Origin: Komagataeibacter sucrofermentans DSM 15973
GTDB lineage: Bacteria > Pseudomonadota > Alphaproteobacteria > Acetobacterales > Acetobacteraceae
DNA: 64,000 nt
Assembly (NCBI RefSeq): GCF_040581405.1
Contig: NZ_CP137157.1
Coordinates: 1,831,001 to 1,895,000, forward strand
Reading direction: 5' to 3'
Below, in pieces: positions 1 to 64,000 of this stretch; within the stretch, counting starts at the first letter, position 1, and every line of letters starts with the position of its first letter. The notes under the pieces were generated by a model. That model made no database searches. It had not been told where the DNA came from and was given only the letters and a program-made list of their open reading frames with translations. The position numbers were made by a program, and so were the translations under genes.

Positions 1-979
1 CGGCAAAATGATTGTCACCCGGTTTGCCGACAAGGTTCCTGAGGACTTTATGGATGGCGGTCCGGTTGAGGAAGCCGGTCAGCGGGTCATAGTTTGCCAG
101 CTGGGAAATATGATGGCGTGCTTCATACTGCTCGATCAGGACACTGCAGAACGGCACGCAGCCCGCCACGATTTTCTGTGGCCACTCACTGACCGTGCTG
201 GTGTTGCGTGAAAAGAGCGCGAATATGCCCGATATCTTGCCATTGCACGCCTTGATCGCGGAGGCCCAGCAATTCTGCAGCCCCAGCGAAACCCCCAGCG
301 ACCTGTAGCTTTCCCAGACAACGGTGGCGGCCTCGTCAAGGTCATTGGACAGGGCCATGATGTCAGCATCGGAGAGCGTGACATTTTCAAGTGCCGCGGC
401 ATAGCGCCGTGGCAGGCCGGGGCCTGACAGGACATGAAGCCGGTGGTCTTCATCAATCAGGACAAGGATGGCGACCGTATTGGGGATGAAATTCTCCACC
501 TCCCGGCACACGAGATCAGCCACGTCCTGGATCTGCATATCGGTTGAAAGGGACTGGAAGACCGTATTCTGCAGGTCCAGCAGTTTCTTGCGATGGTTTT
601 CTTCCGTTACCGCCTTGATGGATGCAAGATAGTATTTCCTGCCTTTCGGGCCGACCTTGCTTGAAGAGAGCATCAGCTCCCCGGTGATGTAGTCACCGTG
701 CCTGTTCTCGAAGATGATTTCACGCGTTGTACCGACAATGGCGTCAATATCCGTCGCGCCATGACTGGCAAAATCTGGGAACAGCATCCGCATGTTCTGG
801 CCACGCACTTCATCCTGCGTATGACCCCAGAGTTTTTCCGCCCCTTTATTGAAAAAAATGACGTCATTGCGGTCGTCAATCACGACGATTGCCTCGGTCG
901 CGTCGTGCAGCAGGCTCAGGGCGGCATCACCCGACAATGCCGACTTTGGGGAGGACGAGGTAAGGAGCAACTTGTTCAT
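1..979 (-). CDS. PAS-GAF-GGDEF c-di-GMP signalling protein (partial)
   Basis: Only the first 326 residues are inside the window; the gene continues past its left edge. Residues about 20-125 look like a PAS sensor (IVVIDDRNDVIFFNKGAEKLWG), about 135-285 like a GAF domain, and the GGDEF domain begins at about 298 (DPLTGFLNR). The GGDEF signature itself and any EAL domain lie outside, so activity cannot be read. The PAS core resembles that of the K. xylinus diguanylate cyclase/phosphodiesterase (Dgc/PdeA) proteins that tune cellulose synthesis through c-di-GMP, which are PAS-GGDEF-EAL proteins; that match is recalled, not computed. Only one ATG fits the start; no strong ribosome site precedes it. 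It follows the MHYT-GGDEF-EAL gene by about 80 bp on the same strand and may share its transcript. Confidence 0.85.
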   Translation of the reverse strand, partial: MNKLLLTSSSPKSALSGDAALSLLHDATEAIVVIDDRNDVIFFNKGAEKLWGHTQDEVRGQNMRMLFPDFASHGATDIDAIVGTTREIIFENRHGDYITGELMLSSSKVGPKGRKYYLASIKAVTEENHRKKLLDLQNTVFQSLSTDMQIQDVADLVCREVENFIPNTVAILVLIDEDHRLHVLSGPGLPRRYAAALENVTLSDADIMALSNDLDEAATVVWESYRSLGVSLGLQNCWASAIKACNGKISGIFALFSRNTSTVSEWPQKIVAGCVPFCSVLIEQYEARHHISQLANYDPLTGFLNRTAIHKVLRNLVGKPGDNHFA

Positions 980-1060
980 GATGATAGGCCACAGTTCACA
1001 ATTGGATAGGCAGGATGCCTGCCTGCATGAAATGGAAAAGGCATGTGGAGCGCTCTGGCA

Positions 1061-3070
1061 TCAGGCCGTTTGCAGCCCCAGCGTTTCCGCGCAGGCGGGG
1101 CGACCGATCAGGAACCCCTGCCCCGCCACGCAGCCCTCGCCACGGAGCACTTCAAGCTGCCGGGGCGTTTCGATCCCTTCCGCCAGCACGGAGATGTTCA
1201 TGGTGCGGCCAAGCGCAAGGACCGAACGGACAATGGCAGCGGCATCGGAATTGGTTTCGATCCCCTGCATGAAACTGCCATCGAGCTTGATCCGATCAAA
1301 CGGGAAGGTGCGCAGTGTATCAATGGACGAATAACCCGTGCCGAAATCATCCAGCGCTATTGAAACGCCGAGTTCCTTGATCCGGCGTATGATTTCCAGA
1401 GCACGCTGCTTGTCATCAATGATTGAAGTTTCCGTTAATTCCAGTTCAAGCCGGTCGGGAGAGAGGCCCGTGTTCTCCAGCGTTTCCTTGACCAGTCGAT
1501 AAAGATCAGGATGAAAGAACTGCACGGGAGACAGGTTGACCGCCAGCTTGCACGAAGCATTCCACTTGGCCGCCTGTGCGCATGCGGTCTGCAGAACCCA
1601 TTCACCAAGCGGGATGATGAGGCCGTTTTCCTCGGCGACAGGAATGAACTGGGCGGGGGGCACCTCGCCCCGTTCGGGGCTGGTCCAGCGCAGCAGGGCC
1701 TCGTAGCCAAAGATCTCGCCCGTCGCAATGGCGGTCTGCACCTGGTAGTGCAGGCTCAGTTCGCCTTTTTCCATTGCCGTTTTCAGGTCCGCCGCAAGCG
1801 CGCGCGCCTCGCGTACCATTTCATCCATGGCAGGCTCGTAATAGGCCACGGTGCGCAACGGGTCCGCCTTGGCGCGATACATGGCAAGGTCGGCACGCGT
1901 TACGAGCGTTTCCTTGTCGGTTGCATCTTTGGGGAACAGGGCCAGGCCGACGCTTCCGCCGGTTGTCACTTCGTAGTCCTCGATCGGGATGGGCAGGTTG
2001 ATGGCTTCCTCGATGCGGGCGACAAAGGCATTCAGTTCATCAGGGTCGCTCGTCAGGTGGACTGCCGCGAATTCATCCCCGCCCAGACGGGCCACGAACT
2101 CGCCTTCTCCCAGCATCTCGCTAAAACGGTTGGCAATGGTGATCAGAACGACATCGCCTGCGGCATGCCCGCGCACATCGTTGATTTCCTTGAATTTGTT
2201 AAGGTCAATGCCAATCAGCGCGAACTGCGTACCCTTCGCTTTCGCCTCCTCGATCACCTGATCGAGATGATCATTGAAGCTGACGCGGTTGGGGAGCGCT
2301 GTCAGGGCATCATGCAGTGCCATCTGCCGCATGCGCTCATAAGATTCCGCGCGCGTTGCATCATCAATCGAAAAACTGTTGCCGCCCGTGGCCACAAGCA
2401 GGAGGGTGGTAATGGCCAGCGCAACGCCAAGCACGACAGGGGCATTGCCAGTCGCCATGAGGTCGGCGGACATCATGTGCGTGCGCATGGCGGACACACC
2501 GATAAAATGCAGCCCCGCGATAGCCGCGACGAACAGGATCGTGGCCAGAAGTTCACAATGCCGGTTCCCGCTACGCAGCAGGCACTGCAGGGACAACGTG
2601 CCAAAAACGATGCCCAGCAACAGGGACAATGCGATTGTCGGCATGCTCCATGCCATATGGCCGCCAAATTCAACGGCATACATGCCGGAATAATGCATTC
2701 CGGCAATAGCCAGGCCAAGCACGGCACCGCCAAGCGCTGGCCCCATCCGGCTTTTGCTGGTGGTGGCGATAATGGTCGCGGCCAGCACACCGACAGCTGC
2801 AATGACAAACGAAAATAGCGTAAGCGGAATACTCAACAGGCCCGCCACACCTGGCATGTATGCCAGCAGCGCCAGAAAGTGGGTGCACCATATGGTCGTG
2901 GCGCCCGCAGCCGCACATTGCAGATACCATGAATGATTCTGCCGCCCTGGGGTGGCGGCAATACGCGCCATGATGCGGACCGTAATCCATGAACCCGCGA
3001 TACACACAATGAGGGCGGAAATAAGGAGGGGCATGTTGGAATCCATTATCGTTTTTAACAATTGCAACAC
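1061..3070 (-). CDS. MHYT-GGDEF-EAL membrane c-di-GMP enzyme
   Basis: A 669-residue protein. Residues 1-230 form a multi-pass MHYT sensor module with the repeated motif visible as CTHFLALLA (62-70), AGMHYSGMYAV (122-132) and AGLHFIGVSAM (185-195); such modules are proposed to bind copper and sense gas or redox state. A GGDEF domain follows with intact GGDEF at 330-334, then an EAL domain with EAL at 457-459, ELTET at 544-548, DDFGTGY at 574-580 and EGIET at 631-635. Both catalytic cores therefore look intact, so it could make or break c-di-GMP. The RxxD inhibitory site usually found five residues before GGDEF is absent (GEGE there). The longest frame opens with GTG; an ATG eight codons in (3046) is an alternative start. 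Confidence 0.93.
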   Translation of the reverse strand: MLQLLKTIMDSNMPLLISALIVCIAGSWITVRIMARIAATPGRQNHSWYLQCAAAGATTIWCTHFLALLAYMPGVAGLLSIPLTLFSFVIAAVGVLAATIIATTSKSRMGPALGGAVLGLAIAGMHYSGMYAVEFGGHMAWSMPTIALSLLLGIVFGTLSLQCLLRSGNRHCELLATILFVAAIAGLHFIGVSAMRTHMMSADLMATGNAPVVLGVALAITTLLLVATGGNSFSIDDATRAESYERMRQMALHDALTALPNRVSFNDHLDQVIEEAKAKGTQFALIGIDLNKFKEINDVRGHAAGDVVLITIANRFSEMLGEGEFVARLGGDEFAAVHLTSDPDELNAFVARIEEAINLPIPIEDYEVTTGGSVGLALFPKDATDKETLVTRADLAMYRAKADPLRTVAYYEPAMDEMVREARALAADLKTAMEKGELSLHYQVQTAIATGEIFGYEALLRWTSPERGEVPPAQFIPVAEENGLIIPLGEWVLQTACAQAAKWNASCKLAVNLSPVQFFHPDLYRLVKETLENTGLSPDRLELELTETSIIDDKQRALEIIRRIKELGVSIALDDFGTGYSSIDTLRTFPFDRIKLDGSFMQGIETNSDAAAIVRSVLALGRTMNISVLAEGIETPRQLEVLRGEGCVAGQGFLIGRPACAETLGLQTA

Positions 3071-4009
3071 GGCATTATTCCATCGGGAAGCACATGGTTA
3101 AGTATAGATACCGCCCGCGTGGTGACATAAAATCTCATCACACCAGATGGCATTTATTCATATAGCTGATATATTATTATTTATTTATATTAGTCTATAT
3201 TTCAGAACTGCTCTTTTTCATGATCTATATCATATATCCGTGATATAAATAATTTGTTGTACGCGATCTACCGTTTTTCGATCGCCGATCTAAACCTCTT
3301 CATACAAATCAACAAAAAGTGATGTATTATTTATTCTATATGGTATAATTGGTTTATTTAATTTCAATATCGTATCTTTTTAGCATTTTTGTGCTGTTAC
3401 ATAACAAAACAATCATCCATATTCCCTTGGTTTTCCGGTATATTTTCTTCCTGTCGGTTACTCTTCCCGCTCGGGGTTGGCAGCGACCTGCTCCAAAACA
3501 GACGGTGCTTATCAACATTTTTTTTAATATACTTTTCTGGGTAGCTGGCTTGTATACCCTCTGGGCCCATACCGATTCACGACATTGCTGCACGGTATGA
3601 CCTGTCAGATTCGACCCATCTGGATAAAGCAGGCAGCCCCGGCCCTGCACACTGGGCGGAATGACTGCGACCACCATTGACATCAGGCGAACAGACACCT
3701 GATCCGGTTGCGGCCACAATCCCGCTTACCGATAGCTTACCCTGTTCCTTCCGGCAGATCCGTCAGGGCAAACCGGAAAATCAGAACCACCCTGCGAAAA
3801 GCAACATCATATTAAAAACACATGCCCAAATCACCAAAACGGACGACGTGTTACAGTCAGATACAACCGACATGCTTATACATACATGGTTACGATTTAT
3901 ATCGTTTCAAGTATCTTCTTCCGTCTACAAAAACGCACCCTAATCCCAGGCCTGATGATCCATGGTGGAAACTGCGGCATTACAATAACAGCCACGGTTG
4001 CCCCCTTCC
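3071..4009. other. Long AT-rich intergenic region
   Basis: About 940 bp between two minus-strand genes. The stretch from roughly 3110 to 3450 is strikingly AT-rich compared with the coding DNA and probably holds the promoter of the MHYT-GGDEF-EAL gene. Open frames here (for example 3354-3719 minus and 3677-3943 plus) have no recognisable motifs, poor composition and no ribosome site, so I do not call genes. I see no tRNA, IS end or clear terminator. Confidence 0.5.
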
Positions 4010-5536
4010 CTATTCGCTCTCCGTCTTATTTTGCCAAGCGGCCTGACACACCGTTAACCCAACAACCAGCAGGAATGCGAGGAACATGAAGCTGCTGCTC
4101 ACGCTCAGGCTGGCGCTGATCGCGCCTTTGTAAGCCTGCATTACGTCAGCCTGCCTGGCGGGAGAAAGCGTCTGGATCGCAGCCATGCCTTTTTGCAGGA
4201 ATTCGGGCACGTCAATCTTCTCGGGCAACACCCCAAGCCGGTTCTGCAAGGTCAGCGCCATCACGCCGCCCGAAAGGGCCACGCCAAGCGAGCCGCCAAG
4301 CGAGCGGATGAAGGACATCATGGCCGTGGCGATACCGAGTGACCTCGTTGGCACGGCGTTCTGGATCATGACCGTCGCGTTGGGCATGCCAATGCCCATG
4401 CCCACGCCGAGACAGCCCAGGCTGAGCAGGAAGAACACAGCAGGCGCGCCATGATGGGCACAGGCCGCGATCAAAGTAAGGGCCGTGAATTCAATGCCAA
4501 CGCCGATGGAAAGCAGAAGCCCATAGCGTTGCGTTCTGGACGAAACATACCCGCCCAGCACCGAACTGATCATCATCGTGCCCACCTGCGGCAACATCAT
4601 CAGGCCCGATGTTGCTGGCGTCTCACCAAGAACAAGCTGATAATAAAGAGGCAGGAAGATCATCGAACCCAGCATGGCGAAAGACATAATCCCGGTCGCG
4701 GCGACGCATATGGAAAAAGTGGGGATACGCAGCAGATCCAGACTGATGAGCGGCTCCGGCGCCCGTCGTTCCTGCCAGATGAACGCAACGAACAGAAGCA
4801 TCGTGCCGCCAAAAAGGAGAAATGTAAGCGGCGATGTCCATGCCAGGGTGGTGCCGAGGGCATTGAACAGCAGCAGGAAGCCCGCCGTGGCAATGCTCAG
4901 GAGGGCCGCGCCGGGATAGTCGATGCGCGGCCTTGCTTCGGCCCGGCCAGCAGGCAGGCTCAGCATGATCAGCCCGAACGCGAGAAACCCGATTGGCAGA
5001 TTGACAAGAAAGACCCATCGCCAGGACAGCGAGCCTGTCAGTACGCCGCCCAGAAATGGCCCCGCCACACTGCTGACCGCAAACGCTCCGGTAAACAGCC
5101 CCTGATAGCGGCCCCGTTGCCGGGGCGATACCATATCGCCAATCACCGTCTGCGACAGCGTCATCAGCCCACCTGCCCCCACGCCCTGAAGGCCGCGGAA
5201 CAGGATTAGCTGCCACATATCCTGCGCAATTCCACACAGGAGCGAGGCACCGAGAAATGAACCGATACTGAACGCCATCAATGGCCGCCTGCCAAACATG
5301 TCGGACAGTTTGCCATAGAGCGGTGTGGCGATTGTTGAGGTCAGCATGAACGCTGTCACGACCCAGGACATATGAGCAAGGCCACCAAGGTCGCTGACAA
5401 TCGTGGGCAACGCGGTCGAGACTATGCTCTGGTCGAGCGCGCCCATGATCATGGTCAGGATAAGGCCGATGAAAACAAGCCGGCGTGTCGAAGGGCTATA
5501 AGCAGATGCCGTCTCTGGCACGGAAGATGACTGCAC
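4010..5536 (-). CDS. DHA2-family MFS drug efflux transporter (EmrB/QacA type)
   Basis: A protein of about 508 residues with the length and helix pattern of 14-TM proton-driven multidrug exporters. The first helix ends in the DHA2 motif LDQSIVSTALPTI, followed by the loop motif GKLSDMFGRRP and LFRGLQGVGAGGL. The frame opens upstream at a TTG (5557), but a GTG at 5536 is preceded by AGGA with seven bases of spacing and is the better start. There is no adjacent membrane-fusion protein or TetR/MarR regulator, so substrate and control are unknown. Inner membrane export of toxic compounds is the family role. Confidence 0.9.
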   Translation of the reverse strand: MQSSSVPETASAYSPSTRRLVFIGLILTMIMGALDQSIVSTALPTIVSDLGGLAHMSWVVTAFMLTSTIATPLYGKLSDMFGRRPLMAFSIGSFLGASLLCGIAQDMWQLILFRGLQGVGAGGLMTLSQTVIGDMVSPRQRGRYQGLFTGAFAVSSVAGPFLGGVLTGSLSWRWVFLVNLPIGFLAFGLIMLSLPAGRAEARPRIDYPGAALLSIATAGFLLLFNALGTTLAWTSPLTFLLFGGTMLLFVAFIWQERRAPEPLISLDLLRIPTFSICVAATGIMSFAMLGSMIFLPLYYQLVLGETPATSGLMMLPQVGTMMISSVLGGYVSSRTQRYGLLLSIGVGIEFTALTLIAACAHHGAPAVFFLLSLGCLGVGMGIGMPNATVMIQNAVPTRSLGIATAMMSFIRSLGGSLGVALSGGVMALTLQNRLGVLPEKIDVPEFLQKGMAAIQTLSPARQADVMQAYKGAISASLSVSSSFMFLAFLLVVGLTVCQAAWQNKTESE

Positions 5537-6377
5537 GAAAAAATCCTGTAATGACAAAAAATAGGCCGCATGCCGATTATGACGAACGCATGCGCTCCCG
5601 GTTGCTTCAGTTATCGTAGCACAGCAGGTTTAGCGCGATTCAAAATCTGGCTTGAAGGGGCATATCCCGATCAGCACTTGTGGCAGGCCGTTCAAGGCAC
5701 CGGACAATGCGTAGATGCCGCGGGCAGAATGCTGCATGGCAGGGCATGTAAAACCTTTCCGCCTTTTGGGAGGATTCCTGATCATGGTAGTTAACCTGAC
5801 AATGCTGTCGACAGCCGTGATGCAGTGATCTTATACTGATGAATATCATAGAATATATTGTATTTTTATTTATTAAAATCACAAAAAAAATCAAGTAGAA
5901 GAAAAAATGGCAATAATTGGTGGCATGTATTATATTAATATAAATCGGGCAAACTTACTTACAGTATATTAGGTAAATACAAAAATATTCATGGATGATA
6001 AGAGTTTTCTCCGGATTTTATACGGCTCATTGCGTACCGCCCCGAAAGAAAAGGGAATTGGCACAATGACGGGCGGCAGCCCCGTTACATCTGGCATGAT
6101 GGACAGCATGAAGCGGTTCATCAATGAAAGCAGCCTCTCAGCCAAAACCTATGCCGCAGTCATTCAAAGTCAGCAGCGTGTAGCGACGGAATACCGTGAT
6201 AATCGTGCCTTCCACGACGGGCAGCGATGCGACACGCATCTTTCAAACCAACCCGGCAAGGCCCGTAAAGCAACCTTAATACCATTCGCAATTTTATAAG
6301 AAGCGATAATTCCTAATTTAGGCTGCCAGAAATCCAAGGGGGATGATCCCTACAAGCCTTGAAGCCTGCCCTCACAC
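5537..6377. other. Intergenic region without a confident gene
   Basis: About 840 bp, AT-rich from 5820 to 5990. A frame at 5991-6299 (plus, 102 codons) has an ATG after AT-rich DNA but no ribosome site and no recognisable domain; I regard it as unproven. The left part presumably carries the promoter of the DHA2 transporter gene. Confidence 0.4.
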
Positions 6378-7121
6378 TTAATTCTCAATAATGCCTGTAC
6401 AGGCTTTCATAAGTTCAAACCCGTTCTGCACGGCGGCCCCATATGTTGTGTTGTCATAGATCGTCCAGACCTCAGTGCCGCGCGCGGCAAGGGCTGCAAC
6501 GACTTTTGCATGGGCCTCAACGGCTTCCTGCGTATAACGTGACTTATAGATGTCCGGCGAGCCATGTAGCCGGAAATAGACAAGCCCACCCCAGCCACCC
6601 GGTTGTGCCGCAGGGGCCGACCGGCCCGGATCGGCCGCGACGCGTGATATCTGCAGCCCTGCCAGCATATTGTCTATCGTTGGCAGGAACCAGCTTGCAT
6701 GTCTGGGCTCCACAACAATGGCCCCGGCCAACCTGACCCGCAGATCCTGAAAGAAACGCACGGCAACATCACCGGGATAAGCGAAACTGGGAGGAAACTG
6801 AACCAGCACAGGGCCGCGCTTTTCGCCAAGGCCATCCGTTTCCTCGGCAAAGCGGTCGATCAGCGCCTGACAGTCGTCCAGACGATGTTCATGCGTGATG
6901 GTTCGGGGCAGTTTTACGGAGAAGCGGAACGCAGGCGGCACGCTTGCCGCCCAGCGCGCGTAAGTCGTGCGCCGATGGGGGCGATAAAAACTGGAGTTGA
7001 TCTCGACAGTCGAAAAATAGGCGGCATACCGCTCAAGTTGCGTACCGGTAACAGGCAACTTCAATACTTTAGCCATCGCGGAAAAGGTCGACCAGCCCGC
7101 GATACCGACACGAATGGACAT
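6378..7121 (-). CDS. DUF72 family protein (YecE-like)
   Basis: A 247-residue protein with the DUF72 pattern: IRVGIAGWS at the N-terminus, VEINSSFYRPH around residues 40-50, FRFSVKLPRTITHE around 70, GPVLVQFPPSF around 105 and VEPRHASWF around 140. DUF72 proteins adopt a TIM-barrel fold and have no settled biochemical role. The ATG is preceded by an AAGGAAGGGG stretch, which supports this start. The gene stands alone between non-coding regions. Its length is typical of the family. Confidence 0.92.
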   Translation of the reverse strand: MSIRVGIAGWSTFSAMAKVLKLPVTGTQLERYAAYFSTVEINSSFYRPHRRTTYARWAASVPPAFRFSVKLPRTITHEHRLDDCQALIDRFAEETDGLGEKRGPVLVQFPPSFAYPGDVAVRFFQDLRVRLAGAIVVEPRHASWFLPTIDNMLAGLQISRVAADPGRSAPAAQPGGWGGLVYFRLHGSPDIYKSRYTQEAVEAHAKVVAALAARGTEVWTIYDNTTYGAAVQNGFELMKACTGIIEN

Positions 7122-7690
7122 GACCCCTTCCTTCCCGACAAAGCCAATAACGGGTTACTACAACCCGGTTTACGGCACTACCCGATGCATATCAGCACAT
7201 TGAGGATGTTATGCACCCTACGGACGTATTGCGGCATTTCTAAGCATGACCCCTACGGGCATTACGTTTTCAGCATATGGCAAGCCTGTTTTAACGGCGT
7301 GCCCTGAGGAACATTTCGTATGTCGTCGTCGGCTGCCCCGGTTCTTTCCGGCTATTGTGGGCATGGAACGGATCTACATGACTTCGGACTGTGTAAAGCA
7401 GCTTATAACGCTTTTGATATGATGGCCTGTTGACCTTCGGCCATCTCGCTAAAACACAAGATATCCAGTTCCGTTTTTTCGATCCTGAAATCAACCTGAC
7501 AGAAACACGCGTGTCACAGCAGGCGACGCGCACCTTTCATCATGTCCTGACAGACACGCGCGGCAGGGGAAGAAGGCAACAGGCCAATCAATGGACCTGT
7601 AATGGTTTTATGCCGGCCTGTTGCCGCATTGCACCCGTTTGGGCCCGAACGCGACAGACCGGCACAAATCCGTTACAGGTCCATTACGGA
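7122..7690. other. Intergenic region without a confident gene
   Basis: About 570 bp between the DUF72 and MscS genes. An 80-codon minus-strand frame at 7291-7533 is basic and rich in Cys/Arg near its start; it has no motif I can name. It may be chance or a remnant of a mobile gene. No RNA gene or hairpin terminator was recognised. Confidence 0.35.
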
Positions 7691-8503
7691 TCACGCAGCG
7701 CTACGCGACGTGACCCCAAGACGGTATCCTTCCTTCTGAAGCACCTTGATCGAGGCTTCGGAATATTTTGCGACCAGACCCGACACGTCACCCGGCGCAC
7801 ACCAGAACCCAAGCGTGACCTGAATATTGGCAGGCTTGGGCAGGAAGGAAACAGAAGGCGCAGGATTCTTGAGCACCTGCGCGTCATTCTCCGTCAGGCC
7901 GAGCAGCAGTGCCCGTGCCTTGTCCAGATCATCATTGTAATCAATCAGCAGACTGACCGCGCCCGCAAGCCGGTCCGACTCTGAACGGTTGACCACGATA
8001 TTGTTTGATAATGTCCCGTTGGGAACATAAATAATCTCGTGATTGGCATCCAGCAGCACGGTACGGAACATCTCGATTGATGTAACCGTTCCTGAACTGC
8101 CACCTGCCGTAATTGAATCCCCGACCTTGAAGGGGCGGAACAGCAGGATCAGCACGCCACCGGCAAAGTTGGCGAGGCTGCCCTGCAGCGCCATGCCAAC
8201 CGCCAGCCCCGCAGCGCCCAGAACGGCCACGAACGATGTTGTGGCGATACCGACCATGGATGCCACGCTGATCAGCAGCAGGGCCTTCAGAAACAGCCCG
8301 ACCACGCTCAGCAGGAATCCACGCAATGTCGGCTCTATATGACTGGCCTCCATCATCCGGCCCATGGCCCGCGTTACGGCGTTGACAAGCTTCCAGCCTA
8401 CAAAAAGAACGATCAGAGCCAGAAAAAACTGACTTGCATATTCCAGTATAAGAGGAAGCAATCCGTCCAACTGCTCTAAAATTGAATGAATCTGCTTTTC
8501 CAT
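7691..8503 (-). CDS. MscS family small-conductance mechanosensitive channel
   Basis: A 270-residue protein close in size to E. coli MscS (286). Three N-terminal transmembrane helices are followed by the pore-lining helix and the family signature: AAGLAVGMALQGSLANFAGG, then FRPFKVGDSI and GTVTSIEMFRT, then the beta-domain motif VPNGTLSNNIVVN. It should form a heptameric inner-membrane valve that opens under membrane tension and releases solutes on osmotic downshock. The start ATG has GGAT just upstream. No partner genes are adjacent. Confidence 0.93.
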   Translation of the reverse strand: MEKQIHSILEQLDGLLPLILEYASQFFLALIVLFVGWKLVNAVTRAMGRMMEASHIEPTLRGFLLSVVGLFLKALLLISVASMVGIATTSFVAVLGAAGLAVGMALQGSLANFAGGVLILLFRPFKVGDSITAGGSSGTVTSIEMFRTVLLDANHEIIYVPNGTLSNNIVVNRSESDRLAGAVSLLIDYNDDLDKARALLLGLTENDAQVLKNPAPSVSFLPKPANIQVTLGFWCAPGDVSGLVAKYSEASIKVLQKEGYRLGVTSRSAA

Positions 8504-9126
8504 AACTATCCTTGGTCTATCTTTCCCGAGGGCACGGTAGCGACATACGCCCTCCAGGTTCTGTCAATATTGTACATTGTTTTATACATGGCCGTCACCA
8601 CCATGGCCTTACAAGATAATTTCAGCCGCGCCGTGCTCCTCCAGCACACGGCCATCCTGCCCGTCTTCTCCATTTAAATGAATGGACTTGGGAAAAGGTT
8701 CATCCCAATGGGCTAAATCTCGGTCATGGCCTCTTTCAAAAGGCTGAAAAGACATGAAAAATACATGCAATGACATCAAGAAACACGTCCGATCATCGTG
8801 ACCCAGAAATGCCCTACGGATAAATAGACAACCCGCGGCAGGGTTTCATGACCCGACCACCATGACCGGCACGGCGCCCGCCCGATATTGAATATGATTA
8901 ACAGATAGGATGGGACCGCCAGCCCCACAAAGAGCCCCGCCCCCCTATGGCGGGCGCGATCTGGACAAAGGTCTGCGGCATGTCCAGCACATATCCCCCC
9001 ATCATTGCCGTAAGAGAACCTGGCCTGGTCAAGCGGAATACCCGGGCTCTGGGCAATAGCCCCTTCTCTCTTTACCTATGGCAAAACCGCTCTGCCGACC
9101 CGGAAGCCAAGAGATGACGCACGCCA
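8504..9126. other. Intergenic region with a possible decayed gene
   Basis: About 620 bp. On the minus strand between about 9010 and 8880 a membrane-like peptide can be read in two frames: MMGGYVLDMPQTFVQIAPAIG, then after a one-base shift LFVGLAVPSYLLIIFNIG. That is what a frameshifted remnant of an integral membrane protein would look like, but I cannot name the family. The rest shows no gene. The region just upstream of 8503 should hold the mscS promoter. Confidence 0.3.
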
Positions 9127-10590
9127 TTATTGCCGGATTTTGCCAATGGCCCTCAGACCCAGACCATAGATAAACATCACGATGACACCCAGCGGAACCA
9201 GCCACGTAAAGGCGATTGTCGCACCATAAGGGTGCCAGAACATCATGGTGCCGCAGACCGTAACGACGGTCATGACAAAAGCAGGCAGAACCTCCCGCGT
9301 GAGCGCGCGCCTGCTGAACATGGCAAACACAAAGGCCCCCAGCATCGCCCCGTAAGAACACGACGCCACCGACAGCCCGAATACAACCGCAGGCCCATGG
9401 CTATGGGCAAATGCCAGCGCAGCAAGAACGAGCACTACAGCCCACAGCAGGGTTACCAGGCGGGCAAATGGCAGCGCAGACAGGCCGATCCGCCGCGCCA
9501 GGGCCCGACAGGGCATGACAAAATCCAGCAATGTCGCGCTGGTCATGGAATTGAGCGTGGCGGACAGGGACCCCATGGTCGCACTCAGCAGGCCCGCGAT
9601 CAGCAACCCTGCAAGCCCCTGCGGCAGGTCATGTACGATAAAGGCAGGGAATAGCGCATCCGATGTCTGCAGGCCCATCGCAGCCAGCGGTTTTTCATCA
9701 TTGCGTGCCCACAGCAGCATGCCCACGAGCGACAGCATGGCAAACAGGCATCCCACCATGAATCCACTGCCGACCAGTGCCTTTCTGGCATCCGTCAGAT
9801 TACGCGCGGCCAGAACGCGCTGGACCATCAACTGGTCCGTGCCATGCGATGCCATGGCCATGATCGCCCCCCCGATCATGGCCGCACAGGGTGTATAGGG
9901 ATCAAGGAAATAGTGGGGGGATTTGTGGAACAGGTGGAACCTGTTGGAGTGCCGCAGCGCATGGATCTGCATGTCTGTTGCATGATGGTACAACAGCCCC
10001 ATGCAGGCCGCCGTTCCCGCTACATAGACAGCAAGCTGTATGGCATCGGACCACACCACGGCCCGCAGGCCGCCAAGCATCGTGTAAAACAGCGTGAGGC
10101 CTACAATGACCAGCATGATCACCCAGTGTGGCAGGGGAAAGTGCATGGATGCCAGGATGGCTGCGACCGGCAGCATGCCTGCAAACAGCCTGATCCCTTC
10201 CGCGAGCACACGCATGATGAGAAACGTGGCGGATACGGTACGCTCCATCGCCTGCCCGAAGCGATGGCCCAGATACTGGTAGACGCTGCTGACCTGCCCG
10301 GAAAAATAACGCGGCAGAAACAGCCACGCGACAAGCGCGCGGCCAATGACATACCCCACCGCCAGCCCCACGAACACCATGCCGCTACCATAGGCGATGC
10401 CGGGTATGCTGATGATGGTGAGGGTGGAGGTTTCCGTCGCGACAAGGGACAGGCAGATAACCCACCACGGCAGATCATGGCCGCCGCCTACATAGGTGGA
10501 AACACAATCCTGCCGCCCCGACAGGGCGAAGGCAATGAATGGAAGGGTCAGGCAATAGATGCAGATAATCGCGATATCGATTGCGGACAT
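9127..10590 (-). CDS. Sodium:solute symporter, likely for anhydro-muramic acid or a related amino sugar
   Basis: A 487-residue multi-pass inner membrane protein of the SSS family: 12-14 hydrophobic segments, with features such as LPWWVICLSLVATETSTLT after TM1 and FYTMLGGLRAVVWSDAIQ around TM5-6. I place the start at the ATG at 10590 rather than an upstream frame extension, because the mature-like N-terminus begins there and GGAACC precedes it. It is divergent from a cluster encoding a PBP4B-like hydrolase, MurQ and AnmK. By context it probably imports anhydro-MurNAc or another cell-wall sugar, taking the place of the PTS importer MurP found next to murQ in E. coli. Substrate is inference. Confidence 0.88.
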   Translation of the reverse strand: MSAIDIAIICIYCLTLPFIAFALSGRQDCVSTYVGGGHDLPWWVICLSLVATETSTLTIISIPGIAYGSGMVFVGLAVGYVIGRALVAWLFLPRYFSGQVSSVYQYLGHRFGQAMERTVSATFLIMRVLAEGIRLFAGMLPVAAILASMHFPLPHWVIMLVIVGLTLFYTMLGGLRAVVWSDAIQLAVYVAGTAACMGLLYHHATDMQIHALRHSNRFHLFHKSPHYFLDPYTPCAAMIGGAIMAMASHGTDQLMVQRVLAARNLTDARKALVGSGFMVGCLFAMLSLVGMLLWARNDEKPLAAMGLQTSDALFPAFIVHDLPQGLAGLLIAGLLSATMGSLSATLNSMTSATLLDFVMPCRALARRIGLSALPFARLVTLLWAVVLVLAALAFAHSHGPAVVFGLSVASCSYGAMLGAFVFAMFSRRALTREVLPAFVMTVVTVCGTMMFWHPYGATIAFTWLVPLGVIVMFIYGLGLRAIGKIRQ

Positions 10591-10874
10591 ACCGGTTCCA
10601 TCATGTCTGAAAAGCGAATCATATGACCGAATCAATACCATATGAAAGCCAAAAAAGAATCCGGAATCGAAACGTAATTTTGTATCACTTCAGCCAAAGA
10701 CGGCAACACTGAATGTTTATTCATTTGATTTAAAAGATATTTTTAATTCCCTCCCCGCCGCGCATGCCTCCATACCGGTCTGAAACAAACCCGATCGTTG
10801 TCATTGCAGGGAAAGAATGGTATTGTTCCTGTATCAGGCATCTGACATGCCGTCTTTTAACGGACTCTTTGCAT
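10591..10874. promoter_or_regulatory. Divergent promoter region of the cell-wall sugar cluster
   Basis: This 284-bp gap separates the symporter from the serine hydrolase gene. It contains two copies of the palindrome CATATG inside similar sequence at 10620-10625 and 10639-10644, 19 bp apart, and an AT-rich tract at about 10710-10750. The repeats are candidate sites for the cluster's GntR/UTRA regulator, but this is only a positional argument. Confidence 0.35.
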
Positions 10875-12050
10875 ATGCATGTTTTACCGGCTGCCACACG
10901 GCTGAAGCGCCGTCATGTCCTGATGCTGGCAGGCGCCACAACGGTTACGGCATGCGCGCCCCATGCACGCAGCGCCAGCCCCGACATGCGCGACGTGGAC
11001 CGCAGGCTGCGCCAGGCCGTGATCCGGGGCGAAGCGCCGGGAGTTGTCTGCGCCATCGGGCATGACCGGCAGATCGTGCATCGGGCCGCATATGGCAGGC
11101 GCGCCGTCACCCCCAGGGCCGAACCCATGACATGGGATACGGTATTCGACATGGCATCCCTGACCAAGCCGCTCATCACCGCGCCCTGCGTCATGCAGTT
11201 GTGGGAACAGGGACTGTTCGGGCTTGATGATCCTGTCTCGCGTTATCTGCCGCAATTCGCGGCGGCTGGTAAATCCACCATTACCATCCGGCACCTGCTG
11301 ACCCATTATTCCGGCCTGCCGCCTGATCTGGACCTCGACCACCCATGGCAGGGGCGCGATGCCGCATTCCGCCTGACCATGGGTACTGCACCATCACAAC
11401 CGCCAGGCAGCGGCTTCATCTATAGCGACATCAACTTCATCACGCTGGGTTTTCTGGTTGAAAAACTCTCGGGCATGACGCTCGATGCCTATGCCACGCG
11501 CTACATCCTTGCACCGCTGGGCATGCGCCAGTCACGTTTCCTTCCGCCTGAAACATGGCGGCCCCGCATTGCCCCCACCCAGCCGGATGAAAACGGTCAT
11601 ATGCTGCGCGGGCAGGTCAATGATCCCTCTTCCCGCCGCATGGGTGGGGTGGCCGGGCATGCGGGCCTGTTTTCCGATGCTGATGACATGTGCCTTTATG
11701 CACAGGCGCTGCTGGACCGCCGCGCGGGCAGGCCATCGGCCTTTCCGCTGCAACAGCAGACCGTCATGCTCATGACAACCGCGCAGCAGCCGGGCGGAAA
11801 ATCCGATCTGCGGGGACTGGGATGGGATATTTCCACGCATTATTCCTCCGTCCGGGGGGACAGGTTCCCCCTCGGCTCCTTTGGGCATACCGGCTTTACC
11901 GGCACGTCGCTGTGGCTTGATCCCGGTAGTGACAGCTATGTCCTGATCCTGACCAGCCGCCTGCACCCTGCAGGCCGTGGCAATGTCGTGCGCCTGCGCC
12001 ACGATGTGGCCACCGCGGCAGCCCTTGCCCTGTCTCCGCCGCAGGGCTGA
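10875..12050 (+). CDS. Serine hydrolase lipoprotein, beta-lactamase/PBP4B-like
   Basis: About 391 residues from the ATG at 10875. The N-terminus is a lipoprotein-type signal: basic KRR, a hydrophobic stretch, and the lipobox VTAC, so the enzyme should sit on the periplasmic face of a membrane. The catalytic SxxK motif of the class C beta-lactamase/DD-peptidase fold is SLTK (in MASLTKPL), the second motif is YSD, and the third is HTG (GHTGFTG). In E. coli the related yfeW (PBP4B) gene lies next to murQ-murP, and here the gene is followed by murQ after 36 bp. It probably trims muropeptides or amidated/esterified muramyl compounds before uptake; the precise reaction is unknown. Confidence 0.87.
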   Translation: MHVLPAATRLKRRHVLMLAGATTVTACAPHARSASPDMRDVDRRLRQAVIRGEAPGVVCAIGHDRQIVHRAAYGRRAVTPRAEPMTWDTVFDMASLTKPLITAPCVMQLWEQGLFGLDDPVSRYLPQFAAAGKSTITIRHLLTHYSGLPPDLDLDHPWQGRDAAFRLTMGTAPSQPPGSGFIYSDINFITLGFLVEKLSGMTLDAYATRYILAPLGMRQSRFLPPETWRPRIAPTQPDENGHMLRGQVNDPSSRRMGGVAGHAGLFSDADDMCLYAQALLDRRAGRPSAFPLQQQTVMLMTTAQQPGGKSDLRGLGWDISTHYSSVRGDRFPLGSFGHTGFTGTSLWLDPGSDSYVLILTSRLHPAGRGNVVRLRHDVATAAALALSPPQG

Positions 12051-12086
12051 CCCCCTTCATATCCCCATCCCCGGAGTTTATGGCCC

Positions 12087-13010
12087 ATGACCCCCGACCG
12101 CAGTGCGCCCGCGTTGCCCATCGCCACAGAAGGACAGGACCCACGTTATGCGGATGTGGATGTCTGGCCTGTTGCTTCTGTGCTGGATGCGCTGGTGGAA
12201 TCACAGATGAGCGCCATTGCCGCCGTGCGGGCCGCGACGCCGGAGCTTGAACGCGCCATCAACGCGGCCCTGCCGCGCCTGCTGGCGGGGGGGCGGCTGT
12301 TCTATGTTGGCGCAGGCACATCGGGGCGGATCGGCATGCAGGATGGGGTGGAACTGCTCCCCACCTTCGGCTGGGCGCCCGAACGGCTCGTGCTGCTGCT
12401 GGCAGGTGGCAATGATGCCATCTATCAGGCGGCAGAAGGGGCCGAAGACCGGGAAGACGTGGCGCGGACAGACATCCTCGCCCACGATCCCGGCCCGGAT
12501 GACGTGGTGCTGGGTATCGCCGCAAGCGGCTCCACCCCCTATACCTGCGCAGCAGTGGCGACCGCGCGCGCGGCGGGCAGCCTGACCATTGGCATCGCCT
12601 GCAATCGCGACAGCAGGCTCATGAATGTTGCGGATATGGGCATTGCCGTGGTGACAGGGCCGGAAGTCATTTCCGGGTCCACCCGGCTCAAGGCGGGCAC
12701 GGCGCAGAAAGCAACCCTCAATCTGATTTCCACCACGCTCATGATCCGTATGGGCCATGCCTATCGTGGGCAGATGGTGGATATGCGGGTGGTCAACGCC
12801 AAGCTGCGCCAGCGGGCCTGCCGCATGGTCCGCAACCTGAGCGGCAGCACCGAGCAGCAGGCCCTGAGCGCGCTCGAGGCCACGCGGTTCAATGTCAAAC
12901 GCGCTGTCATGATCTGTTCCGGCATTCCCGCCGACCGGATCGAACCGCTGCTTGCGGCGCATGATGGCAACCTGCGTTCGATCCTTGGGCAGGTGAATAC
13001 GCCAGATTAG
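12087..13010 (+). CDS. murQ: N-acetylmuramic acid 6-phosphate etherase
   Basis: A 307-residue SIS-domain enzyme that removes D-lactate from MurNAc-6-phosphate to give GlcNAc-6-phosphate in the cytoplasm. The family signature is GAGTSGRIGMQDGVELLPTF (about 73-92); its Glu occupies the place of the catalytic Glu83 of E. coli MurQ. GAEDRED about 30 residues later carries the second expected Glu, and IAASGSTPY is the sugar-phosphate loop. Length matches the family (about 300). It is placed between the PBP4B-like hydrolase and the GntR regulator, and with AnmK forms the standard route from anhydro-MurNAc to GlcNAc-6P. Confidence 0.96.
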   Translation: MTPDRSAPALPIATEGQDPRYADVDVWPVASVLDALVESQMSAIAAVRAATPELERAINAALPRLLAGGRLFYVGAGTSGRIGMQDGVELLPTFGWAPERLVLLLAGGNDAIYQAAEGAEDREDVARTDILAHDPGPDDVVLGIAASGSTPYTCAAVATARAAGSLTIGIACNRDSRLMNVADMGIAVVTGPEVISGSTRLKAGTAQKATLNLISTTLMIRMGHAYRGQMVDMRVVNAKLRQRACRMVRNLSGSTEQQALSALEATRFNVKRAVMICSGIPADRIEPLLAAHDGNLRSILGQVNTPD

Positions 13011-13157
13011 GCTGCCAGCAGGCGGCCTGCCCTGTCCACCGGCATGCTCCGTATGAAAGGGGCCGGGCTTGCGATGCACCACGATGCGCCGCTCAATATC
13101 ACGGCGCAGGGCTGCTCGCCGCCATCAACCGGCAATATGGAACGCGCGAAGGGTAAC

Positions 13158-13913
13158 ATGACACCGGAACAGCTTTTTACGGCGCTAACCCCCAGCCCGC
13201 ATGACAGGAAGCCCCTTTACCTGCAGGTGGGCGACCGCTTGCGTGACATCATTGCCAGCGGCGCGCTCAAGCGCGGGGATGCCATGCCCCCCGAGCGCGA
13301 ACTGGCAGACCGGATCGGGGTATCACGCGTGACCATCCGCAAGGCATTTGAGGAACTGGTCGGCGCAGGCATCCTGAGCCAGAAGCCCGGGGCGGGCACT
13401 TTCGTATCGGGCCAGATCGAACAGCCTTTCTCCATTCTTCAGAGCTTTTCGGAAGATATGCGCGCGCGCGGGTATGAACCCGGCTCGATCTGGCTGGACA
13501 AGCATGTGACGCGCACAAGCCCTGATGAGGCCATGGCACTGGGCATCGCGCCCACGGCCCGTGTCATGCGCCTCAAACGGATCCGGACCGCCAATGGCCA
13601 GCCCATGGCGGTAGAGACAGCCGTCATTTCAGCACATTACCTGGATGACCCCGACAGCGTGGGCAACTCCTTTTACGCCGTGCTCAGGCAACGTGACCTG
13701 CTGCCGGTCAGGGCGCTGCAACGCATCCGTTCGCGCCTTGCTTTCGTGCATGAAGCCGAACTGCTGCATCTCGATACACCAAGCGCCATACTGGATATTG
13801 AAAGACGCTCCTTTCTGCCCGATGGCCGGGTGCTTGAGGTCACATTCTCATCCTATCGCGCCGACCTTTATGATTTCGTGGCGGAACTCAGGACTGCGGG
13901 AATACCGGAATGA
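13158..13913 (+). CDS. GntR/HutC-family regulator with UTRA domain
   Basis: About 251 residues from the ATG at 13158, which is preceded by AAGGG at good spacing; the frame is open farther upstream to 13044. The N-terminal winged helix reads PLYLQVGDRLRDIIASG, then the recognition helix VSRVTIRKAFEELV and wing GAGTFVSG. The C-terminal two-thirds is a UTRA ligand domain (SFSEDMRARG at its start), the fold used by NagR and HutC to sense sugar phosphates or small metabolites. It overlaps anmK by four bases (ATGA), so it is co-transcribed with the genes it probably controls. The ligand may be MurNAc-6P or GlcNAc-6P, by analogy with NagR. Confidence 0.9.
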   Translation: MTPEQLFTALTPSPHDRKPLYLQVGDRLRDIIASGALKRGDAMPPERELADRIGVSRVTIRKAFEELVGAGILSQKPGAGTFVSGQIEQPFSILQSFSEDMRARGYEPGSIWLDKHVTRTSPDEAMALGIAPTARVMRLKRIRTANGQPMAVETAVISAHYLDDPDSVGNSFYAVLRQRDLLPVRALQRIRSRLAFVHEAELLHLDTPSAILDIERRSFLPDGRVLEVTFSSYRADLYDFVAELRTAGIPE

Positions 13914-15034
13914 ATCGCATGCTCACTGTCATCGGCCTCATGAGCGGCACGTCGCTTGATGGGGTGGATGCTGCTGTCATCCGCACGGATGGCGAGCGGA
14001 TCGAGGGATTTGGACCGGATCTGAGCCTGCCCTACCCGGCGGCACTGCGCCAGCGTGCCCGGAAAATTCTCGACAAGGCCGCCACCCTCTCCCCGGACAG
14101 CCCGGAACTGAAGGCCGTAGAGCATGAAATAACCCGGTACCATGTTGACGCAACGCGGCAGTTGCAGGCTCTTGTGCCTGAGGTCGATCTGATCGGTTTT
14201 CATGGCCAGACCATTCTCCATGCCCCTGACCACCATCACACATGGCAGATCGGAGATGCGCAGCTTCTGTCACGCGCAACGGGTCTGGCTGTAATCCATG
14301 ATTTCCGCAGCGCGGACGTCGCAGCCGGTGGCGAAGGCGCGCCACTGGTGCCATGGTTTCACGCCGCCCTGTTGCATGGCGCGCCCAAACCGGTCGCGGT
14401 GCTCAATATCGGGGGGGTGGCGAACATCACCCTGATTGATGCGGACGGCACCATTCATGCCTGTGATACCGGGCCTGGCAATGCCCTGCTTGATGACTGG
14501 GCCCTGCGCCATACGGGCACGGCATGTGACGTGGATGGGAAACTGGCGGCGATGGGCACGGTCAACCAGACGATTGTGGAAGACCTGCTGGCTGATCCCT
14601 ATTTTGCACGCCCTGCCCCGAAATCGCTGGACCGTCAGACATTCGCCGCGGCACTCGACCGGGTATCGGGCTGCACGCCAGCGGATGGGGCGGCAACGCT
14701 TGCCGCCTTTAGCGTTGAAGCCGTTCGTCGCACGCCCCTGCCCACGCGCCCGGCACACTGGTATGTTTGTGGTGGCGGGCGGCATAACCCTGTTCTCATG
14801 CACGCAATGCAGGCAGCGCTTGGGGCGCCGGTCGAGCCAGTGGACCGCCTTGGCTGGAACGGGGATGCGCTTGAGGCGCAATGTTTCGGTTTTCTGGCCG
14901 CACGCAGCGTGCGCGGCCTGCCGATCTCAGCGCCAACAATTACAGGCGGCCCGGATAACCTGTCAGGCGGCCGCCTGACCTGTGCTGGCCTTATGCCCGT
15001 ACCCTCATGGATCCGTAAAACCGGGGCAGCGTAA
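13910..15034 (+). CDS. anmK: 1,6-anhydro-N-acetylmuramic acid kinase
   Basis: A 374-residue ASKHA-fold kinase. It hydrolyses the anhydro bond and phosphorylates anhydro-MurNAc to MurNAc-6-phosphate using ATP. Signatures: GLMSGTSLDGVDA at residues 9-21, IGFHGQT around 97, WQIGDA, NIGGVANIT, DTGPGN around 185, and CGGGRHN followed by WNGDALEAQ near the C-terminus. Length fits the family. The start overlaps the regulator's stop codon (ATGA), indicating translational coupling. Its product is the MurQ substrate, so the cluster converts an imported anhydro sugar without any PTS step. Confidence 0.96.
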   Translation: MNRMLTVIGLMSGTSLDGVDAAVIRTDGERIEGFGPDLSLPYPAALRQRARKILDKAATLSPDSPELKAVEHEITRYHVDATRQLQALVPEVDLIGFHGQTILHAPDHHHTWQIGDAQLLSRATGLAVIHDFRSADVAAGGEGAPLVPWFHAALLHGAPKPVAVLNIGGVANITLIDADGTIHACDTGPGNALLDDWALRHTGTACDVDGKLAAMGTVNQTIVEDLLADPYFARPAPKSLDRQTFAAALDRVSGCTPADGAATLAAFSVEAVRRTPLPTRPAHWYVCGGGRHNPVLMHAMQAALGAPVEPVDRLGWNGDALEAQCFGFLAARSVRGLPISAPTITGGPDNLSGGRLTCAGLMPVPSWIRKTGAA

Positions 15035-15212
15035 CCTCCTCGGTCAACGCAGCCCACGAGCAAAGGCGCCATCGCCTACGGATACGACAAGACCATACCA
15101 AAAAATCGACCGGCCTGCATGGAACAGGGTGAACGGGTACATCTGGCCCCTGCCCGGAAAAGCGGGATGCCTCCCCCGGACGGAATTCAATCTGATCCGA
15201 CAGTGTCGTATT

Positions 15213-16670
15213 TCAGACTGCCACTGCGTTCAGGGCCGTGTCGATCACCGTCCAGTTCCCGCTTTTTGCGGCAGCCGCGACGTAACCATCGGGTCGCACC
15301 AGCCAGATACCGTTTTCATCGGGCGGCAGGCACATTTCGGGCCTCAGCAAGGATGCGTGACGCGCGATCATGGCCCGTGCCTCGGCGCTCTCCCTGGCAG
15401 CAAGTACAAAACGGGGTCTATCATTTGGCCCGGAACTCTGTCTTGCAACCAGTCGCTGCCCCGGCCCGGGGCCACGCAGTCCTCGGGCCGAACCCGTGTT
15501 GAGAGGGCTGTCAGGATAGTCGATCAGGATTCCGGAAAGCCGGTTGGCGATGGCACGACGCATTGGCGGAATGCGACAGGCCTGCCTTACAGTAAAATTG
15601 CGCACTCTCTGCGCCAGATGACTTCTGAGCAGGACAATCCTGGTCATACGGCTGGAATCCGACATTATCTGCAGCGCAACGCCGCTGCGTTCGATACTGT
15701 AGCTGTCCAGCAGGCGCGGCCCTGCTTCGTGCCGCTCGACAAGCGCCAGCTTCCAGGCAAGATTGAAGGCATCCTGCATGCCCATGTTCATGCCCTGGCC
15801 ACCAGCAGGGCTATGGATATGGGCTGCATCGCCAGCCAGAAACACGCGGCCCCTGCGGTAGTCCCGGACCCTGCGTTCATTGACCCCGAAATCCGACAGC
15901 CACACCGGATCAGACAGGATGACCCCGCCCGGTCCCCGCCGGTCGACAATACCCTGCATTTCCCCAAGATCGGGCATATGCAATGGAACCGAACCCAGAT
16001 CGGCGATAATACGGCAATGACCCCGCGCTATCGGAAAGACCATCACCGCGCCATCGGGGTGCCAGAAAATCGCCGGTTCGTCAGGCGGAATCGCAAGGCC
16101 CGCCACATGTACGTCAGCAATGACAAAACCCATGGGTAGCGTGTCTCCCTCGAATGCCATGCCGAGCCTGCCGCGCACAAAGGAATGCGCGCCATCACAC
16201 CCGATGAGCCACGCGGCTTCCAGCGTCTCGACCCTGCCTCGCGCATGCCTGAGCGTGCATGAAACGCCCTCCTCACTGTCAACAAAGTCTGCCAGTTCGG
16301 TCTCGCGCTCGACAGTATGGCCAAAAGTTTTGAGATGTTCTTCCAGCAGCCGCTCGGTTTCCGATTGCGGAAGCATCAACAGGTAACTGAAGGCAGAGGC
16401 GATCGTCCCGAACGGTATCCGGGCAAGTGTCCTGTCGCCAGCGTGAAGACTGACAGCATCTGCACGTAGCCCGGTGGCCACAAACGCACCCGCACAGCCC
16501 GCTGCATCTAGCAGTTCCAGCGTTCGGGGCCAGATGGCCAGGGCACGGGACTCGGTGGTGCGGGTCGGAAGCCTGTCGATAATCCTGACAGACACACCAT
16601 AACGGGCCAGTTCGGCGGCCATGATCAGGCCGACAGGCCCCGCACCGGTAACGAGAACGGGCTTTGACAT
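15213..16670 (-). CDS. FAD-dependent aromatic-type monooxygenase
   Basis: About 485 residues from the ATG at 16670. It has the group A flavoprotein hydroxylase fold: GxGxxG dinucleotide motif near the start (VTGAGPVGLIMAAELARYG), the DG region CDGAHSFVRGRLG around 165-177, and the second FAD motif FLAGDAAHIHSPAGGQGMNM around 275-294. A thioredoxin-like C-terminal tail, as in PheA/TfdB phenol hydroxylases, appears to be present in reduced form. Such enzymes hydroxylate aromatic or polyketide rings with NAD(P)H and oxygen. There is no neighbouring catabolic partner; it lies between anmK and the kinase of the tetrulose cluster, so substrate is unknown. Confidence 0.88.
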   Translation of the reverse strand: MSKPVLVTGAGPVGLIMAAELARYGVSVRIIDRLPTRTTESRALAIWPRTLELLDAAGCAGAFVATGLRADAVSLHAGDRTLARIPFGTIASAFSYLLMLPQSETERLLEEHLKTFGHTVERETELADFVDSEEGVSCTLRHARGRVETLEAAWLIGCDGAHSFVRGRLGMAFEGDTLPMGFVIADVHVAGLAIPPDEPAIFWHPDGAVMVFPIARGHCRIIADLGSVPLHMPDLGEMQGIVDRRGPGGVILSDPVWLSDFGVNERRVRDYRRGRVFLAGDAAHIHSPAGGQGMNMGMQDAFNLAWKLALVERHEAGPRLLDSYSIERSGVALQIMSDSSRMTRIVLLRSHLAQRVRNFTVRQACRIPPMRRAIANRLSGILIDYPDSPLNTGSARGLRGPGPGQRLVARQSSGPNDRPRFVLAARESAEARAMIARHASLLRPEMCLPPDENGIWLVRPDGYVAAAAKSGNWTVIDTALNAVAV

Positions 16671-16806
16671 GGTTTTTATCCGAACGACAAAGAACTGTCC
16701 GGCCTTACGGACCGATGCCTCCACGTTAATGCCAGACGCGTCCTGACTGTTCCTGTCTGCCAAGATGTCATGAAGCGGTCATCCTTCCCGCAGCGCTAAC
16801 GATCTG

Positions 16807-16847
16807 CTTTCCTGCCCCGATGCAGGGATGCACCGGGGCAGGGAAAG
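16807..16847 (-). terminator. Hairpin after the DhaK-DhaL gene
   Basis: Two long complementary arms (CTTTCCTGCCCCG and its near-complement with one bulged G) surround a 14-base loop, starting a few bases after the kinase stop codon on the minus strand. There is no strong U tract, but the position and about 13-bp stem suggest that transcription of the long tetrulose operon ends here. Confidence 0.5.
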
Positions 16848-16849
16848 GA

Positions 16850-18646
16850 TCAGGACCGAAACGCGTCCAGCACCGGGTTTTCCTCGCTCATATGCCCCAT
16901 GGGGAGCATCGATACCGGCACGGGTTCGATCAGGGGCATCCCTTCTCCCGCCACGCGCAGGCACAGCGCCAGTGACAGGGCTCCGGCATCCGGGTGGCCC
17001 AGACTGCGCGCGCCATGGGTGCGGGCACGGCCCATGCGCGGCAGCAGGTCACGCGTGGCGTCCGCCGCCTTCTGCGCGGCATCCGCCGCCGCCTGCCAGG
17101 CATCGGGCAGGGAATGCCCCTGGTCGCACTCACGTTCCAGCGTTTCGACAAAAGGAACCAGCGCATCCATGAGCGTCTTGTCGCCAACCCGCGCCCGGCC
17201 CAGTTGCATGATACGTTCCATGGCGTACCGGGCACCGTGAGCCAGTTGCGGCGCATCGGGAACCGATACATCATCCAGCGCCGTACTGAAGGCACGCAGG
17301 CCTTCACCCCACAATGCGCCTGACGTGCCGCCCGCGCGGTCGGCCCATGCATCTGCCGCCGCCGCCAGCACGGTCGCAGCCCCCGCGTGGGCCTGGGCCG
17401 CCTGCCGCGCCGCCTGACGGGCCGCAGCCGACCCACGCGCCATGCCCTGCCCATGGTCGCCATCGCCCGCCACGGCATCGATACGGCCCAGTTCGCCCTC
17501 TGCCGCAGCCAGCGCCTGCGCCAGCCGCGCCATGGTTTCCGCCACGCACAGACCACCACGCTGGCCAGCCGGGGTTGCGGCCTGCGCATGGACAACAGGG
17601 GGCTCTTCCTCCATCACGCCATCAGTTGCGCCGGGTTCACCCATAATGCCCGCATGGCGCAGCACGGCCGTCTCGACCGGCGCGCGCCAGTAGCGCTCCA
17701 GTTCCTCATCCAGCCATGTCATGGTCAGCGAACAGCCCGCCATGTCCAGACTGGTCACGTATTCCCCCACCAGCGGCGCGATAACACTCAGGCCCGCCTG
17801 CGCCAGCAGGGGCGCAAGCGCCTCCCACAGCACAAACAGTTCTTCATGCTTGGTGCTGCCCAGCCCGTTGAGCACGATCGCAACCCGCCGGGGCGCATCA
17901 TCGGGCAACTCCTTCAGAATACGGTCAAACAGCACATGCGCCAGTTGCGCGGGCGGCGGAATGTCCTGTTCATCTATGCCTGGTTCACCATGCACGCCAA
18001 GGCCAAGCGCCATGCGGTTTTTGGGCACGTGGAACAGCAGGTCCGCCTCACCGGGCAGGGTGCAGCCTTCAAACGCCACGCCAAAGGTGCGGGTCTGGCT
18101 GTTGGCGCGCCGGCCCACGGCCTCGACCGCATCAAGGTCAAGCCCTGCCTCGGCTGCTGCGCCCACAATCCGGAACACCGTCATGTCACCCGCAATGCCG
18201 CGCCTGCGGGCCATGTCGCCCACGTCGGCGCTGGCCACGTCATCGGTCGTGGCCAGCAGGCGGGTGTCGATCCCTTCACGGCGCAGGCGTTCGGCTGCAA
18301 TGCCGAAGTTCAGCACATCGCCTGCATAATTCCCGAAGCCCAGGATCACCCCCCCGCCGCGCTCGGCCCTGCGCGCCACGGAATAGATGGCCTGCGTGGA
18401 AGGCGAGGCAAAGATGTCCCCCGCCACCGCCGCATCGGCAAAGCCTGTGCCGACATAGCCGTTAAAGGCGGGGTAGTGGCCCGAACCACCCCCCACAACC
18501 ACCGCCACCTTGCCCGCCCGGCCCGGTTTTGCCCGCACGACCCCACCGCGCACCATGCGCACGATGTCACGGTGGACAAGGCTGTAGCCATGCAGCGCGG
18601 ACTGGGCGAATTCGGCAGCATTGCCGCAGATTCTGGTCATTTTCAT
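16850..18646 (-). CDS. DhaK-DhaL fusion kinase, likely for a ketotetrose such as erythrulose
   Basis: A 598-residue ATP-dependent dihydroxyacetone-kinase-type protein. Residues 1-335 form the DhaK domain with GGGSGHYP at 52-59 and the substrate-binding His219 in GLGVHGEPG. The C-terminal DhaL domain begins near 385, with AGDGDHGQGM for Mg-ATP and GGTSGALWG. Fusions of this shape include DHA kinases and the mycobacterial erythrulose kinases LerK and DerK. It is the last gene of an operon with a sugar ABC transporter and TIM-like and RpiB-like isomerases, which favours L- or D-erythrulose as substrate; dihydroxyacetone remains possible. AGGA precedes the ATG closely. A hairpin follows the stop codon. 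Confidence 0.85.
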   Translation of the reverse strand: MKMTRICGNAAEFAQSALHGYSLVHRDIVRMVRGGVVRAKPGRAGKVAVVVGGGSGHYPAFNGYVGTGFADAAVAGDIFASPSTQAIYSVARRAERGGGVILGFGNYAGDVLNFGIAAERLRREGIDTRLLATTDDVASADVGDMARRRGIAGDMTVFRIVGAAAEAGLDLDAVEAVGRRANSQTRTFGVAFEGCTLPGEADLLFHVPKNRMALGLGVHGEPGIDEQDIPPPAQLAHVLFDRILKELPDDAPRRVAIVLNGLGSTKHEELFVLWEALAPLLAQAGLSVIAPLVGEYVTSLDMAGCSLTMTWLDEELERYWRAPVETAVLRHAGIMGEPGATDGVMEEEPPVVHAQAATPAGQRGGLCVAETMARLAQALAAAEGELGRIDAVAGDGDHGQGMARGSAAARQAARQAAQAHAGAATVLAAAADAWADRAGGTSGALWGEGLRAFSTALDDVSVPDAPQLAHGARYAMERIMQLGRARVGDKTLMDALVPFVETLERECDQGHSLPDAWQAAADAAQKAADATRDLLPRMGRARTHGARSLGHPDAGALSLALCLRVAGEGMPLIEPVPVSMLPMGHMSEENPVLDAFRS

Positions 18647-18685
18647 ATATCCTCAGCTAACGGGAAACGTCGCATCAGGGCGTGG

Positions 18686-19702
18686 TCATGCCTCACGGTG
18701 CAGGTAGCGACGCGCCAGGGAATCAAAGGAGATGGCCAGCACGACAATCCCGCCGCTGACCACCGACTGCCAGTAAGGCGAGATGCCAAACAGCACGATG
18801 ATGTTCTCGATCATGCCGATGATGACGGCGCCCAGCACCGCCCCCACCGGGCTGCCCAGCCCGCCTGTAGTCGCGACACCGCCGATGACGGCGGCGGCAA
18901 TGGGGGCCAGCACCCACGTATCACCAATGGAGGGCTGCGCCGTGCCCAGCCGCGCCACCATCAGGATGCCTGCAAGGGCGGACAGGAAGCCCGCCGTGGC
19001 GAAGGCGGCGATACGGATGGCATCCACCCGCAGGCCCAGCATGCGCGCGGCCTCGGGGTTGCTGCCAATGGCATAGACGTAGCGCCCGATGGGCGTGCGC
19101 ACCATGACAAAGGCCACCACCCCCAGACAGGCCAGCAGCACGATGAAGGGCACCGGCACGCCATAAACCAGCCCCCGGCCTAGAAAGGAGATGTCACCGG
19201 GCACGCCGGTAATCGCCACCCCTTTGGTCGCCACCAGGATCGCGCCGCCATACACGCCCGCCATGCCGATGGTCAGCACCAGCGAATGCAGCCGCAACTG
19301 CGTGATCAGCACGCCATTGAGCATGCCGCACGCAGTGCCAAGCAGCAGGCACAGCACCAGTGACAGCCACGGGTTCAGCCCCGCCTGCACCATCAGCATA
19401 CCGCCCGCAATACCGGCAAGGCCGCCAATCGCCCCCACCGACAGATCGAGTTCGCCAAGGATCATCAGGATCGACTGCCCGATCGTGACCAGCCCGATAA
19501 AGGCCAGCGCGCGGGCCATGATCATCATGTTGAAGCCGGTCAGGAAATGCGGCGACAGCAGGCATGACACGCCAAAGATCAGGACAAGGGCCGCAATGAC
19601 GCCACCGAGCGGGTTGCGCATGCAGCGTGCGGCCAGCCTGCGCAGGGGGGGCAGGCGCGGCGGGGTGGGCGGCGTGGTGGGGAATGTGGTTTCAAGCGAC
19701 AT
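18686..19702 (-). CDS. Sugar ABC transporter permease (RbsC type)
   Basis: About 338 residues from the ATG at 19702; the frame continues upstream but that part lies over the ATPase gene and is not membrane-like. It has 8-10 hydrophobic segments and RbsC-family motifs: IGQSILMILGELDLSVGAIGG, PIGRYVYAIGSNPEAARMLGL (the ATPase-contact loop) and GSPVGAVLGAVIIGMIENI. The start overlaps the end of the ATPase gene by about 11 bp. It should form a homodimeric channel in the inner membrane for a pentose- or tetritol-sized substrate delivered by the binding protein at 21228-22148. Confidence 0.93.
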   Translation of the reverse strand: MSLETTFPTTPPTPPRLPPLRRLAARCMRNPLGGVIAALVLIFGVSCLLSPHFLTGFNMMIMARALAFIGLVTIGQSILMILGELDLSVGAIGGLAGIAGGMLMVQAGLNPWLSLVLCLLLGTACGMLNGVLITQLRLHSLVLTIGMAGVYGGAILVATKGVAITGVPGDISFLGRGLVYGVPVPFIVLLACLGVVAFVMVRTPIGRYVYAIGSNPEAARMLGLRVDAIRIAAFATAGFLSALAGILMVARLGTAQPSIGDTWVLAPIAAAVIGGVATTGGLGSPVGAVLGAVIIGMIENIIVLFGISPYWQSVVSGGIVVLAISFDSLARRYLHREA

Positions 19703-21197
19703 GACGAACCTCCGGCGCGCCGATAATCGCGCCCACAAGTGTATTGATGTCGGTCGTGGCCTGATCGAACGAACCGGTGATCCGTCCGGCATGCATGGTG
19801 ATGATGCGGGTGGCGCAGCGTTGCAGCTCCGCCATTTCAGACGAGACGAGAATGATCCCCACCCCTTCTTCCGCCAGTTGCTGCATGATCCGGTAGATCT
19901 GGAACTTCGTGCCGATGTCGATGCCCTTTGTCGGTTCATCAAAGATCAGCACGCGCGGCCTGCGCGCCATGGCGCGGCCGATGATCGCCTTCTGCTGGTT
20001 GCCACCCGACAGGTACATGATCTTCTTTTCCGCCGATGACGTGCGCACATCGAAGCGCTCGATGGCATCGGCCACCACGCGCCGTTCCCGGCCCGATGAA
20101 ATGACGCCACCGCCCACGATCTGGTCCATGACCGATACGGCAATGTTCTCGCGCACGCTCAGCAGCGGGAAAATGCCGTGGTGCCGCCTTTCCTCAGGCA
20201 GGTAGAGCATGCCCATAGCCACGGCCCGGTCTGGCCTGCCGCGCGGGATCTCATGCCCGTCCAGCACGCACCTTCCCGCTGTTGCGCGGTGGTAGCCAAA
20301 CAGGGTCTGCATAAGTTCAGACCGCCCTGCCCCCACCAGCCCGGCAAAGCCGAGTATCTCGCCCCGGCGCAGGGTGAAGGACGCATCCGTAAAGCCGGGG
20401 CCGGACAGATGCGCCACATCGATGATGACATCCTCCGTGCCCGACGCGACGCCGGGCTGAAAGCGCTCATCAAGCTGCACGCTGTTGCCGGACATGAGGC
20501 GGATCAGTTCGCCTTCATCAAGCTCCGCCATGGAATGGGTGCCCACGCTGCGCCCGTTGCGCAGCACGGTTACCGTATCCCCCAGCGCGAAAATCTCCTC
20601 CATCCGATGCGAGACAAACACGATCGCGCATCCTTCATCGCGAAGCGTGCGCAGGATGGAAAACAGGTGTTCCGTCTCGCTCGATGTAAGCGAGGATGTG
20701 GGCTCATCAAGGATCAGCACCCGGAAATCCCCGGCACTGGCCGCGCGCGCGATCTGGAGCAACTGCTGGTCGGGCACGCTGATATGCCCCACCTTCTGCC
20801 CCGGCCGGGCATGCATGCCAAAGCGGGTCATGAGCTTCTGCGCTGCCGCTTCCATTGCCGTGCGTGATACGGTCATGCGCCCGAAACCGGATCTGGCGAA
20901 GGGCATGAACATGTTTTCCGCAACCGTCATGGTGGGGAACAGGCTGAGTTCCTGCGGCACATACGCCACGCGATCAAACAGGGCGTGATCGGCCAGCGCG
21001 TCATGGCCCTCTATGTCCACGCGCCCCGCATCCGGGGTGACAAGACCGGTGAGCACCTTGATGAGCGTGGATTTGCCTGCGCCATTTTCCCCCGCGAGGA
21101 TATGGACCTTGCCCGCTTCCAGCATCAGGTCGATATGGTCCAGCGCCACAACGCCGGGATAGGTCTTGCGCAGGGATGAAACGTGGAGAACCGTCAT
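19692..21197 (-). CDS. Sugar ABC transporter ATPase, two ABC domains (RbsA type)
   Basis: A 501-residue tandem ABC protein. The first domain has Walker A GENGAGKST and Walker B LILDEPTSSLT, with a non-standard signature loop (ISVPDQQ). The second has the degenerate Walker A GLVGAGRSEL typical of RbsA/XylG/AraG, the signature LSGGNQQK and Walker B LIFDEPTKGID. It energises uptake by the RbsC-like permease. GGAG sits eight bases before the ATG. It is preceded by the binding-protein gene by about 30 bp and overlaps the permease gene. Confidence 0.95.
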   Translation of the reverse strand: MTVLHVSSLRKTYPGVVALDHIDLMLEAGKVHILAGENGAGKSTLIKVLTGLVTPDAGRVDIEGHDALADHALFDRVAYVPQELSLFPTMTVAENMFMPFARSGFGRMTVSRTAMEAAAQKLMTRFGMHARPGQKVGHISVPDQQLLQIARAASAGDFRVLILDEPTSSLTSSETEHLFSILRTLRDEGCAIVFVSHRMEEIFALGDTVTVLRNGRSVGTHSMAELDEGELIRLMSGNSVQLDERFQPGVASGTEDVIIDVAHLSGPGFTDASFTLRRGEILGFAGLVGAGRSELMQTLFGYHRATAGRCVLDGHEIPRGRPDRAVAMGMLYLPEERRHHGIFPLLSVRENIAVSVMDQIVGGGVISSGRERRVVADAIERFDVRTSSAEKKIMYLSGGNQQKAIIGRAMARRPRVLIFDEPTKGIDIGTKFQIYRIMQQLAEEGVGIILVSSEMAELQRCATRIITMHAGRITGSFDQATTDINTLVGAIIGAPEVRHVA

Positions 21198-21227
21198 GGT
21201 CGTTACTCCATCAATATCCGGGAAAGA

Positions 21228-22148
21228 TCAGATGTTCTTTTTGGTCAGGACATCTATGCCGGTATCTATGTATTTGGGCGTTTTCTGGCCCAGCGCGCGC
21301 TGCCATGCGGCAATGACCGCCCAGTAGCCCTGCATTTCGGGCCGGCTGGAGGCGGATGAATCCGCCACCCCGTCACGGATGAGCGCGATCATGTCGTTCA
21401 GGTTGTCCAGCCCCACTTCCTTGACCTTGCCCGTGCGCCCGCTTTCGCGGATGGCCTGGCCAATGCCCACCGGGCCTGCTGCATCGCACGCCACCCACCC
21501 GGCAAGATCGGGATGGGCCTGCATGATGGCGGAAGCCTGTTTCTGCGCGGTTTCGATACTGTCATTATCAATACCGGTCGCGACCACCCTGATCTGCGGA
21601 TATTTGGCAAACGTCGCCCGTTCGCATTCCGCGCGGCGGGTATGGTTGGGGGCGGTCGGCACGCCGATCATGATCGCAACCTCGCCCTTTTCCCCGATCA
21701 GTTCCGCAAGGCGCCGGGCTGCGATCGTGCCCTGTTCACAAAAATCGGCTCCGACCGCCGTGATGTCCATCCCTTCGGGCGGGAGGGAGTCAAACACCGT
21801 CATGGGCACCTTTTCATCCACGGCCTCGAGCATGGTCGCGTGGTTGCCCTTTTCATCCAGCAGGTCGAGGATCAGCCCGTCAGGGTGGGTTGCGATCGCG
21901 CGCTCGATAATATCGTTCTGTGAAGAGACATCTGCCGTTTCTGGCGCACGGTATTCAATTTCCACCTTGCGCCCCGTTGTCTTTCCCAGCAGGTCGGCCG
22001 CTGCCTGGGCGCCGGTATTCACCTTGTCAAACCACGGGTGAACGGTTTTGGGGATCAGCACAAAACGCAGCGGCGCGTGATCATCTGCCGCGCGTGCCGC
22101 CATTGGCGCAAGCACCAGTGCTGCGGCAAGAAGAAAAGCTGTTTTCAT
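21228..22148 (-). CDS. Periplasmic sugar-binding protein (RbsB type)
   Basis: A 306-residue secreted protein. The first 20 residues are a Sec signal peptide (KTAFLLAAALVLAPMAARA, cut after ARA). The rest is the Peripla_BP_4 fold: FVLIPKTVHPWFDKVNTGAQ at the N-lobe, DGLILDLLDEKG, and WVACDAAGPVGIGQAI in the C-lobe. It supplies substrate to the permease and ATPase encoded next. The surrounding kinases and isomerases point to a polyol or ketose of four or five carbons, perhaps erythritol or erythrulose; the ligand cannot be read from sequence. Confidence 0.92.
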   Translation of the reverse strand: MKTAFLLAAALVLAPMAARAADDHAPLRFVLIPKTVHPWFDKVNTGAQAAADLLGKTTGRKVEIEYRAPETADVSSQNDIIERAIATHPDGLILDLLDEKGNHATMLEAVDEKVPMTVFDSLPPEGMDITAVGADFCEQGTIAARRLAELIGEKGEVAIMIGVPTAPNHTRRAECERATFAKYPQIRVVATGIDNDSIETAQKQASAIMQAHPDLAGWVACDAAGPVGIGQAIRESGRTGKVKEVGLDNLNDMIALIRDGVADSSASSRPEMQGYWAVIAAWQRALGQKTPKYIDTGIDVLTKKNI

Positions 22149-22200
22149 TGTTATTGTTCTTTCGCTTTACTGCTCATCCGGCTGCACTTGCAGCCAGCAT

Positions 22201-22683
22201 TCAGCAGGTGGTAACGGCAGGCTCAGCGTGGGTATATTTCTCGCCCAGCGCATCAATACCTGCCACATTGCGGGCTGATGGGCCCTGCGGGTCAAAGGAA
22301 CAGGCGAGCCACGCATTGACGATGCTCTTGGCAACCTCCGGCCCGATCACGCGCGCGCCCATGGTAATGATGTGGGCATTATTGGACAGGGCGGCCCGTT
22401 CAGCGGAATAGGTGTCATGGGTCAGGGCCGCGCGGATGCCGGGTATCTTGTTGGCCGAAATACACACCCCGATCCCGGTGCCGCAGCACAGGATGCCCCG
22501 GTCGAATTGCCCTGACATGATGGCCTGCCCCACCCTCTCGCTCAGGCTGGCATACAGTTCGCTGCCACCGCCGGGGGGGGCGGACATGTCCAGCACGTCG
22601 TGCCCGCCGCGCTCTTTCAGGTACTGCGCAAGCATTCCCGCCATGCCGTTACCGGCGCTATCGCCACCAATGGCTATACGCAT
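22201..22683 (-). CDS. RpiB-family sugar-phosphate isomerase, likely erythrose/erythrulose-4-phosphate isomerase
   Basis: A 160-residue LacAB/RpiB protein. The N-terminus [13 protein letters not shown] differs from the ribose-5-phosphate form (usually GxDHAG) and matches the tetrose-phosphate subgroup (Brucella EryI, mycobacterial DerI) as I remember it. The [13 protein letters not shown] motif with its catalytic Cys and the His in [12 protein letters not shown] are present. It should interconvert D-erythrulose-4-P and D-erythrose-4-P, feeding the pentose phosphate pathway. GGGAG precedes the ATG by eight bases. It lies between a DeoR regulator and the ABC transporter in the same operon. Confidence 0.88.
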
Positions 22684-22720
22684 CGTTTTTCTCCCATTTG
22701 AGTAATGGAGTATCTTTTTA

Positions 22721-23536
22721 TTAAAGTTTTACCGCGTCACTGGCGCATAATCGCGCCACCTGCAGTGTAACGCCATGATCGAGCAGGCGGTCACGCGTTG
22801 CGTGATCAAGGCCGTCATCAGTTATCACCACATCGAATTCGGACAGGTCCGCCAGGCGGTTCAGCGCGTTACTGCCAAACTTCGTGCTGTCGGCCATCAG
22901 CACGCGCCTGTCCGCACTGCGCATGAGCGCGTGCTTGGCTTTGACGATATCCTGCTCCTGATGATAGGCGTTCACGCCATGCACGGCGGATACGGACATG
23001 AACAGGGTGCCCACCCGCAATGCCCCGATCGCCTGTTCGCACATCAGCCCGAAAAATGCGTCAAAGGTGGGGTGATACCGTCCGCCCAGCGCCATAAGGC
23101 TGATGGCGGGCATGGCCGCCAGAGTGGAGGCAATGCCAAGGCTGTTGGTGACCACCGTCAGGCCGCCCATCGTGGCCAGGTGATCCACCATGCAGCATGC
23201 CGTGGTCGAATCATCCAGCGCGATTACATCACCGGGCCCGATCATACCGGCCGCCAGCGCTGCCATGGCCTTCTTTTCACGCATGGCGCGACGCCTGCGA
23301 TACAGCATGCTGCTTTCGGCAATGCCGTTGGGCAGGGTTGTTACCCCGCCATGCACCCGGCGCAGCAATCCCTGTGCCGAGAGCGCCTGCAGGTCACGAT
23401 GGATGGTCATGCGGCTGGTTTCAAACCGCGTGACCAGTTCATCAATCTCCACATTGCCACGGTTCATGACATAATCGACCATGGCGCGCCTGCGGGTGGC
23501 AACCGTGCCGGTTTCAGCCAGATGCAACATGTTCAT
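22721..23536 (-). CDS. DeoR-family regulator (operon-internal)
   Basis: About 271 residues from the ATG at 23536, chosen because GGGAG lies eight bases upstream; the frame is open farther. The N-terminal helix-turn-helix reads [21 protein letters not shown], followed by HGGV. The C-terminal DeoR sensor domain has [20 protein letters not shown] and MADSTKFG; these domains bind sugar phosphates. It overlaps the 3' end of the TIM-like gene by about 23 bp and is followed by the RpiB-like gene after 37 bp. A second DeoR protein at 29037-29870 is clearly related, suggesting that the two halves of the cluster have separate regulators. Confidence 0.9.
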
Positions 23537-24296
23537 GTACCACACTCCCGATAATCTGCCTGAAATCAGCGACACTCCACGCCGCGCGCCCAATAAAGAC
23601 GCCATCTACATTGGCAAGCCGTGCATAGCCCGATGCATTGGCGCGTGTAACGCTGCCGCCATACAGCAGCGGTACTTCATGCCCGATTTTCTCCCCCGCC
23701 ATCTCCACCAGCACCGCGCGCAGGCGTGCATGGGCATGGGCGACAAACGTGGCATCGGCTGCCTGCCCCCCTGCCCCGATGGCCCAGACCGGTTCATACG
23801 CCACCAACACCTGTGCCAGACGGACGGGCGGTACACCGTGCAGCGCAATGCGCAACTGGCGGGCCAGCACCTCATGCGTTACACCAAACGCATGTTCCTG
23901 CGCCGTATCGCCAATACACACCAGCGGGCGCATACCGTGGCGCAGCACGGCATGGACCTTCAGGTTGACGGTCCAGTCCGTTTCACCAAAATGGTCGCGG
24001 CGTTCGGAATGGCCGATTTCCACCAGTGTCGCGCCACATTCGGCCAGCATGACGGGCGAGATTTCCCCTGTCCATGCCCCTTCATCCTCCCAATGGGTGT
24101 TCTGTGCCCCCACCTGCACGGATGTGCCCTCCAGTATGGCGCAGACATCCTTGAGCGATGTAAAGGCCGGGATAACAAAAGGCTGCACCCCCACGGGCGG
24201 ATGGAAGGCAGCCAGTGCGCGCGCGGCCTCGATGGCGGCGGCTGGCCCCTTGTTCATTTTCCAGCTGGTGCCAATCCATAACGGTCTGGAATGCAT
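23514..24296 (-). CDS. Triosephosphate-isomerase-like enzyme, likely L-erythrulose-1-phosphate isomerase (EryH/LerI type)
   Basis: About 260 residues with the TIM-barrel and all catalytic residues of TIM: Lys in GTSWKMNK, His in EIGHSERR and Glu in VAYEPVWAIG, plus the phosphate loop LLYGGSV. The N-terminal GTSWKMN in place of the usual GNWKMN is what I recall from the EryH (TpiA2)/LerI tetrulose-phosphate isomerases. Neighbours (RpiB-like gene, EryB-like dehydrogenase, DhaK fusion) support that role over glycolytic TIM. I start it at the ATG at 24296 (GGAG upstream); a GTG one codon earlier is also in frame. It opens the second transcription unit of the cluster. Confidence 0.88.
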   Translation of the reverse strand: MHSRPLWIGTSWKMNKGPAAAIEAARALAAFHPPVGVQPFVIPAFTSLKDVCAILEGTSVQVGAQNTHWEDEGAWTGEISPVMLAECGATLVEIGHSERRDHFGETDWTVNLKVHAVLRHGMRPLVCIGDTAQEHAFGVTHEVLARQLRIALHGVPPVRLAQVLVAYEPVWAIGAGGQAADATFVAHAHARLRAVLVEMAGEKIGHEVPLLYGGSVTRANASGYARLANVDGVFIGRAAWSVADFRQIIGSVVHEHVASG

Positions 24297-24299
24297 CAC

Positions 24300-24490
24300 G
24301 GGTCTCCATATCTGGCAGGATGCACATACATAACAGTTTACATGATATATATATCATAAGTGGCGTTATCGTTGCGCCGCGCCTGTCATGAGAATGTTCA
24401 CGTTCTCATGATCTGCAAAAATATATGCAATAATACCCTATCGTTCCAAAATAAAATTCAGGAACACAAAGTATAGGGTGAATGTCGCAA
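24300..24490. promoter_or_regulatory. Palindrome-rich promoter region before the TIM-like gene
   Basis: This 190-bp AT-rich gap holds two inverted repeats. A perfect 16-bp palindrome, ATGATATATATATCAT, lies at 24342-24357. A perfect 9-bp inverted repeat, TCATGAGAA with TTCTCATGA, spans 24386-24411 with an eight-base spacer. Neither is followed by a U tract in the minus direction, so operators are more likely than terminators. The obvious candidate binder is the DeoR protein encoded two genes downstream. Confidence 0.6.
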
Positions 24491-25489
24491 TCAGCCCATG
24501 ATGCCCATGCTGATCGGGCCATCGAGCAGCATGTTTTCGGTAATGCAGCGGTCAGCACCGAGCGGGCGTTCGGCACGCCGCCCCTTGCGGGCCAGGGCAT
24601 CATGATAGAAACAGGTTGCTTCATCTGGCGGAAGGTTGCCATCCGTGACATGGCGCATGGCCTGCACCAGCAGCATCGGGTCATCGGCATCAACAATCTT
24701 GCGCCCGAACAGGGCCGCCCGCGCGCCACAAGCCTGAGCCTGATGCAGCAGTTCAAGGCAGTCACGCGTCGTGCCGCTGCTGCCCCCCATGATCCCTACC
24801 ACCATGCGCGGATCGAATGCGCACAGTTCGGTCAGCGCAGCCGCGCCATTGAAGGGAATTTTCAGGAACTGCGGCCGTTCCGCCTGCCGCAGGCCGGCAA
24901 GGGCGCGGATAATCATGTCATTGAGGAAGACACCCCGATCCGGTTGCGCAATCCGCCCTTCATTGGGGTTGAAGACTTCAAGGAAATAGGAAAAACCATG
25001 CGCCTGCGCATCCTCGCGAAAGCTGCGGAAACATTCCAGCGCATGGGCATCGTGTTCCGCATTGCCATTGAAGGTCATGGAATACAGGCCAAGCCGGGTC
25101 TGCGCACCGGCCAGTGACGCGCTGCGAAACGGCACGGAACGCTGGGTGACATAGGGGCTGCCCCGTCCGCGCCACAGGTCGGTGGTATCATTGGCACGGA
25201 TGGCAGGCTGCACGCGGCTGTCGTTAAAAGCGCCTTCGCGCACCAGCGTTTCCAGGGTGGAGGCTGAGACCAGCATGATATCGACCACATCGAGTTCCAG
25301 CATGGCGCGGATATCATCCAGATATTCATCCCGGCAGCGATAGGGCGACAGCGCGCCCATGGCGCGGTTACGCCCCATGGCGCTGATGCCTGCCGCCATA
25401 TCGGCATCCTTGGCATCGGCCAGGATAAAGTCGGCACGCGTGTCGATCCCGGCGGCCATGCGGGCGATCTTGGTTTCATAGCGGTTCAT
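24491..25489 (-). CDS. Class I aldolase-like TIM-barrel protein (LacD/FbaB-type fold)
   Basis: A 332-residue protein that I read as a class I (Schiff-base) aldolase fold. The segment FSYFLEVFNP resembles the LacD strand with FFLEP, FLKIPFNG offers a candidate Schiff-base Lys on a late strand, and GIMGGSSGTTRDCLEL followed by ARAALFGRKI is the phosphate-binding end of the barrel. It starts three bases after the EryB-like gene and ends the kinase-dehydrogenase transcript. Brucella has the racemase EryC in this role, but this protein does not look like EryC (AP-endonuclease-2 family). The reaction is unknown; cleavage or isomerisation of a tetrulose phosphate are both possible. Confidence 0.7.
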   Translation of the reverse strand: MNRYETKIARMAAGIDTRADFILADAKDADMAAGISAMGRNRAMGALSPYRCRDEYLDDIRAMLELDVVDIMLVSASTLETLVREGAFNDSRVQPAIRANDTTDLWRGRGSPYVTQRSVPFRSASLAGAQTRLGLYSMTFNGNAEHDAHALECFRSFREDAQAHGFSYFLEVFNPNEGRIAQPDRGVFLNDMIIRALAGLRQAERPQFLKIPFNGAAALTELCAFDPRMVVGIMGGSSGTTRDCLELLHQAQACGARAALFGRKIVDADDPMLLVQAMRHVTDGNLPPDEATCFYHDALARKGRRAERPLGADRCITENMLLDGPISMGIMG

Positions 25490-25492
25490 TGT

Positions 25493-27199
25493 TCAGGCTC
25501 CGATCGGTTCGGGCTGCATGGATTTCGGGGCGGCCATGCGGGCGGCGAGATGATGTCGCGTTTCGGCTTCCTGCCAGGCCTCACGGGCCTGATGCCGGAT
25601 CGTGTCGGCATCCCACCCAAGGGTTTCGCCCGCGATGGCGGCCACTTCGTGCGTGACTTCGGGCGTTAACGCGCCGGACAGGGCAATGGTGGTGCGGCGG
25701 TAGAGAATATCCGCCACATGCCGGACCTGTTCATGGCGTGCGATGAACATGATTTCCCGGCTTGTATGGGATGGCAGGCTGCGCAGGGGCGCATCGGGCG
25801 CAAGACCGCAGAACCGCGCAATTTCCTCCGCCAGCGTGCCGTAACGGCCAAACAAAACGCGCGCCCGTTCACGCGCAATGGTGCTGGTCGTGGCCAGACG
25901 GTCAATATGGGCCTCAAGGTCCGCAGGGCGGGGATAACCGCGACCGCCCCCGATTGGCAGCGACCGGGTGGAGACCTGCCGCACCCGGCCCAGACGGGGC
26001 AGGATGGTGTCCGCCACTTCCTCCGCCAGCCCGCGAAACGTTGTCCATTTGCCCCCTACCAGCGAGAACAGCGCAACCGTTCCCAGCCGGTCCTCATGCA
26101 CGATATGGTCACGGCTGATCGCGCCAGGGTCGGACGCGTTACCCGCGGGCAAAGGGCGCACGCCACTGTAGCGGTAAATCACGTCGGACGCATCAAACCC
26201 GAAACCGGGGAACAGCGCGCCCAGCATATCGAGCATGTAGGACTGTTCCGCATCGGTGCAGATGGCCGCGTCCGGATCAGCAATAGGGATATCGGTCGAC
26301 CCCACCAGCACGTGGCCCAGAAAGGGATAGGCCAGGCAGATCCGCCCGTCCGGTGTGCCGAAATACACCATGTTCCCGCCCAGTTCGCGCAAAAGCCCCT
26401 CATGGCGCAGCACCAGGTGCGACCCCTTTGTGCCGCCGATATAACGGGTGGGCACGCCAAGGGCGGCATTGACCTGATCGATCCACGCCCCGCCCGCATT
26501 GACCACGACGGGCGCACGCGCCCGCCATGACTGCCCGCGTGGTCGGTCATGCAGGCTCACGATGCCATCATGAAAGAACTCAACATGGGTATAGGTCGCG
26601 ACATGACAGCCGTCCTGCGCCTGCACTGCATCGTGCACGCATTCATAGCCCAGCCGTTCGGGCTGGCTGATTGCTGCGTCATAATACTGCGCACAGGCCA
26701 TGACGGTGCTGCTCATATGCGGCCAGCGCGCCCGGGCCTGCCGGCCTGAAAACAGGCGGTGCCGGGGCATAACGCGGGCATGACGGCCAAGGAAGTCATA
26801 GATGAGCAGGCCCAGTTCGAGCACCAGCGCCCCCCGGTCCGTCATTTTGCCGCCCAGGCGCAGGAAGCGGCGTATGGAAGGCACGATCCCGCCAAACCAT
26901 GAGCGGACGGGCACGGTGGTGGGTAATGGATGAACGACATGCGGCGCATTGCGCAGCAGCAGGTTACGCTCCAGCGTGGATTGCGCGACCAGGCGGAACT
27001 CCCCGGTTTCAAGATATTTGATCCCGCCATGGATCAGGCGCGAGGGGGCGCTCGACGTGCCGCTACAGATATCTCCCCGGTCCACCAGCAGCACACGCAC
27101 ACCCTGCACGGCCAGTTCACGCATCAGCCCTGCGCCATTGATCCCGGCGCCGATGATGATGACATCATAATCCTTCACCGGAGGCAGGACGGTATTCAT
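25493..27199 (-). CDS. eryB: GlpD-family FAD dehydrogenase, likely erythritol-phosphate dehydrogenase (EryB type)
   Basis: A 568-residue FAD enzyme of the glycerol-3-phosphate dehydrogenase family. FAD motif IIGAGINGAGLMREL at about 15-29, then RGDICSGTSSAPSRLIHGG (family signature), KGSHLVL, VLVGSTDIP around residue 300, and a C-terminal GlpD helical domain from about 430. It should oxidise a polyol phosphate at the membrane and pass electrons to quinone. Adjacent kinase and tetrulose isomerases favour L-erythritol-4-phosphate (Brucella EryB) over glycerol-3-phosphate. Its ATG overlaps the kinase stop codon (ATGA). Confidence in the family is high, in the substrate moderate. Confidence 0.85.
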   Translation of the reverse strand: MNTVLPPVKDYDVIIIGAGINGAGLMRELAVQGVRVLLVDRGDICSGTSSAPSRLIHGGIKYLETGEFRLVAQSTLERNLLLRNAPHVVHPLPTTVPVRSWFGGIVPSIRRFLRLGGKMTDRGALVLELGLLIYDFLGRHARVMPRHRLFSGRQARARWPHMSSTVMACAQYYDAAISQPERLGYECVHDAVQAQDGCHVATYTHVEFFHDGIVSLHDRPRGQSWRARAPVVVNAGGAWIDQVNAALGVPTRYIGGTKGSHLVLRHEGLLRELGGNMVYFGTPDGRICLAYPFLGHVLVGSTDIPIADPDAAICTDAEQSYMLDMLGALFPGFGFDASDVIYRYSGVRPLPAGNASDPGAISRDHIVHEDRLGTVALFSLVGGKWTTFRGLAEEVADTILPRLGRVRQVSTRSLPIGGGRGYPRPADLEAHIDRLATTSTIARERARVLFGRYGTLAEEIARFCGLAPDAPLRSLPSHTSREIMFIARHEQVRHVADILYRRTTIALSGALTPEVTHEVAAIAGETLGWDADTIRHQAREAWQEAETRHHLAARMAAPKSMQPEPIGA

Positions 27200-28800
27200 G
27201 AAGGAATTCCCCCCATGGCTGTCGCATGATGGGCGTGCAGATGCATGGCGGCAGGATGGGCCCCGGATACAGGCTCCGGCTGTAACGGTGCCGGGGGCGA
27301 CATATCATACAGCGCGCGCCAGAACGGGCGCATGACCTGCGCCAGCGCCACATAACGATGATAGATGCCATCATACACCGCCACCTGCGCCGGTTGCGGG
27401 CCATAGGTCCGCAGCGACACATCCAGCCCCGCCACGGCGTGTTCAAGATCGGGCTGCATGCCCACCGCCACCGCCCCGGTCAGGGCCGCACCGAGTGCGC
27501 CTGCTTCCCGCACGGAAGAGACATCGACCGGCCTGTCCAGCACATCGGCAAACAGTTGCGCGATTGCAGGCTGGCCGCTGCCGCCACCAGATATGCCCAC
27601 GCGCGCTACCGGCCCCGTCTGGCACAGTGCGCTGACATGCATGCGATGGTTGAACACCATGCCTTCCACCATCGCCTGCAACAGATCGGTCCGGTCATGC
27701 CATGACTGCACGCCAAAAAATGATGCGCTGGCAGGGGCTGCATAAGGGGAGCCGAACAGGAAAGGATGGAAAAGCGGAACCGTGCGCGCGTGACGGGCAG
27801 CGCTCAGGCGCTCTTCCACCTCGCGCATCAATATCGTCGTGGCATCCCCGTTTCCAGGCAGGAGCAGGCGTGCCATCCATTCCAGATTGCTCGACGACGC
27901 AGGCGAGATTGCCATGCAGTTCCACAATCCCCGGCGGTAGCCTGCGCGACAGGCCCAGCCCTCCCCTGTAACGGGCCTGTCGCGGAAGACCTCGTTTATA
28001 GAAAACGTACCAGCCGTAAGCGACATGTCGCCCGGCCGTGTGTGACCCATGCCCACGGCGGCGGCCGTTACATCATGCAACCCCGCCGAAACCGGCGTGC
28101 CCGCCAGCAGGCCCGTTGCTGCGGCGGCGCTGGCCGTGACCGTTCCGGCCCGTGCGCAGGAATCCAGCATGGGCGGCAGGCAGTCACGCATGGCCTCCAG
28201 GCCGAGAATATCCAGTATGGCGGCACTGTACTGCTGCGTATGCAGATCGGTAAAGGCCGTGCTGGCCTCGGTTATGTCTGTTGCGACTTCTCCCGTCAGG
28301 CACAGCCGGATCCAGTCCTTGGCAAACAGGATGGAGCCGATGGCATGATAGCGGTCCGGCTCATGCGCCCGTATCCATGCCAGCAGGGTATTGGCGGAAT
28401 AGGCATAAGACCGTTGCCCCGCCAGCGGCACAAGCTGATCCAGAACCCCGCTTTGCCGCCAGTGGTCATGCAGGTCAGTCGCGCGGCTATCGAGCGACAT
28501 GATCCCGCGCCCCAGCGGGTTGCCCATGCGGTCGAGCAGGAACAGCCCGTCGCCATGCGCTGTTACGCCCACTGCGGCAATGGCCTGACCGTTCAGGCCC
28601 GCATCATCGAGCGCCATGCGGATGGTTGCGGCCACGCCCTGCCAGACCTCGCCCATGTCGCGTTCGACATGGTGCGGGCGGTCCATATGCTGGGCCACGC
28701 GACTGCGCCCCGTGCCCACGATTTCACCTTCAGGGGAAAAAATGACCGCCTTGGTGGCGGTCGAGCCGCAGTCAATTCCGATAATGAAGTTCCGGCGCAT
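27196..28800 (-). CDS. eryA: FGGY-family polyol/sugar kinase, likely erythritol kinase
   Basis: About 534 residues from the ATG at 28800, which has a perfect AGGAGG six bases upstream. N-terminal ATPase motif GIDCGSTATKAV, VTAHGDGLFLLD and SLDSRA; C-terminal half has GLHDVTAAAVGMGH, TAGTFSINE and the FGGY C-terminal signature region with VGISGGGSGQPAIAQLFADV. Its pattern resembles E. coli LyxK (L-xylulokinase), so a ketopentose is possible; the EryB-like partner and tetrulose isomerases favour erythritol. It is the first gene of the minus-strand transcript, with twin palindromes 45-77 bp upstream, and overlaps the dehydrogenase gene by ATGA. Confidence 0.82.
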   Translation of the reverse strand: MRRNFIIGIDCGSTATKAVIFSPEGEIVGTGRSRVAQHMDRPHHVERDMGEVWQGVAATIRMALDDAGLNGQAIAAVGVTAHGDGLFLLDRMGNPLGRGIMSLDSRATDLHDHWRQSGVLDQLVPLAGQRSYAYSANTLLAWIRAHEPDRYHAIGSILFAKDWIRLCLTGEVATDITEASTAFTDLHTQQYSAAILDILGLEAMRDCLPPMLDSCARAGTVTASAAAATGLLAGTPVSAGLHDVTAAAVGMGHTRPGDMSLTAGTFSINEVFRDRPVTGEGWACRAGYRRGLWNCMAISPASSSNLEWMARLLLPGNGDATTILMREVEERLSAARHARTVPLFHPFLFGSPYAAPASASFFGVQSWHDRTDLLQAMVEGMVFNHRMHVSALCQTGPVARVGISGGGSGQPAIAQLFADVLDRPVDVSSVREAGALGAALTGAVAVGMQPDLEHAVAGLDVSLRTYGPQPAQVAVYDGIYHRYVALAQVMRPFWRALYDMSPPAPLQPEPVSGAHPAAMHLHAHHATAMGGIPS

Positions 28801-28844
28801 CTTCGACCTCCTGCTATCGAGCAGCATGATGACGGATTCACTAT

Positions 28845-28877
28845 GTTATATATAACAACTATAGTGTTATATATAAC
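28845..28877. promoter_or_regulatory. Twin palindromic operator GTTATATATAAC
   Basis: The perfect 12-bp palindrome GTTATATATAAC occurs at 28845-28856 and again at 28866-28877, exactly 21 bp apart, so both face the same side of the helix. It sits between the divergent kinase gene (start 28800) and DeoR gene (start 29037). This is a typical layout for a DeoR-type repressor that controls the operon and itself. AT-rich core promoter sequences overlap it. Confidence 0.7.
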
Positions 28878-29036
28878 GCATATTAATGTGATCCCAGAGG
28901 CCGGGAACCGGACCGGATTGTGTGCAGGAGGCTGGCCAGCCATTGCGATGGCCACATTGAATGTGACACGCGTAACAGGTATCCCTTACGTTACGCGCCT
29001 ACCTGTTGACCCTGCGGATGAAGATCGATTGCCAGT

Positions 29037-29870
29037 ATGACCGACAACACGGGCCTGTCACATTCCCCGGCTTCCACGCGCCCGGCCCGACGGGGCGACA
29101 ACACGGCACGCCAGCAACGCATCCTTGACCTGCTGCTTGAAACGGGCAACGCCACCATTGACGCGCTGGCCGCCCATTTTGATGTCAGCCGCATGACCAT
29201 TCACCGTGATGCCAACGCGCTGGCACAACAGGGACTGGTGGAAAAGCTGCATGGCGGCCTTGCCCTGCGCAACCGCACCGCCACGCAGAAAACCGTAACC
29301 TACCGCACGGCCCTGGCCAGAGAGGGCAAGCAGGCGATCATTGCCCGCGCCATATCGCTGATCCGGCCGGAACAGGTTCTGGTGCTGGATGATTCAACCA
29401 CCGTAGCCGAGATGCTGCCCCTGCTGCCCGCGCTTGCCCCGCTGACCATCATTACAAACGCCATGGGCGTGATCGAGGCACTGGCCCCCTACCCCGACCT
29501 GCGCCTGATCTGCCTGGGGGGTGATTACAACCGGCCCCGCAATGCCTTTTTCGGTTTGATATGCGAACAGGCGGCGCAGGGCCTGCATGCCAATACAATG
29601 TTCCTGTCCACGTCCGTCATCCACAATGGCACGGCCTTCCAGAGCAACCCGGACATCATCAAGATCAAGCGCGTGCTCATGGAAATCTGCGACCAGACGG
29701 TTTTGCTGGTGGACAGTTCAAAATTCCGCAAAGGCGGCCTCTACCGACTGGCGGGCCTTGATACATTTGATCATGTACTGACGGATGCCCAGATCGAACC
29801 CGCCATGTATGAAAAACTGAAAGCTGCCAATATACCACTGGAAATCTGCCAGCCCCGCGATCGATCCTAG
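29037..29870 (+). CDS. DeoR-family regulator divergent from the polyol kinase
   Basis: A 277-residue transcription factor. N-terminal [24 protein letters not shown], then KLHGGL. C-terminal sensor domain: VLDDSTTVAEML, ITNAMGV, ICLGGDYN, NAFFGLICEQA and LVDSSKFRKGG. It reads away from the kinase gene, with the twin palindromes in the shared 236-bp region. It shares the motifs MTIHRD, DDSTT, FFGLxCEQA and DSxKF with the DeoR protein at 22721-23536, so the two are paralogues. A phosphorylated tetrose or tetritol is a plausible inducer. Confidence 0.92.
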   Translation: MTDNTGLSHSPASTRPARRGDNTARQQRILDLLLETGNATIDALAAHFDVSRMTIHRDANALAQQGLVEKLHGGLALRNRTATQKTVTYRTALAREGKQAIIARAISLIRPEQVLVLDDSTTVAEMLPLLPALAPLTIITNAMGVIEALAPYPDLRLICLGGDYNRPRNAFFGLICEQAAQGLHANTMFLSTSVIHNGTAFQSNPDIIKIKRVLMEICDQTVLLVDSSKFRKGGLYRLAGLDTFDHVLTDAQIEPAMYEKLKAANIPLEICQPRDRS

Positions 29871-29929
29871 AGGCGGCCTGCATTCACGGATTTTATTTGA
29901 ATTCACGGCTTAAAGGAGCGCATGAGCCC

Positions 29930-30436
29930 TTAGGCCGCGGCATGCTGGTTTACGCTCATCGCGGCGATGTGCGTCAGTTTCTGGTCAGCAGATTTTTCTT
30001 CTTCAAGTGTGCGTTCCAGAACGGCCGCGCAGTCGGCACGGCCAAGCTGCCGGGCATAGGCGACAAGGCTGCCATAACGGGTTATTTCATAATGCTCGAC
30101 AGCCTGCGCCGCCGAGAGCATGGCAGCATCACGCACCTCGGGATCATCGCAGTCGCTGATGATATCCTTTGCCTCGGCAAGGATTCCATCCATGGCCTGA
30201 CAGGTCACGCCTTTAACAGGCTGACCATGCATCTGGAATACCTGCTCGAGCCTGCGTACATGCTCCTGTGTTTCGGTCAGATGATGCTGGAACGCGGCCT
30301 TAAGGTCCGGTTCAGTCGCCTTTTCCGCCATGGCGGGCAGGTTTTTCACGATCTGGTTTTCGGCATAATAGATATCCTGAAGCGTATGCACGAACAGATC
30401 ATCAAGGGTTTTTATCGGTTTTGAAAACAGGCCCAT
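29930..30436 (-). CDS. DUF892 ferritin-like protein (YciE/YciF family)
   Basis: A 168-residue, mainly helical protein. Conserved pattern of the DUF892 four-helix fold: TLDDLFVHTLQDIYYAENQI at the start, LPAMAEKATEPDLKAAFQHH with TQEHVRRLEQVF, AMDGILAEA, and AVEHYEITRYGSL. YciE/YciF proteins have a dinuclear metal site and are induced by osmotic or general stress; the exact role is unsettled. In enterobacteria yciE/yciF neighbour yciG, and here a KGG-repeat (YciG-like) gene lies about 120 bp upstream on the same strand, so the association is kept. Candidate metal ligands are the Glu/His in AENQ, EHVRRLE and EHYE. Confidence 0.93.
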   Translation of the reverse strand: MGLFSKPIKTLDDLFVHTLQDIYYAENQIVKNLPAMAEKATEPDLKAAFQHHLTETQEHVRRLEQVFQMHGQPVKGVTCQAMDGILAEAKDIISDCDDPEVRDAAMLSAAQAVEHYEITRYGSLVAYARQLGRADCAAVLERTLEEEKSADQKLTHIAAMSVNQHAAA

Positions 30437-30506
30437 TGTTCTTCTCCATTTTCAAAAAGATATTCGTTACCTGACTGGCGTGGGGCAGATCGGAGACTGC
30501 CAACCT

Positions 30507-30540
30507 CCGGGAACGCCAGCGCTATTGCTGGCGCCCCCGG
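30507..30540. other. Hairpin between the KGG-repeat and DUF892 genes
   Basis: CGCCAGC and GCTGGCG pair around a six-base loop, with flanking CCGGG/CCCGG that can extend the stem. It lies just after the KGG-repeat stop codon and before the DUF892 gene. No U run follows in the minus direction, so it may partly terminate or stabilise the upstream message. Confidence 0.4.
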
Positions 30541-30554
30541 TCTTCAACATATAG

Positions 30555-30833
30555 TCAGCTGTTTTTATGGCTCTGCTGGCCAGCTTTTACATGCTGTTCA
30601 TGCGTGCCGCCCCGGGTGCCGGTAGTGTGCTGGCCCTCGTCTTTCCCACCATGCGACGTGCCGGTGTTCTTGTGGCTCTGCTCACCGGCCTTGACATGCT
30701 GTTCATGCGTGCCGCCCCGGGTGCCGGTGGTGTGCTGACCTTCGTCTTTCCCACCATGCGATGTGCCGGTGTTCTTGTGGCTCTGCTCACCGGCCTTGAC
30801 GTGCTGTTCATGGCTGCCGCCCTGATTTGCCAT
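30555..30833 (-). CDS. KGG-repeat general stress protein (YciG-like)
   Basis: A very hydrophilic 92-residue protein from the ATG at 30833 (AAGGA upstream). After MANQ it is made of a 35-residue unit beginning GGSHEQHVKAGEQSHKNTG and ending HGGKDEGQHTTGTR, repeated twice, plus an 18-residue third copy ending KNS. The units resemble the stress-induced KGG motif of YciG and B. subtilis GsiB, in which GGK repeats are frequent. It has no hydrophobic core and is probably disordered, like plant LEA-type protectants. It neighbours the YciE/YciF-like gene, consistent with a shared stress function. Confidence 0.85.
   Translation of the reverse strand: MANQGGSHEQHVKAGEQSHKNTGTSHGGKDEGQHTTGTRGGTHEQHVKAGEQSHKNTGTSHGGKDEGQHTTGTRGGTHEQHVKAGQQSHKNS
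30558..30821 (-). repeat. 105-bp in-frame tandem repeat
   Basis: Two full 105-bp copies (30717-30821 and 30612-30716) and one half copy (30558-30611) within the KGG-repeat gene. The copies are almost identical at the nucleotide level, which suggests recent duplication and copy-number variation by slippage or recombination. Confidence 0.85.
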
Positions 30834-30872
30834 TGGTCCATTCCTTTTTGCTGATAGAGAACGGTCGTTCAT

Positions 30873-31426
30873 CCGACCGTCACATCACAAACCACTCGAC
30901 TTGAATTCAGTTTCAAAAATTCAGCAGAAAAATTATTTTTAAAAATAAAAACAAACAGGACCAACCATATATACTTAAATTATATTATTGTAGTGGAACG
31001 TTATAATTGATGATTATTCTCCACAAACGCACGCATGTGTCACAGGCATTCTGATACAGGCTGATACAGATGGCATCAGCATGAGGATGGCGAAAGGTCG
31101 CTTTCAGGGCATGCCATCAGTCTTTACCTGCATGGCGCAGGCCTGTACCCACGCCTGCTGCCCCGCTCACTCCCGGCGCGTTTGCAATATCATTGTCGAA
31201 AAATTTTCCCATAACAGTTCCAGTATTCATCCGATGTATATTGATATGGATTCATTCTCACGACAACGGGATAAAGAATTACCGGTATTATAATGGCCGC
31301 CAGACAGACGCCAGTGAAAATTCCATACACCCGTTTTCACGCATGACGGCGCAACCAGCGGCCCCCTCATGCCTTAAACCCTGTAACTGCCCCAGACAAA
31401 ACCAGATACCGCCGGAGCGATTTCCC
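30873..31426. other. Intergenic region upstream of the molybdenum hydroxylase operon
   Basis: About 550 bp, strongly AT-rich between 30900 and 31010, and otherwise without a recognisable gene. The frame that continues into the first subunit runs back to 31193, but that part has no family similarity and the usual N-terminus begins at 31427. Promoters for the KGG-repeat gene (leftward) and the hydroxylase (rightward) should lie here. Confidence 0.5.
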
Positions 31427-31933
31427 ATGACCCGTGAGTCTGTCGCCATCCCGTGTCGCCTTCAGATCAATGGCCAGAGTTACGCTGCTGACCTGCCGCC
31501 ATCCGTCACGTTACTCGATCTGCTGCGCGAGCGGCTTGACCTGACCGGCACGAAAAAGGGATGCGATCATGGCCAATGTGGGGCCTGCACCGTGCTGGTA
31601 AATGGAAAGCGGGTCAAAAGCTGCCTTATCCTCGCTGTCTCGATCCCGGATGCCGCAATCACGACCATTGAGGGGATCAGCCAGAACGACCGGTTACACC
31701 CGATGCAGCAGGCCTTTATTGATTCAGATGCCTTCCAGTGCGGTTACTGCACGCCGGGACAGATCATGTCGGCCATTGCCCTGCTGGAGGAAGGTCATAT
31801 CCATTCCCGCGCGGAAATCCGTGAGTTCATGAGCGGCAATCTATGCCGTTGCGGCGCCTATAACGGCATAATCGACGCCATCGAACGGGTCGTGCGCCAG
31901 CAGCACCCCAACCCGGCCGGAGCGGCGGCATGA
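31427..31933 (+). CDS. Molybdenum hydroxylase, [2Fe-2S] subunit
   Basis: About 168 residues. The plant-type ferredoxin motif is at GCDHGQCGACTV plus a following SCL, and the second cluster domain shows CGYCTPGQ and CRCGAY. Both [2Fe-2S] clusters should therefore be complete. It is the small electron-transfer subunit of a xanthine-oxidase-family enzyme. The periplasmic homologue PaoA (YagT) has a twin-arginine signal; none is visible here from the ATG at 31427 or from an upstream ATG at 31343, so a cytoplasmic location is likely. The stop overlaps the FAD-subunit start (ATGA). Confidence 0.93.
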   Translation: MTRESVAIPCRLQINGQSYAADLPPSVTLLDLLRERLDLTGTKKGCDHGQCGACTVLVNGKRVKSCLILAVSIPDAAITTIEGISQNDRLHPMQQAFIDSDAFQCGYCTPGQIMSAIALLEEGHIHSRAEIREFMSGNLCRCGAYNGIIDAIERVVRQQHPNPAGAAA

Positions 31934-32937
31934 GAAGTTTTTCGTATTCCCGCCCCTCTACCTTCGCTGAAGCCTGCCATGATTCCGAACACACGCGCTT
32001 CCTCGCAGGCGGGACGAACCTGATCGACCTCATGAAATCAGATGTCGAACGCCCGCGTCATGTGGTTGATATCGGCTCCCTGCCGATGCGCCATATCGAG
32101 GACCGGCCCGATGGCGGGCTGCGTCTTGGCGCACTTGTAACCAATGCCGATACAGCGGCCCACCCCCTTGTGACCGACCGCTACCCCCTGCTCGCCTCGG
32201 CCATCCTTGCGGGCGCCAGCCCGCAGATCCGCAACATGGCCACCAATGGCGGTAACCTGAACCAGAGAACGCGCTGCCATTATTTTTATGATCCGGCCAT
32301 GGCTTGCAACAAACGTTCGCCCGGCACGGGATGCAGCGCACGGGGCGGTCGCAACCGGATCATGGCCGTGCTGGGCACCAGTGACGCGTGCATCGCCACC
32401 TTCCCCTCAGACATGTGCATTGCCCTCGCCGCCCTCAACGCCACGATCAACCTGCACGGCCCGAATGGCGAGCGCGTGGTTGGCATGCGTGACTACCATT
32501 GCCTGCCCGGTGATACGCCATGGCGCGATAACATCCTGCAACCGGGTGAAATCGTGACCGCCATCGACCTGCCGCCCGCGCCGTTCGGTCCGCACCATAC
32601 CTATCTCAAGGTGCGTGACCGGCTGTCCTTCGCGTTTGCAATCGTCTCGGTAGCCGTGGGCCTGCGCATGAAGGATGGCCAGATCGAACGTGGCAGCATC
32701 GCGCTTGGTGGCATGGGCACAAAACCGTGGTGCGTGCCGCAGGCCGAGGCGCTGCTTGAGGGCCAGTCGCCGTCGCATTCGCTTTTCCGCGATGTTGCCG
32801 GGCGGTTGCTACACGGAGCCGTGGCGGACCGTGACAATGCCGCCAAGATCCGGCTGGCGCCGCGCGTGATCGAACGTGCGTTGTGGCAGGCTGCATCCGG
32901 CACGCCGCAATCCCAGACAGACAAGACCATTCGCTGA
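31930..32937 (+). CDS. Molybdenum hydroxylase, FAD and [4Fe-4S] subunit (PaoB-like)
   Basis: A 335-residue FAD-binding subunit (FAD_binding_5 fold). FAD loop FLAGGTNLIDLMK near residues 25-37, and ATNGGNLNQRTRC around 105. The segment RCHYFYDPAMACNKRSPGTGC has the cysteines and spacing of the extra [4Fe-4S] cluster that distinguishes PaoB (YagS) and 4-hydroxybenzoyl-CoA-reductase-type subunits from ordinary XdhB. That makes an aldehyde oxidoreductase more likely than xanthine dehydrogenase. It overlaps the ferredoxin subunit by four bases and precedes the large subunit by 12 bp. Confidence 0.92.
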   Translation: MRSFSYSRPSTFAEACHDSEHTRFLAGGTNLIDLMKSDVERPRHVVDIGSLPMRHIEDRPDGGLRLGALVTNADTAAHPLVTDRYPLLASAILAGASPQIRNMATNGGNLNQRTRCHYFYDPAMACNKRSPGTGCSARGGRNRIMAVLGTSDACIATFPSDMCIALAALNATINLHGPNGERVVGMRDYHCLPGDTPWRDNILQPGEIVTAIDLPPAPFGPHHTYLKVRDRLSFAFAIVSVAVGLRMKDGQIERGSIALGGMGTKPWCVPQAEALLEGQSPSHSLFRDVAGRLLHGAVADRDNAAKIRLAPRVIERALWQAASGTPQSQTDKTIR

Positions 32938-32949
32938 AGGATAGTCGCC

Positions 32950-35184
32950 ATGAACGTCCTACCCACGTCTATCGGGCAACCCGTCTCGCGGATCGATGGT
33001 ATTGCGAAAGTGACCGGACAGGCCAAATACGCCGCCGAACCCCACCCCCCGGGCATGCTGTATGGCGTTATTGTCAACAGCCCCATTGCACGCGGGCGGA
33101 TTGAAACCGTTCATGATGCCGAGGCGCGACAGGTAGTCGGCGTGGTCGAGGTCATGACCCACCTCAACCGGCCCCATACCGCATTGTTCGAGAAATCCTA
33201 CATGGATGGCCTGGGCGTGCCCGGTGCGCCCTACAGGCCGCTGCATGATGGTGAAATCCACTTCAACGGGCAGCCCGTCGCCGTTGTCCTGGCCGAAACC
33301 TTCGAGGCCGCGCGTGAGGCGGCCATGCTGGTCAGGGTCGATTATGAGCGGTGGCCGCATAATGCGGATTTTGAGGTGGCCCTGCATCAGAAATACATGC
33401 CATCGAAAACACGCAGCAATTACGTACCACCCAAACCCCGGGGGGATGCGGCTGCAGCCTATGCCATGAGCACCGTGCAGGTCGAGGGCCGCTATCATCT
33501 GGCCCCCGAACATCACAACCCGATGGAAATGCACGCCACAACTGTCATCGTTGAAGATGATGGCGCGTTGACAGTCTGGGACAAGACGCAGGGCCCGCAG
33601 GCGGTGCAGGCCTATCTGGCAAGCGCCCTTGCCCTGTCAAAGAAGCAGGTGCGCGTGCGTAACCCTTACGTGGGCGGCGCATTCGGCTCGGGCCTGCGGG
33701 CGGTGTATAATGTCTTCCTCGCCACGCTGGCGGCGAAAATGCTGAAGCGCTCGGTGCGCGTGACCCTGACGCGACCGCAGATGTTTACCCACACCTTCCG
33801 CCCCGAAGCCGTCATGGATATCGCCCTTGGCGCCAGCCGGGACGGAACGCTGCAGTCCATGATTGTCGAAGGGGTAACCGATACGTCGCGCTTCGAGCAC
33901 AATATGGAAAACATCGTCATCTGGGGGCTGATCAATTACAGGTGCCCGAACGCCACGGCTGATTACAAGGTCGCACCGCGCGACACCTATACGTCCAGCG
34001 ACATGCGGGCTCCCGGGGCTGCAACCGGCGTCAACCTTCTGGAAATGGCCATTGATGAAATGGCCCATGCCTGCGCCATGGACCCGCTGGCCTTCCGCCT
34101 GCACAACTACTCCGATATTGACGCCATGCATGACATGCCCCTGACCAGCAAGGCCCTGCGGGAGGCAATGGCCCAGGGCGCGCAGCATTTTGGCTGGTAT
34201 GACCGCTCCATGGCGCCCGGCAGCATGCGTGATGGCCGGGAACTGATCGGCTGGGGCATGGCAACGGGCATATGGGATGCCATGTTCTCCCCCACTTCCG
34301 CCCGCGCGCGGCTGGGTCAGGATGGGCGGTTGCATATCGCCACTGCCGCTTCCGACATCGGCACCGGAACCTATACCATTCTGGCGCAGACCGCAGCTGA
34401 CGCGTTCGGCATGCCGCTTGAGCGGATCGATATCGAACTCGGAGATTCCTCCCTGCCCCAATGCCCGACGGAAGGCGGATCATGGACAGCGGCCTCAGCC
34501 GGGGCGGCTGTGTGGCTGGCATGTCTCAGCCTGCGCAGGAAACTGATCGACATGCTCGCCAGAAGTAACAATGCCCCGGCATGGGTCAAGCAGGACACCG
34601 TGACGCTGGAAGGCGGCATCCTGCATGACATGACTGAAAACGGGCCGGTCAGTCTCTCTCTGCCCGATGCCCTGTCCCTGACGGGACACGACATGCTTGA
34701 AGCTGAAGAGACCGCGAAACCGGGACTACGTGGAAAAATCAGCCAGATGCGCAAGGCGCGTTTCACGCACAGCGCAGTTTTTTGCGAGGTGCGCGTGGAC
34801 CCGGAACTCGGCACCGTGCGCGTAACCCGTCTGGTCAATGCTGTTGCCGCCGGGCGGATCATGAACCCGAAAACAGCCGCAAGCCAGATACGCGGCGCCA
34901 TGGTGATGGCGACCGGCATGGCGCTGCATGAAGACTCCCTGATGGATGAGCGTGTTGGCCGTTTCATGAATCACAATTTTGCCGAATATCACATCCCGGC
35001 CCATGCCGACGTTCCGGACATGGACGTGCTGTTCGTGAACGAGCACGATGATGAGGTCAGCCCCCTCGGCGTCAAGGGCGTGGGGGAAATCGGCATGTGC
35101 GGCACGGCAGCCGCCATTGCCAACGCCATTTTCCATGCGACCGGCAGGCGGTACCGCAATCTGCCGATAACCCCGGGGGGATGA
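32950..35184 (+). CDS. Molybdenum hydroxylase, molybdopterin subunit (PaoC-like)
   Basis: A 744-residue catalytic subunit. N-terminal VSRIDGIAKVTGQAKYAAE, YVGGAFGSGL in the first Mo-binding lobe, MRAPGAATG (the PaoC form has MRAPG), DIGTGTYTILAQ, and near the C-terminus GVKGVGEIG with the catalytic Glu. PaoC uses molybdopterin cytosine dinucleotide and oxidises a broad range of aromatic and aliphatic aldehydes. Length agrees with PaoC (about 730). No xdhC or mocA-like maturation gene is adjacent. The short spacing to the FAD subunit implies one operon of three genes. Confidence 0.93.
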   Translation: MNVLPTSIGQPVSRIDGIAKVTGQAKYAAEPHPPGMLYGVIVNSPIARGRIETVHDAEARQVVGVVEVMTHLNRPHTALFEKSYMDGLGVPGAPYRPLHDGEIHFNGQPVAVVLAETFEAAREAAMLVRVDYERWPHNADFEVALHQKYMPSKTRSNYVPPKPRGDAAAAYAMSTVQVEGRYHLAPEHHNPMEMHATTVIVEDDGALTVWDKTQGPQAVQAYLASALALSKKQVRVRNPYVGGAFGSGLRAVYNVFLATLAAKMLKRSVRVTLTRPQMFTHTFRPEAVMDIALGASRDGTLQSMIVEGVTDTSRFEHNMENIVIWGLINYRCPNATADYKVAPRDTYTSSDMRAPGAATGVNLLEMAIDEMAHACAMDPLAFRLHNYSDIDAMHDMPLTSKALREAMAQGAQHFGWYDRSMAPGSMRDGRELIGWGMATGIWDAMFSPTSARARLGQDGRLHIATAASDIGTGTYTILAQTAADAFGMPLERIDIELGDSSLPQCPTEGGSWTAASAGAAVWLACLSLRRKLIDMLARSNNAPAWVKQDTVTLEGGILHDMTENGPVSLSLPDALSLTGHDMLEAEETAKPGLRGKISQMRKARFTHSAVFCEVRVDPELGTVRVTRLVNAVAAGRIMNPKTAASQIRGAMVMATGMALHEDSLMDERVGRFMNHNFAEYHIPAHADVPDMDVLFVNEHDDEVSPLGVKGVGEIGMCGTAAAIANAIFHATGRRYRNLPITPGG

Positions 35185-35313
35185 AGCCGGAGCATTGTCG
35201 TCACGGTGGGCGGTAACTTTATGTCCATATCAACAGAATTACGGCTGCCGCCGCCTGCCGAGCAGACCACCCTGTTTGAGGCAGCCCCTCCCTCCCCCTT
35301 TGCAACCTGACCG

Positions 35314-36180
35314 CTAAGCTATACTTCCAAGGTAGCTGGAGAACTCACGTATGAGAGCATGTTTTTCACTATTTGCTTTGTAAATAATATGATAATTTTC
35401 TGTTATGCTTTTTTTGCACTTTATTTCAGACAGACTTCCATTCTTAAGTTCATCCAGAACAAGAACCTTGGGCAGCAGGGCAATGCCCACCCCGCTCATG
35501 GCGGCGCCAATAATGGTCATGTACTGGTCAAACAGGGTTCCGTTGACCGCTTCAGGGGAAAAGCCCTGGTTTTCAAACCAGCATTCCCACATATCCGGCC
35601 GGGACGTGAAATGGAGCAGGGGCGCTTCCCCCATATCCTCCACACGCTTGACCCGGAACCGGGCCAGCAGGGTTGATGAGCATACGGGTATGATGGGCAC
35701 GGACAGGATTTCACGCACCACCATTTCGTGGTCATCATCCGTTGGCGGGCGGATGCAGACGTCAATATTATCCTGTCGCATGTCAGACAGGAGGTTGACG
35801 TCCACATCCGGGTGCAGGACATGAAAATCCTTCAGGGCCGGCAGCAGCCAGCGTGCGCCGAGTGTTGCATCAATACCCACATTGATGGACCGCCCGCTCG
35901 GGCAGGCCCGGAAGCCCAGCGTGGCCTGCGATATGAGGGTAAGGGCGCTACGGATCTCGACAGCGTATAATTCGCCCGCACGTGTCAGCCTGACGGTCTG
36001 CCGGTCGCGCACGAAAAGGGGAGATCCCAGCCGTTCCTCCAGCATACGGATGTGGCGGCTGATGGCGCTCTGGGTCAGGTTCAGTTCACGCGCGGCGGCG
36101 GTAAAGCTCAGATGGCGTGCTGATGCCTCGAACGAGCACAGGAATGTAATGGAAGGCAGGAAACGGCGTATAAATGTCAT
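35314..36180 (-). CDS. LysR-family regulator (GcvA-like)
   Basis: A 288-residue protein. N-terminal winged HTH: FLCSFEASARHLSFTAAARELNLTQSAISRHIRMLEERLG (given here only as landmark motifs SFTAAA and TQSAIS). The C-terminal effector domain has DVDVNLLSD and GVGIALLPKVLV, as in GcvA-type members. It follows the amino-acid permease gene by 15 bp on the same strand, so it is probably in that transcript and may regulate the lysine/pipecolate set. It converges on the molybdenum hydroxylase operon. Confidence 0.92.
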   Translation of the reverse strand: MTFIRRFLPSITFLCSFEASARHLSFTAAARELNLTQSAISRHIRMLEERLGSPLFVRDRQTVRLTRAGELYAVEIRSALTLISQATLGFRACPSGRSINVGIDATLGARWLLPALKDFHVLHPDVDVNLLSDMRQDNIDVCIRPPTDDDHEMVVREILSVPIIPVCSSTLLARFRVKRVEDMGEAPLLHFTSRPDMWECWFENQGFSPEAVNGTLFDQYMTIIGAAMSGVGIALLPKVLVLDELKNGSLSEIKCKKSITENYHIIYKANSEKHALIREFSSYLGSIA

Positions 36181-36195
36181 GACCCGGTCCTCTGT

Positions 36196-37602
36196 TCATG
36201 AACGCAGCTGCACATGCGCACGGCGGCATGAAAGCTGTTTGCGTATGGCGTAGATGGCCAGGAAAAACAGAATCGTAATAAAACAGGACACTACGGTCGC
36301 GCGCTGGTCCGGCCGGATGAACATGGCAAGGAACGTGACGGCACTGAACGCAATGACCAGCGCCGTGCGCAGGACATGACCCAATGCCTGCCGACCTGCC
36401 TTGGCCCTGAACAGGGTGTAATGCGCGGTCGAGATCATGACATACACCACCAGCACGACCGCCCCGCTACAGTTGAGCAGGAAGGAAAACACGCCGCCGG
36501 GTGACAGGATGGAAGAAAAAGCCACCACCACGCCACACAGGCAGCTGGCAATGACCGCCTTGCGCGGTGGCGTGTCATCGGTGGAGCGGAACAACTGCGG
36601 TGCATCCCCTGACCGCGCCATTTCGGCCAGGATGCGCGATGTAATGTAAATGGAAGAATTGAGGCATGACAGTACCGCCACCAGCACCACACACTGCATG
36701 ATCATGACCGTATGCGGCACCCCGATGCGCGCCAGCGTGGTCAGGAAAGGGGAATGCCCGGGCATGACATCCCTCCACGGCGTGACCAGCAGGATCAGCA
36801 GGAGCGAACACAGGTAAAAGGAACAGATGCGCAGGCCGACGCTATAGGTGACGCGGGCGATCGTCTGCTGGGGACTGGCGGAATCCCCTGCCGCGACCGT
36901 GCCAAGTTCCGCGCCCAGCATGGTGAACAGGGCCGTAGGAATGATGCCCAGTATAACGACAAACCCCTTGGGGAAGACCTGCATGTTCTCCCTCAGTGCC
37001 GGGTTGGCGTGAAGGGAAAAACCATGGTTCCATACAAGGAACACCGAGCAGAGACCAATAAAGAAAATAATGGCCAGCACTTTTACGAGCGAGAGCCAGA
37101 ACTCGGTCTCACCAAATACGTGCACGGCACCAATATTGATAAGCAGCAGCCCCATGACAATACCGACCGCAAGACACCAGATGGGCAGCGGAATCCAGCC
37201 ATGAAGGATGACGGCGCCGGCAATCGCCTCACTACCGATGGCGACAACCCAGAAAAACCAGTAAAGCCAGCCCGCCAGATACCCCGCGCATGGCCCGTGG
37301 CCCAGCCGGATATAGGAGACGAACGACCCCTGATTGGGAAAGGCCACAACCATCCGGCCCAGCATGGTCATGACCGCCATCACAAACAGTCCGGTTACCA
37401 GAAAGGCCACAATCGCGCCTGGCCCCGCCTCCGCTATGGCGGAACTGCTCCCCACAAACAGGCCACCGCCTATGGCGCCGCCGAGGGCGATCATCGAGAT
37501 ATGCCGCTGCTTGAGTTTGGATGATACTGCCACCGGCCCCTGCAATTCAGCATTTCCCTTTACAAGATCATGACCAATGGCAACCGGGCGGGAAACTGGC
37601 AT
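36196..37602 (-). CDS. Amino acid permease, APC superfamily (GABA/basic/neutral amino acid type)
   Basis: A 468-residue inner membrane transporter with about 12 TM helices. The N-terminal motif QRHISMIALGGAIGGGLFVG is characteristic of the AAT family (GabP, CycA, AnsP, LysP); NQGSFVSYIRLGHG and MLGAELGTVAAGDSASPQQTI are also family features. A proton symporter for an amino acid is expected. It lies between the LysR gene and hglS of a pipecolate/aminoadipate module, so lysine, pipecolate or 2-aminoadipate are candidate substrates. AGGAG abuts the ATG; an internal start is possible. Confidence 0.92.
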   Translation of the reverse strand: MPVSRPVAIGHDLVKGNAELQGPVAVSSKLKQRHISMIALGGAIGGGLFVGSSSAIAEAGPGAIVAFLVTGLFVMAVMTMLGRMVVAFPNQGSFVSYIRLGHGPCAGYLAGWLYWFFWVVAIGSEAIAGAVILHGWIPLPIWCLAVGIVMGLLLINIGAVHVFGETEFWLSLVKVLAIIFFIGLCSVFLVWNHGFSLHANPALRENMQVFPKGFVVILGIIPTALFTMLGAELGTVAAGDSASPQQTIARVTYSVGLRICSFYLCSLLLILLVTPWRDVMPGHSPFLTTLARIGVPHTVMIMQCVVLVAVLSCLNSSIYITSRILAEMARSGDAPQLFRSTDDTPPRKAVIASCLCGVVVAFSSILSPGGVFSFLLNCSGAVVLVVYVMISTAHYTLFRAKAGRQALGHVLRTALVIAFSAVTFLAMFIRPDQRATVVSCFITILFFLAIYAIRKQLSCRRAHVQLRS

Positions 37603-37761
37603 CTCCTGGCCACCATCATGTTGTTAAACTGTAACATTGCATACCCAGCCCCCCCTGCAAACAACGTTTCATAATGAGATCATAACATTTAGGAATGACC
37701 ACGAACGCAGGCAGGGTAATACGGATGGCGTGGGCGAAGAGGTCCGGTGCGGTTGGGCAGA

Positions 37762-39138
37762 TCAGTGCGCCCGCATCGCGGCAAAATGCGAGGCAAGGAC
37801 TTCCAGAGATTTTTCCTGTATTGTTTCATACAGTTCAAACGGATCAATCACCTTACGGCCCAGCGCTGCCTCCAGCACGGCACGCGATCCGTGGCTGTCG
37901 TAGCCCTGGCGGCTTCCATCGCCAAGGTTGGAGCGGAAAATGCCCGCGGCACTGATGGGCAGAAAATCCTCATACGTAATCGGAATGGCCTGCACCCATC
38001 GGGCCGCCAGCCAGTCGGGCAGTGTCGTGCCGGTGGCTGCGTGTGCGGCGGCTTTACCTTTTTGTGTCAGGACATAGCGGAAATAGGCAAGCTGCTGCTG
38101 CCGGAGGTCTTCCGGATCATCGGGAAAATCCCGGAAAGCCTTCCGCAGGCGCGCGTCATGGTCGTGGCCTGCGGGGTGCTCGCCCGCGCGTGCCTTGTGC
38201 AGGCAGGCATCATACAGGGCGCGGCCTTTGGGGGTCAGGGCCATGCCACGCTGTTCGATCTCGCCAAAGCGCGCAGTATGCGTGCCACGCTGTATCGTGG
38301 CGCCATCAGGGAAGGAAATGACCTCCTCCAGCGCCTTGAAGCTGGTCTGCCGGAGCAGGATGGCCTCCCTGCGGTGAGGCGGGCCTTCTATGTAGTCCTT
38401 GGCGTCGATGCCCCGGCGCACCATTTCGGCCTGTGCGGCATCAATATCAAGCACGCGCGGGGTCAGGTGGTTGATATGCGGCCCCTGAAAGGCCGCGACA
38501 TCTGCCACAAGCCGATGGGCCGCATGCATCTTGCGGTAGGTCTCGATATCGACAATGGCCTGACTGTGCCAGCGGAAAATGGCCAGCATCTCGGCTAGGA
38601 ATTCCTGTGCTTCATCTTCCGCCACGCCGCCGTTACGCTCGGCGTTTTCCAGCAGGGCCAGTCCACGTTCCGATATGATCTGACGCCGCTGCAGAACCTT
38701 TTGCGCCTGCGCGCGCAGGACGGGATCTTCAATCAGTTCAAGCCTGAGCAGGGAAGTAAAGATACGGAACGGGCACGCACGCAGGGCGACCTCATCCACC
38801 GGGCGGAATGCGGTTGAATGCACCGGCACGCCAGCGGCTGCAAGATCGTAATACCCGACCGGATACATGCCCAGCACCGCAAAAATACGGGCAAGCAGGG
38901 CAAGCTCGCTGGCCGTGCCCACGCGCACCGCGCCATGCCGCTCAAGGTCAAGGCGTGCGCATTCATCCATATCGGCAAGGGACTGACGCAGCGCCGGATC
39001 GTTATGCAGGACCGTGGCGTTAACATGCGCCACGATATCCAGAAGCGTGCCGTAAAGAGGCACCTCCTGACGGTACATGTCCGACATGCCCGCGGCAAAC
39101 AGACCGCGCAGTGAATCTGTCGTTACAAACCGGTTCAT
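37762..39138 (-). CDS. hglS: 2-oxoadipate dioxygenase/decarboxylase (DUF1338)
   Basis: A 458-residue DUF1338 (YdcJ/HglS) protein. HglS of Pseudomonas putida is a non-haem Fe(II) VOC-fold enzyme that converts 2-oxoadipate and oxygen to D-2-hydroxyglutarate and carbon dioxide in lysine catabolism. Expected metal ligands are visible: His in VPVHSTAFR (about residue 106), His in INHLTPR (about 223), with a Glu farther on (IEQRG segment). R74-type substrate residues were not checked. It is downstream of amaB and amaA on the same strand, which supports this assignment strongly. Confidence 0.88.
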   Translation of the reverse strand: MNRFVTTDSLRGLFAAGMSDMYRQEVPLYGTLLDIVAHVNATVLHNDPALRQSLADMDECARLDLERHGAVRVGTASELALLARIFAVLGMYPVGYYDLAAAGVPVHSTAFRPVDEVALRACPFRIFTSLLRLELIEDPVLRAQAQKVLQRRQIISERGLALLENAERNGGVAEDEAQEFLAEMLAIFRWHSQAIVDIETYRKMHAAHRLVADVAAFQGPHINHLTPRVLDIDAAQAEMVRRGIDAKDYIEGPPHRREAILLRQTSFKALEEVISFPDGATIQRGTHTARFGEIEQRGMALTPKGRALYDACLHKARAGEHPAGHDHDARLRKAFRDFPDDPEDLRQQQLAYFRYVLTQKGKAAAHAATGTTLPDWLAARWVQAIPITYEDFLPISAAGIFRSNLGDGSRQGYDSHGSRAVLEAALGRKVIDPFELYETIQEKSLEVLASHFAAMRAH

Positions 39139-39176
39139 TCCCTGCTCCCGTCAGAAGATGTGGTCCAGACACACAG

Positions 39177-39205
39177 GCCCCGCCCTTCAGGCCGAAGGGC
39201 GGGGC
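39177..39205 (-). other. Strong hairpin between amaB and hglS
   Basis: A perfect 12-bp GC-rich stem (GCCCCGCCCTTC with GAAGGGCGGGGC) around a five-base loop, right after the amaB stop codon. There is no U tract. It may act as an mRNA-stability or partial termination element that lowers hglS expression relative to amaB. Confidence 0.55.
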
Positions 39206-39215
39206 ACTGGCCGTG

Positions 39216-40727
<1,512 letters not shown>

Positions 40728-40769
40728 GTTGCTTTTTTCCTTCCCGGAATTGAAGACAGGATATTGTTC

Positions 40770-42059
40770 TTACAGGCGATCAAAAACGGCATGCACCGCC
40801 GTTGAGCCAAAACGATAGATGTTTTCGCGCGCGATGCGCATGGGGGGCAGCCTGATATCCGTAAGGGGCAGCGGCATGTCGGCATCCGTCAGTTCACCGC
40901 AGATGCGCCGCGCGAGCGCCTGCCCGAACATGGTGCCCGGTGAAATGCCACGCCCGTTGAAGCCACTGATGGACAGCACCTGATCATCAAGCCGGTGGTA
41001 GCGTGGCACGGAATCCAGCGTCATGCCAATACGGCCATACCATTCCGATTCAAACGGGATGTCGCGCAGCATGGGGTAGATGCTGGTCAACGCCCGGCGC
41101 GCCCACTGGCGGTGAATGTTGCGCTCGATCATGCCAAGCGAGCCGACGCTGCCAACAACCAGCCTGCCCGCCTGGTCCAGACGGAAGGATGTCAGGACCT
41201 CGCGCGTGTCCCATGCACCCTGCTTTTTGGGCAGGATGAGGTCCAGATACGCAGGCGGCAGGGGGCGGGTTGCGATATTGAAATAAGGCAGGTGGATCTG
41301 CTCTTCGCGAATTTCTGGCCATAGCCTGTCGGTATAGGTATTGGTCGCGACAATGACCCATTGCGCCTTCACGCTGCCCCGGGGCGTACGCACAAGCCAG
41401 CCCCCGTCCTCGCGGTACACGCTGGATACAGGGCTTGCGGTATGGATTTCAGCCCCTTCCGCCATGGCGGCGGCAGCCAGTCCGCGCGCGTAGGAAAGAG
41501 GCTGGATCGTGCCTGCGCGGGCATCGAGCAGGGCACCCCTGAAGGCATTGCTCCCCGTAAGCCTGCGGGTCTCGCCTTCACCAAGCAGGGTTACGGGCGC
41601 GCCAAGCTGCTGCCATTCCTTCTCGCGCTGCTGCAGGTTGCGCACGCCGGCGCCATCTGGCGCGCAGTGCAGGGTGCCGGTTGGCTCCGCCTCGCACATG
41701 ATGCCGTATTTCTTTACCAGCGAGAAGACGACTTCCGGCCCCTGCCCCAGCAGGGAGAGCACACGTTCGCCATAGGTCCGGCCCAGCGTGCGCACCACAT
41801 CGGATGGCATGAGCCACAGCCCGGCATTGACCAGCCCGACATTGCGCCCCGAACCGCCATAACCGATTTCCTGGCCTTCGAGCACAACAACTTTCCTGCC
41901 CGCGCCGGCAAGATGCAGCGCTGCGGAAAGCCCCGTATAGCCGGCGCCAATAATGGCGACATCGGCTGTGGTCTCCTGCGTCAGGCACCCGGTAACCGGC
42001 GCGTCACAGGCACTTTGTGCCCAGAGGCCATGGCTACGGGGGTCATTTGTTACACCCAT
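40770..42059 (-). CDS. amaA: FAD-dependent L-pipecolate oxidase (AmaA type)
   Basis: A 429-residue DAO-family flavoprotein, very close in length to Pseudomonas AmaA. The FAD motif is IIGAGYTGLSAALHLAG with EGQEIGYGGSGRN following, and the C-terminal FAD loop is SGFNGRGISPGTMFG. AmaA oxidises L-pipecolate to piperideine-6-carboxylate, the substrate of AmaB encoded next. AGGA lies eight bases before the ATG. Related family members act on other secondary amines (PuuB on gamma-glutamyl-putrescine), so the assignment leans on the gene order amaA-amaB-hglS. Confidence 0.85.
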   Translation of the reverse strand: MGVTNDPRSHGLWAQSACDAPVTGCLTQETTADVAIIGAGYTGLSAALHLAGAGRKVVVLEGQEIGYGGSGRNVGLVNAGLWLMPSDVVRTLGRTYGERVLSLLGQGPEVVFSLVKKYGIMCEAEPTGTLHCAPDGAGVRNLQQREKEWQQLGAPVTLLGEGETRRLTGSNAFRGALLDARAGTIQPLSYARGLAAAAMAEGAEIHTASPVSSVYREDGGWLVRTPRGSVKAQWVIVATNTYTDRLWPEIREEQIHLPYFNIATRPLPPAYLDLILPKKQGAWDTREVLTSFRLDQAGRLVVGSVGSLGMIERNIHRQWARRALTSIYPMLRDIPFESEWYGRIGMTLDSVPRYHRLDDQVLSISGFNGRGISPGTMFGQALARRICGELTDADMPLPLTDIRLPPMRIARENIYRFGSTAVHAVFDRL

Positions 42060-42395
42060 CTATTGCATCCTGATTTCCTGTGATCATTCCATCACGAATC
42101 ATCAATACACAAGGAGAGAGCCTTGCCTGGGGGGTATTGTTTCTTGATTCCTTTAAAAGGCAAAACGTTATTGCATTATGCACTCATGATGAAACGGAAT
42201 GACCCAACCCCCTGCCCGATCAGGGTTTTGCCTGCGTGGTCGTGCGCCAGGGCATCTTGTTATTATTCCGTTATGTCATGAAGTCAGTGATTTATAATGA
42301 TTGACCCCCCACGGAAAACACCGAAAGCTCCCCGAAATAATCCGAACCCGCAACGGTTCGATGAGCCCTGTCGGGATGACTACAGACATACGGGA
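42060..42395. promoter_or_regulatory. Divergent promoter region of the pipecolate module
   Basis: About 336 bp between amaA and the aminotransferase gene. A short palindrome TGCATTATGCA lies at 42172-42182 in an AT-rich tract, with the T-N-A symmetry often bound by LysR-type regulators. The LysR gene at the other end of the module is a candidate binder. No gene is seen in the gap. Confidence 0.4.
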
Positions 42396-43622
42396 ATGGC
42401 GGTAATGTTATCAGAAGAGCTGAAGAAAGCGGACAGACTGTCACATATTGGCGTTTCTGAAATCCTTACGATCACGCAAAGGGCAGTTGCCATGCGGGCA
42501 GCAGGCCGCCCCATGATCATTCTGGGCGCGGGGGAGCCGGACTTCGATACGCCAGACAACATAAAGGAAGCCGCATGCCAGGCCATCGCCCGCGGCGAGA
42601 CCGGATACACCGCACTGGGCGGCACGCCACGGTTCCGCGAGGCCATCCGCCATAAATACCAGCATGAAAACGGGCTGACATTCGACCTGGCCGAAATCAT
42701 GGGCGCAACTGGCGCCAAGCAGGTCATCTACAACGCCATGGCCGCGACCCTTGATGAAGGCGATGAAGTGCTGGTTCCCGCCCCTTACTGGACCAGCTAT
42801 ATTGATATCATCCGTTTCTGCGGTGGCGTGCCGGTGTGCATTCCCACGCAGGAGGAAAACGGTTTCTGTCTCACGCCCGCGCAACTCGAGCGCCATATTA
42901 CACCCCGCACGCGCTGGCTGTTCCTAAACTCTCCCTCAAATCCCACCGGCTCCGCCTATACCGAGGCCGCATTGGGGGAACTGGCCGCGATCCTGCGCCG
43001 CAACCCGGCGGTGAATGTCCTGTCTGACGATATATATGAGCATATTGCCTATGACGGCTTTGTGCCCCGGAACATCCTGCAGGTGGCTCCGGATCTGCGG
43101 GGGCAGGTGCTGCTGGTCAACGGTGTTTCCAAGGCTTACGCCATGACGGGCTGGCGCATCGGTTTCGCGGCGGGGCCACGGGCCATGATCGATGCCATGC
43201 TGGTTGTGCAGAGCCAGACCACCTCGTGCCCGTGCTCCATAAGCCAGGCCGCAACGGTCGAGGCGCTGACCGGCCCGCAGGACAGCGTGCGCACATGCGT
43301 GCAGGCCTTCAGCCAGCGCCGTGACCTGGTGGTTGACAGCCTTAATGCCATAGACGGCATTCACTGCCTGCGGCCAAAGGGCGCCTTCTATGCCTTTGCA
43401 AGCTGCAGGGACCTGATTGGCAGGCGCACGCCGCACGGGCAGGTCATTGCCAGTGACAGTGACTTCATGGCCTACCTGATGGCGCATGATGTTGCGGTTG
43501 TTCCCGGCTCCTGTTTCGGCACGGAGGGGTATTTCCGTATTTCCTATGCCGCCTCCGCCGAGAACCTGCAGACTGCCATGGCCCGCATTCAGTCCGCCTG
43601 CGCGCAACTGGCGCAGCCCTGA
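42396..43622 (+). CDS. Class I PLP aminotransferase, probable 2-aminoadipate transaminase
   Basis: About 408 residues (AspB/AspC fold-type I). N-terminal GEPDFDTPDNIKEAA, mid PYWTSYIDI and NSPSNPTGS, and PLP Lys in VNGVSKAYAMTGWRIG around residue 240; RISYAAS near the C-terminus carries the substrate carboxylate Arg. Usual substrates are aspartate, glutamate or aromatic amino acids. It is divergent from amaA-amaB-hglS, and the module lacks any other enzyme to turn 2-aminoadipate into 2-oxoadipate, which suggests that role. Alternative ATGs at 42297 and 42405 exist. Confidence 0.85.
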   Translation: MAVMLSEELKKADRLSHIGVSEILTITQRAVAMRAAGRPMIILGAGEPDFDTPDNIKEAACQAIARGETGYTALGGTPRFREAIRHKYQHENGLTFDLAEIMGATGAKQVIYNAMAATLDEGDEVLVPAPYWTSYIDIIRFCGGVPVCIPTQEENGFCLTPAQLERHITPRTRWLFLNSPSNPTGSAYTEAALGELAAILRRNPAVNVLSDDIYEHIAYDGFVPRNILQVAPDLRGQVLLVNGVSKAYAMTGWRIGFAAGPRAMIDAMLVVQSQTTSCPCSISQAATVEALTGPQDSVRTCVQAFSQRRDLVVDSLNAIDGIHCLRPKGAFYAFASCRDLIGRRTPHGQVIASDSDFMAYLMAHDVAVVPGSCFGTEGYFRISYAASAENLQTAMARIQSACAQLAQP

Positions 43623-43656
43623 GCGGATGCAGCCCCCGAACGCCCCGAGAGCCACC

Positions 43657-45000
43657 ATGGCAGAAGAAAACCGCGCCATCTCCTACCTGCAGATCATCCC
43701 CGTTTTCTGCGCCGTGTTTCTGTCGGTCCTTGACTACGCCATTGCCAATATCGCGCTGCCCCAGATCTCGGCGGAACTGGCCATTCCGGCATCGCTGTCG
43801 GTCTGGGTGGTCAATGCCTACCAGCTTTCCAACGCCATGCTGCTGCTGCCTGTCGCCCGGCTATCGGACCGGCTGGGGGCAAAGCGGCTGTGTGTCGCGG
43901 GACTGCTGATCATCATTGCGGGATCTCTCCTGTGCGCAATGGCGCACACGTTTCCCGTGCTGGTGGCCGGGCGGCTGATACAGGGGGTTGGAGGGAGCTG
44001 CATCATGTCGGTCAGTTCCGCGCTGGTGCGGCAGATCTATCCCCATGCCAGGCTGGGACAGGGGCTGGCCATCAATGCGCTGGTCATCGCCTTTGGTTTT
44101 GCTGTCAGCCCGGGGGTGTCTTCCGCCATTCTCTATCTGGCCAACTGGCGGTGGCTTTTCCTGTTCAATATTCCCTATGCGCTTTTACTGCTGTTTCCGC
44201 TTTTCCGTTATGTGCCGCTCAGGATTGTCAGCCGTGCGCGGGTTGATGGCCTGCCGCTTGTGCTGACCGCGTGCTGCCTGGGCGCACCGCTGCTGTCGTT
44301 TGATATGCTGGCCCATGGCGGGCATGCCGCCCTCGCGGGTCTCGCGGCCGTGGTGATGGGGGCCTGCGCCACGGTGCTCATCCGCCGTGAGCGCGGCAGT
44401 GAAGCGCCCGTGCTGCCGGTTGACCTCTTATGCTCCCGTGATTTCCTGGCAGCTTTCATGGTGTGTTTTATTGGGTACATCACGGCCAATTTCTTCATGG
44501 TTTCAATCCCGTTTACCCTGACCACCTATTTCCATCGCACTGTCATTCATAGTGGCCTGCTCATTACTTTCTGGCCACTGGGCATGGTTATGGGTGGCCC
44601 GCTCGTGGCGCGTGCAGCGGATCGGGTGCAGGCAGGGCTACTTTCATCCTTCGGGCTGGCGCTGGTGGGCGCGGGGTTTCTGTGCCTGTATTTTCTGCCA
44701 TGCAATACGGCCGACCCGGCGCTCTGTGCCCTGTTCCTTATGGCAGGGGTTGGTTTTTCCTTTTTTGTCTCGCCCAATAATAAGGCCATGATGGTGGCGG
44801 CCCCGCTGCATCGCTCCGCAAGTGCCAGCGCCATGATTTCGGTGGGCAGGATCATGGGGCAATCGGTTGGCGCTGCGTGCGTGGCCTATGTCATGCAGGC
44901 TTATGCAACCGAACGGGGTGGTCACCTCTGCCTTGTGTTTGGCGTGCTCTCGGCATGGCTGGGCGTTCTGGTCAGTGTCAGTCGGCTCAGGCGGCCTTAG
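43657..45000 (+). CDS. MFS transporter of the DHA2-like drug/metabolite type
   Basis: About 447 residues from the ATG at 43657. The frame opens farther upstream, but that part lies over the aminotransferase gene. Motifs: LDYAIANIALPQI in TM1, ARLSDRLGAKRL after TM2 and GRLIQGVGGSCIM in TM4, typical for MFS exporters of the DHA2 branch. It follows the aminotransferase by 35 bp and probably shares its transcript, so it could export or import an amino- or keto-acid of the pathway. An inner membrane location is expected. Confidence 0.88.
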   Translation: MAEENRAISYLQIIPVFCAVFLSVLDYAIANIALPQISAELAIPASLSVWVVNAYQLSNAMLLLPVARLSDRLGAKRLCVAGLLIIIAGSLLCAMAHTFPVLVAGRLIQGVGGSCIMSVSSALVRQIYPHARLGQGLAINALVIAFGFAVSPGVSSAILYLANWRWLFLFNIPYALLLLFPLFRYVPLRIVSRARVDGLPLVLTACCLGAPLLSFDMLAHGGHAALAGLAAVVMGACATVLIRRERGSEAPVLPVDLLCSRDFLAAFMVCFIGYITANFFMVSIPFTLTTYFHRTVIHSGLLITFWPLGMVMGGPLVARAADRVQAGLLSSFGLALVGAGFLCLYFLPCNTADPALCALFLMAGVGFSFFVSPNNKAMMVAAPLHRSASASAMISVGRIMGQSVGAACVAYVMQAYATERGGHLCLVFGVLSAWLGVLVSVSRLRRP

Positions 45001-45314
45001 CGCAGCGCGGCCGTCATGACTCCTTGCGTGGCAGTAGGCCCGCCTCCTCCCGGCACAAGGATAAAGGCACGGAGATCATTCCATTTCATAATGATCTTAT
45101 ACCGAAAAAACGTTTTGGATATGCTATGAAATATGCCATTTTAAAATTGGATTTTGTATTTATTGAAGAACATAAGTTTATTTAATTTTACTAAGGAATT
45201 AAGTAAAACCCGCGTTCTATTCCTATAGTTATACTTAAAATACCCCATCTTCTCTGTCTTACCTGCGTACCCAATGCCGAAAGTGGTCCATTTACCCACA
45301 GGGAATAACGACAA
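45001..45314. other. Promoter region upstream of the TonB-dependent receptor
   Basis: About 314 bp, AT-rich from 45080. An inverted repeat AGATCATT/AATGATCT with a nine-base spacer spans 45073-45097. It could be an operator for the receptor gene or a weak terminator of the MFS gene; no U tract follows. A 19-codon frame at 45126-45185 has no support. Confidence 0.45.
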
Positions 45315-47768
45315 ATGAACAACCGCGTGTTTCTGTCCAGGCTGCTTCTGATGACAACGGTCCTGTCCGGTCTGTCGTTACACCAGAGCCGCGCCGCAAC
45401 GGTCGGCCGTGCGGTCAAGCCTGTTGGAAAAGTGGTGGCAGGCCATACCATGCACGCAGCGCAGCCAGCCAGGCCGCGTGATACCGGGCCTGTCCGGTCG
45501 CATGCAAACGAGAGCCTTGCCGTATCGGCCCATCGTACCGTGCGCGGCGCACATATGCTGGTCAGCAAGAAAATAATGGAAGCAGCACCCCCAGGCACCA
45601 ACCCCATGGCGGCCCTCAACACCATGGCCGGCGTCAACTTTCAGTCAGCCGATGCGCAGGGTGTCAGCACCTATAGTTCGCAGTTCTTCATGCATGGTTT
45701 CCAGCAGCAGGAAATCGGCATGACGCTGGATGGCATGCCGCTCGGTGAGATGAGCTACCGCAACTATAACGGCCTGAACCCGGTGCTTGCCGTCTCATCG
45801 GAAAATGTGCAGGGCATTGATGTATCGCAGTCCGCCGGTGCGGAAAGTGTAGCGGCAACCAACAACCTTGGCGGCTCGCTGGCCTATACCAGCAGCGACC
45901 CCAAGCACAAGCTCGGCGGAAGCATCAATCAGGGCTTCGGCAGCTTTGATACCTTCCATACCTACGCACGCGTTGACAGCGGCGACCTGAACAAGACCGG
46001 CACGCGGTTCTATGCCTCTTACATGCGCAATGACCAGCAGCGGTGGAAAGGCTATGGCGAGCAGTTCTACCAGCAGGTCAATGCCAAGCTGGTGCAGCCC
46101 ATCGGGCAGAGCAGTTCCGTTTCAGCCTATTTTGACTGGAGTGACCTGCATGAGCTGGAATATCAGGACATGTCGCCTGATATCATCGACCATCTCGGCC
46201 CCAACTCCGATGACTTTTACAACGGTCGCGCAAGCGGTTACCTGACGGCATACAACGCAGCCCTGGCTACCCAGACAAAGGGGAAAAGCGGCGGCTACCC
46301 CGCGGGCTACAACAAGCTGAGTGACCCGACCGATGCCTCCTATTATGAAGGTGCCACCAATGAAAATGACATCATCGGTTACCTCAAGGCCGATCTGGCG
46401 CTGACCAACAGCGTGCGCTGGACCACGACGGCATATGGTCATGGTGAATCACAGCAGACAACCTTCACCACTCCCTATGTTGGCTCCCCCAATGGCTCGC
46501 CGCTGAGCGAACTGGTCAAGCAGCCCTCCATCCGTCGGTTTGGCGTGATCTCGCAGGTCACATACGATGTGGCACATAACCATATTGGCGGCGGCGTATG
46601 GTATGAAAACAACGATTACCAGTCTCCCATGTATCAGTATGCCGAGCCCAATGTCGTAAACGGCGTGATACAGGGCAGCCCGCTTAACCCGCTGGGGCAT
46701 TTCAAGAATCCGTTTGCCGAGATCTTTAACCAGAATTACAACACCAACACCTTTACGGCCTTCGTGCAGGATACCTATCGCCCGATCCGTAACCTGGCCC
46801 TGCATTTCGGTTTCAAATCAGTGCTTAATACGACACGGGTGGGTGATGGTTACCTTAACCAGAGCTACTATGGCAATATTGGCAACATCACCAGCGGCGA
46901 GAGCCAGACAGTCGCCAAGCCTTTTCTGCCGCATATCGGCGTAGACTGGACATTCCTTAAACATCATGAACTGTTCATCGATATTTCAGAGAACGTCCAT
47001 ACTTATGCTCAATCAGGCTTCAAGCTTTCAAACTCGCCTTTTGCCGTTACGCAGGATGCCTATAACAATTCGCGCAACAGCATCCGGCCCGAGACGGCAT
47101 GGACCTATGCCATCGGCTATCGTTATCATGACAAACTGCTGAACGCTTCGGTTTACGCCTATCGCACCAACTTCAATAATCGCCTGCAGCAGATTTCGTC
47201 CGGCCCGGCTGTCAACCCTGTGTCCTCCGTGTCCAATGTGGGCGGGGTGACCATGAACGGCGTGGATGCGGCCCTGACCATCACGCCACTGCGCAACCTC
47301 GCGATCACCAACAGCATCAGCTACAACCATGCTGTCTATGACAATAACATGACGGATTCAGACGGCACGCACCTGACCCGCGGGCAGCAGGTCGTCAACT
47401 ATCCGCGCTTCATGTATAAGGCCCGGCTTGCGTATGACTGGCGGGCGCTCAGCTTCTATATTGACGGGAACTACGTCGGCCAGCGTAATTACTCCTATGA
47501 CGGGGATTACCGTGTGCCGGGTTACTGGCTGTCCAACCTTGGCCTGCAGTGGCATGTCAAGAAAACCACGGATACCGGCCCGCGCCTTGGTGGGTTCCTG
47601 CGTGGGCTGACGCTGTCGTTCAACCTGACCAACCTGACCAATACCCGCTATATCGCCACCATGGGCGAGAACGGCAACCCGATGACTGGCTCTTCCGCCT
47701 ACACTGACCAGTCCATGCTGATTGGAACACCGCGTATGGCGTTTGGCGCCATCAAGGCGGACTTCTGA
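45315..47768 (+). CDS. TonB-dependent outer membrane receptor
   Basis: An 817-residue protein. Signal peptide up to about residue 28 (LLLMTTVLSGLSLHQSRA). A plug domain follows (NPMAALNTMAGVNFQSADAQG, LDGMPLGEMSYRNYNG, NNLGGSLAYTS) and then a 22-strand beta barrel rich in Tyr, Asn and Gly, ending in the terminal Phe expected for barrel insertion (IKADF). No classical TonB box (ETVVV) is obvious just after the signal, although an AHRTVRG segment is near. Ligand unknown: the siderophore class is common, but the amino-acid catabolic neighbours allow a peptide or nitrogenous ligand. No FecIR-type regulators are adjacent. Confidence 0.92.
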   Translation: MNNRVFLSRLLLMTTVLSGLSLHQSRAATVGRAVKPVGKVVAGHTMHAAQPARPRDTGPVRSHANESLAVSAHRTVRGAHMLVSKKIMEAAPPGTNPMAALNTMAGVNFQSADAQGVSTYSSQFFMHGFQQQEIGMTLDGMPLGEMSYRNYNGLNPVLAVSSENVQGIDVSQSAGAESVAATNNLGGSLAYTSSDPKHKLGGSINQGFGSFDTFHTYARVDSGDLNKTGTRFYASYMRNDQQRWKGYGEQFYQQVNAKLVQPIGQSSSVSAYFDWSDLHELEYQDMSPDIIDHLGPNSDDFYNGRASGYLTAYNAALATQTKGKSGGYPAGYNKLSDPTDASYYEGATNENDIIGYLKADLALTNSVRWTTTAYGHGESQQTTFTTPYVGSPNGSPLSELVKQPSIRRFGVISQVTYDVAHNHIGGGVWYENNDYQSPMYQYAEPNVVNGVIQGSPLNPLGHFKNPFAEIFNQNYNTNTFTAFVQDTYRPIRNLALHFGFKSVLNTTRVGDGYLNQSYYGNIGNITSGESQTVAKPFLPHIGVDWTFLKHHELFIDISENVHTYAQSGFKLSNSPFAVTQDAYNNSRNSIRPETAWTYAIGYRYHDKLLNASVYAYRTNFNNRLQQISSGPAVNPVSSVSNVGGVTMNGVDAALTITPLRNLAITNSISYNHAVYDNNMTDSDGTHLTRGQQVVNYPRFMYKARLAYDWRALSFYIDGNYVGQRNYSYDGDYRVPGYWLSNLGLQWHVKKTTDTGPRLGGFLRGLTLSFNLTNLTNTRYIATMGENGNPMTGSSAYTDQSMLIGTPRMAFGAIKADF

Positions 47769-48290
47769 TAGCGCTGCGATAGCGAACGCCATCATCGTGC
47801 CAGCGCCCGCCAGTAAAGGGCCTGGCCTTACCTGAGGCGGGCCTGCGGCATCATGCCGCCCATCATGACCCGGCCAACGCCACTGAATGGCTGGTCGGGT
47901 CATGACATGTACCCGCTCCTGTTGCAGGTTTCCGCAACGCATCTGCGTGCCAATGAAGGTCGCACCATACCCTTGTGTCATGGTCATGCTGATCCGGATC
48001 TCGGTTTGGTGCTTTTTTCAGATATGAGGCGATAGATCCCTCCGTATCGTGGAACCTGTCATTGATCCGCGTTCTGACAGTGCACCACACTACACTTATA
48101 AATATTCCTTACATATTCATAAAACGGATAATTATCTTTGCGCAGCTTATCCTGCCCAGAGATGCTGGCCTATTTCATATATTATATTGCGAATCATATA
48201 TTATAATGCGATGGGTATATCATTCTGAAGCCAGAACCTTCTGTGCCATGCGCCAGAGAGGCAACCTTTCACATACCGGAACAGAAATTC
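47769..48290. other. Intergenic region upstream of putA with direct repeats
   Basis: About 520 bp. A near-perfect 17-bp direct repeat, CATATATTATATTGCGA at 48176-48192 and CATATATTATAATGCGA at 48195-48211, lies 19 bp apart about 80 bp before the putA start. It is a candidate operator. No gene was recognised; frames here run antisense to or beyond the receptor gene. Confidence 0.5.
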
Positions 48291-51200
48291 ATGTCAGTTC
48301 ATGACACGTTCGCCCCCGCGTTTTCGTCCCGTTCCCCCCTGCGTCAGGCCATTGTGAAAGCGATCCGCAAATCCGAAGCCTTGTGTGTCGAGGCACTGAC
48401 CCCTGCCGCAACCCTGAACACGGTGGAAAGCGCGCAGACACAAGCACTGGCAACGCGCCTGACAGAAAGCCTGCGGGCCGCACGCCATCCCGGCCTTGTG
48501 GAAACACTGGTGCAGGAATTCGCCCTTTCCTCAGCCGAGGGCGTGGCGCTGATGTGTCTGGCCGAAGCATTGCTGCGCATTCCTGACAGGGCGACGCGCG
48601 ATGCGCTGATTGAGGACAAGATCGGCGATGGCGACTGGCTGGCGCATGTGTCACGCGACCGGCCACTGTTTGCCAATGCCGCGGCCTGGGGGCTGGCGCT
48701 TACGGGTGAAGTCGTGGCCCGGCATGATGAAAAAACCCTGAAATCCGCCCTGCTGGGCTTTGTGGCCCGGGGCGCCAGACCAGTCATCCGCAAGGCGGTT
48801 GACGCCGCCATGCGGATGATGGGCGAGCAGTTCGTGCTGGGCGAGAGCATAGGGCAGGCCCGCAAGAACAGCGCACGGCTGGAAGATGTGGGTTTTTCCT
48901 ATTCCTACGACATGCTGGGCGAGGCAGCCTTTACCGCACAGGATGCCAACCGCTACCGGCAGGATTACCTTGACGCCATTCATGCCATTGGCCGCAGCGC
49001 GCGGGGTGCCAGCGTGTATGAACGCCCGGGCATTTCCATAAAACTTTCGGCCCTGCACCCCCGTTATGCCCGCGCCCAGAGTGAACGGGTCATGACCGAG
49101 CTGCTGCCCGTGGTGCAGGAACTGACCCTGCTGGCGCGCGGTTACAATATCGGTATCAATATCGATGCCGAAGAAAGCGAACGGCTCGACCTGTCGCTCG
49201 ACTTGCTCGAAGCACTGTGCCACACGCCCGGCCTGGAAGGCTGGAACGGGATTGGCTTTGTTGTGCAGGCCTACGGCAAGCGTTGCCCGTACGTGCTGGA
49301 TTACATCATCGACCTTGCCCACCGTAGCAAGCGGCGCCTGATGGTCCGGCTTGTCAAAGGGGCCTATTGGGATAGCGAGATCAAGAAAGCGCAGGTCGAC
49401 GGGCTGGCCGACTTTCCGGTCTATACGCGCAAATGTCATACCGACATCAGCTACATTGCCTGCGCGCGCAAGCTGCTGGCGGCGCGTGATGTGATCTTTC
49501 CGCAGTTTGCCACGCATAATGCCCGCACGCTGGCCACCATCTACACATTGGCTGGTGAACCGTTTGAGGTGGGTTCGTATGAATTCCAGTGTCTGCATGG
49601 CATGGGTGAGCCTCTGTACCGGCAGGTGGTCGGCCCGACCAAACTCAACCGCCCGACCCGTATCTATGCCCCGGTTGGCACGCATGAGACCCTGCTGGCC
49701 TATCTGGTACGCCGCCTGCTGGAAAATGGAGCAAACTCCTCCTTCGTGAACCAGATCGGTGATGAATCCATTCCGGTTGCAAATCTGGTGCAAGACCCGC
49801 TGGCCGTGGCCCGCAGCTTTATCCCTTATGGTGCCCCCCACCCTGAAATACGCAGCCCCTGCGACCTGTTTGGCACAGAACGCCGCAATTCCGCAGGTCT
49901 GGATCTGGCCGATGACCGGGTCCTGTCGGAACTCACGGCCGGATTGCAGGCAGCCCCGAAAAGCTGGAAAGCCACATCCCTTGTTATGGGCGCACAGCCT
50001 GAGGGCGCGGCCTTGCCCGTTACCAACCCTGCCGACCGCCGCGATCAGGTCGGAACGGTCATCCCGGCAACACCGGAGGTTGTCAGGCAGGCCATGACCG
50101 CCGCACAGGCCGCCTGCACCGACTGGGCCGCAACCCCGCCCGCAACCCGTGCCGACATTTTGGAAACAGCATCCGGCCTGCTGGAATCCCGTCAGGACGA
50201 ACTGCTGGCCCTGCTCTCGCGCGAGGCAGGAAAATCCCTGCCAAACGGCATTGCCGAAGTACGCGAGGCCGTGGACTTCCTTCGCTATTATGCCGCCACC
50301 ATTCGCCGGGATTTTGATAACGCCACCCATGTGCCCCTGGGCACGGTGGCGTGCATCAGCCCGTGGAATTTTCCGCTGGCCATCTTTGTAGGCCAGATTG
50401 CCGCAGCCCTGGCCGCAGGCAATGTAGCTGTCGCCAAACCGGCGGAAGAAACCCCGCTGGTTGCAGCCCTGGCCGTAGGGATATTGCATGAAGCCGGCGT
50501 GCCGGCAGGTGCCGTGCAACTGCTGACCGGTGAAGGCGATATCGGGGCGGCGCTGGTGGGTGATGACCGGGTTATGGGCGTGATGTTTACCGGTTCCACT
50601 GCCGTGGCGCAGACCATCAACCGCCAGCTTGCAACACGGCGCACACAGACGGGCCAGCCTGTACCGCTGATTGCGGAAACAGGCGGCCAGAACGCCATGA
50701 TTGTTGATTCCTCTGCCCTGGCGGAGCAAGTGGTGGCGGATATCGTGGCATCAGCCTTTGACAGCGCAGGGCAGCGCTGCTCCGCCCTGCGGCTGCTATG
50801 TGTGCAGGAAGACTGCGCCGATCATGTCCTGACCATGCTGCGTGGCGCCATGCGGGAGCTGAACATGGGCAATCCCGCCCTGCTTTCCACCGATGTCGGT
50901 CCGGTCATTACGGCGCAGGCGGCACAGGTCATTACCCGGCATATCGACGCTTTCCGCCAGAAAAAAGCACCAGTCTTTACCCTGCCCATGCCGCAGGCCT
51001 GTGCAGAGGGCAGCTTTGTGCCGCCTACCCTGATCGAAATCCTGAACGTGCAGGAAATGGGCAGCGAAGTGTTTGGCCCGGTCCTGCATGTCTTGCGGTA
51101 TTCCCACCGCAATCTCGATCAGTTGCTGGCTGATATCAATGCAACCGGATATGGCCTGACCTTCGGTCTGCATACCCGCATTGAATCCACGGTGAAACAT

Positions 51201-51926
51201 GTGCTGTCACGGGTGGAGGCAGGCAATCTGTATGTAAACCGCAATACGATCGGGGCGGTCGTGGGCGTGCAGCCTTTTGGCGGGCGCGGCCTGTCAGGCA
51301 CGGGACCAAAAGCGGGCGGCCCGCTCATGCTGCGCAGGCTGCTGGCACAGGCGCCTGCCCTGCCTGTGCTGGTGCAGGGGCAGACACAGATGGCCATGAC
51401 CATATGGACAGACTGGCTGGGCGGACAGGGAGAAACGACTGCGGCAGCCACGGCCATGACCCTGCGCGACAGGCCGCTGAGCGGGGGCACGCTGCCCCTG
51501 CCCGGCCCGGTGGGGGAGGAAAACCTCTATAAGCTGACAGCCCGCGGCAATGTGCTCTGTATCGCAACAGGCAAGGCGGCGCTGTATGACCAGATCTCGC
51601 TTGTGCTGGCCGGGGGCAATACGGCCCTTGTGCTGGGCAATGCCGTGCCGCGCACATGGTACGCCACATTGCCTGCTGTCGTGCAGGCCCGGGTCAGGTC
51701 GGTAGACAGCGCCACGGACGAACCCTGTGCTGTAATCCTGAGCGAAAAGGATGATACGGCCTTCTCCACGGCCCGGCAGGCGCTGTCGGCTGGAGACCAC
51801 CCGATCATCTCCGCATGGCTGACCGGCGACGGCCTGCCCGGTGCTGAATACGTGCTGGAGGAGCAGTCCGTCAGCATCAACACCACGGCTGCGGGTGGCA
51901 ATGCCAGCCTGATGACACTGAACTGA
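48291..51926 (+). CDS. putA: Bifunctional proline dehydrogenase/P5C dehydrogenase
   Basis: About 1211 residues from the ATG at 48291. The N-terminal part carries the PutA arm domain; the PRODH barrel follows with SIKLSALHPRY, INIDAEESERLDLSLDLLE, LVKGAYWDSEIK and FATHNARTL. The P5CDH domain starts near 590, with ISPWNFPLAIF, Glu in AETGGQNAMIV and Cys in DSAGQRCSALRLL. A C-terminal tail of about 180 residues follows. No ribbon-helix-helix DNA-binding domain precedes the arm, so it is a non-regulatory type B-like PutA. It channels proline to glutamate, donating electrons to quinone and NAD. Regulation may come from the FadR-type gene downstream. Confidence 0.96.
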   Translation: MSVHDTFAPAFSSRSPLRQAIVKAIRKSEALCVEALTPAATLNTVESAQTQALATRLTESLRAARHPGLVETLVQEFALSSAEGVALMCLAEALLRIPDRATRDALIEDKIGDGDWLAHVSRDRPLFANAAAWGLALTGEVVARHDEKTLKSALLGFVARGARPVIRKAVDAAMRMMGEQFVLGESIGQARKNSARLEDVGFSYSYDMLGEAAFTAQDANRYRQDYLDAIHAIGRSARGASVYERPGISIKLSALHPRYARAQSERVMTELLPVVQELTLLARGYNIGINIDAEESERLDLSLDLLEALCHTPGLEGWNGIGFVVQAYGKRCPYVLDYIIDLAHRSKRRLMVRLVKGAYWDSEIKKAQVDGLADFPVYTRKCHTDISYIACARKLLAARDVIFPQFATHNARTLATIYTLAGEPFEVGSYEFQCLHGMGEPLYRQVVGPTKLNRPTRIYAPVGTHETLLAYLVRRLLENGANSSFVNQIGDESIPVANLVQDPLAVARSFIPYGAPHPEIRSPCDLFGTERRNSAGLDLADDRVLSELTAGLQAAPKSWKATSLVMGAQPEGAALPVTNPADRRDQVGTVIPATPEVVRQAMTAAQAACTDWAATPPATRADILETASGLLESRQDELLALLSREAGKSLPNGIAEVREAVDFLRYYAATIRRDFDNATHVPLGTVACISPWNFPLAIFVGQIAAALAAGNVAVAKPAEETPLVAALAVGILHEAGVPAGAVQLLTGEGDIGAALVGDDRVMGVMFTGSTAVAQTINRQLATRRTQTGQPVPLIAETGGQNAMIVDSSALAEQVVADIVASAFDSAGQRCSALRLLCVQEDCADHVLTMLRGAMRELNMGNPALLSTDVGPVITAQAAQVITRHIDAFRQKKAPVFTLPMPQACAEGSFVPPTLIEILNVQEMGSEVFGPVLHVLRYSHRNLDQLLADINATGYGLTFGLHTRIESTVKHVLSRVEAGNLYVNRNTIGAVVGVQPFGGRGLSGTGPKAGGPLMLRRLLAQAPALPVLVQGQTQMAMTIWTDWLGGQGETTAAATAMTLRDRPLSGGTLPLPGPVGEENLYKLTARGNVLCIATGKAALYDQISLVLAGGNTALVLGNAVPRTWYATLPAVVQARVRSVDSATDEPCAVILSEKDDTAFSTARQALSAGDHPIISAWLTGDGLPGAEYVLEEQSVSINTTAAGGNASLMTLN

Positions 51927-52247
51927 AACCAGTGCCGGCCTGTCTGTCATGATGGGTCGGCTGCACCAGCCTTCATCCTGACTGTCTGCCTGAAAGCCTA
52001 CGAAAGGCAGACCCTGCCCCGCCGGGTGAGCGTATTATACGCCCTACATCCGGCGCAGCACGGCGTGACCCGGAACGCGCGAGCGCAGCCAGATCAATGC
52101 GACGGATTCTGGTCACGCAGCATATGTTTCATATGCCAACTCTCTATCCCTGCCCGTAGACTACCGATAAAGTCGCACCGCCTGCGCCTGAACAGCTATG
52201 CTGGTGCGGAATTTGTCGCCTCATCCCCTGAAAAGGACCGAAACGCC
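51927..52247. other. Region between putA and the FadR-type regulator
   Basis: About 320 bp. It contains the possible putA terminator at 51984-52012 and probably the promoter of the regulator gene. The regulator frame is open back to 52026, but that part has no family similarity. No other gene is seen. Confidence 0.4.
51984..52012 (+). terminator. Possible putA terminator hairpin
   Basis: GTCTGCCT pairs with AGGCAGAC across a 13-base loop, about 60 bp after the putA stop codon. There is no clear U tract, so it is a weak candidate. Confidence 0.3.
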
Positions 52248-52943
52248 ATGTTGCCATCTTCCATTTTCGATGCGGGCAACGGGCAGAAACGCGGCGTAGC
52301 CTCGGTCATGATCAGCACGGCGTTACGCAACGCCATCCTGTCCGGTGCATTACCCGCAGACCAGCCCCTGCCCCAGTCAGAACTGGCGACGGGCTTCGGT
52401 ACCAGCATCATTCCCGTGCGGGAGGCGCTCAAGCAGCTGGAAGCCGAAGGGCTGGTCATGTTCATGCCCAACCGGGGGGCCATGGTGACGGGCATGACAG
52501 AAGAAGACATTATAGAATATTCGGAAATTCGTGCCTCGCTGGAAGAAATGGCGGCCCGGCATGCCGTCAGCCGGATGTCGCGCGTTGACCTTGCGCGGAT
52601 AGAAGATGCCTATGATGCCTTCGTGCAGGGGGCCGCGCAGGCCACGGGCCGGCATCGTTCGGGTGAACTGAACCGGGCCTTTCACAATGCGATCTATGCC
52701 GCAGCGCAGCGCCCGCGCCTGCTGGAAATGATTGATGACCTGCATATACGGCTCAACCGGTATATTCGCAGCCACCTGGAAATTGCAGGTCGCAAGGAAG
52801 CAACGGATATCGAACATGAAGCCATCATGCAGGCATGCCGCCGGCACGATGCGGAAGAAGTCGCGCGTTTGACAAAGCAGCATATTCTTGAAGCCGCCAA
52901 TATTTCCGTAAAAGTCATTCGCGGGCGTATGTCAGCACCCTGA
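52248..52943 (+). CDS. GntR-family regulator with FCD domain (FadR type)
   Basis: About 231 residues from the ATG at 52248. The winged HTH has MISTALRNAILSGALP, then PQSELATGFGTSIIPVREAL and LEAEGLV. The C-terminal all-helical FCD domain includes EYSEIRASLEEMAARHA and LNRAFHNAIYAAAQRPRLL, with Asp/His residues that often bind a metal and a carboxylate ligand (FHNAIY, EHEAIMQAC). FCD regulators often sense organic acids or amino acids. Immediate neighbours are putA upstream and an IS3 remnant downstream, so control of proline or pipecolate genes is a reasonable guess. Confidence 0.93.
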   Translation: MLPSSIFDAGNGQKRGVASVMISTALRNAILSGALPADQPLPQSELATGFGTSIIPVREALKQLEAEGLVMFMPNRGAMVTGMTEEDIIEYSEIRASLEEMAARHAVSRMSRVDLARIEDAYDAFVQGAAQATGRHRSGELNRAFHNAIYAAAQRPRLLEMIDDLHIRLNRYIRSHLEIAGRKEATDIEHEAIMQACRRHDAEEVARLTKQHILEAANISVKVIRGRMSAP

Positions 52944-53022
52944 AAAACCGGATGGAACCATTATGGAGGCGATCCGTGAACTGAACTGCCCCGGGTTTAC
53001 CGGAGAGTAAAACTCTCGGAGG

Positions 53023-53364
53023 ATGAGCCTTATGGTAGAGAAGAAGAAGACATCACGTTATTCGCCTGAGTTCCGTGAGCGCGCCGTGCGCCTTCTGGAC
53101 GAGCATCGCTCGGATTACCCGAGCCTATCGGCGGCCTGTCGCGAGATTGGTGGCAAGCTTGGCTGCTCGGACGACAGCCTGCATGACTGGTGGAAGCAGG
53201 CCCGACGGGACGCTGGGGCGCAACCGGGGCCGACCTCGGCCGAGACGGCACGGATCAGGGCGTTGGAGCGTGAGGTCCGTGAACTGCGTCAGGCCAATGA
53301 GATCCTGAAGAAGGCTTCGGCTTATTTTGCTCAGGTAGCGCTCGACCGCCCGTTTCGCAAATGA
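53023..53364 (+). CDS. IS3-family transposase OrfA (first element)
   Basis: A 113-residue protein with a HTH_Tnp_1 domain: YSPEFRERAVRLLDEHRS, then GCSDDSLHDWWKQ, and a leucine-zipper-like C-terminal helix (ALEREVRELRQANEILKKASAYFAQ). It normally makes the N-terminal part of the OrfAB transposase by programmed -1 frameshifting. The orfB start overlaps the stop codon (ATGA), but orfB is cut off, so the element cannot transpose alone. Confidence 0.92.
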   Translation: MSLMVEKKKTSRYSPEFRERAVRLLDEHRSDYPSLSAACREIGGKLGCSDDSLHDWWKQARRDAGAQPGPTSAETARIRALEREVRELRQANEILKKASAYFAQVALDRPFRK

Positions 53365-53411
53365 TCGCGTTTATTGAAGCCTACCGTGCCGATTACGGGG
53401 TCGAGCCAATC
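53361..53411 (+). pseudogene. IS3-family transposase OrfB, 5' fragment
   Basis: Only MIAFIEAYRADYGVEPI remains of the integrase-domain protein that should be about 270-300 residues. After codon 17 the sequence switches to the second IS. No DDE catalytic residue is left. Confidence 0.85.
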
Positions 53412-53477
53412 AGAAGTGGTCCCCATTTTTCGGACAGGGCGATAAGCTATCATCTGACCTGAACGAGGACGGGTTTT

Positions 53478-53789
53478 ATGGGCAAGGTTACGCGGAAACG
53501 GTATGCGGCGGAGTTCAAATCACGGGTTGCCCTGGAGGCGATCCGTGGCGAACTGACGCTGGCGGAACTGGCGTCGAAACATGGCGTGCATCAGACGATG
53601 ATCGCCCAATGGAAGCGCCAGGCGATCGAAGGCATGGCAAGCCTTTTTTCTGGTAAGTCAGTAACGGAACCTTCAGTCAGCCCTGCTGATGTAGAGAAAC
53701 TGCACGCCAAGATCGGCCAGTTGCTGGTGGAACGGGATTTTTTGCGGGATGCCTCTGCTCGGTTGGGCGTGATCAGAGGCGGCAGATGA
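53478..53789 (+). CDS. IS3-family transposase OrfA (second element)
   Basis: A 103-residue protein with HTH_Tnp_1: RKRYAAEFKSRVALEA, LTLAELASKHGVHQTMIAQWKRQA, and a coiled-coil tail (VEKLHAKIGQLLVERDFLRD). The stop codon overlaps the orfB start (ATGA at 53786), the usual arrangement for frameshift or coupled expression of OrfAB. Confidence 0.95.
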   Translation: MGKVTRKRYAAEFKSRVALEAIRGELTLAELASKHGVHQTMIAQWKRQAIEGMASLFSGKSVTEPSVSPADVEKLHAKIGQLLVERDFLRDASARLGVIRGGR

Positions 53790-54664
53790 TTGACCCGAAG
53801 CGAGCGCGCCTGCCGATAATCCGGCAATGCACGCTGCTGCAACTCAACCGGTCGGGCGTCTACTATCGACCTGTGCCACAGAGCGAGGCCAATCTGGAGC
53901 TGATGCGGCTGATCGACGCCCAGTTCCTGGAAACGCCGTATTATGGCTCACGGCAGATGACATGGTATCTGCGCCGCCTGGGACATGAAGTGGGCCGCAA
54001 GCGGGTCCGGCGGCTCATGGCGATCATGGGCCTGCGGGCGATCTACCAGAAGCCGCGCACGACCGTGCCCCATCCGGAACATCGGAAATATCCATATCTG
54101 CTACGGGATCTGGTCATCAATCGGCCTGACCAGGTCTGGTGTTCCGATATCACATATATTCCCATGAAACGGGGATTTCTCTATCTTGTGGCGATCATGG
54201 ACTGGTTCACGCGCAAGGTCCTGTCCTGGCGTCTGTCGAACACGATGGACGTGGCGTTCTGTATCGAGGCGCTACAGGATGCCCTCATGCGCTATGGCGC
54301 CCCGGACATTTTCAATACTGACCAGGGGTCGCAATTTACGACACCCCGTTTCACCGGGATACTGGAAGAGCGTCAGATCCGCATCAGTATGGACGGGCGT
54401 GGGCGATGGCTGGATAACGTGTTCATCGAGCGTCTGTGGCGGTCGCTGAAATATGAATGCGTCTACCTGCACGCGTTCGAGACCGGATCAGAACTGAGGG
54501 CCGGGCTTGGCAGATGGATCGCCCATTATAACGAAAGGCGTCTGCATGCGGCGCTGGCTGGACGAACGCCCGATGAGGCGTATCATAACGTGCCGACGCC
54601 CTCTGGTCCGGGGTTAACCCCGGACCAGAGGGCCAACAGCAACGCCGTCAGAAGGGCGGCATAA
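53786..54664 (+). CDS. IS3-family transposase OrfB (second element)
   Basis: A 292-residue integrase-core (rve) protein. The DDE triad is present: Asp in VWCSDITYIP, Asp in FNTDQGSQFT, and Glu in NVFIERLWRSLKYE, 35 residues on. An HTH_21 domain (YGSRQMTWYLRRLGHEV) precedes the core. It appears complete, so this copy may be active. Confidence 0.95.
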   Translation: MIDPKRARLPIIRQCTLLQLNRSGVYYRPVPQSEANLELMRLIDAQFLETPYYGSRQMTWYLRRLGHEVGRKRVRRLMAIMGLRAIYQKPRTTVPHPEHRKYPYLLRDLVINRPDQVWCSDITYIPMKRGFLYLVAIMDWFTRKVLSWRLSNTMDVAFCIEALQDALMRYGAPDIFNTDQGSQFTTPRFTGILEERQIRISMDGRGRWLDNVFIERLWRSLKYECVYLHAFETGSELRAGLGRWIAHYNERRLHAALAGRTPDEAYHNVPTPSGPGLTPDQRANSNAVRRAA

Positions 54665-54684
54665 CAACAACCGGGTATAGCTTA

Positions 54685-55446
54685 TCAAGCCCGCAAAACT
54701 GTCCGAACGGACGGGACCACCTCAATGCGCCTGTCGTCATCCTCCGCGTCATGGACAAGATCAATGCCAGCCGCTGCACGGTAATCTTCACATGCGGCAT
54801 GTCGCATTGCCGGATCAGCATAGCAGCGACGGTATTCGGCCATCACGCGCGGATCAACGGAATCCGGTATCTTGATCTGTCCCGCTATGTGATTTTCCAG
54901 AAAGAAATCCGGATCAGCACTGATCAGCTTTTCCGGCAACGGATAGGGCTGGATCAGGAAAAACCACCAGAAATAACGCCGCGCAAACTCCATATCGGTC
55001 CGGGCATACATCGTGGCAGTCGGCGCAATATCGATTACGACCAGTTTCTCGACTGCCTGCGGTGCATCGAGTGCCAGACGATGTGCCACACGACCGCCCC
55101 GGTCATGCCCAATAACCCGAAACCGATCAAAACCAAGCGCCTTCATGACGCCTATCTGATCGGCAGCCATAGCCCGTTTGGAATAGTTGATGTGCTCAGG
55201 GCCTCCGTCAGGTTTCTCACTGTCGCCGTATCCCCGCAGATCCGTGGCCACAACTGTGAAGCGCTCCGCCAGTGCTGGTGCGACCTTGTGCCAGGTCAGA
55301 TGCATCTGGGGATGACCGTGCAGCAGGAGCAGAGGCGGGCCCTTCCCGCCTATTGCCGTACGAATACGCATTCCACCCACATCAATGTCACGCCACTGGA
55401 ATCCGGGCAGTAAGCCCGGGAACTCTCTAATAACGGCGACCATCAT
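54685..55446 (-). pseudogene. Alpha/beta hydrolase (haloacetate dehalogenase-like), 3' end replaced by IS
   Basis: About 253 codons from the ATG at 55446 (AAAGG upstream). Oxyanion region LLLHGHPQMHLTWHKVAPAL, nucleophile Asp in VIGHDRGGRVAHRLAL, and WWFFLIQPYPLPEKLI are features of fluoroacetate-dehalogenase and epoxide-hydrolase relatives. The coding sequence runs into the IS terminal repeat: residues after DDDRRIE (VVPSVRTVLRA) are read from the IS. The 40-50 C-terminal residues, including the catalytic His, are gone, so the product should be inactive. Those relatives are about 290-300 residues. Confidence 0.85.
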
Positions 55447-56005
55447 AAATAACCTTTTCTTATGACCCAACAGAGAAACCGAATGCTAAAGAAATAATAT
55501 TTCATTCAAAGGCGTGAGCGATATCATCTATCAGAACGATTTTTGCATAGCCAAATGCCAGCGTCACGCCTACAATGTCGTGCGTCCTTGACAATAGCCT
55601 CGGCTACCGATCATCGGCCACGGAAACGGCTAACCCATCATAGTTGGCTTCTGTTCCACTTTACTTGACCTACGCCCAACCCGACAGGCTGCTAGAACCT
55701 GTTAGATCTTGAAATTCTCCCCATATTTTAGGGAAGGAAGAAGGAGACGGGACAAACATTTTTATGGACGAGACGTGGACGATCTGGCGCCCTCTCTGAT
55801 CGAAGCGGTTCGCTCGATGAGTAAGACACCACCCATGAACTGCCAGTGGCGTCAGTCATGTTCAACAGCCCTTCTACCATTCCCTTGTGGGTGGTGGCGG
55901 ACATCGGGAACCGGTCTTCCGCAGGCATACGATGTGGCAGAGTGTCTGGCGATGAGCACATATTTACCAAAGCTCGCAATTTCTACTGAATAAAGGCTCT
56001 CTGGA
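55447..56005. other. Intergenic region without a confident gene
   Basis: About 560 bp with lower GC than the window average. Frames at 55709-55993 (plus) and 55728-55979 (minus) overlap each other and show no domain I can name; they may be remnants. No RNA gene or terminal repeat was recognised. Confidence 0.35.
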
Positions 56006-56575
56006 ATGTCCACACCATCACTTGGCAACGATGAGGTCTTGAGAGACGTTTTTGATTATTTCCTCCCCCGTTACAATTTTTCCGAATGTCACACGATAAC
56101 CATTCAGGGTCAGCCTTCTGATATTCTTGATGCCATCGCAGACTATCAGGTTCAAGATGACCCGCTTATACGCTCCGTTATTTCCCTCCGAGAACTTCCA
56201 GGACGATTGTTAAAGCACCTGTCAGCCCCACCATTGGATCTGGATGATTTTACCCTTCTGGCCCGTACGGAACACACACTTGCCTATGGTCTGGCGGGAG
56301 CATTCTGGCGTGCTGATTATGGACTTTGCTCCCTTCCCTCTCCCGATGCTTTCAGAGCCACAAAACAGGGAGATATCTGTAAACTGGTTCTTGGCTTTAC
56401 TGTCGCGCCCATCAGCAAGAGCAGGTGTCGCCTCATAACCAAAACACGTGTTCTCTGCCTCAGTGACAAGGCCAGACGATACTTTACGCCTTACTGGTTT
56501 CTGATCCGTCCCGTCAGCGGATTGCTACGCCGTCGCATGCTCTGGAATATTCGCAGGGTTATAGAACAGAACTAA
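56006..56575 (+). CDS. Conserved hypothetical protein, DUF2867/SRPBCC-like
   Basis: A 189-residue soluble protein. Its C-terminus, ITKTRVLCLSDKARRYFTPYWFLIRPVSGLLRRRML, has the pattern I associate with DUF2867 or SRPBCC-fold (START-like) proteins, where RFxxYWxxIRPxSGLIRR is frequent. A helix-grip domain binding a hydrophobic ligand is the likely fold; no function is known. Codon use is more AT-rich than in neighbouring metabolic genes, suggesting transfer. It converges on the FMN reductase operon and overlaps the ABM fragment by 51 bp. Confidence 0.6.
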   Translation: MSTPSLGNDEVLRDVFDYFLPRYNFSECHTITIQGQPSDILDAIADYQVQDDPLIRSVISLRELPGRLLKHLSAPPLDLDDFTLLARTEHTLAYGLAGAFWRADYGLCSLPSPDAFRATKQGDICKLVLGFTVAPISKSRCRLITKTRVLCLSDKARRYFTPYWFLIRPVSGLLRRRMLWNIRRVIEQN

Positions 56576-56710
56576 AGAAGTCATATCCAGACTTTCAGCC
56601 TGCCTTATCATTTTCAGAGCAGTTTCATCATACCCACCGGAAGTCTCTGTCCTTACTGATGTAAAAATAACAGAGTAATAAGGCGAATCGGGTGTTTCAA
56701 CGATACTCAT
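56525..56710 (-). pseudogene. Antibiotic biosynthesis monooxygenase-like gene, fragment
   Basis: A 61-codon frame whose first 35-38 residues, PYYSVIFTSVRTETSGGYDETALKMI, match the N-terminus of small ABM-fold proteins (usually about 100 residues, continuing into a GFLGVES-type motif). After QAE the similarity stops and the remaining 23 residues look random and overlap the convergent gene. It is coupled to the FMN reductase gene by ATGA (56707-56710), so it was once the second gene of that operon. Probably non-functional. Confidence 0.55.
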
Positions 56711-57249
56711 AAAACACCTGCCCTTTCCGATATAGACAGAGAGAAACTATCCAGAAACGCCTTAATCCTTTCACGATTTTGAGGATCAGACAGCACTTCG
56801 GATATTTGATCGGGCGTCAAGTTCATGAGACTGAACCGGAGAAAAACATCATAAGAGAAGTTGCTGCTGACCGTGCCGAATACAGTGCGCAAATCGACAA
56901 GCATGTCGTCTCCCCGATGCGAAGCATGCATCAGGGCAATCGGTTTTGTCGTAAGAAGATTACCGGAGACAAGCCAGTCAATGGCATTCTTCAGTCCCCC
57001 AGGAATGCTCCGTACATATTCAGGGCTGGACACGATCAGGCCGTCACTCGCGGCGACCTGGTCCATGAAGTCACATACCGGTGGTGGAAGTTTATCCGTT
57101 TCCAAATCCGGCGAGAAGACCGGAAGCGCGCCCACCTGATCAAACACTGAGATAGAAAATATCGCTGGCGCCATGAACGACACGGCGCGCAGCATCGCGG
57201 TATTTGTCGAGTTGTGTCGTGCGCTGCCTGAAATAGCCAATATTTTCAC
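56707..57249 (-). CDS. NADPH-dependent FMN reductase family protein
   Basis: A 180-residue flavodoxin-fold protein. The FMN phosphate loop is AISGSARHNSTNTAML (about 5-20), with VFSPDLE and the second signature SPEYVRSIPGGLKNAIDWL around residue 77-95. Such enzymes (ChrR, azoreductase or NQO-like) reduce FMN, quinones or chromate with NAD(P)H. It starts an operon with the ABM-like fragment. AT-rich codon use suggests foreign origin. Confidence 0.9.
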   Translation of the reverse strand: MKILAISGSARHNSTNTAMLRAVSFMAPAIFSISVFDQVGALPVFSPDLETDKLPPPVCDFMDQVAASDGLIVSSPEYVRSIPGGLKNAIDWLVSGNLLTTKPIALMHASHRGDDMLVDLRTVFGTVSSNFSYDVFLRFSLMNLTPDQISEVLSDPQNRERIKAFLDSFSLSISERAGVL

Positions 57250-57309
57250 GATAACGCTTCAATTGTCATGTTCATATAAAGCCCTGAATCTCTGTTAGAG
57301 GATAACACC

Positions 57310-57864
57310 TTATTCCGAGCTATGGATTATCTCGCGTGTCGGTATGACTTTTGCATAGGCGAATGCCAATGCCGCCATATAGGCAACATGTACCTGCTTT
57401 GCCGGAACTGCTGTCTCGTTGAACGCCAGATCACGCGTGGCGATCGCGTCATGTACCACGGTCACATCATATCCGAGATCGACTGCAGCACGGACAGTCG
57501 CGTCGATGCAGACATGACTCATGGCGCCAAGAACCGTCAGTTGCCTGATGCCCTGCCTATCCAGAAGCGTCTTCAACTCCGTATCCCTGAACGCATTGGG
57601 ATGATGTTTGAGCACAACCGGCTCTCCATTCTCCGGTAACACCCGTTCGTTGATCTGCGCGCCAACTGATCCCGGAACAAAGAATGGCGCATCGCTGCTT
57701 TCAAACTCATGCTGGATATGAATGACCGGCCTTCCGGTCTCCCGGAACTGCGCAAGCACACGTCCTGCGTTGGCGGCAGCCTCTTCGATCCCCACCAGCG
57801 GCCACCGTCCGCCGGGAAAATAATCGTTCTGAAGATCAATGATGATCAGCGTGTGATCGGACAT
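57310..57864 (-). CDS. Isochorismatase-family cysteine hydrolase
   Basis: About 184 residues from the ATG at 57864. Catalytic Asp in LIIIDLQNDYF (near residue 11), the Lys in VVLKHHPNAF, and Cys in LGAMSHVCIDATVRAA around residue 115 form the family triad. Substrates in this family range from isochorismate to nicotinamide and N-carbamoyl amides; the closest relatives (YcaC/YecD-type) are uncharacterised. It is divergent from the GlxA-type regulator at 57967 across about 100 bp, which likely controls it. Confidence 0.92.
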   Translation of the reverse strand: MSDHTLIIIDLQNDYFPGGRWPLVGIEEAAANAGRVLAQFRETGRPVIHIQHEFESSDAPFFVPGSVGAQINERVLPENGEPVVLKHHPNAFRDTELKTLLDRQGIRQLTVLGAMSHVCIDATVRAAVDLGYDVTVVHDAIATRDLAFNETAVPAKQVHVAYMAALAFAYAKVIPTREIIHSSE

Positions 57865-57966
57865 GGCTCTTCTCCCCACTCGTGCACCATATTTTACACG
57901 ACGCTAACGCCATCCTGATCATGACCCCACTGGCAGAAATGACAAAAACAGGGTCATATCTGACAA

Positions 57967-58953
57967 ATGAACCGTCAGCCTGCACTGGACATTATCCTTG
58001 TCGCCTACCCTTCCGCCCAGAAGGCCGCGCTTTACGGGCTGGTCGACCTGTTCGCTGTCGCGGACGAACTGAGCCGCAAACGTCTGGAAAGGGCTGCTCC
58101 CGTATTGCGGGTTTTATCCATGGATCCGGATCGGTTCTCAGGCGGCAGTTTCGGCAGAGCAGAAGGTAGCACTTCTCTGCCCGACGCACCGTCCGTCGTA
58201 ATCATTCCACCCAGCCTGACCGGACCACCCAACCCGGAAACCGTTCCAGAACTTTTGACCTGGCTTCGCACTTGTCATGAAGGCGGTAGCATCCTGGCAG
58301 CCGTCTGTGCCGGAACATTCCTCCTTGCTGCCACGGGCCTTCTGGACGGAAGACCGGCCACCACGCACTGGAGTGCCGCCGCAAGACTACAGCAGGCCTT
58401 CCCGGCCATCAGGATTGATCCGGATCGCCTGCTGGTAGATGATGGTGACATTCTGACAGTTGGCGGCATCATGTCTTGGCCAGATCTGGGCCTGCGGCTG
58501 ATTGACAGACTACTCGGTCCCGCCGCAATGCTGAAAACGGCCCGTTATCTGCTGATTGATCCGCCCCGGCACGATCAACGCCAGTATCGGCACTTCGCGC
58601 CAAACCTGACGCATGGTGACAGGACTGTCCTTAAGGTCCAGCACTGGCTGCGTACGGAAACAGCCCGCGACGCCACAGTCGCCGATATGACAAGGCTGTC
58701 AGGGCTGGAGGAACGGACTTTCCTGCGTCGTTTCCACAAGGCGACCTCTCTTACGCCACTCGCTTATCTGCAACATCTGCGGGTGGAGAAAGGCCGGGAC
58801 CTTCTGGAAGCCACGACCCTGCCGCTGGACCAGATTGCCTGGGAGGTCGGGTATCAGGACAGTGGGGCTTTTCGCAAGATTTTCACGCGGCTTTTGGGGC
58901 AGACACCCGCAGACTATAGGAGGCGTGTCAGTCCGGCGGGCGACAGCCGGTAA
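57967..58953 (+). CDS. GlxA-family AraC regulator (DJ-1/PfpI sensor plus AraC HTH)
   Basis: A 328-residue protein. Residues 1-190 have the DJ-1/PfpI fold with the Cys region SILAAVCAGTFLLAATGLLDG and ATTHW; residues 215-320 have two AraC helix-turn-helix motifs (TVADMTRLSGLEERTFLRRFHKATSLTPLAYL and LDQIAWEVGYQDSGAFRKIF landmarks). Its C-terminus RLLGQTPADYRRR is typical. It is divergent from the cysteine hydrolase gene. FtrA/GlxA-type members often regulate detoxification or nitrogen-compound genes. Confidence 0.93.
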   Translation: MNRQPALDIILVAYPSAQKAALYGLVDLFAVADELSRKRLERAAPVLRVLSMDPDRFSGGSFGRAEGSTSLPDAPSVVIIPPSLTGPPNPETVPELLTWLRTCHEGGSILAAVCAGTFLLAATGLLDGRPATTHWSAAARLQQAFPAIRIDPDRLLVDDGDILTVGGIMSWPDLGLRLIDRLLGPAAMLKTARYLLIDPPRHDQRQYRHFAPNLTHGDRTVLKVQHWLRTETARDATVADMTRLSGLEERTFLRRFHKATSLTPLAYLQHLRVEKGRDLLEATTLPLDQIAWEVGYQDSGAFRKIFTRLLGQTPADYRRRVSPAGDSR

Positions 58954-58974
58954 TAAAAACAACCCTATTTTTAC

Positions 58975-59976
58975 TTATGATATGTTGATCACGACCTTGC
59001 CCATGCCACGTGTCCCCGCAAAATAATGATACGCATCTCTCGCCTCATCGAAGGAAAAAACGCGATCAATCAGCGGGTGCAGACGATGCGCCCTGAGAGC
59101 TGCGTTCATCCCTGCAAACATCTCACCTGATCCAACATTGACCCCTTCGAGCAACAGATTTCGCCGCATGATATTGGCAGGATCAATCTGGCCGCCTGTC
59201 AGCACACCGATCAGGTGAATGGCTCCCCCGAACCGGCAGGCCTGCATCGAGTGAGGCAACGTGCCTGCGCCCCCGACTTCGACGACATGGTCAACGCCGC
59301 CACGCTCAGCAATGATCCGTCCCCATTCCGGCTGTTCTCGATAATTGAGCGTCTCCTGCGCCCCCATGTCACGCATCCGCACGAGTTTATCATCGTCAGA
59401 GGACGTTGCGATCACATGCGCGCCCGCCAGAACGGCAAACTGGAGCGCAAAGAGTGAGACGCCTCCCGAGCCAAGCAGAAGGACGCGCTGACCGGGGAGA
59501 AGCGTGCGCGCGCCACCAAACAGCGCATGCCAGGCCGTGAGGGCAGCACAGGGCAGCGTTGCCGCTTCCTGAAAAGTCAGGTGATCTGGAATCTCGATCA
59601 GGCCATCCTCATCAAACAGGCGATATTCCGTCAGGACCCCATCAACCGGACCACCAAGCGCCGAGGCCGCCATCCGTTCTGATAGCGCACCGCCGGCCCA
59701 GTCCTGAAAGAACAGGCCCGCGACACGATCGCCCACCACATGTCGCGTCACACCATCGCCAATGGCCACGACTTCTCCGGCACCATCGGAAAGCGGCACG
59801 AGATCGACTGTTTTGGCACGGGGCAACCGTCCTCTGGCGACGGTCAGATCCCGATAATTCAGCGAGGCCGCGCGCATCCTGACCAGAACCTGCCCATAAG
59901 CAGGCGTAGGCATCTGCCTCTCCTGCTGGACCAGTTCCTCGATACTGCCCAGGATCGGAAACAGATAAGATTTCAT
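58975..59976 (-). CDS. Zinc-independent MDR oxidoreductase (quinone reductase-like)
   Basis: A 333-residue medium-chain dehydrogenase/reductase. ASLNYRDLTVARGRLP at the GroES-like N-terminus, LPCAALTAWHALFG, and the nucleotide loop LLLGSGGVSLFALQFAVLAGA around residue 165-185. It lacks the Cys ligands for catalytic zinc, so an NADPH:quinone or enoyl reductase type is expected. It is convergent with the GlxA regulator and about 300 bp from the MFS gene. Substrate unknown. Confidence 0.91.
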   Translation of the reverse strand: MKSYLFPILGSIEELVQQERQMPTPAYGQVLVRMRAASLNYRDLTVARGRLPRAKTVDLVPLSDGAGEVVAIGDGVTRHVVGDRVAGLFFQDWAGGALSERMAASALGGPVDGVLTEYRLFDEDGLIEIPDHLTFQEAATLPCAALTAWHALFGGARTLLPGQRVLLLGSGGVSLFALQFAVLAGAHVIATSSDDDKLVRMRDMGAQETLNYREQPEWGRIIAERGGVDHVVEVGGAGTLPHSMQACRFGGAIHLIGVLTGGQIDPANIMRRNLLLEGVNVGSGEMFAGMNAALRAHRLHPLIDRVFSFDEARDAYHYFAGTRGMGKVVINIS

Positions 59977-60292
59977 GATGCCAGAGCCTCCCCGATGTGT
60001 CGGATGGCATACCCGGGTCTGGACCGACGCGATACGCCATCGTCTTTACTGCACTCGCCGTCCATCATAGTGCCGGCCTCCTCCAGCGCCTCATCAGATT
60101 TTCCTGATGACAGTATCCTGCGCCTGAATGACCTCGCCATCTGCATCCCGCACGATCAACGGTGCCAGAGGGTCTTCCCTCTTTCCGGTCGACCCATTCC
60201 TAATGTGGCGCAGGGCTGTTGTAGATTTCCTGAAGGGAGAAAATGCGCATCACTTCCGGTCAAATCTCGCTGGGAAAATAAAGCGCGTTAGG
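59977..60292. other. Intergenic region without a gene
   Basis: About 316 bp between two minus-strand genes. I tried all frames: short tails such as LAPLIVRDADGEVIQAQD appear on the minus strand and could be a residue of a lost gene, but nothing is recognisable. It should contain the promoter of the oxidoreductase gene. Confidence 0.35.
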
Positions 60293-61492
60293 TCAGCCAT
60301 TGCGCGGCATGCGTGTAAACCCGCTTCCTGACTCCACCATGACGATCAACAGGGCACCAATCAGCAGAACTGTCGCTGCCCACGGAATGACGGTCGTGCC
60401 AAGATGGTCGAGTAGCAGACCCCCGACGATCCCGCCGCCGGCAATGGCCGTGTTCCATACGGTCACGATCATAGACTGGGCGATATCGGCCCCCTCGCCT
60501 GCTGCACGCGCGGACGCCGTCTGGAACAGCGTGGCCGCGCCACCAAAGGCCAGCCCCCACAGAACTGTCCCCGCATAGACTGCAATCGGACTGGTCCCTG
60601 CAAAACCCAATATGCAACCGGCAATCATGAAAAGAGCGATACTGGCCAGGACCATTACTCGCAGCCAGTGATCGATAAGGGCGCCGATCAGCCAGATGCC
60701 GACCAGAGCGGTAAGACCGAATACCAGCAGCACCATATCTACCTGTCCGCCCATGCCGACCTGCAGCAGGAAAGGCGCGATATATGTATAGAGGATATTG
60801 TGGGCCAGGACGAACAGTAGCGTGACAGACAGGATTGTCCGCACACCCGGCATCAGGAACACATGCCTGAGCGTCAGACGTCGTCCCTGACCTTGGCCCG
60901 GAAAATCCGGCACCGCTGCCACGACCCAGCCCAGCAGACCGACCGTCAGCGCAGTCATGATACCGAAAGTGTAACGCCAACCAACCATCGTTCCAAGGAG
61001 GGTGCCAAGAGGGATGCCAAACGACAGGGCAAGAGGTGTCCCGACCATTGCCACAGCAATGGCCCTTCCCTGCAAAGCGGGTGCCACCATCCGGCTGGCG
61101 TAGCCCGCCAGCAGCGCCCACAGCAGTCCGGCCGATACCCCTGCCAGAAAACGGGCGGCAAGGGTAAGGACATAACTGGTTGAGATGGCCGTGATCGTAT
61201 TGACGACAGCAAAACCACCGATGGCCAGAAGCAGCAGCCTGCGCCGTCGCCAGCCCTGCGTGGCGCTGGTCAGCGGGATGGCCGCGACAAGGGAACCGAT
61301 TGCGTAAAGTGTGACAAGCTGCCCCACCATCGCATCCGATACGTTCAGACTCCTGCCCATCTGGGGCAGCAGGCCTGCCGGCAGAGCCTCGGTCAGGATG
61401 GTGATGAACCCGGCCGTGGCCAAAGCCAGGAGGCCTCCCAGTGGCAGACGTCCCGATGTGGACAGATTGCATTCAATCGTTTCTGAAGTCAT
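60293..61492 (-). CDS. MFS transporter of the DHA1 type (AraJ/YdhP-like)
   Basis: About 399 residues from the ATG at 61492 (a GTG lies four codons earlier). Twelve TM helices: TEALPAGLLPQMG after TM1, LTSATQGWRRRRLLL in the 2-3 loop, RFLAGVSAGLLWALLAGYASRM in TM4-5. The family exports sugars, arabinose-like compounds or drugs. It is divergent from a LysR gene across about 155 bp, a frequent arrangement for a LysR-controlled efflux pump. Confidence 0.92.
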   Translation of the reverse strand: MTSETIECNLSTSGRLPLGGLLALATAGFITILTEALPAGLLPQMGRSLNVSDAMVGQLVTLYAIGSLVAAIPLTSATQGWRRRRLLLLAIGGFAVVNTITAISTSYVLTLAARFLAGVSAGLLWALLAGYASRMVAPALQGRAIAVAMVGTPLALSFGIPLGTLLGTMVGWRYTFGIMTALTVGLLGWVVAAVPDFPGQGQGRRLTLRHVFLMPGVRTILSVTLLFVLAHNILYTYIAPFLLQVGMGGQVDMVLLVFGLTALVGIWLIGALIDHWLRVMVLASIALFMIAGCILGFAGTSPIAVYAGTVLWGLAFGGAATLFQTASARAAGEGADIAQSMIVTVWNTAIAGGGIVGGLLLDHLGTTVIPWAATVLLIGALLIVMVESGSGFTRMPRNG

Positions 61493-61647
61493 GGAATCAC
61501 CCACCCCAAAGCATGTCGTGGCGCAAAGCTGTCTGTCGCTTTGCCGCCGCTCGTTGCCCTCACGATAAGATGGTCCCCACTCCGGATTAATCAGGCTATA
61601 GTTCCATACATAATGGACGAATGTGTCCGTAATGGCCGGATCATGCG

Positions 61648-62538
61648 ATGGACAGTCTGGGCGCTCTTCCCATTTTCATACAGGCTGCGGAAACACGCAG
61701 CTTCACGGCCGCCGGTCAGCAACTGGGCCTGTCCGCCTCTGCGGTCGGCAAGGCCATTGCACGTCTTGAAGGGCGTCTCGGCGTCAGGCTGTTTCATCGC
61801 AGCACGCGAACGATCACGCTGACTCAGGAAGGGCATCTCTTTCTGGCGCGCTGCCGTCGGATCCTGGGGGAAGTCGCGGCTGCCGAACAGGAACTGGCCG
61901 ATACACACGCCACACCATCGGGACGTCTGCGCGTGAGCCTCCCCATGGTGGGCATGCTGCTGATGCCTGCCGTCAACGCCTTTATCCGGACCTATCCGGA
62001 AATCGAGCCCGATCTTGATTTCACCGATCGCCTTGTGGATGTCATCGGCGAAGGCTTCGATGTGGTTCTCCGGACTGGCGATGCTGCGGACTCACGCCTG
62101 ATGACCCGTGTCGTCGGCACATTCCATCACCGGCTGGTTGCCAGTCCTATCTATCTGGAGCGCCATGGCACACCCATCGAACCGGCTGATCTGGTGCATC
62201 ATGTCTGTCTGCGCCACAGATATCCCACAACCGGAAAACTGGAAGCATGGCCACTGCGGCAGGATCGCCCGGCTGGGGCCATTGAACCCCCGGCAACCGT
62301 TATTGCCTCGGCGCTGGAACCACTGATCAGCATGGCCGAAGCCGGGCTGGGTATCGTCAGCCTGCCGGACTTCGTGCTTCACGAGCATCTCAGGACCGGA
62401 CATCTCGTTCCTGTGCTATCCGACCATACCGCACATTCAGGAGTCTTCCGTCTTCTGTGGCCGTCCAGCCCCTATCTCCCACCGAAACTCCGGGTGTTTA
62501 TCGAGTTCATGACGGCGAATCTGTTCCCGTCCAAATGA
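61648..62538 (+). CDS. LysR-family regulator
   Basis: A 296-residue transcription factor. HTH: FIQAAETRSFTAAGQQLGLSASAVGKAI followed by LEGRLGVRLFHRSTR. The effector-binding domain has SGRLRVSLPMVG and GEGFDVVLRTG, as in the large PA0477/TrpI-like subgroup controlling efflux or detoxification genes. It is divergent from the MFS gene and probably regulates it. It is the last protein gene before the rRNA operon. Confidence 0.93.
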   Translation: MDSLGALPIFIQAAETRSFTAAGQQLGLSASAVGKAIARLEGRLGVRLFHRSTRTITLTQEGHLFLARCRRILGEVAAAEQELADTHATPSGRLRVSLPMVGMLLMPAVNAFIRTYPEIEPDLDFTDRLVDVIGEGFDVVLRTGDAADSRLMTRVVGTFHHRLVASPIYLERHGTPIEPADLVHHVCLRHRYPTTGKLEAWPLRQDRPAGAIEPPATVIASALEPLISMAEAGLGIVSLPDFVLHEHLRTGHLVPVLSDHTAHSGVFRLLWPSSPYLPPKLRVFIEFMTANLFPSK

Positions 62539-62644
62539 CCTTGCTCTGGCGGTTCAAGCACACGTGAAATCAGCCCAACCTACGCTGCGCTTTCACTCCC
62601 ATCTGCATCCTATGTGCATCCTGCGCGTATGTGCCAAACGCAGA

Positions 62645-62666
62645 AAGCCGCCCTTGCGGACGGCTT
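62645..62666 (-). terminator. Rho-independent terminator of the rRNA operon
   Basis: On the minus strand, AAGCCGTCC and GGGCGGCTT form a stem with a short GCAA loop, followed by TTCTG. It lies about 28 bp after tRNA-fMet and ends the rrn transcript. Confidence 0.75.
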
Positions 62667-62693
62667 AACATGCTGATTATATTGGATAAATTT

Positions 62694-62770
<77 letters not shown>

Positions 62771-62791
62771 GTTGTGGGGGAGACTGGAAGA

Positions 62792-62906
62792 CCTGGCGGC
62801 GACCGACTTTCCCGTGCCTTAAGGCACAGTATCATGGGCGCTGGGGGTTTTCACGGCCGAGTTCGGGATGGGATCGGGTGGATCATTCCCCGCCATGGCC
62901 ACCAGG
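62792..62906 (-). rRNA. rrf: 5S ribosomal RNA
   Basis: About 115 nt on the minus strand from CCTGGTGGCCATGGCGGGG to the matching CGCCAGG end. It has the conserved CCCGAACTCGG element of loop B-C and the complementary ends. It lies 21 nt before tRNA-fMet in the same transcript. Confidence 0.93.
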
Positions 62907-63030
62907 TCATCGAGTCTCCCCGTATGGGGTTGGACTTGATGTGGATGGGTTGGTGTTTTTTGTATGACTATGTATTGAGAGTGGATGACTGCTGTGCATG
63001 TGTGTTGCCACGATTGTGGCGATGGAATGA

Positions 63031-64000
<970 letters not shown>

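Follow-up and report, generated by a model that had tools for sequence, protein, structure and literature searches.

The closest described routes for C4 polyols and ketoses are the ery pathway of rhizobia and Brucella and the tetritol pathway of Mycobacterium smegmatis. In the ery pathway, genes for a kinase (EryA), a GlpD-type dehydrogenase (EryB) and a third enzyme (EryC) are followed by those for the TIM-like and RpiB-like isomerases EryH and EryI, with a DeoR regulator by the TIM gene. The M. smegmatis pathway, reportedly the subject of work by Huang in 2015, pairs LerK and DerK, kinases of the DhaK family, with the isomerases LerI and DerI, and runs via a cytosolic tetritol dehydrogenase. 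In the sulfo-EMP pathway, the PfkB-type sulfofructose kinase YihV and the class I aldolase-fold protein YihT make and split a ketose-1-phosphate. A synthetic counterpart, the erythrulose monophosphate (EuMP) cycle, was engineered in E. coli from a DHAP aldolase (FucA or RhaD) together with EryC, LerI and DerI; in the excerpts available of that paper, YihT failed as an erythrulose-1-phosphate synthase in vivo where class II FucA and RhaD worked, and the authors urge study of whether an erythrulose-1-phosphate aldolase naturally co-occurs with LerI and DerI isomerases (PMC10733421).

The cluster described here lies wholly within 16850-29870 of a 64,000-nt stretch of Komagataeibacter sucrofermentans DSM 15973 (the window). 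Every gene named in a preliminary description was found as a complete ORF, all on the minus strand: an FGGY sugar/polyol kinase (27196-28827; Pfam FGGY_N/C), a GlpD-type FAD-dependent dehydrogenase predicted to act on a polyol phosphate (25493-27199; DAO and DAO_C), a TIM-like isomerase (23514-24299), an RpiB-like isomerase (22201-22683), a CUT2-type importer spanning 18686-22148 (periplasmic binding protein, 21228-22148, Peripla_BP_4; ATPase, 19692-21197, ABC_tran in two stretches; permease, 18686-19699, BPD_transp_2) and a DhaK-DhaL fusion kinase (16850-18646; Dak1 and Dak2). That description had missed a 332-residue ORF without a Pfam match, here called U332, between the dehydrogenase and TIM genes (24491-25489, minus strand), and two DeoR-family regulators, each matching DeoRC and HTH_DeoR: DeoR1 (22721-23605, minus strand), whose true start is probably further in than the listed ORF, and DeoR2 (29037-29870, plus strand), which is divergent from the FGGY gene and has a 62-93% relative at the equivalent place in several relatives' clusters. 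We refer to the importer, the DhaK-DhaL fusion and the two isomerases as the ketose module, and to FGGY-GlpD-U332 as the polyol module.

On balance we think it probable that the cluster joins a ketose salvage route to a polyol route ending in an aldolase, although we infer the substrates, as well as what U332 catalyses, in which direction and to what product. In the ketose module, L-erythrulose would be imported, phosphorylated and isomerised to D-erythrose-4-phosphate; in the polyol module, the FGGY kinase and the dehydrogenase would make a ketose-1-phosphate from a polyol, which U332 would cut to dihydroxyacetone phosphate (DHAP) and an aldehyde. If the polyol is a tetritol, erythrulose-1-phosphate would be a common intermediate that could leave through the isomerases to D-erythrose-4-phosphate or through U332 to DHAP and formaldehyde, so that the cluster would have two entries and two exits. 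U332 may divert the polyol product to DHAP instead of the isomerase route.

The conversion of L-erythrulose to D-erythrose-4-phosphate by the ketose module is well supported by sequence comparison. The cluster RpiB scores 244.3 bits against NF051858, the model for D-erythrulose-4-phosphate isomerase (curated cut-off 240), compared with 119.7 bits for E. coli RpiB; the best PDB sequence match of the TIM is the L-erythrulose-1-phosphate isomerase 11ef (240.9 bits versus 175 for the next), and the two share S12 and E94. In quick trees with SH-aLRT support only and long-branch warnings, the cluster TIM falls on the EryH side of a branch (support 99) that separates it from five glycolytic TIMs, the genome's own second TIM falls on the glycolytic side, and the cluster RpiB stands apart from E. 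coli RpiB; we therefore rejected the idea that either is a housekeeping copy. In the equivalent DhaK tree, whose scope excludes LerK and DerK, a Citrobacter DHA kinase groups with the genome's other DhaK (support 96-100) and not with the cluster fusion, which was accordingly rejected as an ordinary DHA kinase. Against the glycerone kinase model the fusion reaches 364.7 bits (cut-off 574.95). One of its relatives, P0142, bears the source name Erythrulose kinase. Evidence against such a role comes from another member of this wider clade, a rhizobial DhaK with 58.5% identity, whose gene neighbour is PdxA and not erythrulose isomerases. The proposed LerI/EryH and DerI/EryI types of the two isomerases are borne out at the sequence level, and the grouping that had been named as contrary evidence (with true DHA kinases, glycolytic TIM and ribose-5-phosphate RpiB) did not appear in the trees that could be run; the proposal of a ketose kinase stood as far as separation from true DHA kinases goes, and we regard the fusion as a candidate L-erythrulose kinase.

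Like the M. smegmatis pathway, this module combines a kinase with LerI-type TIM and DerI-type RpiB. It differs in that the ketose is predicted to enter by import or to arise in the periplasm, and not to be formed by a cytosolic tetritol dehydrogenase, of which there is none among the cluster's genes, and in having an FGGY-GlpD-aldolase-fold module attached. Periplasmic erythritol oxidation is plausible in this bacterium because its genome has a SldB/SldA-like split PQQ dehydrogenase pair. Acetic acid bacteria release partly oxidised polyols, and the cluster is a predicted way to recover L-erythrulose.

The polyol module itself is real; like the ery pathway, it presents a kinase, a GlpD-type dehydrogenase and a third gene in that order ahead of EryH/EryI-type isomerases, with a DeoR gene by the TIM gene. 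Its proteins, however, differ from those of the ery pathway. The FGGY kinase is 28% identical to EryA of R. leguminosarum and forms a separate clade, and the dehydrogenase is 29% identical to rhizobial EryB, whose orthologs in five acetic acid bacterial loci are 69-73% identical to it. EryC has no match in this genome, whereas the same query gives 71-79% orthologs in five relatives, and it is present in only 5 of the 397 Acetobacteraceae genomes searched; its slot here holds the aldolase-fold protein, which was rejected as a remote EryC, the two having no significant similarity. The K. sucrofermentans cluster also adds a ketose kinase and an adjoining CUT2 importer. Because the kinase and dehydrogenase are not EryA and EryB and EryC is absent, we only infer the substrate of the polyol module and its tie to tetrulose phosphate. 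The C4 interpretation of the preliminary description accordingly holds for the ketose half, through the clade tests and NF051858, and is weaker for the polyol half: the kinase and dehydrogenase genes of its EryB-like route are present, but not as the EryA and EryB types.

U332 is predicted to adopt the DhnA/LsrF class I aldolase fold, a TIM barrel. Its best PDB sequence match is LsrF, weakly (E 0.06), with sequence similarity restricted to the C-terminal part and the remainder of the likeness resting on the predicted model; profile comparison with FbaB gave no usable match. K210, the candidate Schiff-base lysine, is invariant (104 of 104 alignment rows), lies on predicted strand 209-212 and in a free alignment falls one residue off LsrF K203, which we take to be the catalytic residue; U332 also carries GG and GR motifs. 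YihT is among the fold matches and likewise adjoins a kinase, although identity in the fold alignments is 13-15%, the substrate is different and the U332 family has no Pfam model. The failure of YihT, a fold relative of U332, as an erythrulose-1-phosphate synthase in the excerpted EuMP work counts against the aldolase reading (PMC10733421). The family is large: of 7999 candidates scored, 6140 reach E 0.001 or better. At 94 of 103 places, C4 clusters included, the U332 relative has a gene for a PfkB, DhaK or FGGY sugar kinase within 7 kb; at 76 of the 103, a kinase is near and no TIM, RpiB or EryC relative lies within 7 kb, although 16 of the 103 stretches end within 3 kb of U332. U332 is most likely a DHAP-forming ketose-1-phosphate aldolase. 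A narrower reading seems to us doubtful: that U332 is devoted to erythrulose-1-phosphate, catalysing the EC 4.1.2.2 reaction (DHAP and formaldehyde) as a C4 representative of a class I aldolase family that has no name yet, clustered with LerI- and DerI-type isomerases in a natural EuMP-like route, reversible in principle. It also counts against cleavage of a tetrulose phosphate that formaldehyde would be a product and that thermodynamics favours condensation. The cluster resembles the EuMP cycle in bringing together a candidate DHAP aldolase with LerI and DerI types, but here they adjoin in one natural cluster, which makes it a candidate for the co-occurrence sought in the excerpted text of that study (PMC10733421). 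Among the matches listed in the open literature, we found no earlier account of this cluster from acetic acid bacteria, nor of the U332 aldolase family; U332 points to a widespread, uncharacterised aldolase-fold family with a testable substrate class.

A dehydrogenase of the window type (E <= 1e-150) occurs in 27 of 397 Acetobacteraceae genomes, 26 of which have an RpiB of at least 228 bits against the D-erythrulose-4-phosphate isomerase model, the 27th (G012) having one at 170 bits. Among eight same-genus genomes without the dehydrogenase, none has U332 and none an RpiB of at least 228 bits, three having one at 172-174 bits. The gene set is more than chance, since dehydrogenase, RpiB and U332 co-occur across the genomes of the family. 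U332 is absent from five of the 27, so the polyol module is able to exist without it: two of the five have EryC, and three have neither (G008, G012 and G041; 99%, 86% and 90% complete). In G008 and G041 the FGGY-GlpD pair still adjoins C4-type TIM and RpiB (L093, L098), and when the G008 interval separating dehydrogenase and TIM was searched for remnants of U332, no convincing match emerged. In five others of the 27, all of one Asaia-type genus, U332 lies 15-17 kb from the dehydrogenase (four) or on another contig (one), with an internal stop in two of the five matches; G022 has U332 as well as EryC, the latter in an EryDABC locus. Ketose modules (TIM, RpiB, importer and DhaKL) stand separate from FGGY-GlpD genes in four relatives (G001, G079, G323 and G218), which supports the two entry routes originally proposed.

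Conversely, FGGY-GlpD-U332-TIM-DeoR stand apart in four Gluconobacter genomes, and the stretch read there holds no RpiB, importer or DhaK. The TIM of these split loci has N12 and L94, both C4 signature residues being replaced by triose-type ones: C4-type TIMs have S12 and E94 in 32 of 32 cases, and five glycolytic TIMs have N12 throughout, four of them combined with I94 and the fifth with L94. The split-locus TIM is no simple reversion to the triose type, however: of 60 discriminating cells, 48 still show the C4 letter, and P44, conserved in glycolytic TIMs, is gone. Some Gluconobacter strains that carry an S-type TIM in a fused cluster have N-type copies too (P0267, P0269).

These distributions bear on the main alternative, which we judge unlikely, that U332 is a non-homologous EryC replacement: a Schiff-base D-erythrulose-1-phosphate 3-epimerase (tetrulose-4-phosphate racemase) giving the L form for the TIM-like isomerase. 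Its position between the dehydrogenase and TIM genes, comparable with rhizobial eryC after eryB, fits such a role, as do the lack of EryC here and its rarity in the family, and the presence of EryC in two of the five genomes that have the polyol dehydrogenase but no U332. An epimerase alone, however, would complete no route at the 76 kinase-linked places; the predicted fold is that of DHAP aldolases, the split Gluconobacter loci pair U332 with a TIM altered at both signature residues, and G022 has both proteins while G008 has neither. The prevalence of U332 relatives in contexts without C4 isomerases is in keeping with a polyol module that is not C4 at all, in which FGGY, GlpD and U332 would break down a pentitol or hexitol, giving DHAP together with glycolaldehyde or glyceraldehyde, and would be no more than neighbours of the erythrulose module. 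We consider this unlikely: the kinase and dehydrogenase are indeed not EryA and EryB, and the module is apart from RpiB in the split loci, but FGGY-GlpD stays beside C4-type TIM and RpiB in two genomes without U332, and 26 of the 27 dehydrogenase-bearing genomes have a DerI-type RpiB. An autoinducer-2 system of the LsrK/LsrF kind, made up of the kinase, the LsrF-fold protein and an Lsr/Ara-like importer, is suggested by LsrK as the best PDB sequence match of the FGGY kinase, by the weak LsrF match of U332 and by a permease that matches AraH, then LsrC; we rejected it as highly improbable because scores against the LsrK, LsrC, LsrA and LsrB models are far under the curated cut-offs, and in addition the LsrG and LsrR models are unmatched by any of the ten cluster proteins scanned and such a system has no place for LerI- and DerI-type isomerases.

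Separate control of the two modules is likely. A promoter scan found 8 weak consensus sites versus 4.4 expected, and FGGY and TIM each have one of these upstream; a terminator scan listed none between U332 and TIM, so that a division into two transcription units is not established. Two operator-like palindromes, related to each other but not the same, may mediate regulation. GTTATATATAAC occurs twice upstream of the FGGY gene (28845-28877; two matches in 64 kb with at most one mismatch, 0 in 100 shuffles), and ATGATATATATATCAT is matched exactly just once in the window, upstream of TIM (24342-24357), its other window match, with 3 mismatches, being at the FGGY operator (28843-28858; 0.04 expected). 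When the regions upstream of FGGY, TIM and RpiB in 22 loci were searched for perfect palindromes, neither of the window's two kinds was seen in G060, Gluconobacter, Asaia or others, and upstream of FGGY the other relatives tested had no perfect palindrome; both kinds were kept only in K. xylinus (L003) and K. nataicola (L006), GTTATATATAAC as one or two copies upstream of FGGY.

The cluster runs on the minus strand from 28827 to 16850 in the order FGGY kinase, GlpD-type dehydrogenase, U332 (332 aa, 24491-25489), TIM, DeoR1, RpiB, binding protein, ATPase, permease and DhaK-DhaL fusion; DeoR2 (29037-29870, plus strand) is divergent from it. The preliminary description had proposed two entry routes to tetrulose phosphate here, and the C4 ketose module (TIM, RpiB, importer and DhaK fusion) is real. 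With the NCBIfam equivalog model of D-erythrulose-4-phosphate isomerase, whose cut-off is 240, the cluster's RpiB reaches 244.3 and that of E. coli 119.7. The best solved match of the TIM is the L-erythrulose-1-phosphate isomerase 11ef (240.9 bits; next chain, 175), and a quick 31-row tree, with a long branch for E. coli TpiA, groups it with the EryH proteins of R. leguminosarum and Shinella; a branch of support 99 divides these from TpiA and from four housekeeping TIMs of acetic acid bacteria, that of its own genome among them. Serine 12 and glutamate 94, both carried by 11ef, distinguish the C4 type: they occur in 32 of 32 distinct C4-type TIM sequences, a count that leaves aside three divergent sequences classed as 'other' (read separately, two have S/E and one G/A); glycolytic TIMs have N12 in five of five, with I94 in four and L94 in one. 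Among the 120 nearest TIM homologs, 91 combine S and E, 14 N with L or V, four N with E and eight G with E, while the other three keep E but are gapped at position 12.

In a quick tree with long branches, the Citrobacter DHA kinase joins the second DhaK encoded in the genome (574 aa, C1:1307006), apart from the cluster's fusion. The wider clade of the fusion is not confined to erythrulose, because a relative 58.5% identical to it (L148, 2759-9707) keeps company with PdxA, a sugar phosphate isomerase/epimerase and a tricarboxylate-type transporter. On a Shinella plasmid (L022, 15853-21009), an importer that shares 57-64% identity with that of the window adjoins a DhaK fusion. Erythritol could plausibly be oxidised to L-erythrulose in the periplasm, because the genome encodes a pair of SldB/SldA-like proteins (128 and 755 aa) and SldAB carries out this oxidation; the membrane PQQ dehydrogenase model is divided between the two proteins, the larger scoring 767 bits, below the cut-off of 832.65. 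According to the accessible text of PMC10733421, LerI and DerI jointly turn L-erythrulose-1-P into erythrose-4-P in E. coli; the consulted part of PMC11508834 sets out what the Brucella enzymes are called and what they do.

A second entry module also exists, but its enzyme set differs from EryAB: the FGGY kinase shares only 28% identity with EryA of the ery pathway and the dehydrogenase only 29% with EryB, and the kinase forms a clade of its own. EryD-EryA-EryB-EryC loci were read in five relatives (G001, G022, G025, G048 and G079), the only genomes among 397 Acetobacteraceae with EryC (E <= 1e-60), a protein named D-erythrulose 1-phosphate 3-epimerase in the text available from PMC10733421. 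G022 holds a whole window-type cluster as well as this locus, so coexistence of two polyol pairs is possible. The survey of ery loci in PMC3599248 covers, in its accessible portion, Rhizobiales and a few others, with no occurrence there of Gluconobacter, Gluconacetobacter or Acetobacter; the text seen of PMC12780249 counts two known C4 polyol pathways and gives tetrose-specific transporters and kinases as unreported.

The point of interest in this second module is U332, a predicted DhnA/LsrF-fold class I aldolase-like protein whose nearest named relatives are in K. nataicola (94%) and Gluconacetobacter entanii (92%). Of 27 genomes with a window-type dehydrogenase (E <= 1e-150), 17 have U332 adjoining it; in five of one genus (Asaia-type) it lies 15-17 kb off (four) or on another contig (one), and two of these five matches have an internal stop. 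G048 and G079 have EryC and lack U332; neither was found in G008, G012 and G041, and in G008 U332 is the sole gene missing from an otherwise whole cluster. Relatives of U332 in Asaia (L104, 3959-6893) and Ameyamaea (L113, 6476-9358) are paired directly with a second DhaK-DhaL fusion, away from FGGY and GlpD genes, a pairing of ketose kinase and aldolase-fold protein. A Vibrio nigripulchritudo plasmid (L088, 2611-9568) groups an FGGY kinase, alcohol dehydrogenase, GlpD, U332 relative and aldehyde dehydrogenase, and the features listed there include no C4 isomerase.

Split loci bear on what U332 might do. Gluconobacter japonicus, G. thailandicus, G. cerinus and Gluconobacter sp. Gdi have an FGGY-GlpD-U332-TIM-DeoR locus, with no cluster-related RpiB, importer or DhaK in the roughly 21 kb read; two of these genomes (G218 and G323) carry TIM-DeoR-RpiB-importer-DhaKL elsewhere. 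The ketose-locus TIM there is S12/E94, and the TIM adjoining U332 is N12/L94 in all four (L160, 9207-9986; L162, 8715-9494; L007, 11167-11946; L015, 11195-11974), possibly a natural shift of substrate range. Our reading is that this polyol-side TIM would serve DHAP, which favours U332 being a DHAP-forming aldolase. Against this reading, the N12/L94 TIM still has the C4 letter in 48 of the 60 discriminating cells, no longer has P44, which both other TIM groups keep, and has N-type counterparts in fused-cluster strains (P0267 and P0269). In the portion of PMC10733421 consulted, known aldolases carry out the aldol reaction (EC 4.1.2.2) as a side activity, it succeeded in vivo with FucA and RhaD but not with FbaA or YihT, and study is asked for of the natural co-occurrence of an erythrulose-1-P aldolase with LerI/DerI isomerases. 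The available text of PMC3599248 places a putative FBP aldolase gene close to ery genes in two Mesorhizobium and close to rpiB in Brucella, and describes erythritol use in S. meliloti as independent of fucA.

The window has two copies of GTTATATATAAC, each upstream of the FGGY kinase gene (28845-28877; none expected), and one exact copy of ATGATATATATATCAT stands upstream of the TIM gene; the palindromes differ at 3 of 16 positions. These putative, operator-like sites would fit a pair of related regulators and a division into two transcription units; a terminator scan listed none between the polyol and ketose modules, and the palindromes were found in only two close relatives among those tested. 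Beyond DeoR2 lie a DUF892 protein and a small protein that is repetitive and has no Pfam match (29930-30872), followed by a molybdenum aldehyde oxidase/xanthine dehydrogenase-type enzyme of three subunits (2Fe-2S, FAD and molybdopterin; 31193-35184).
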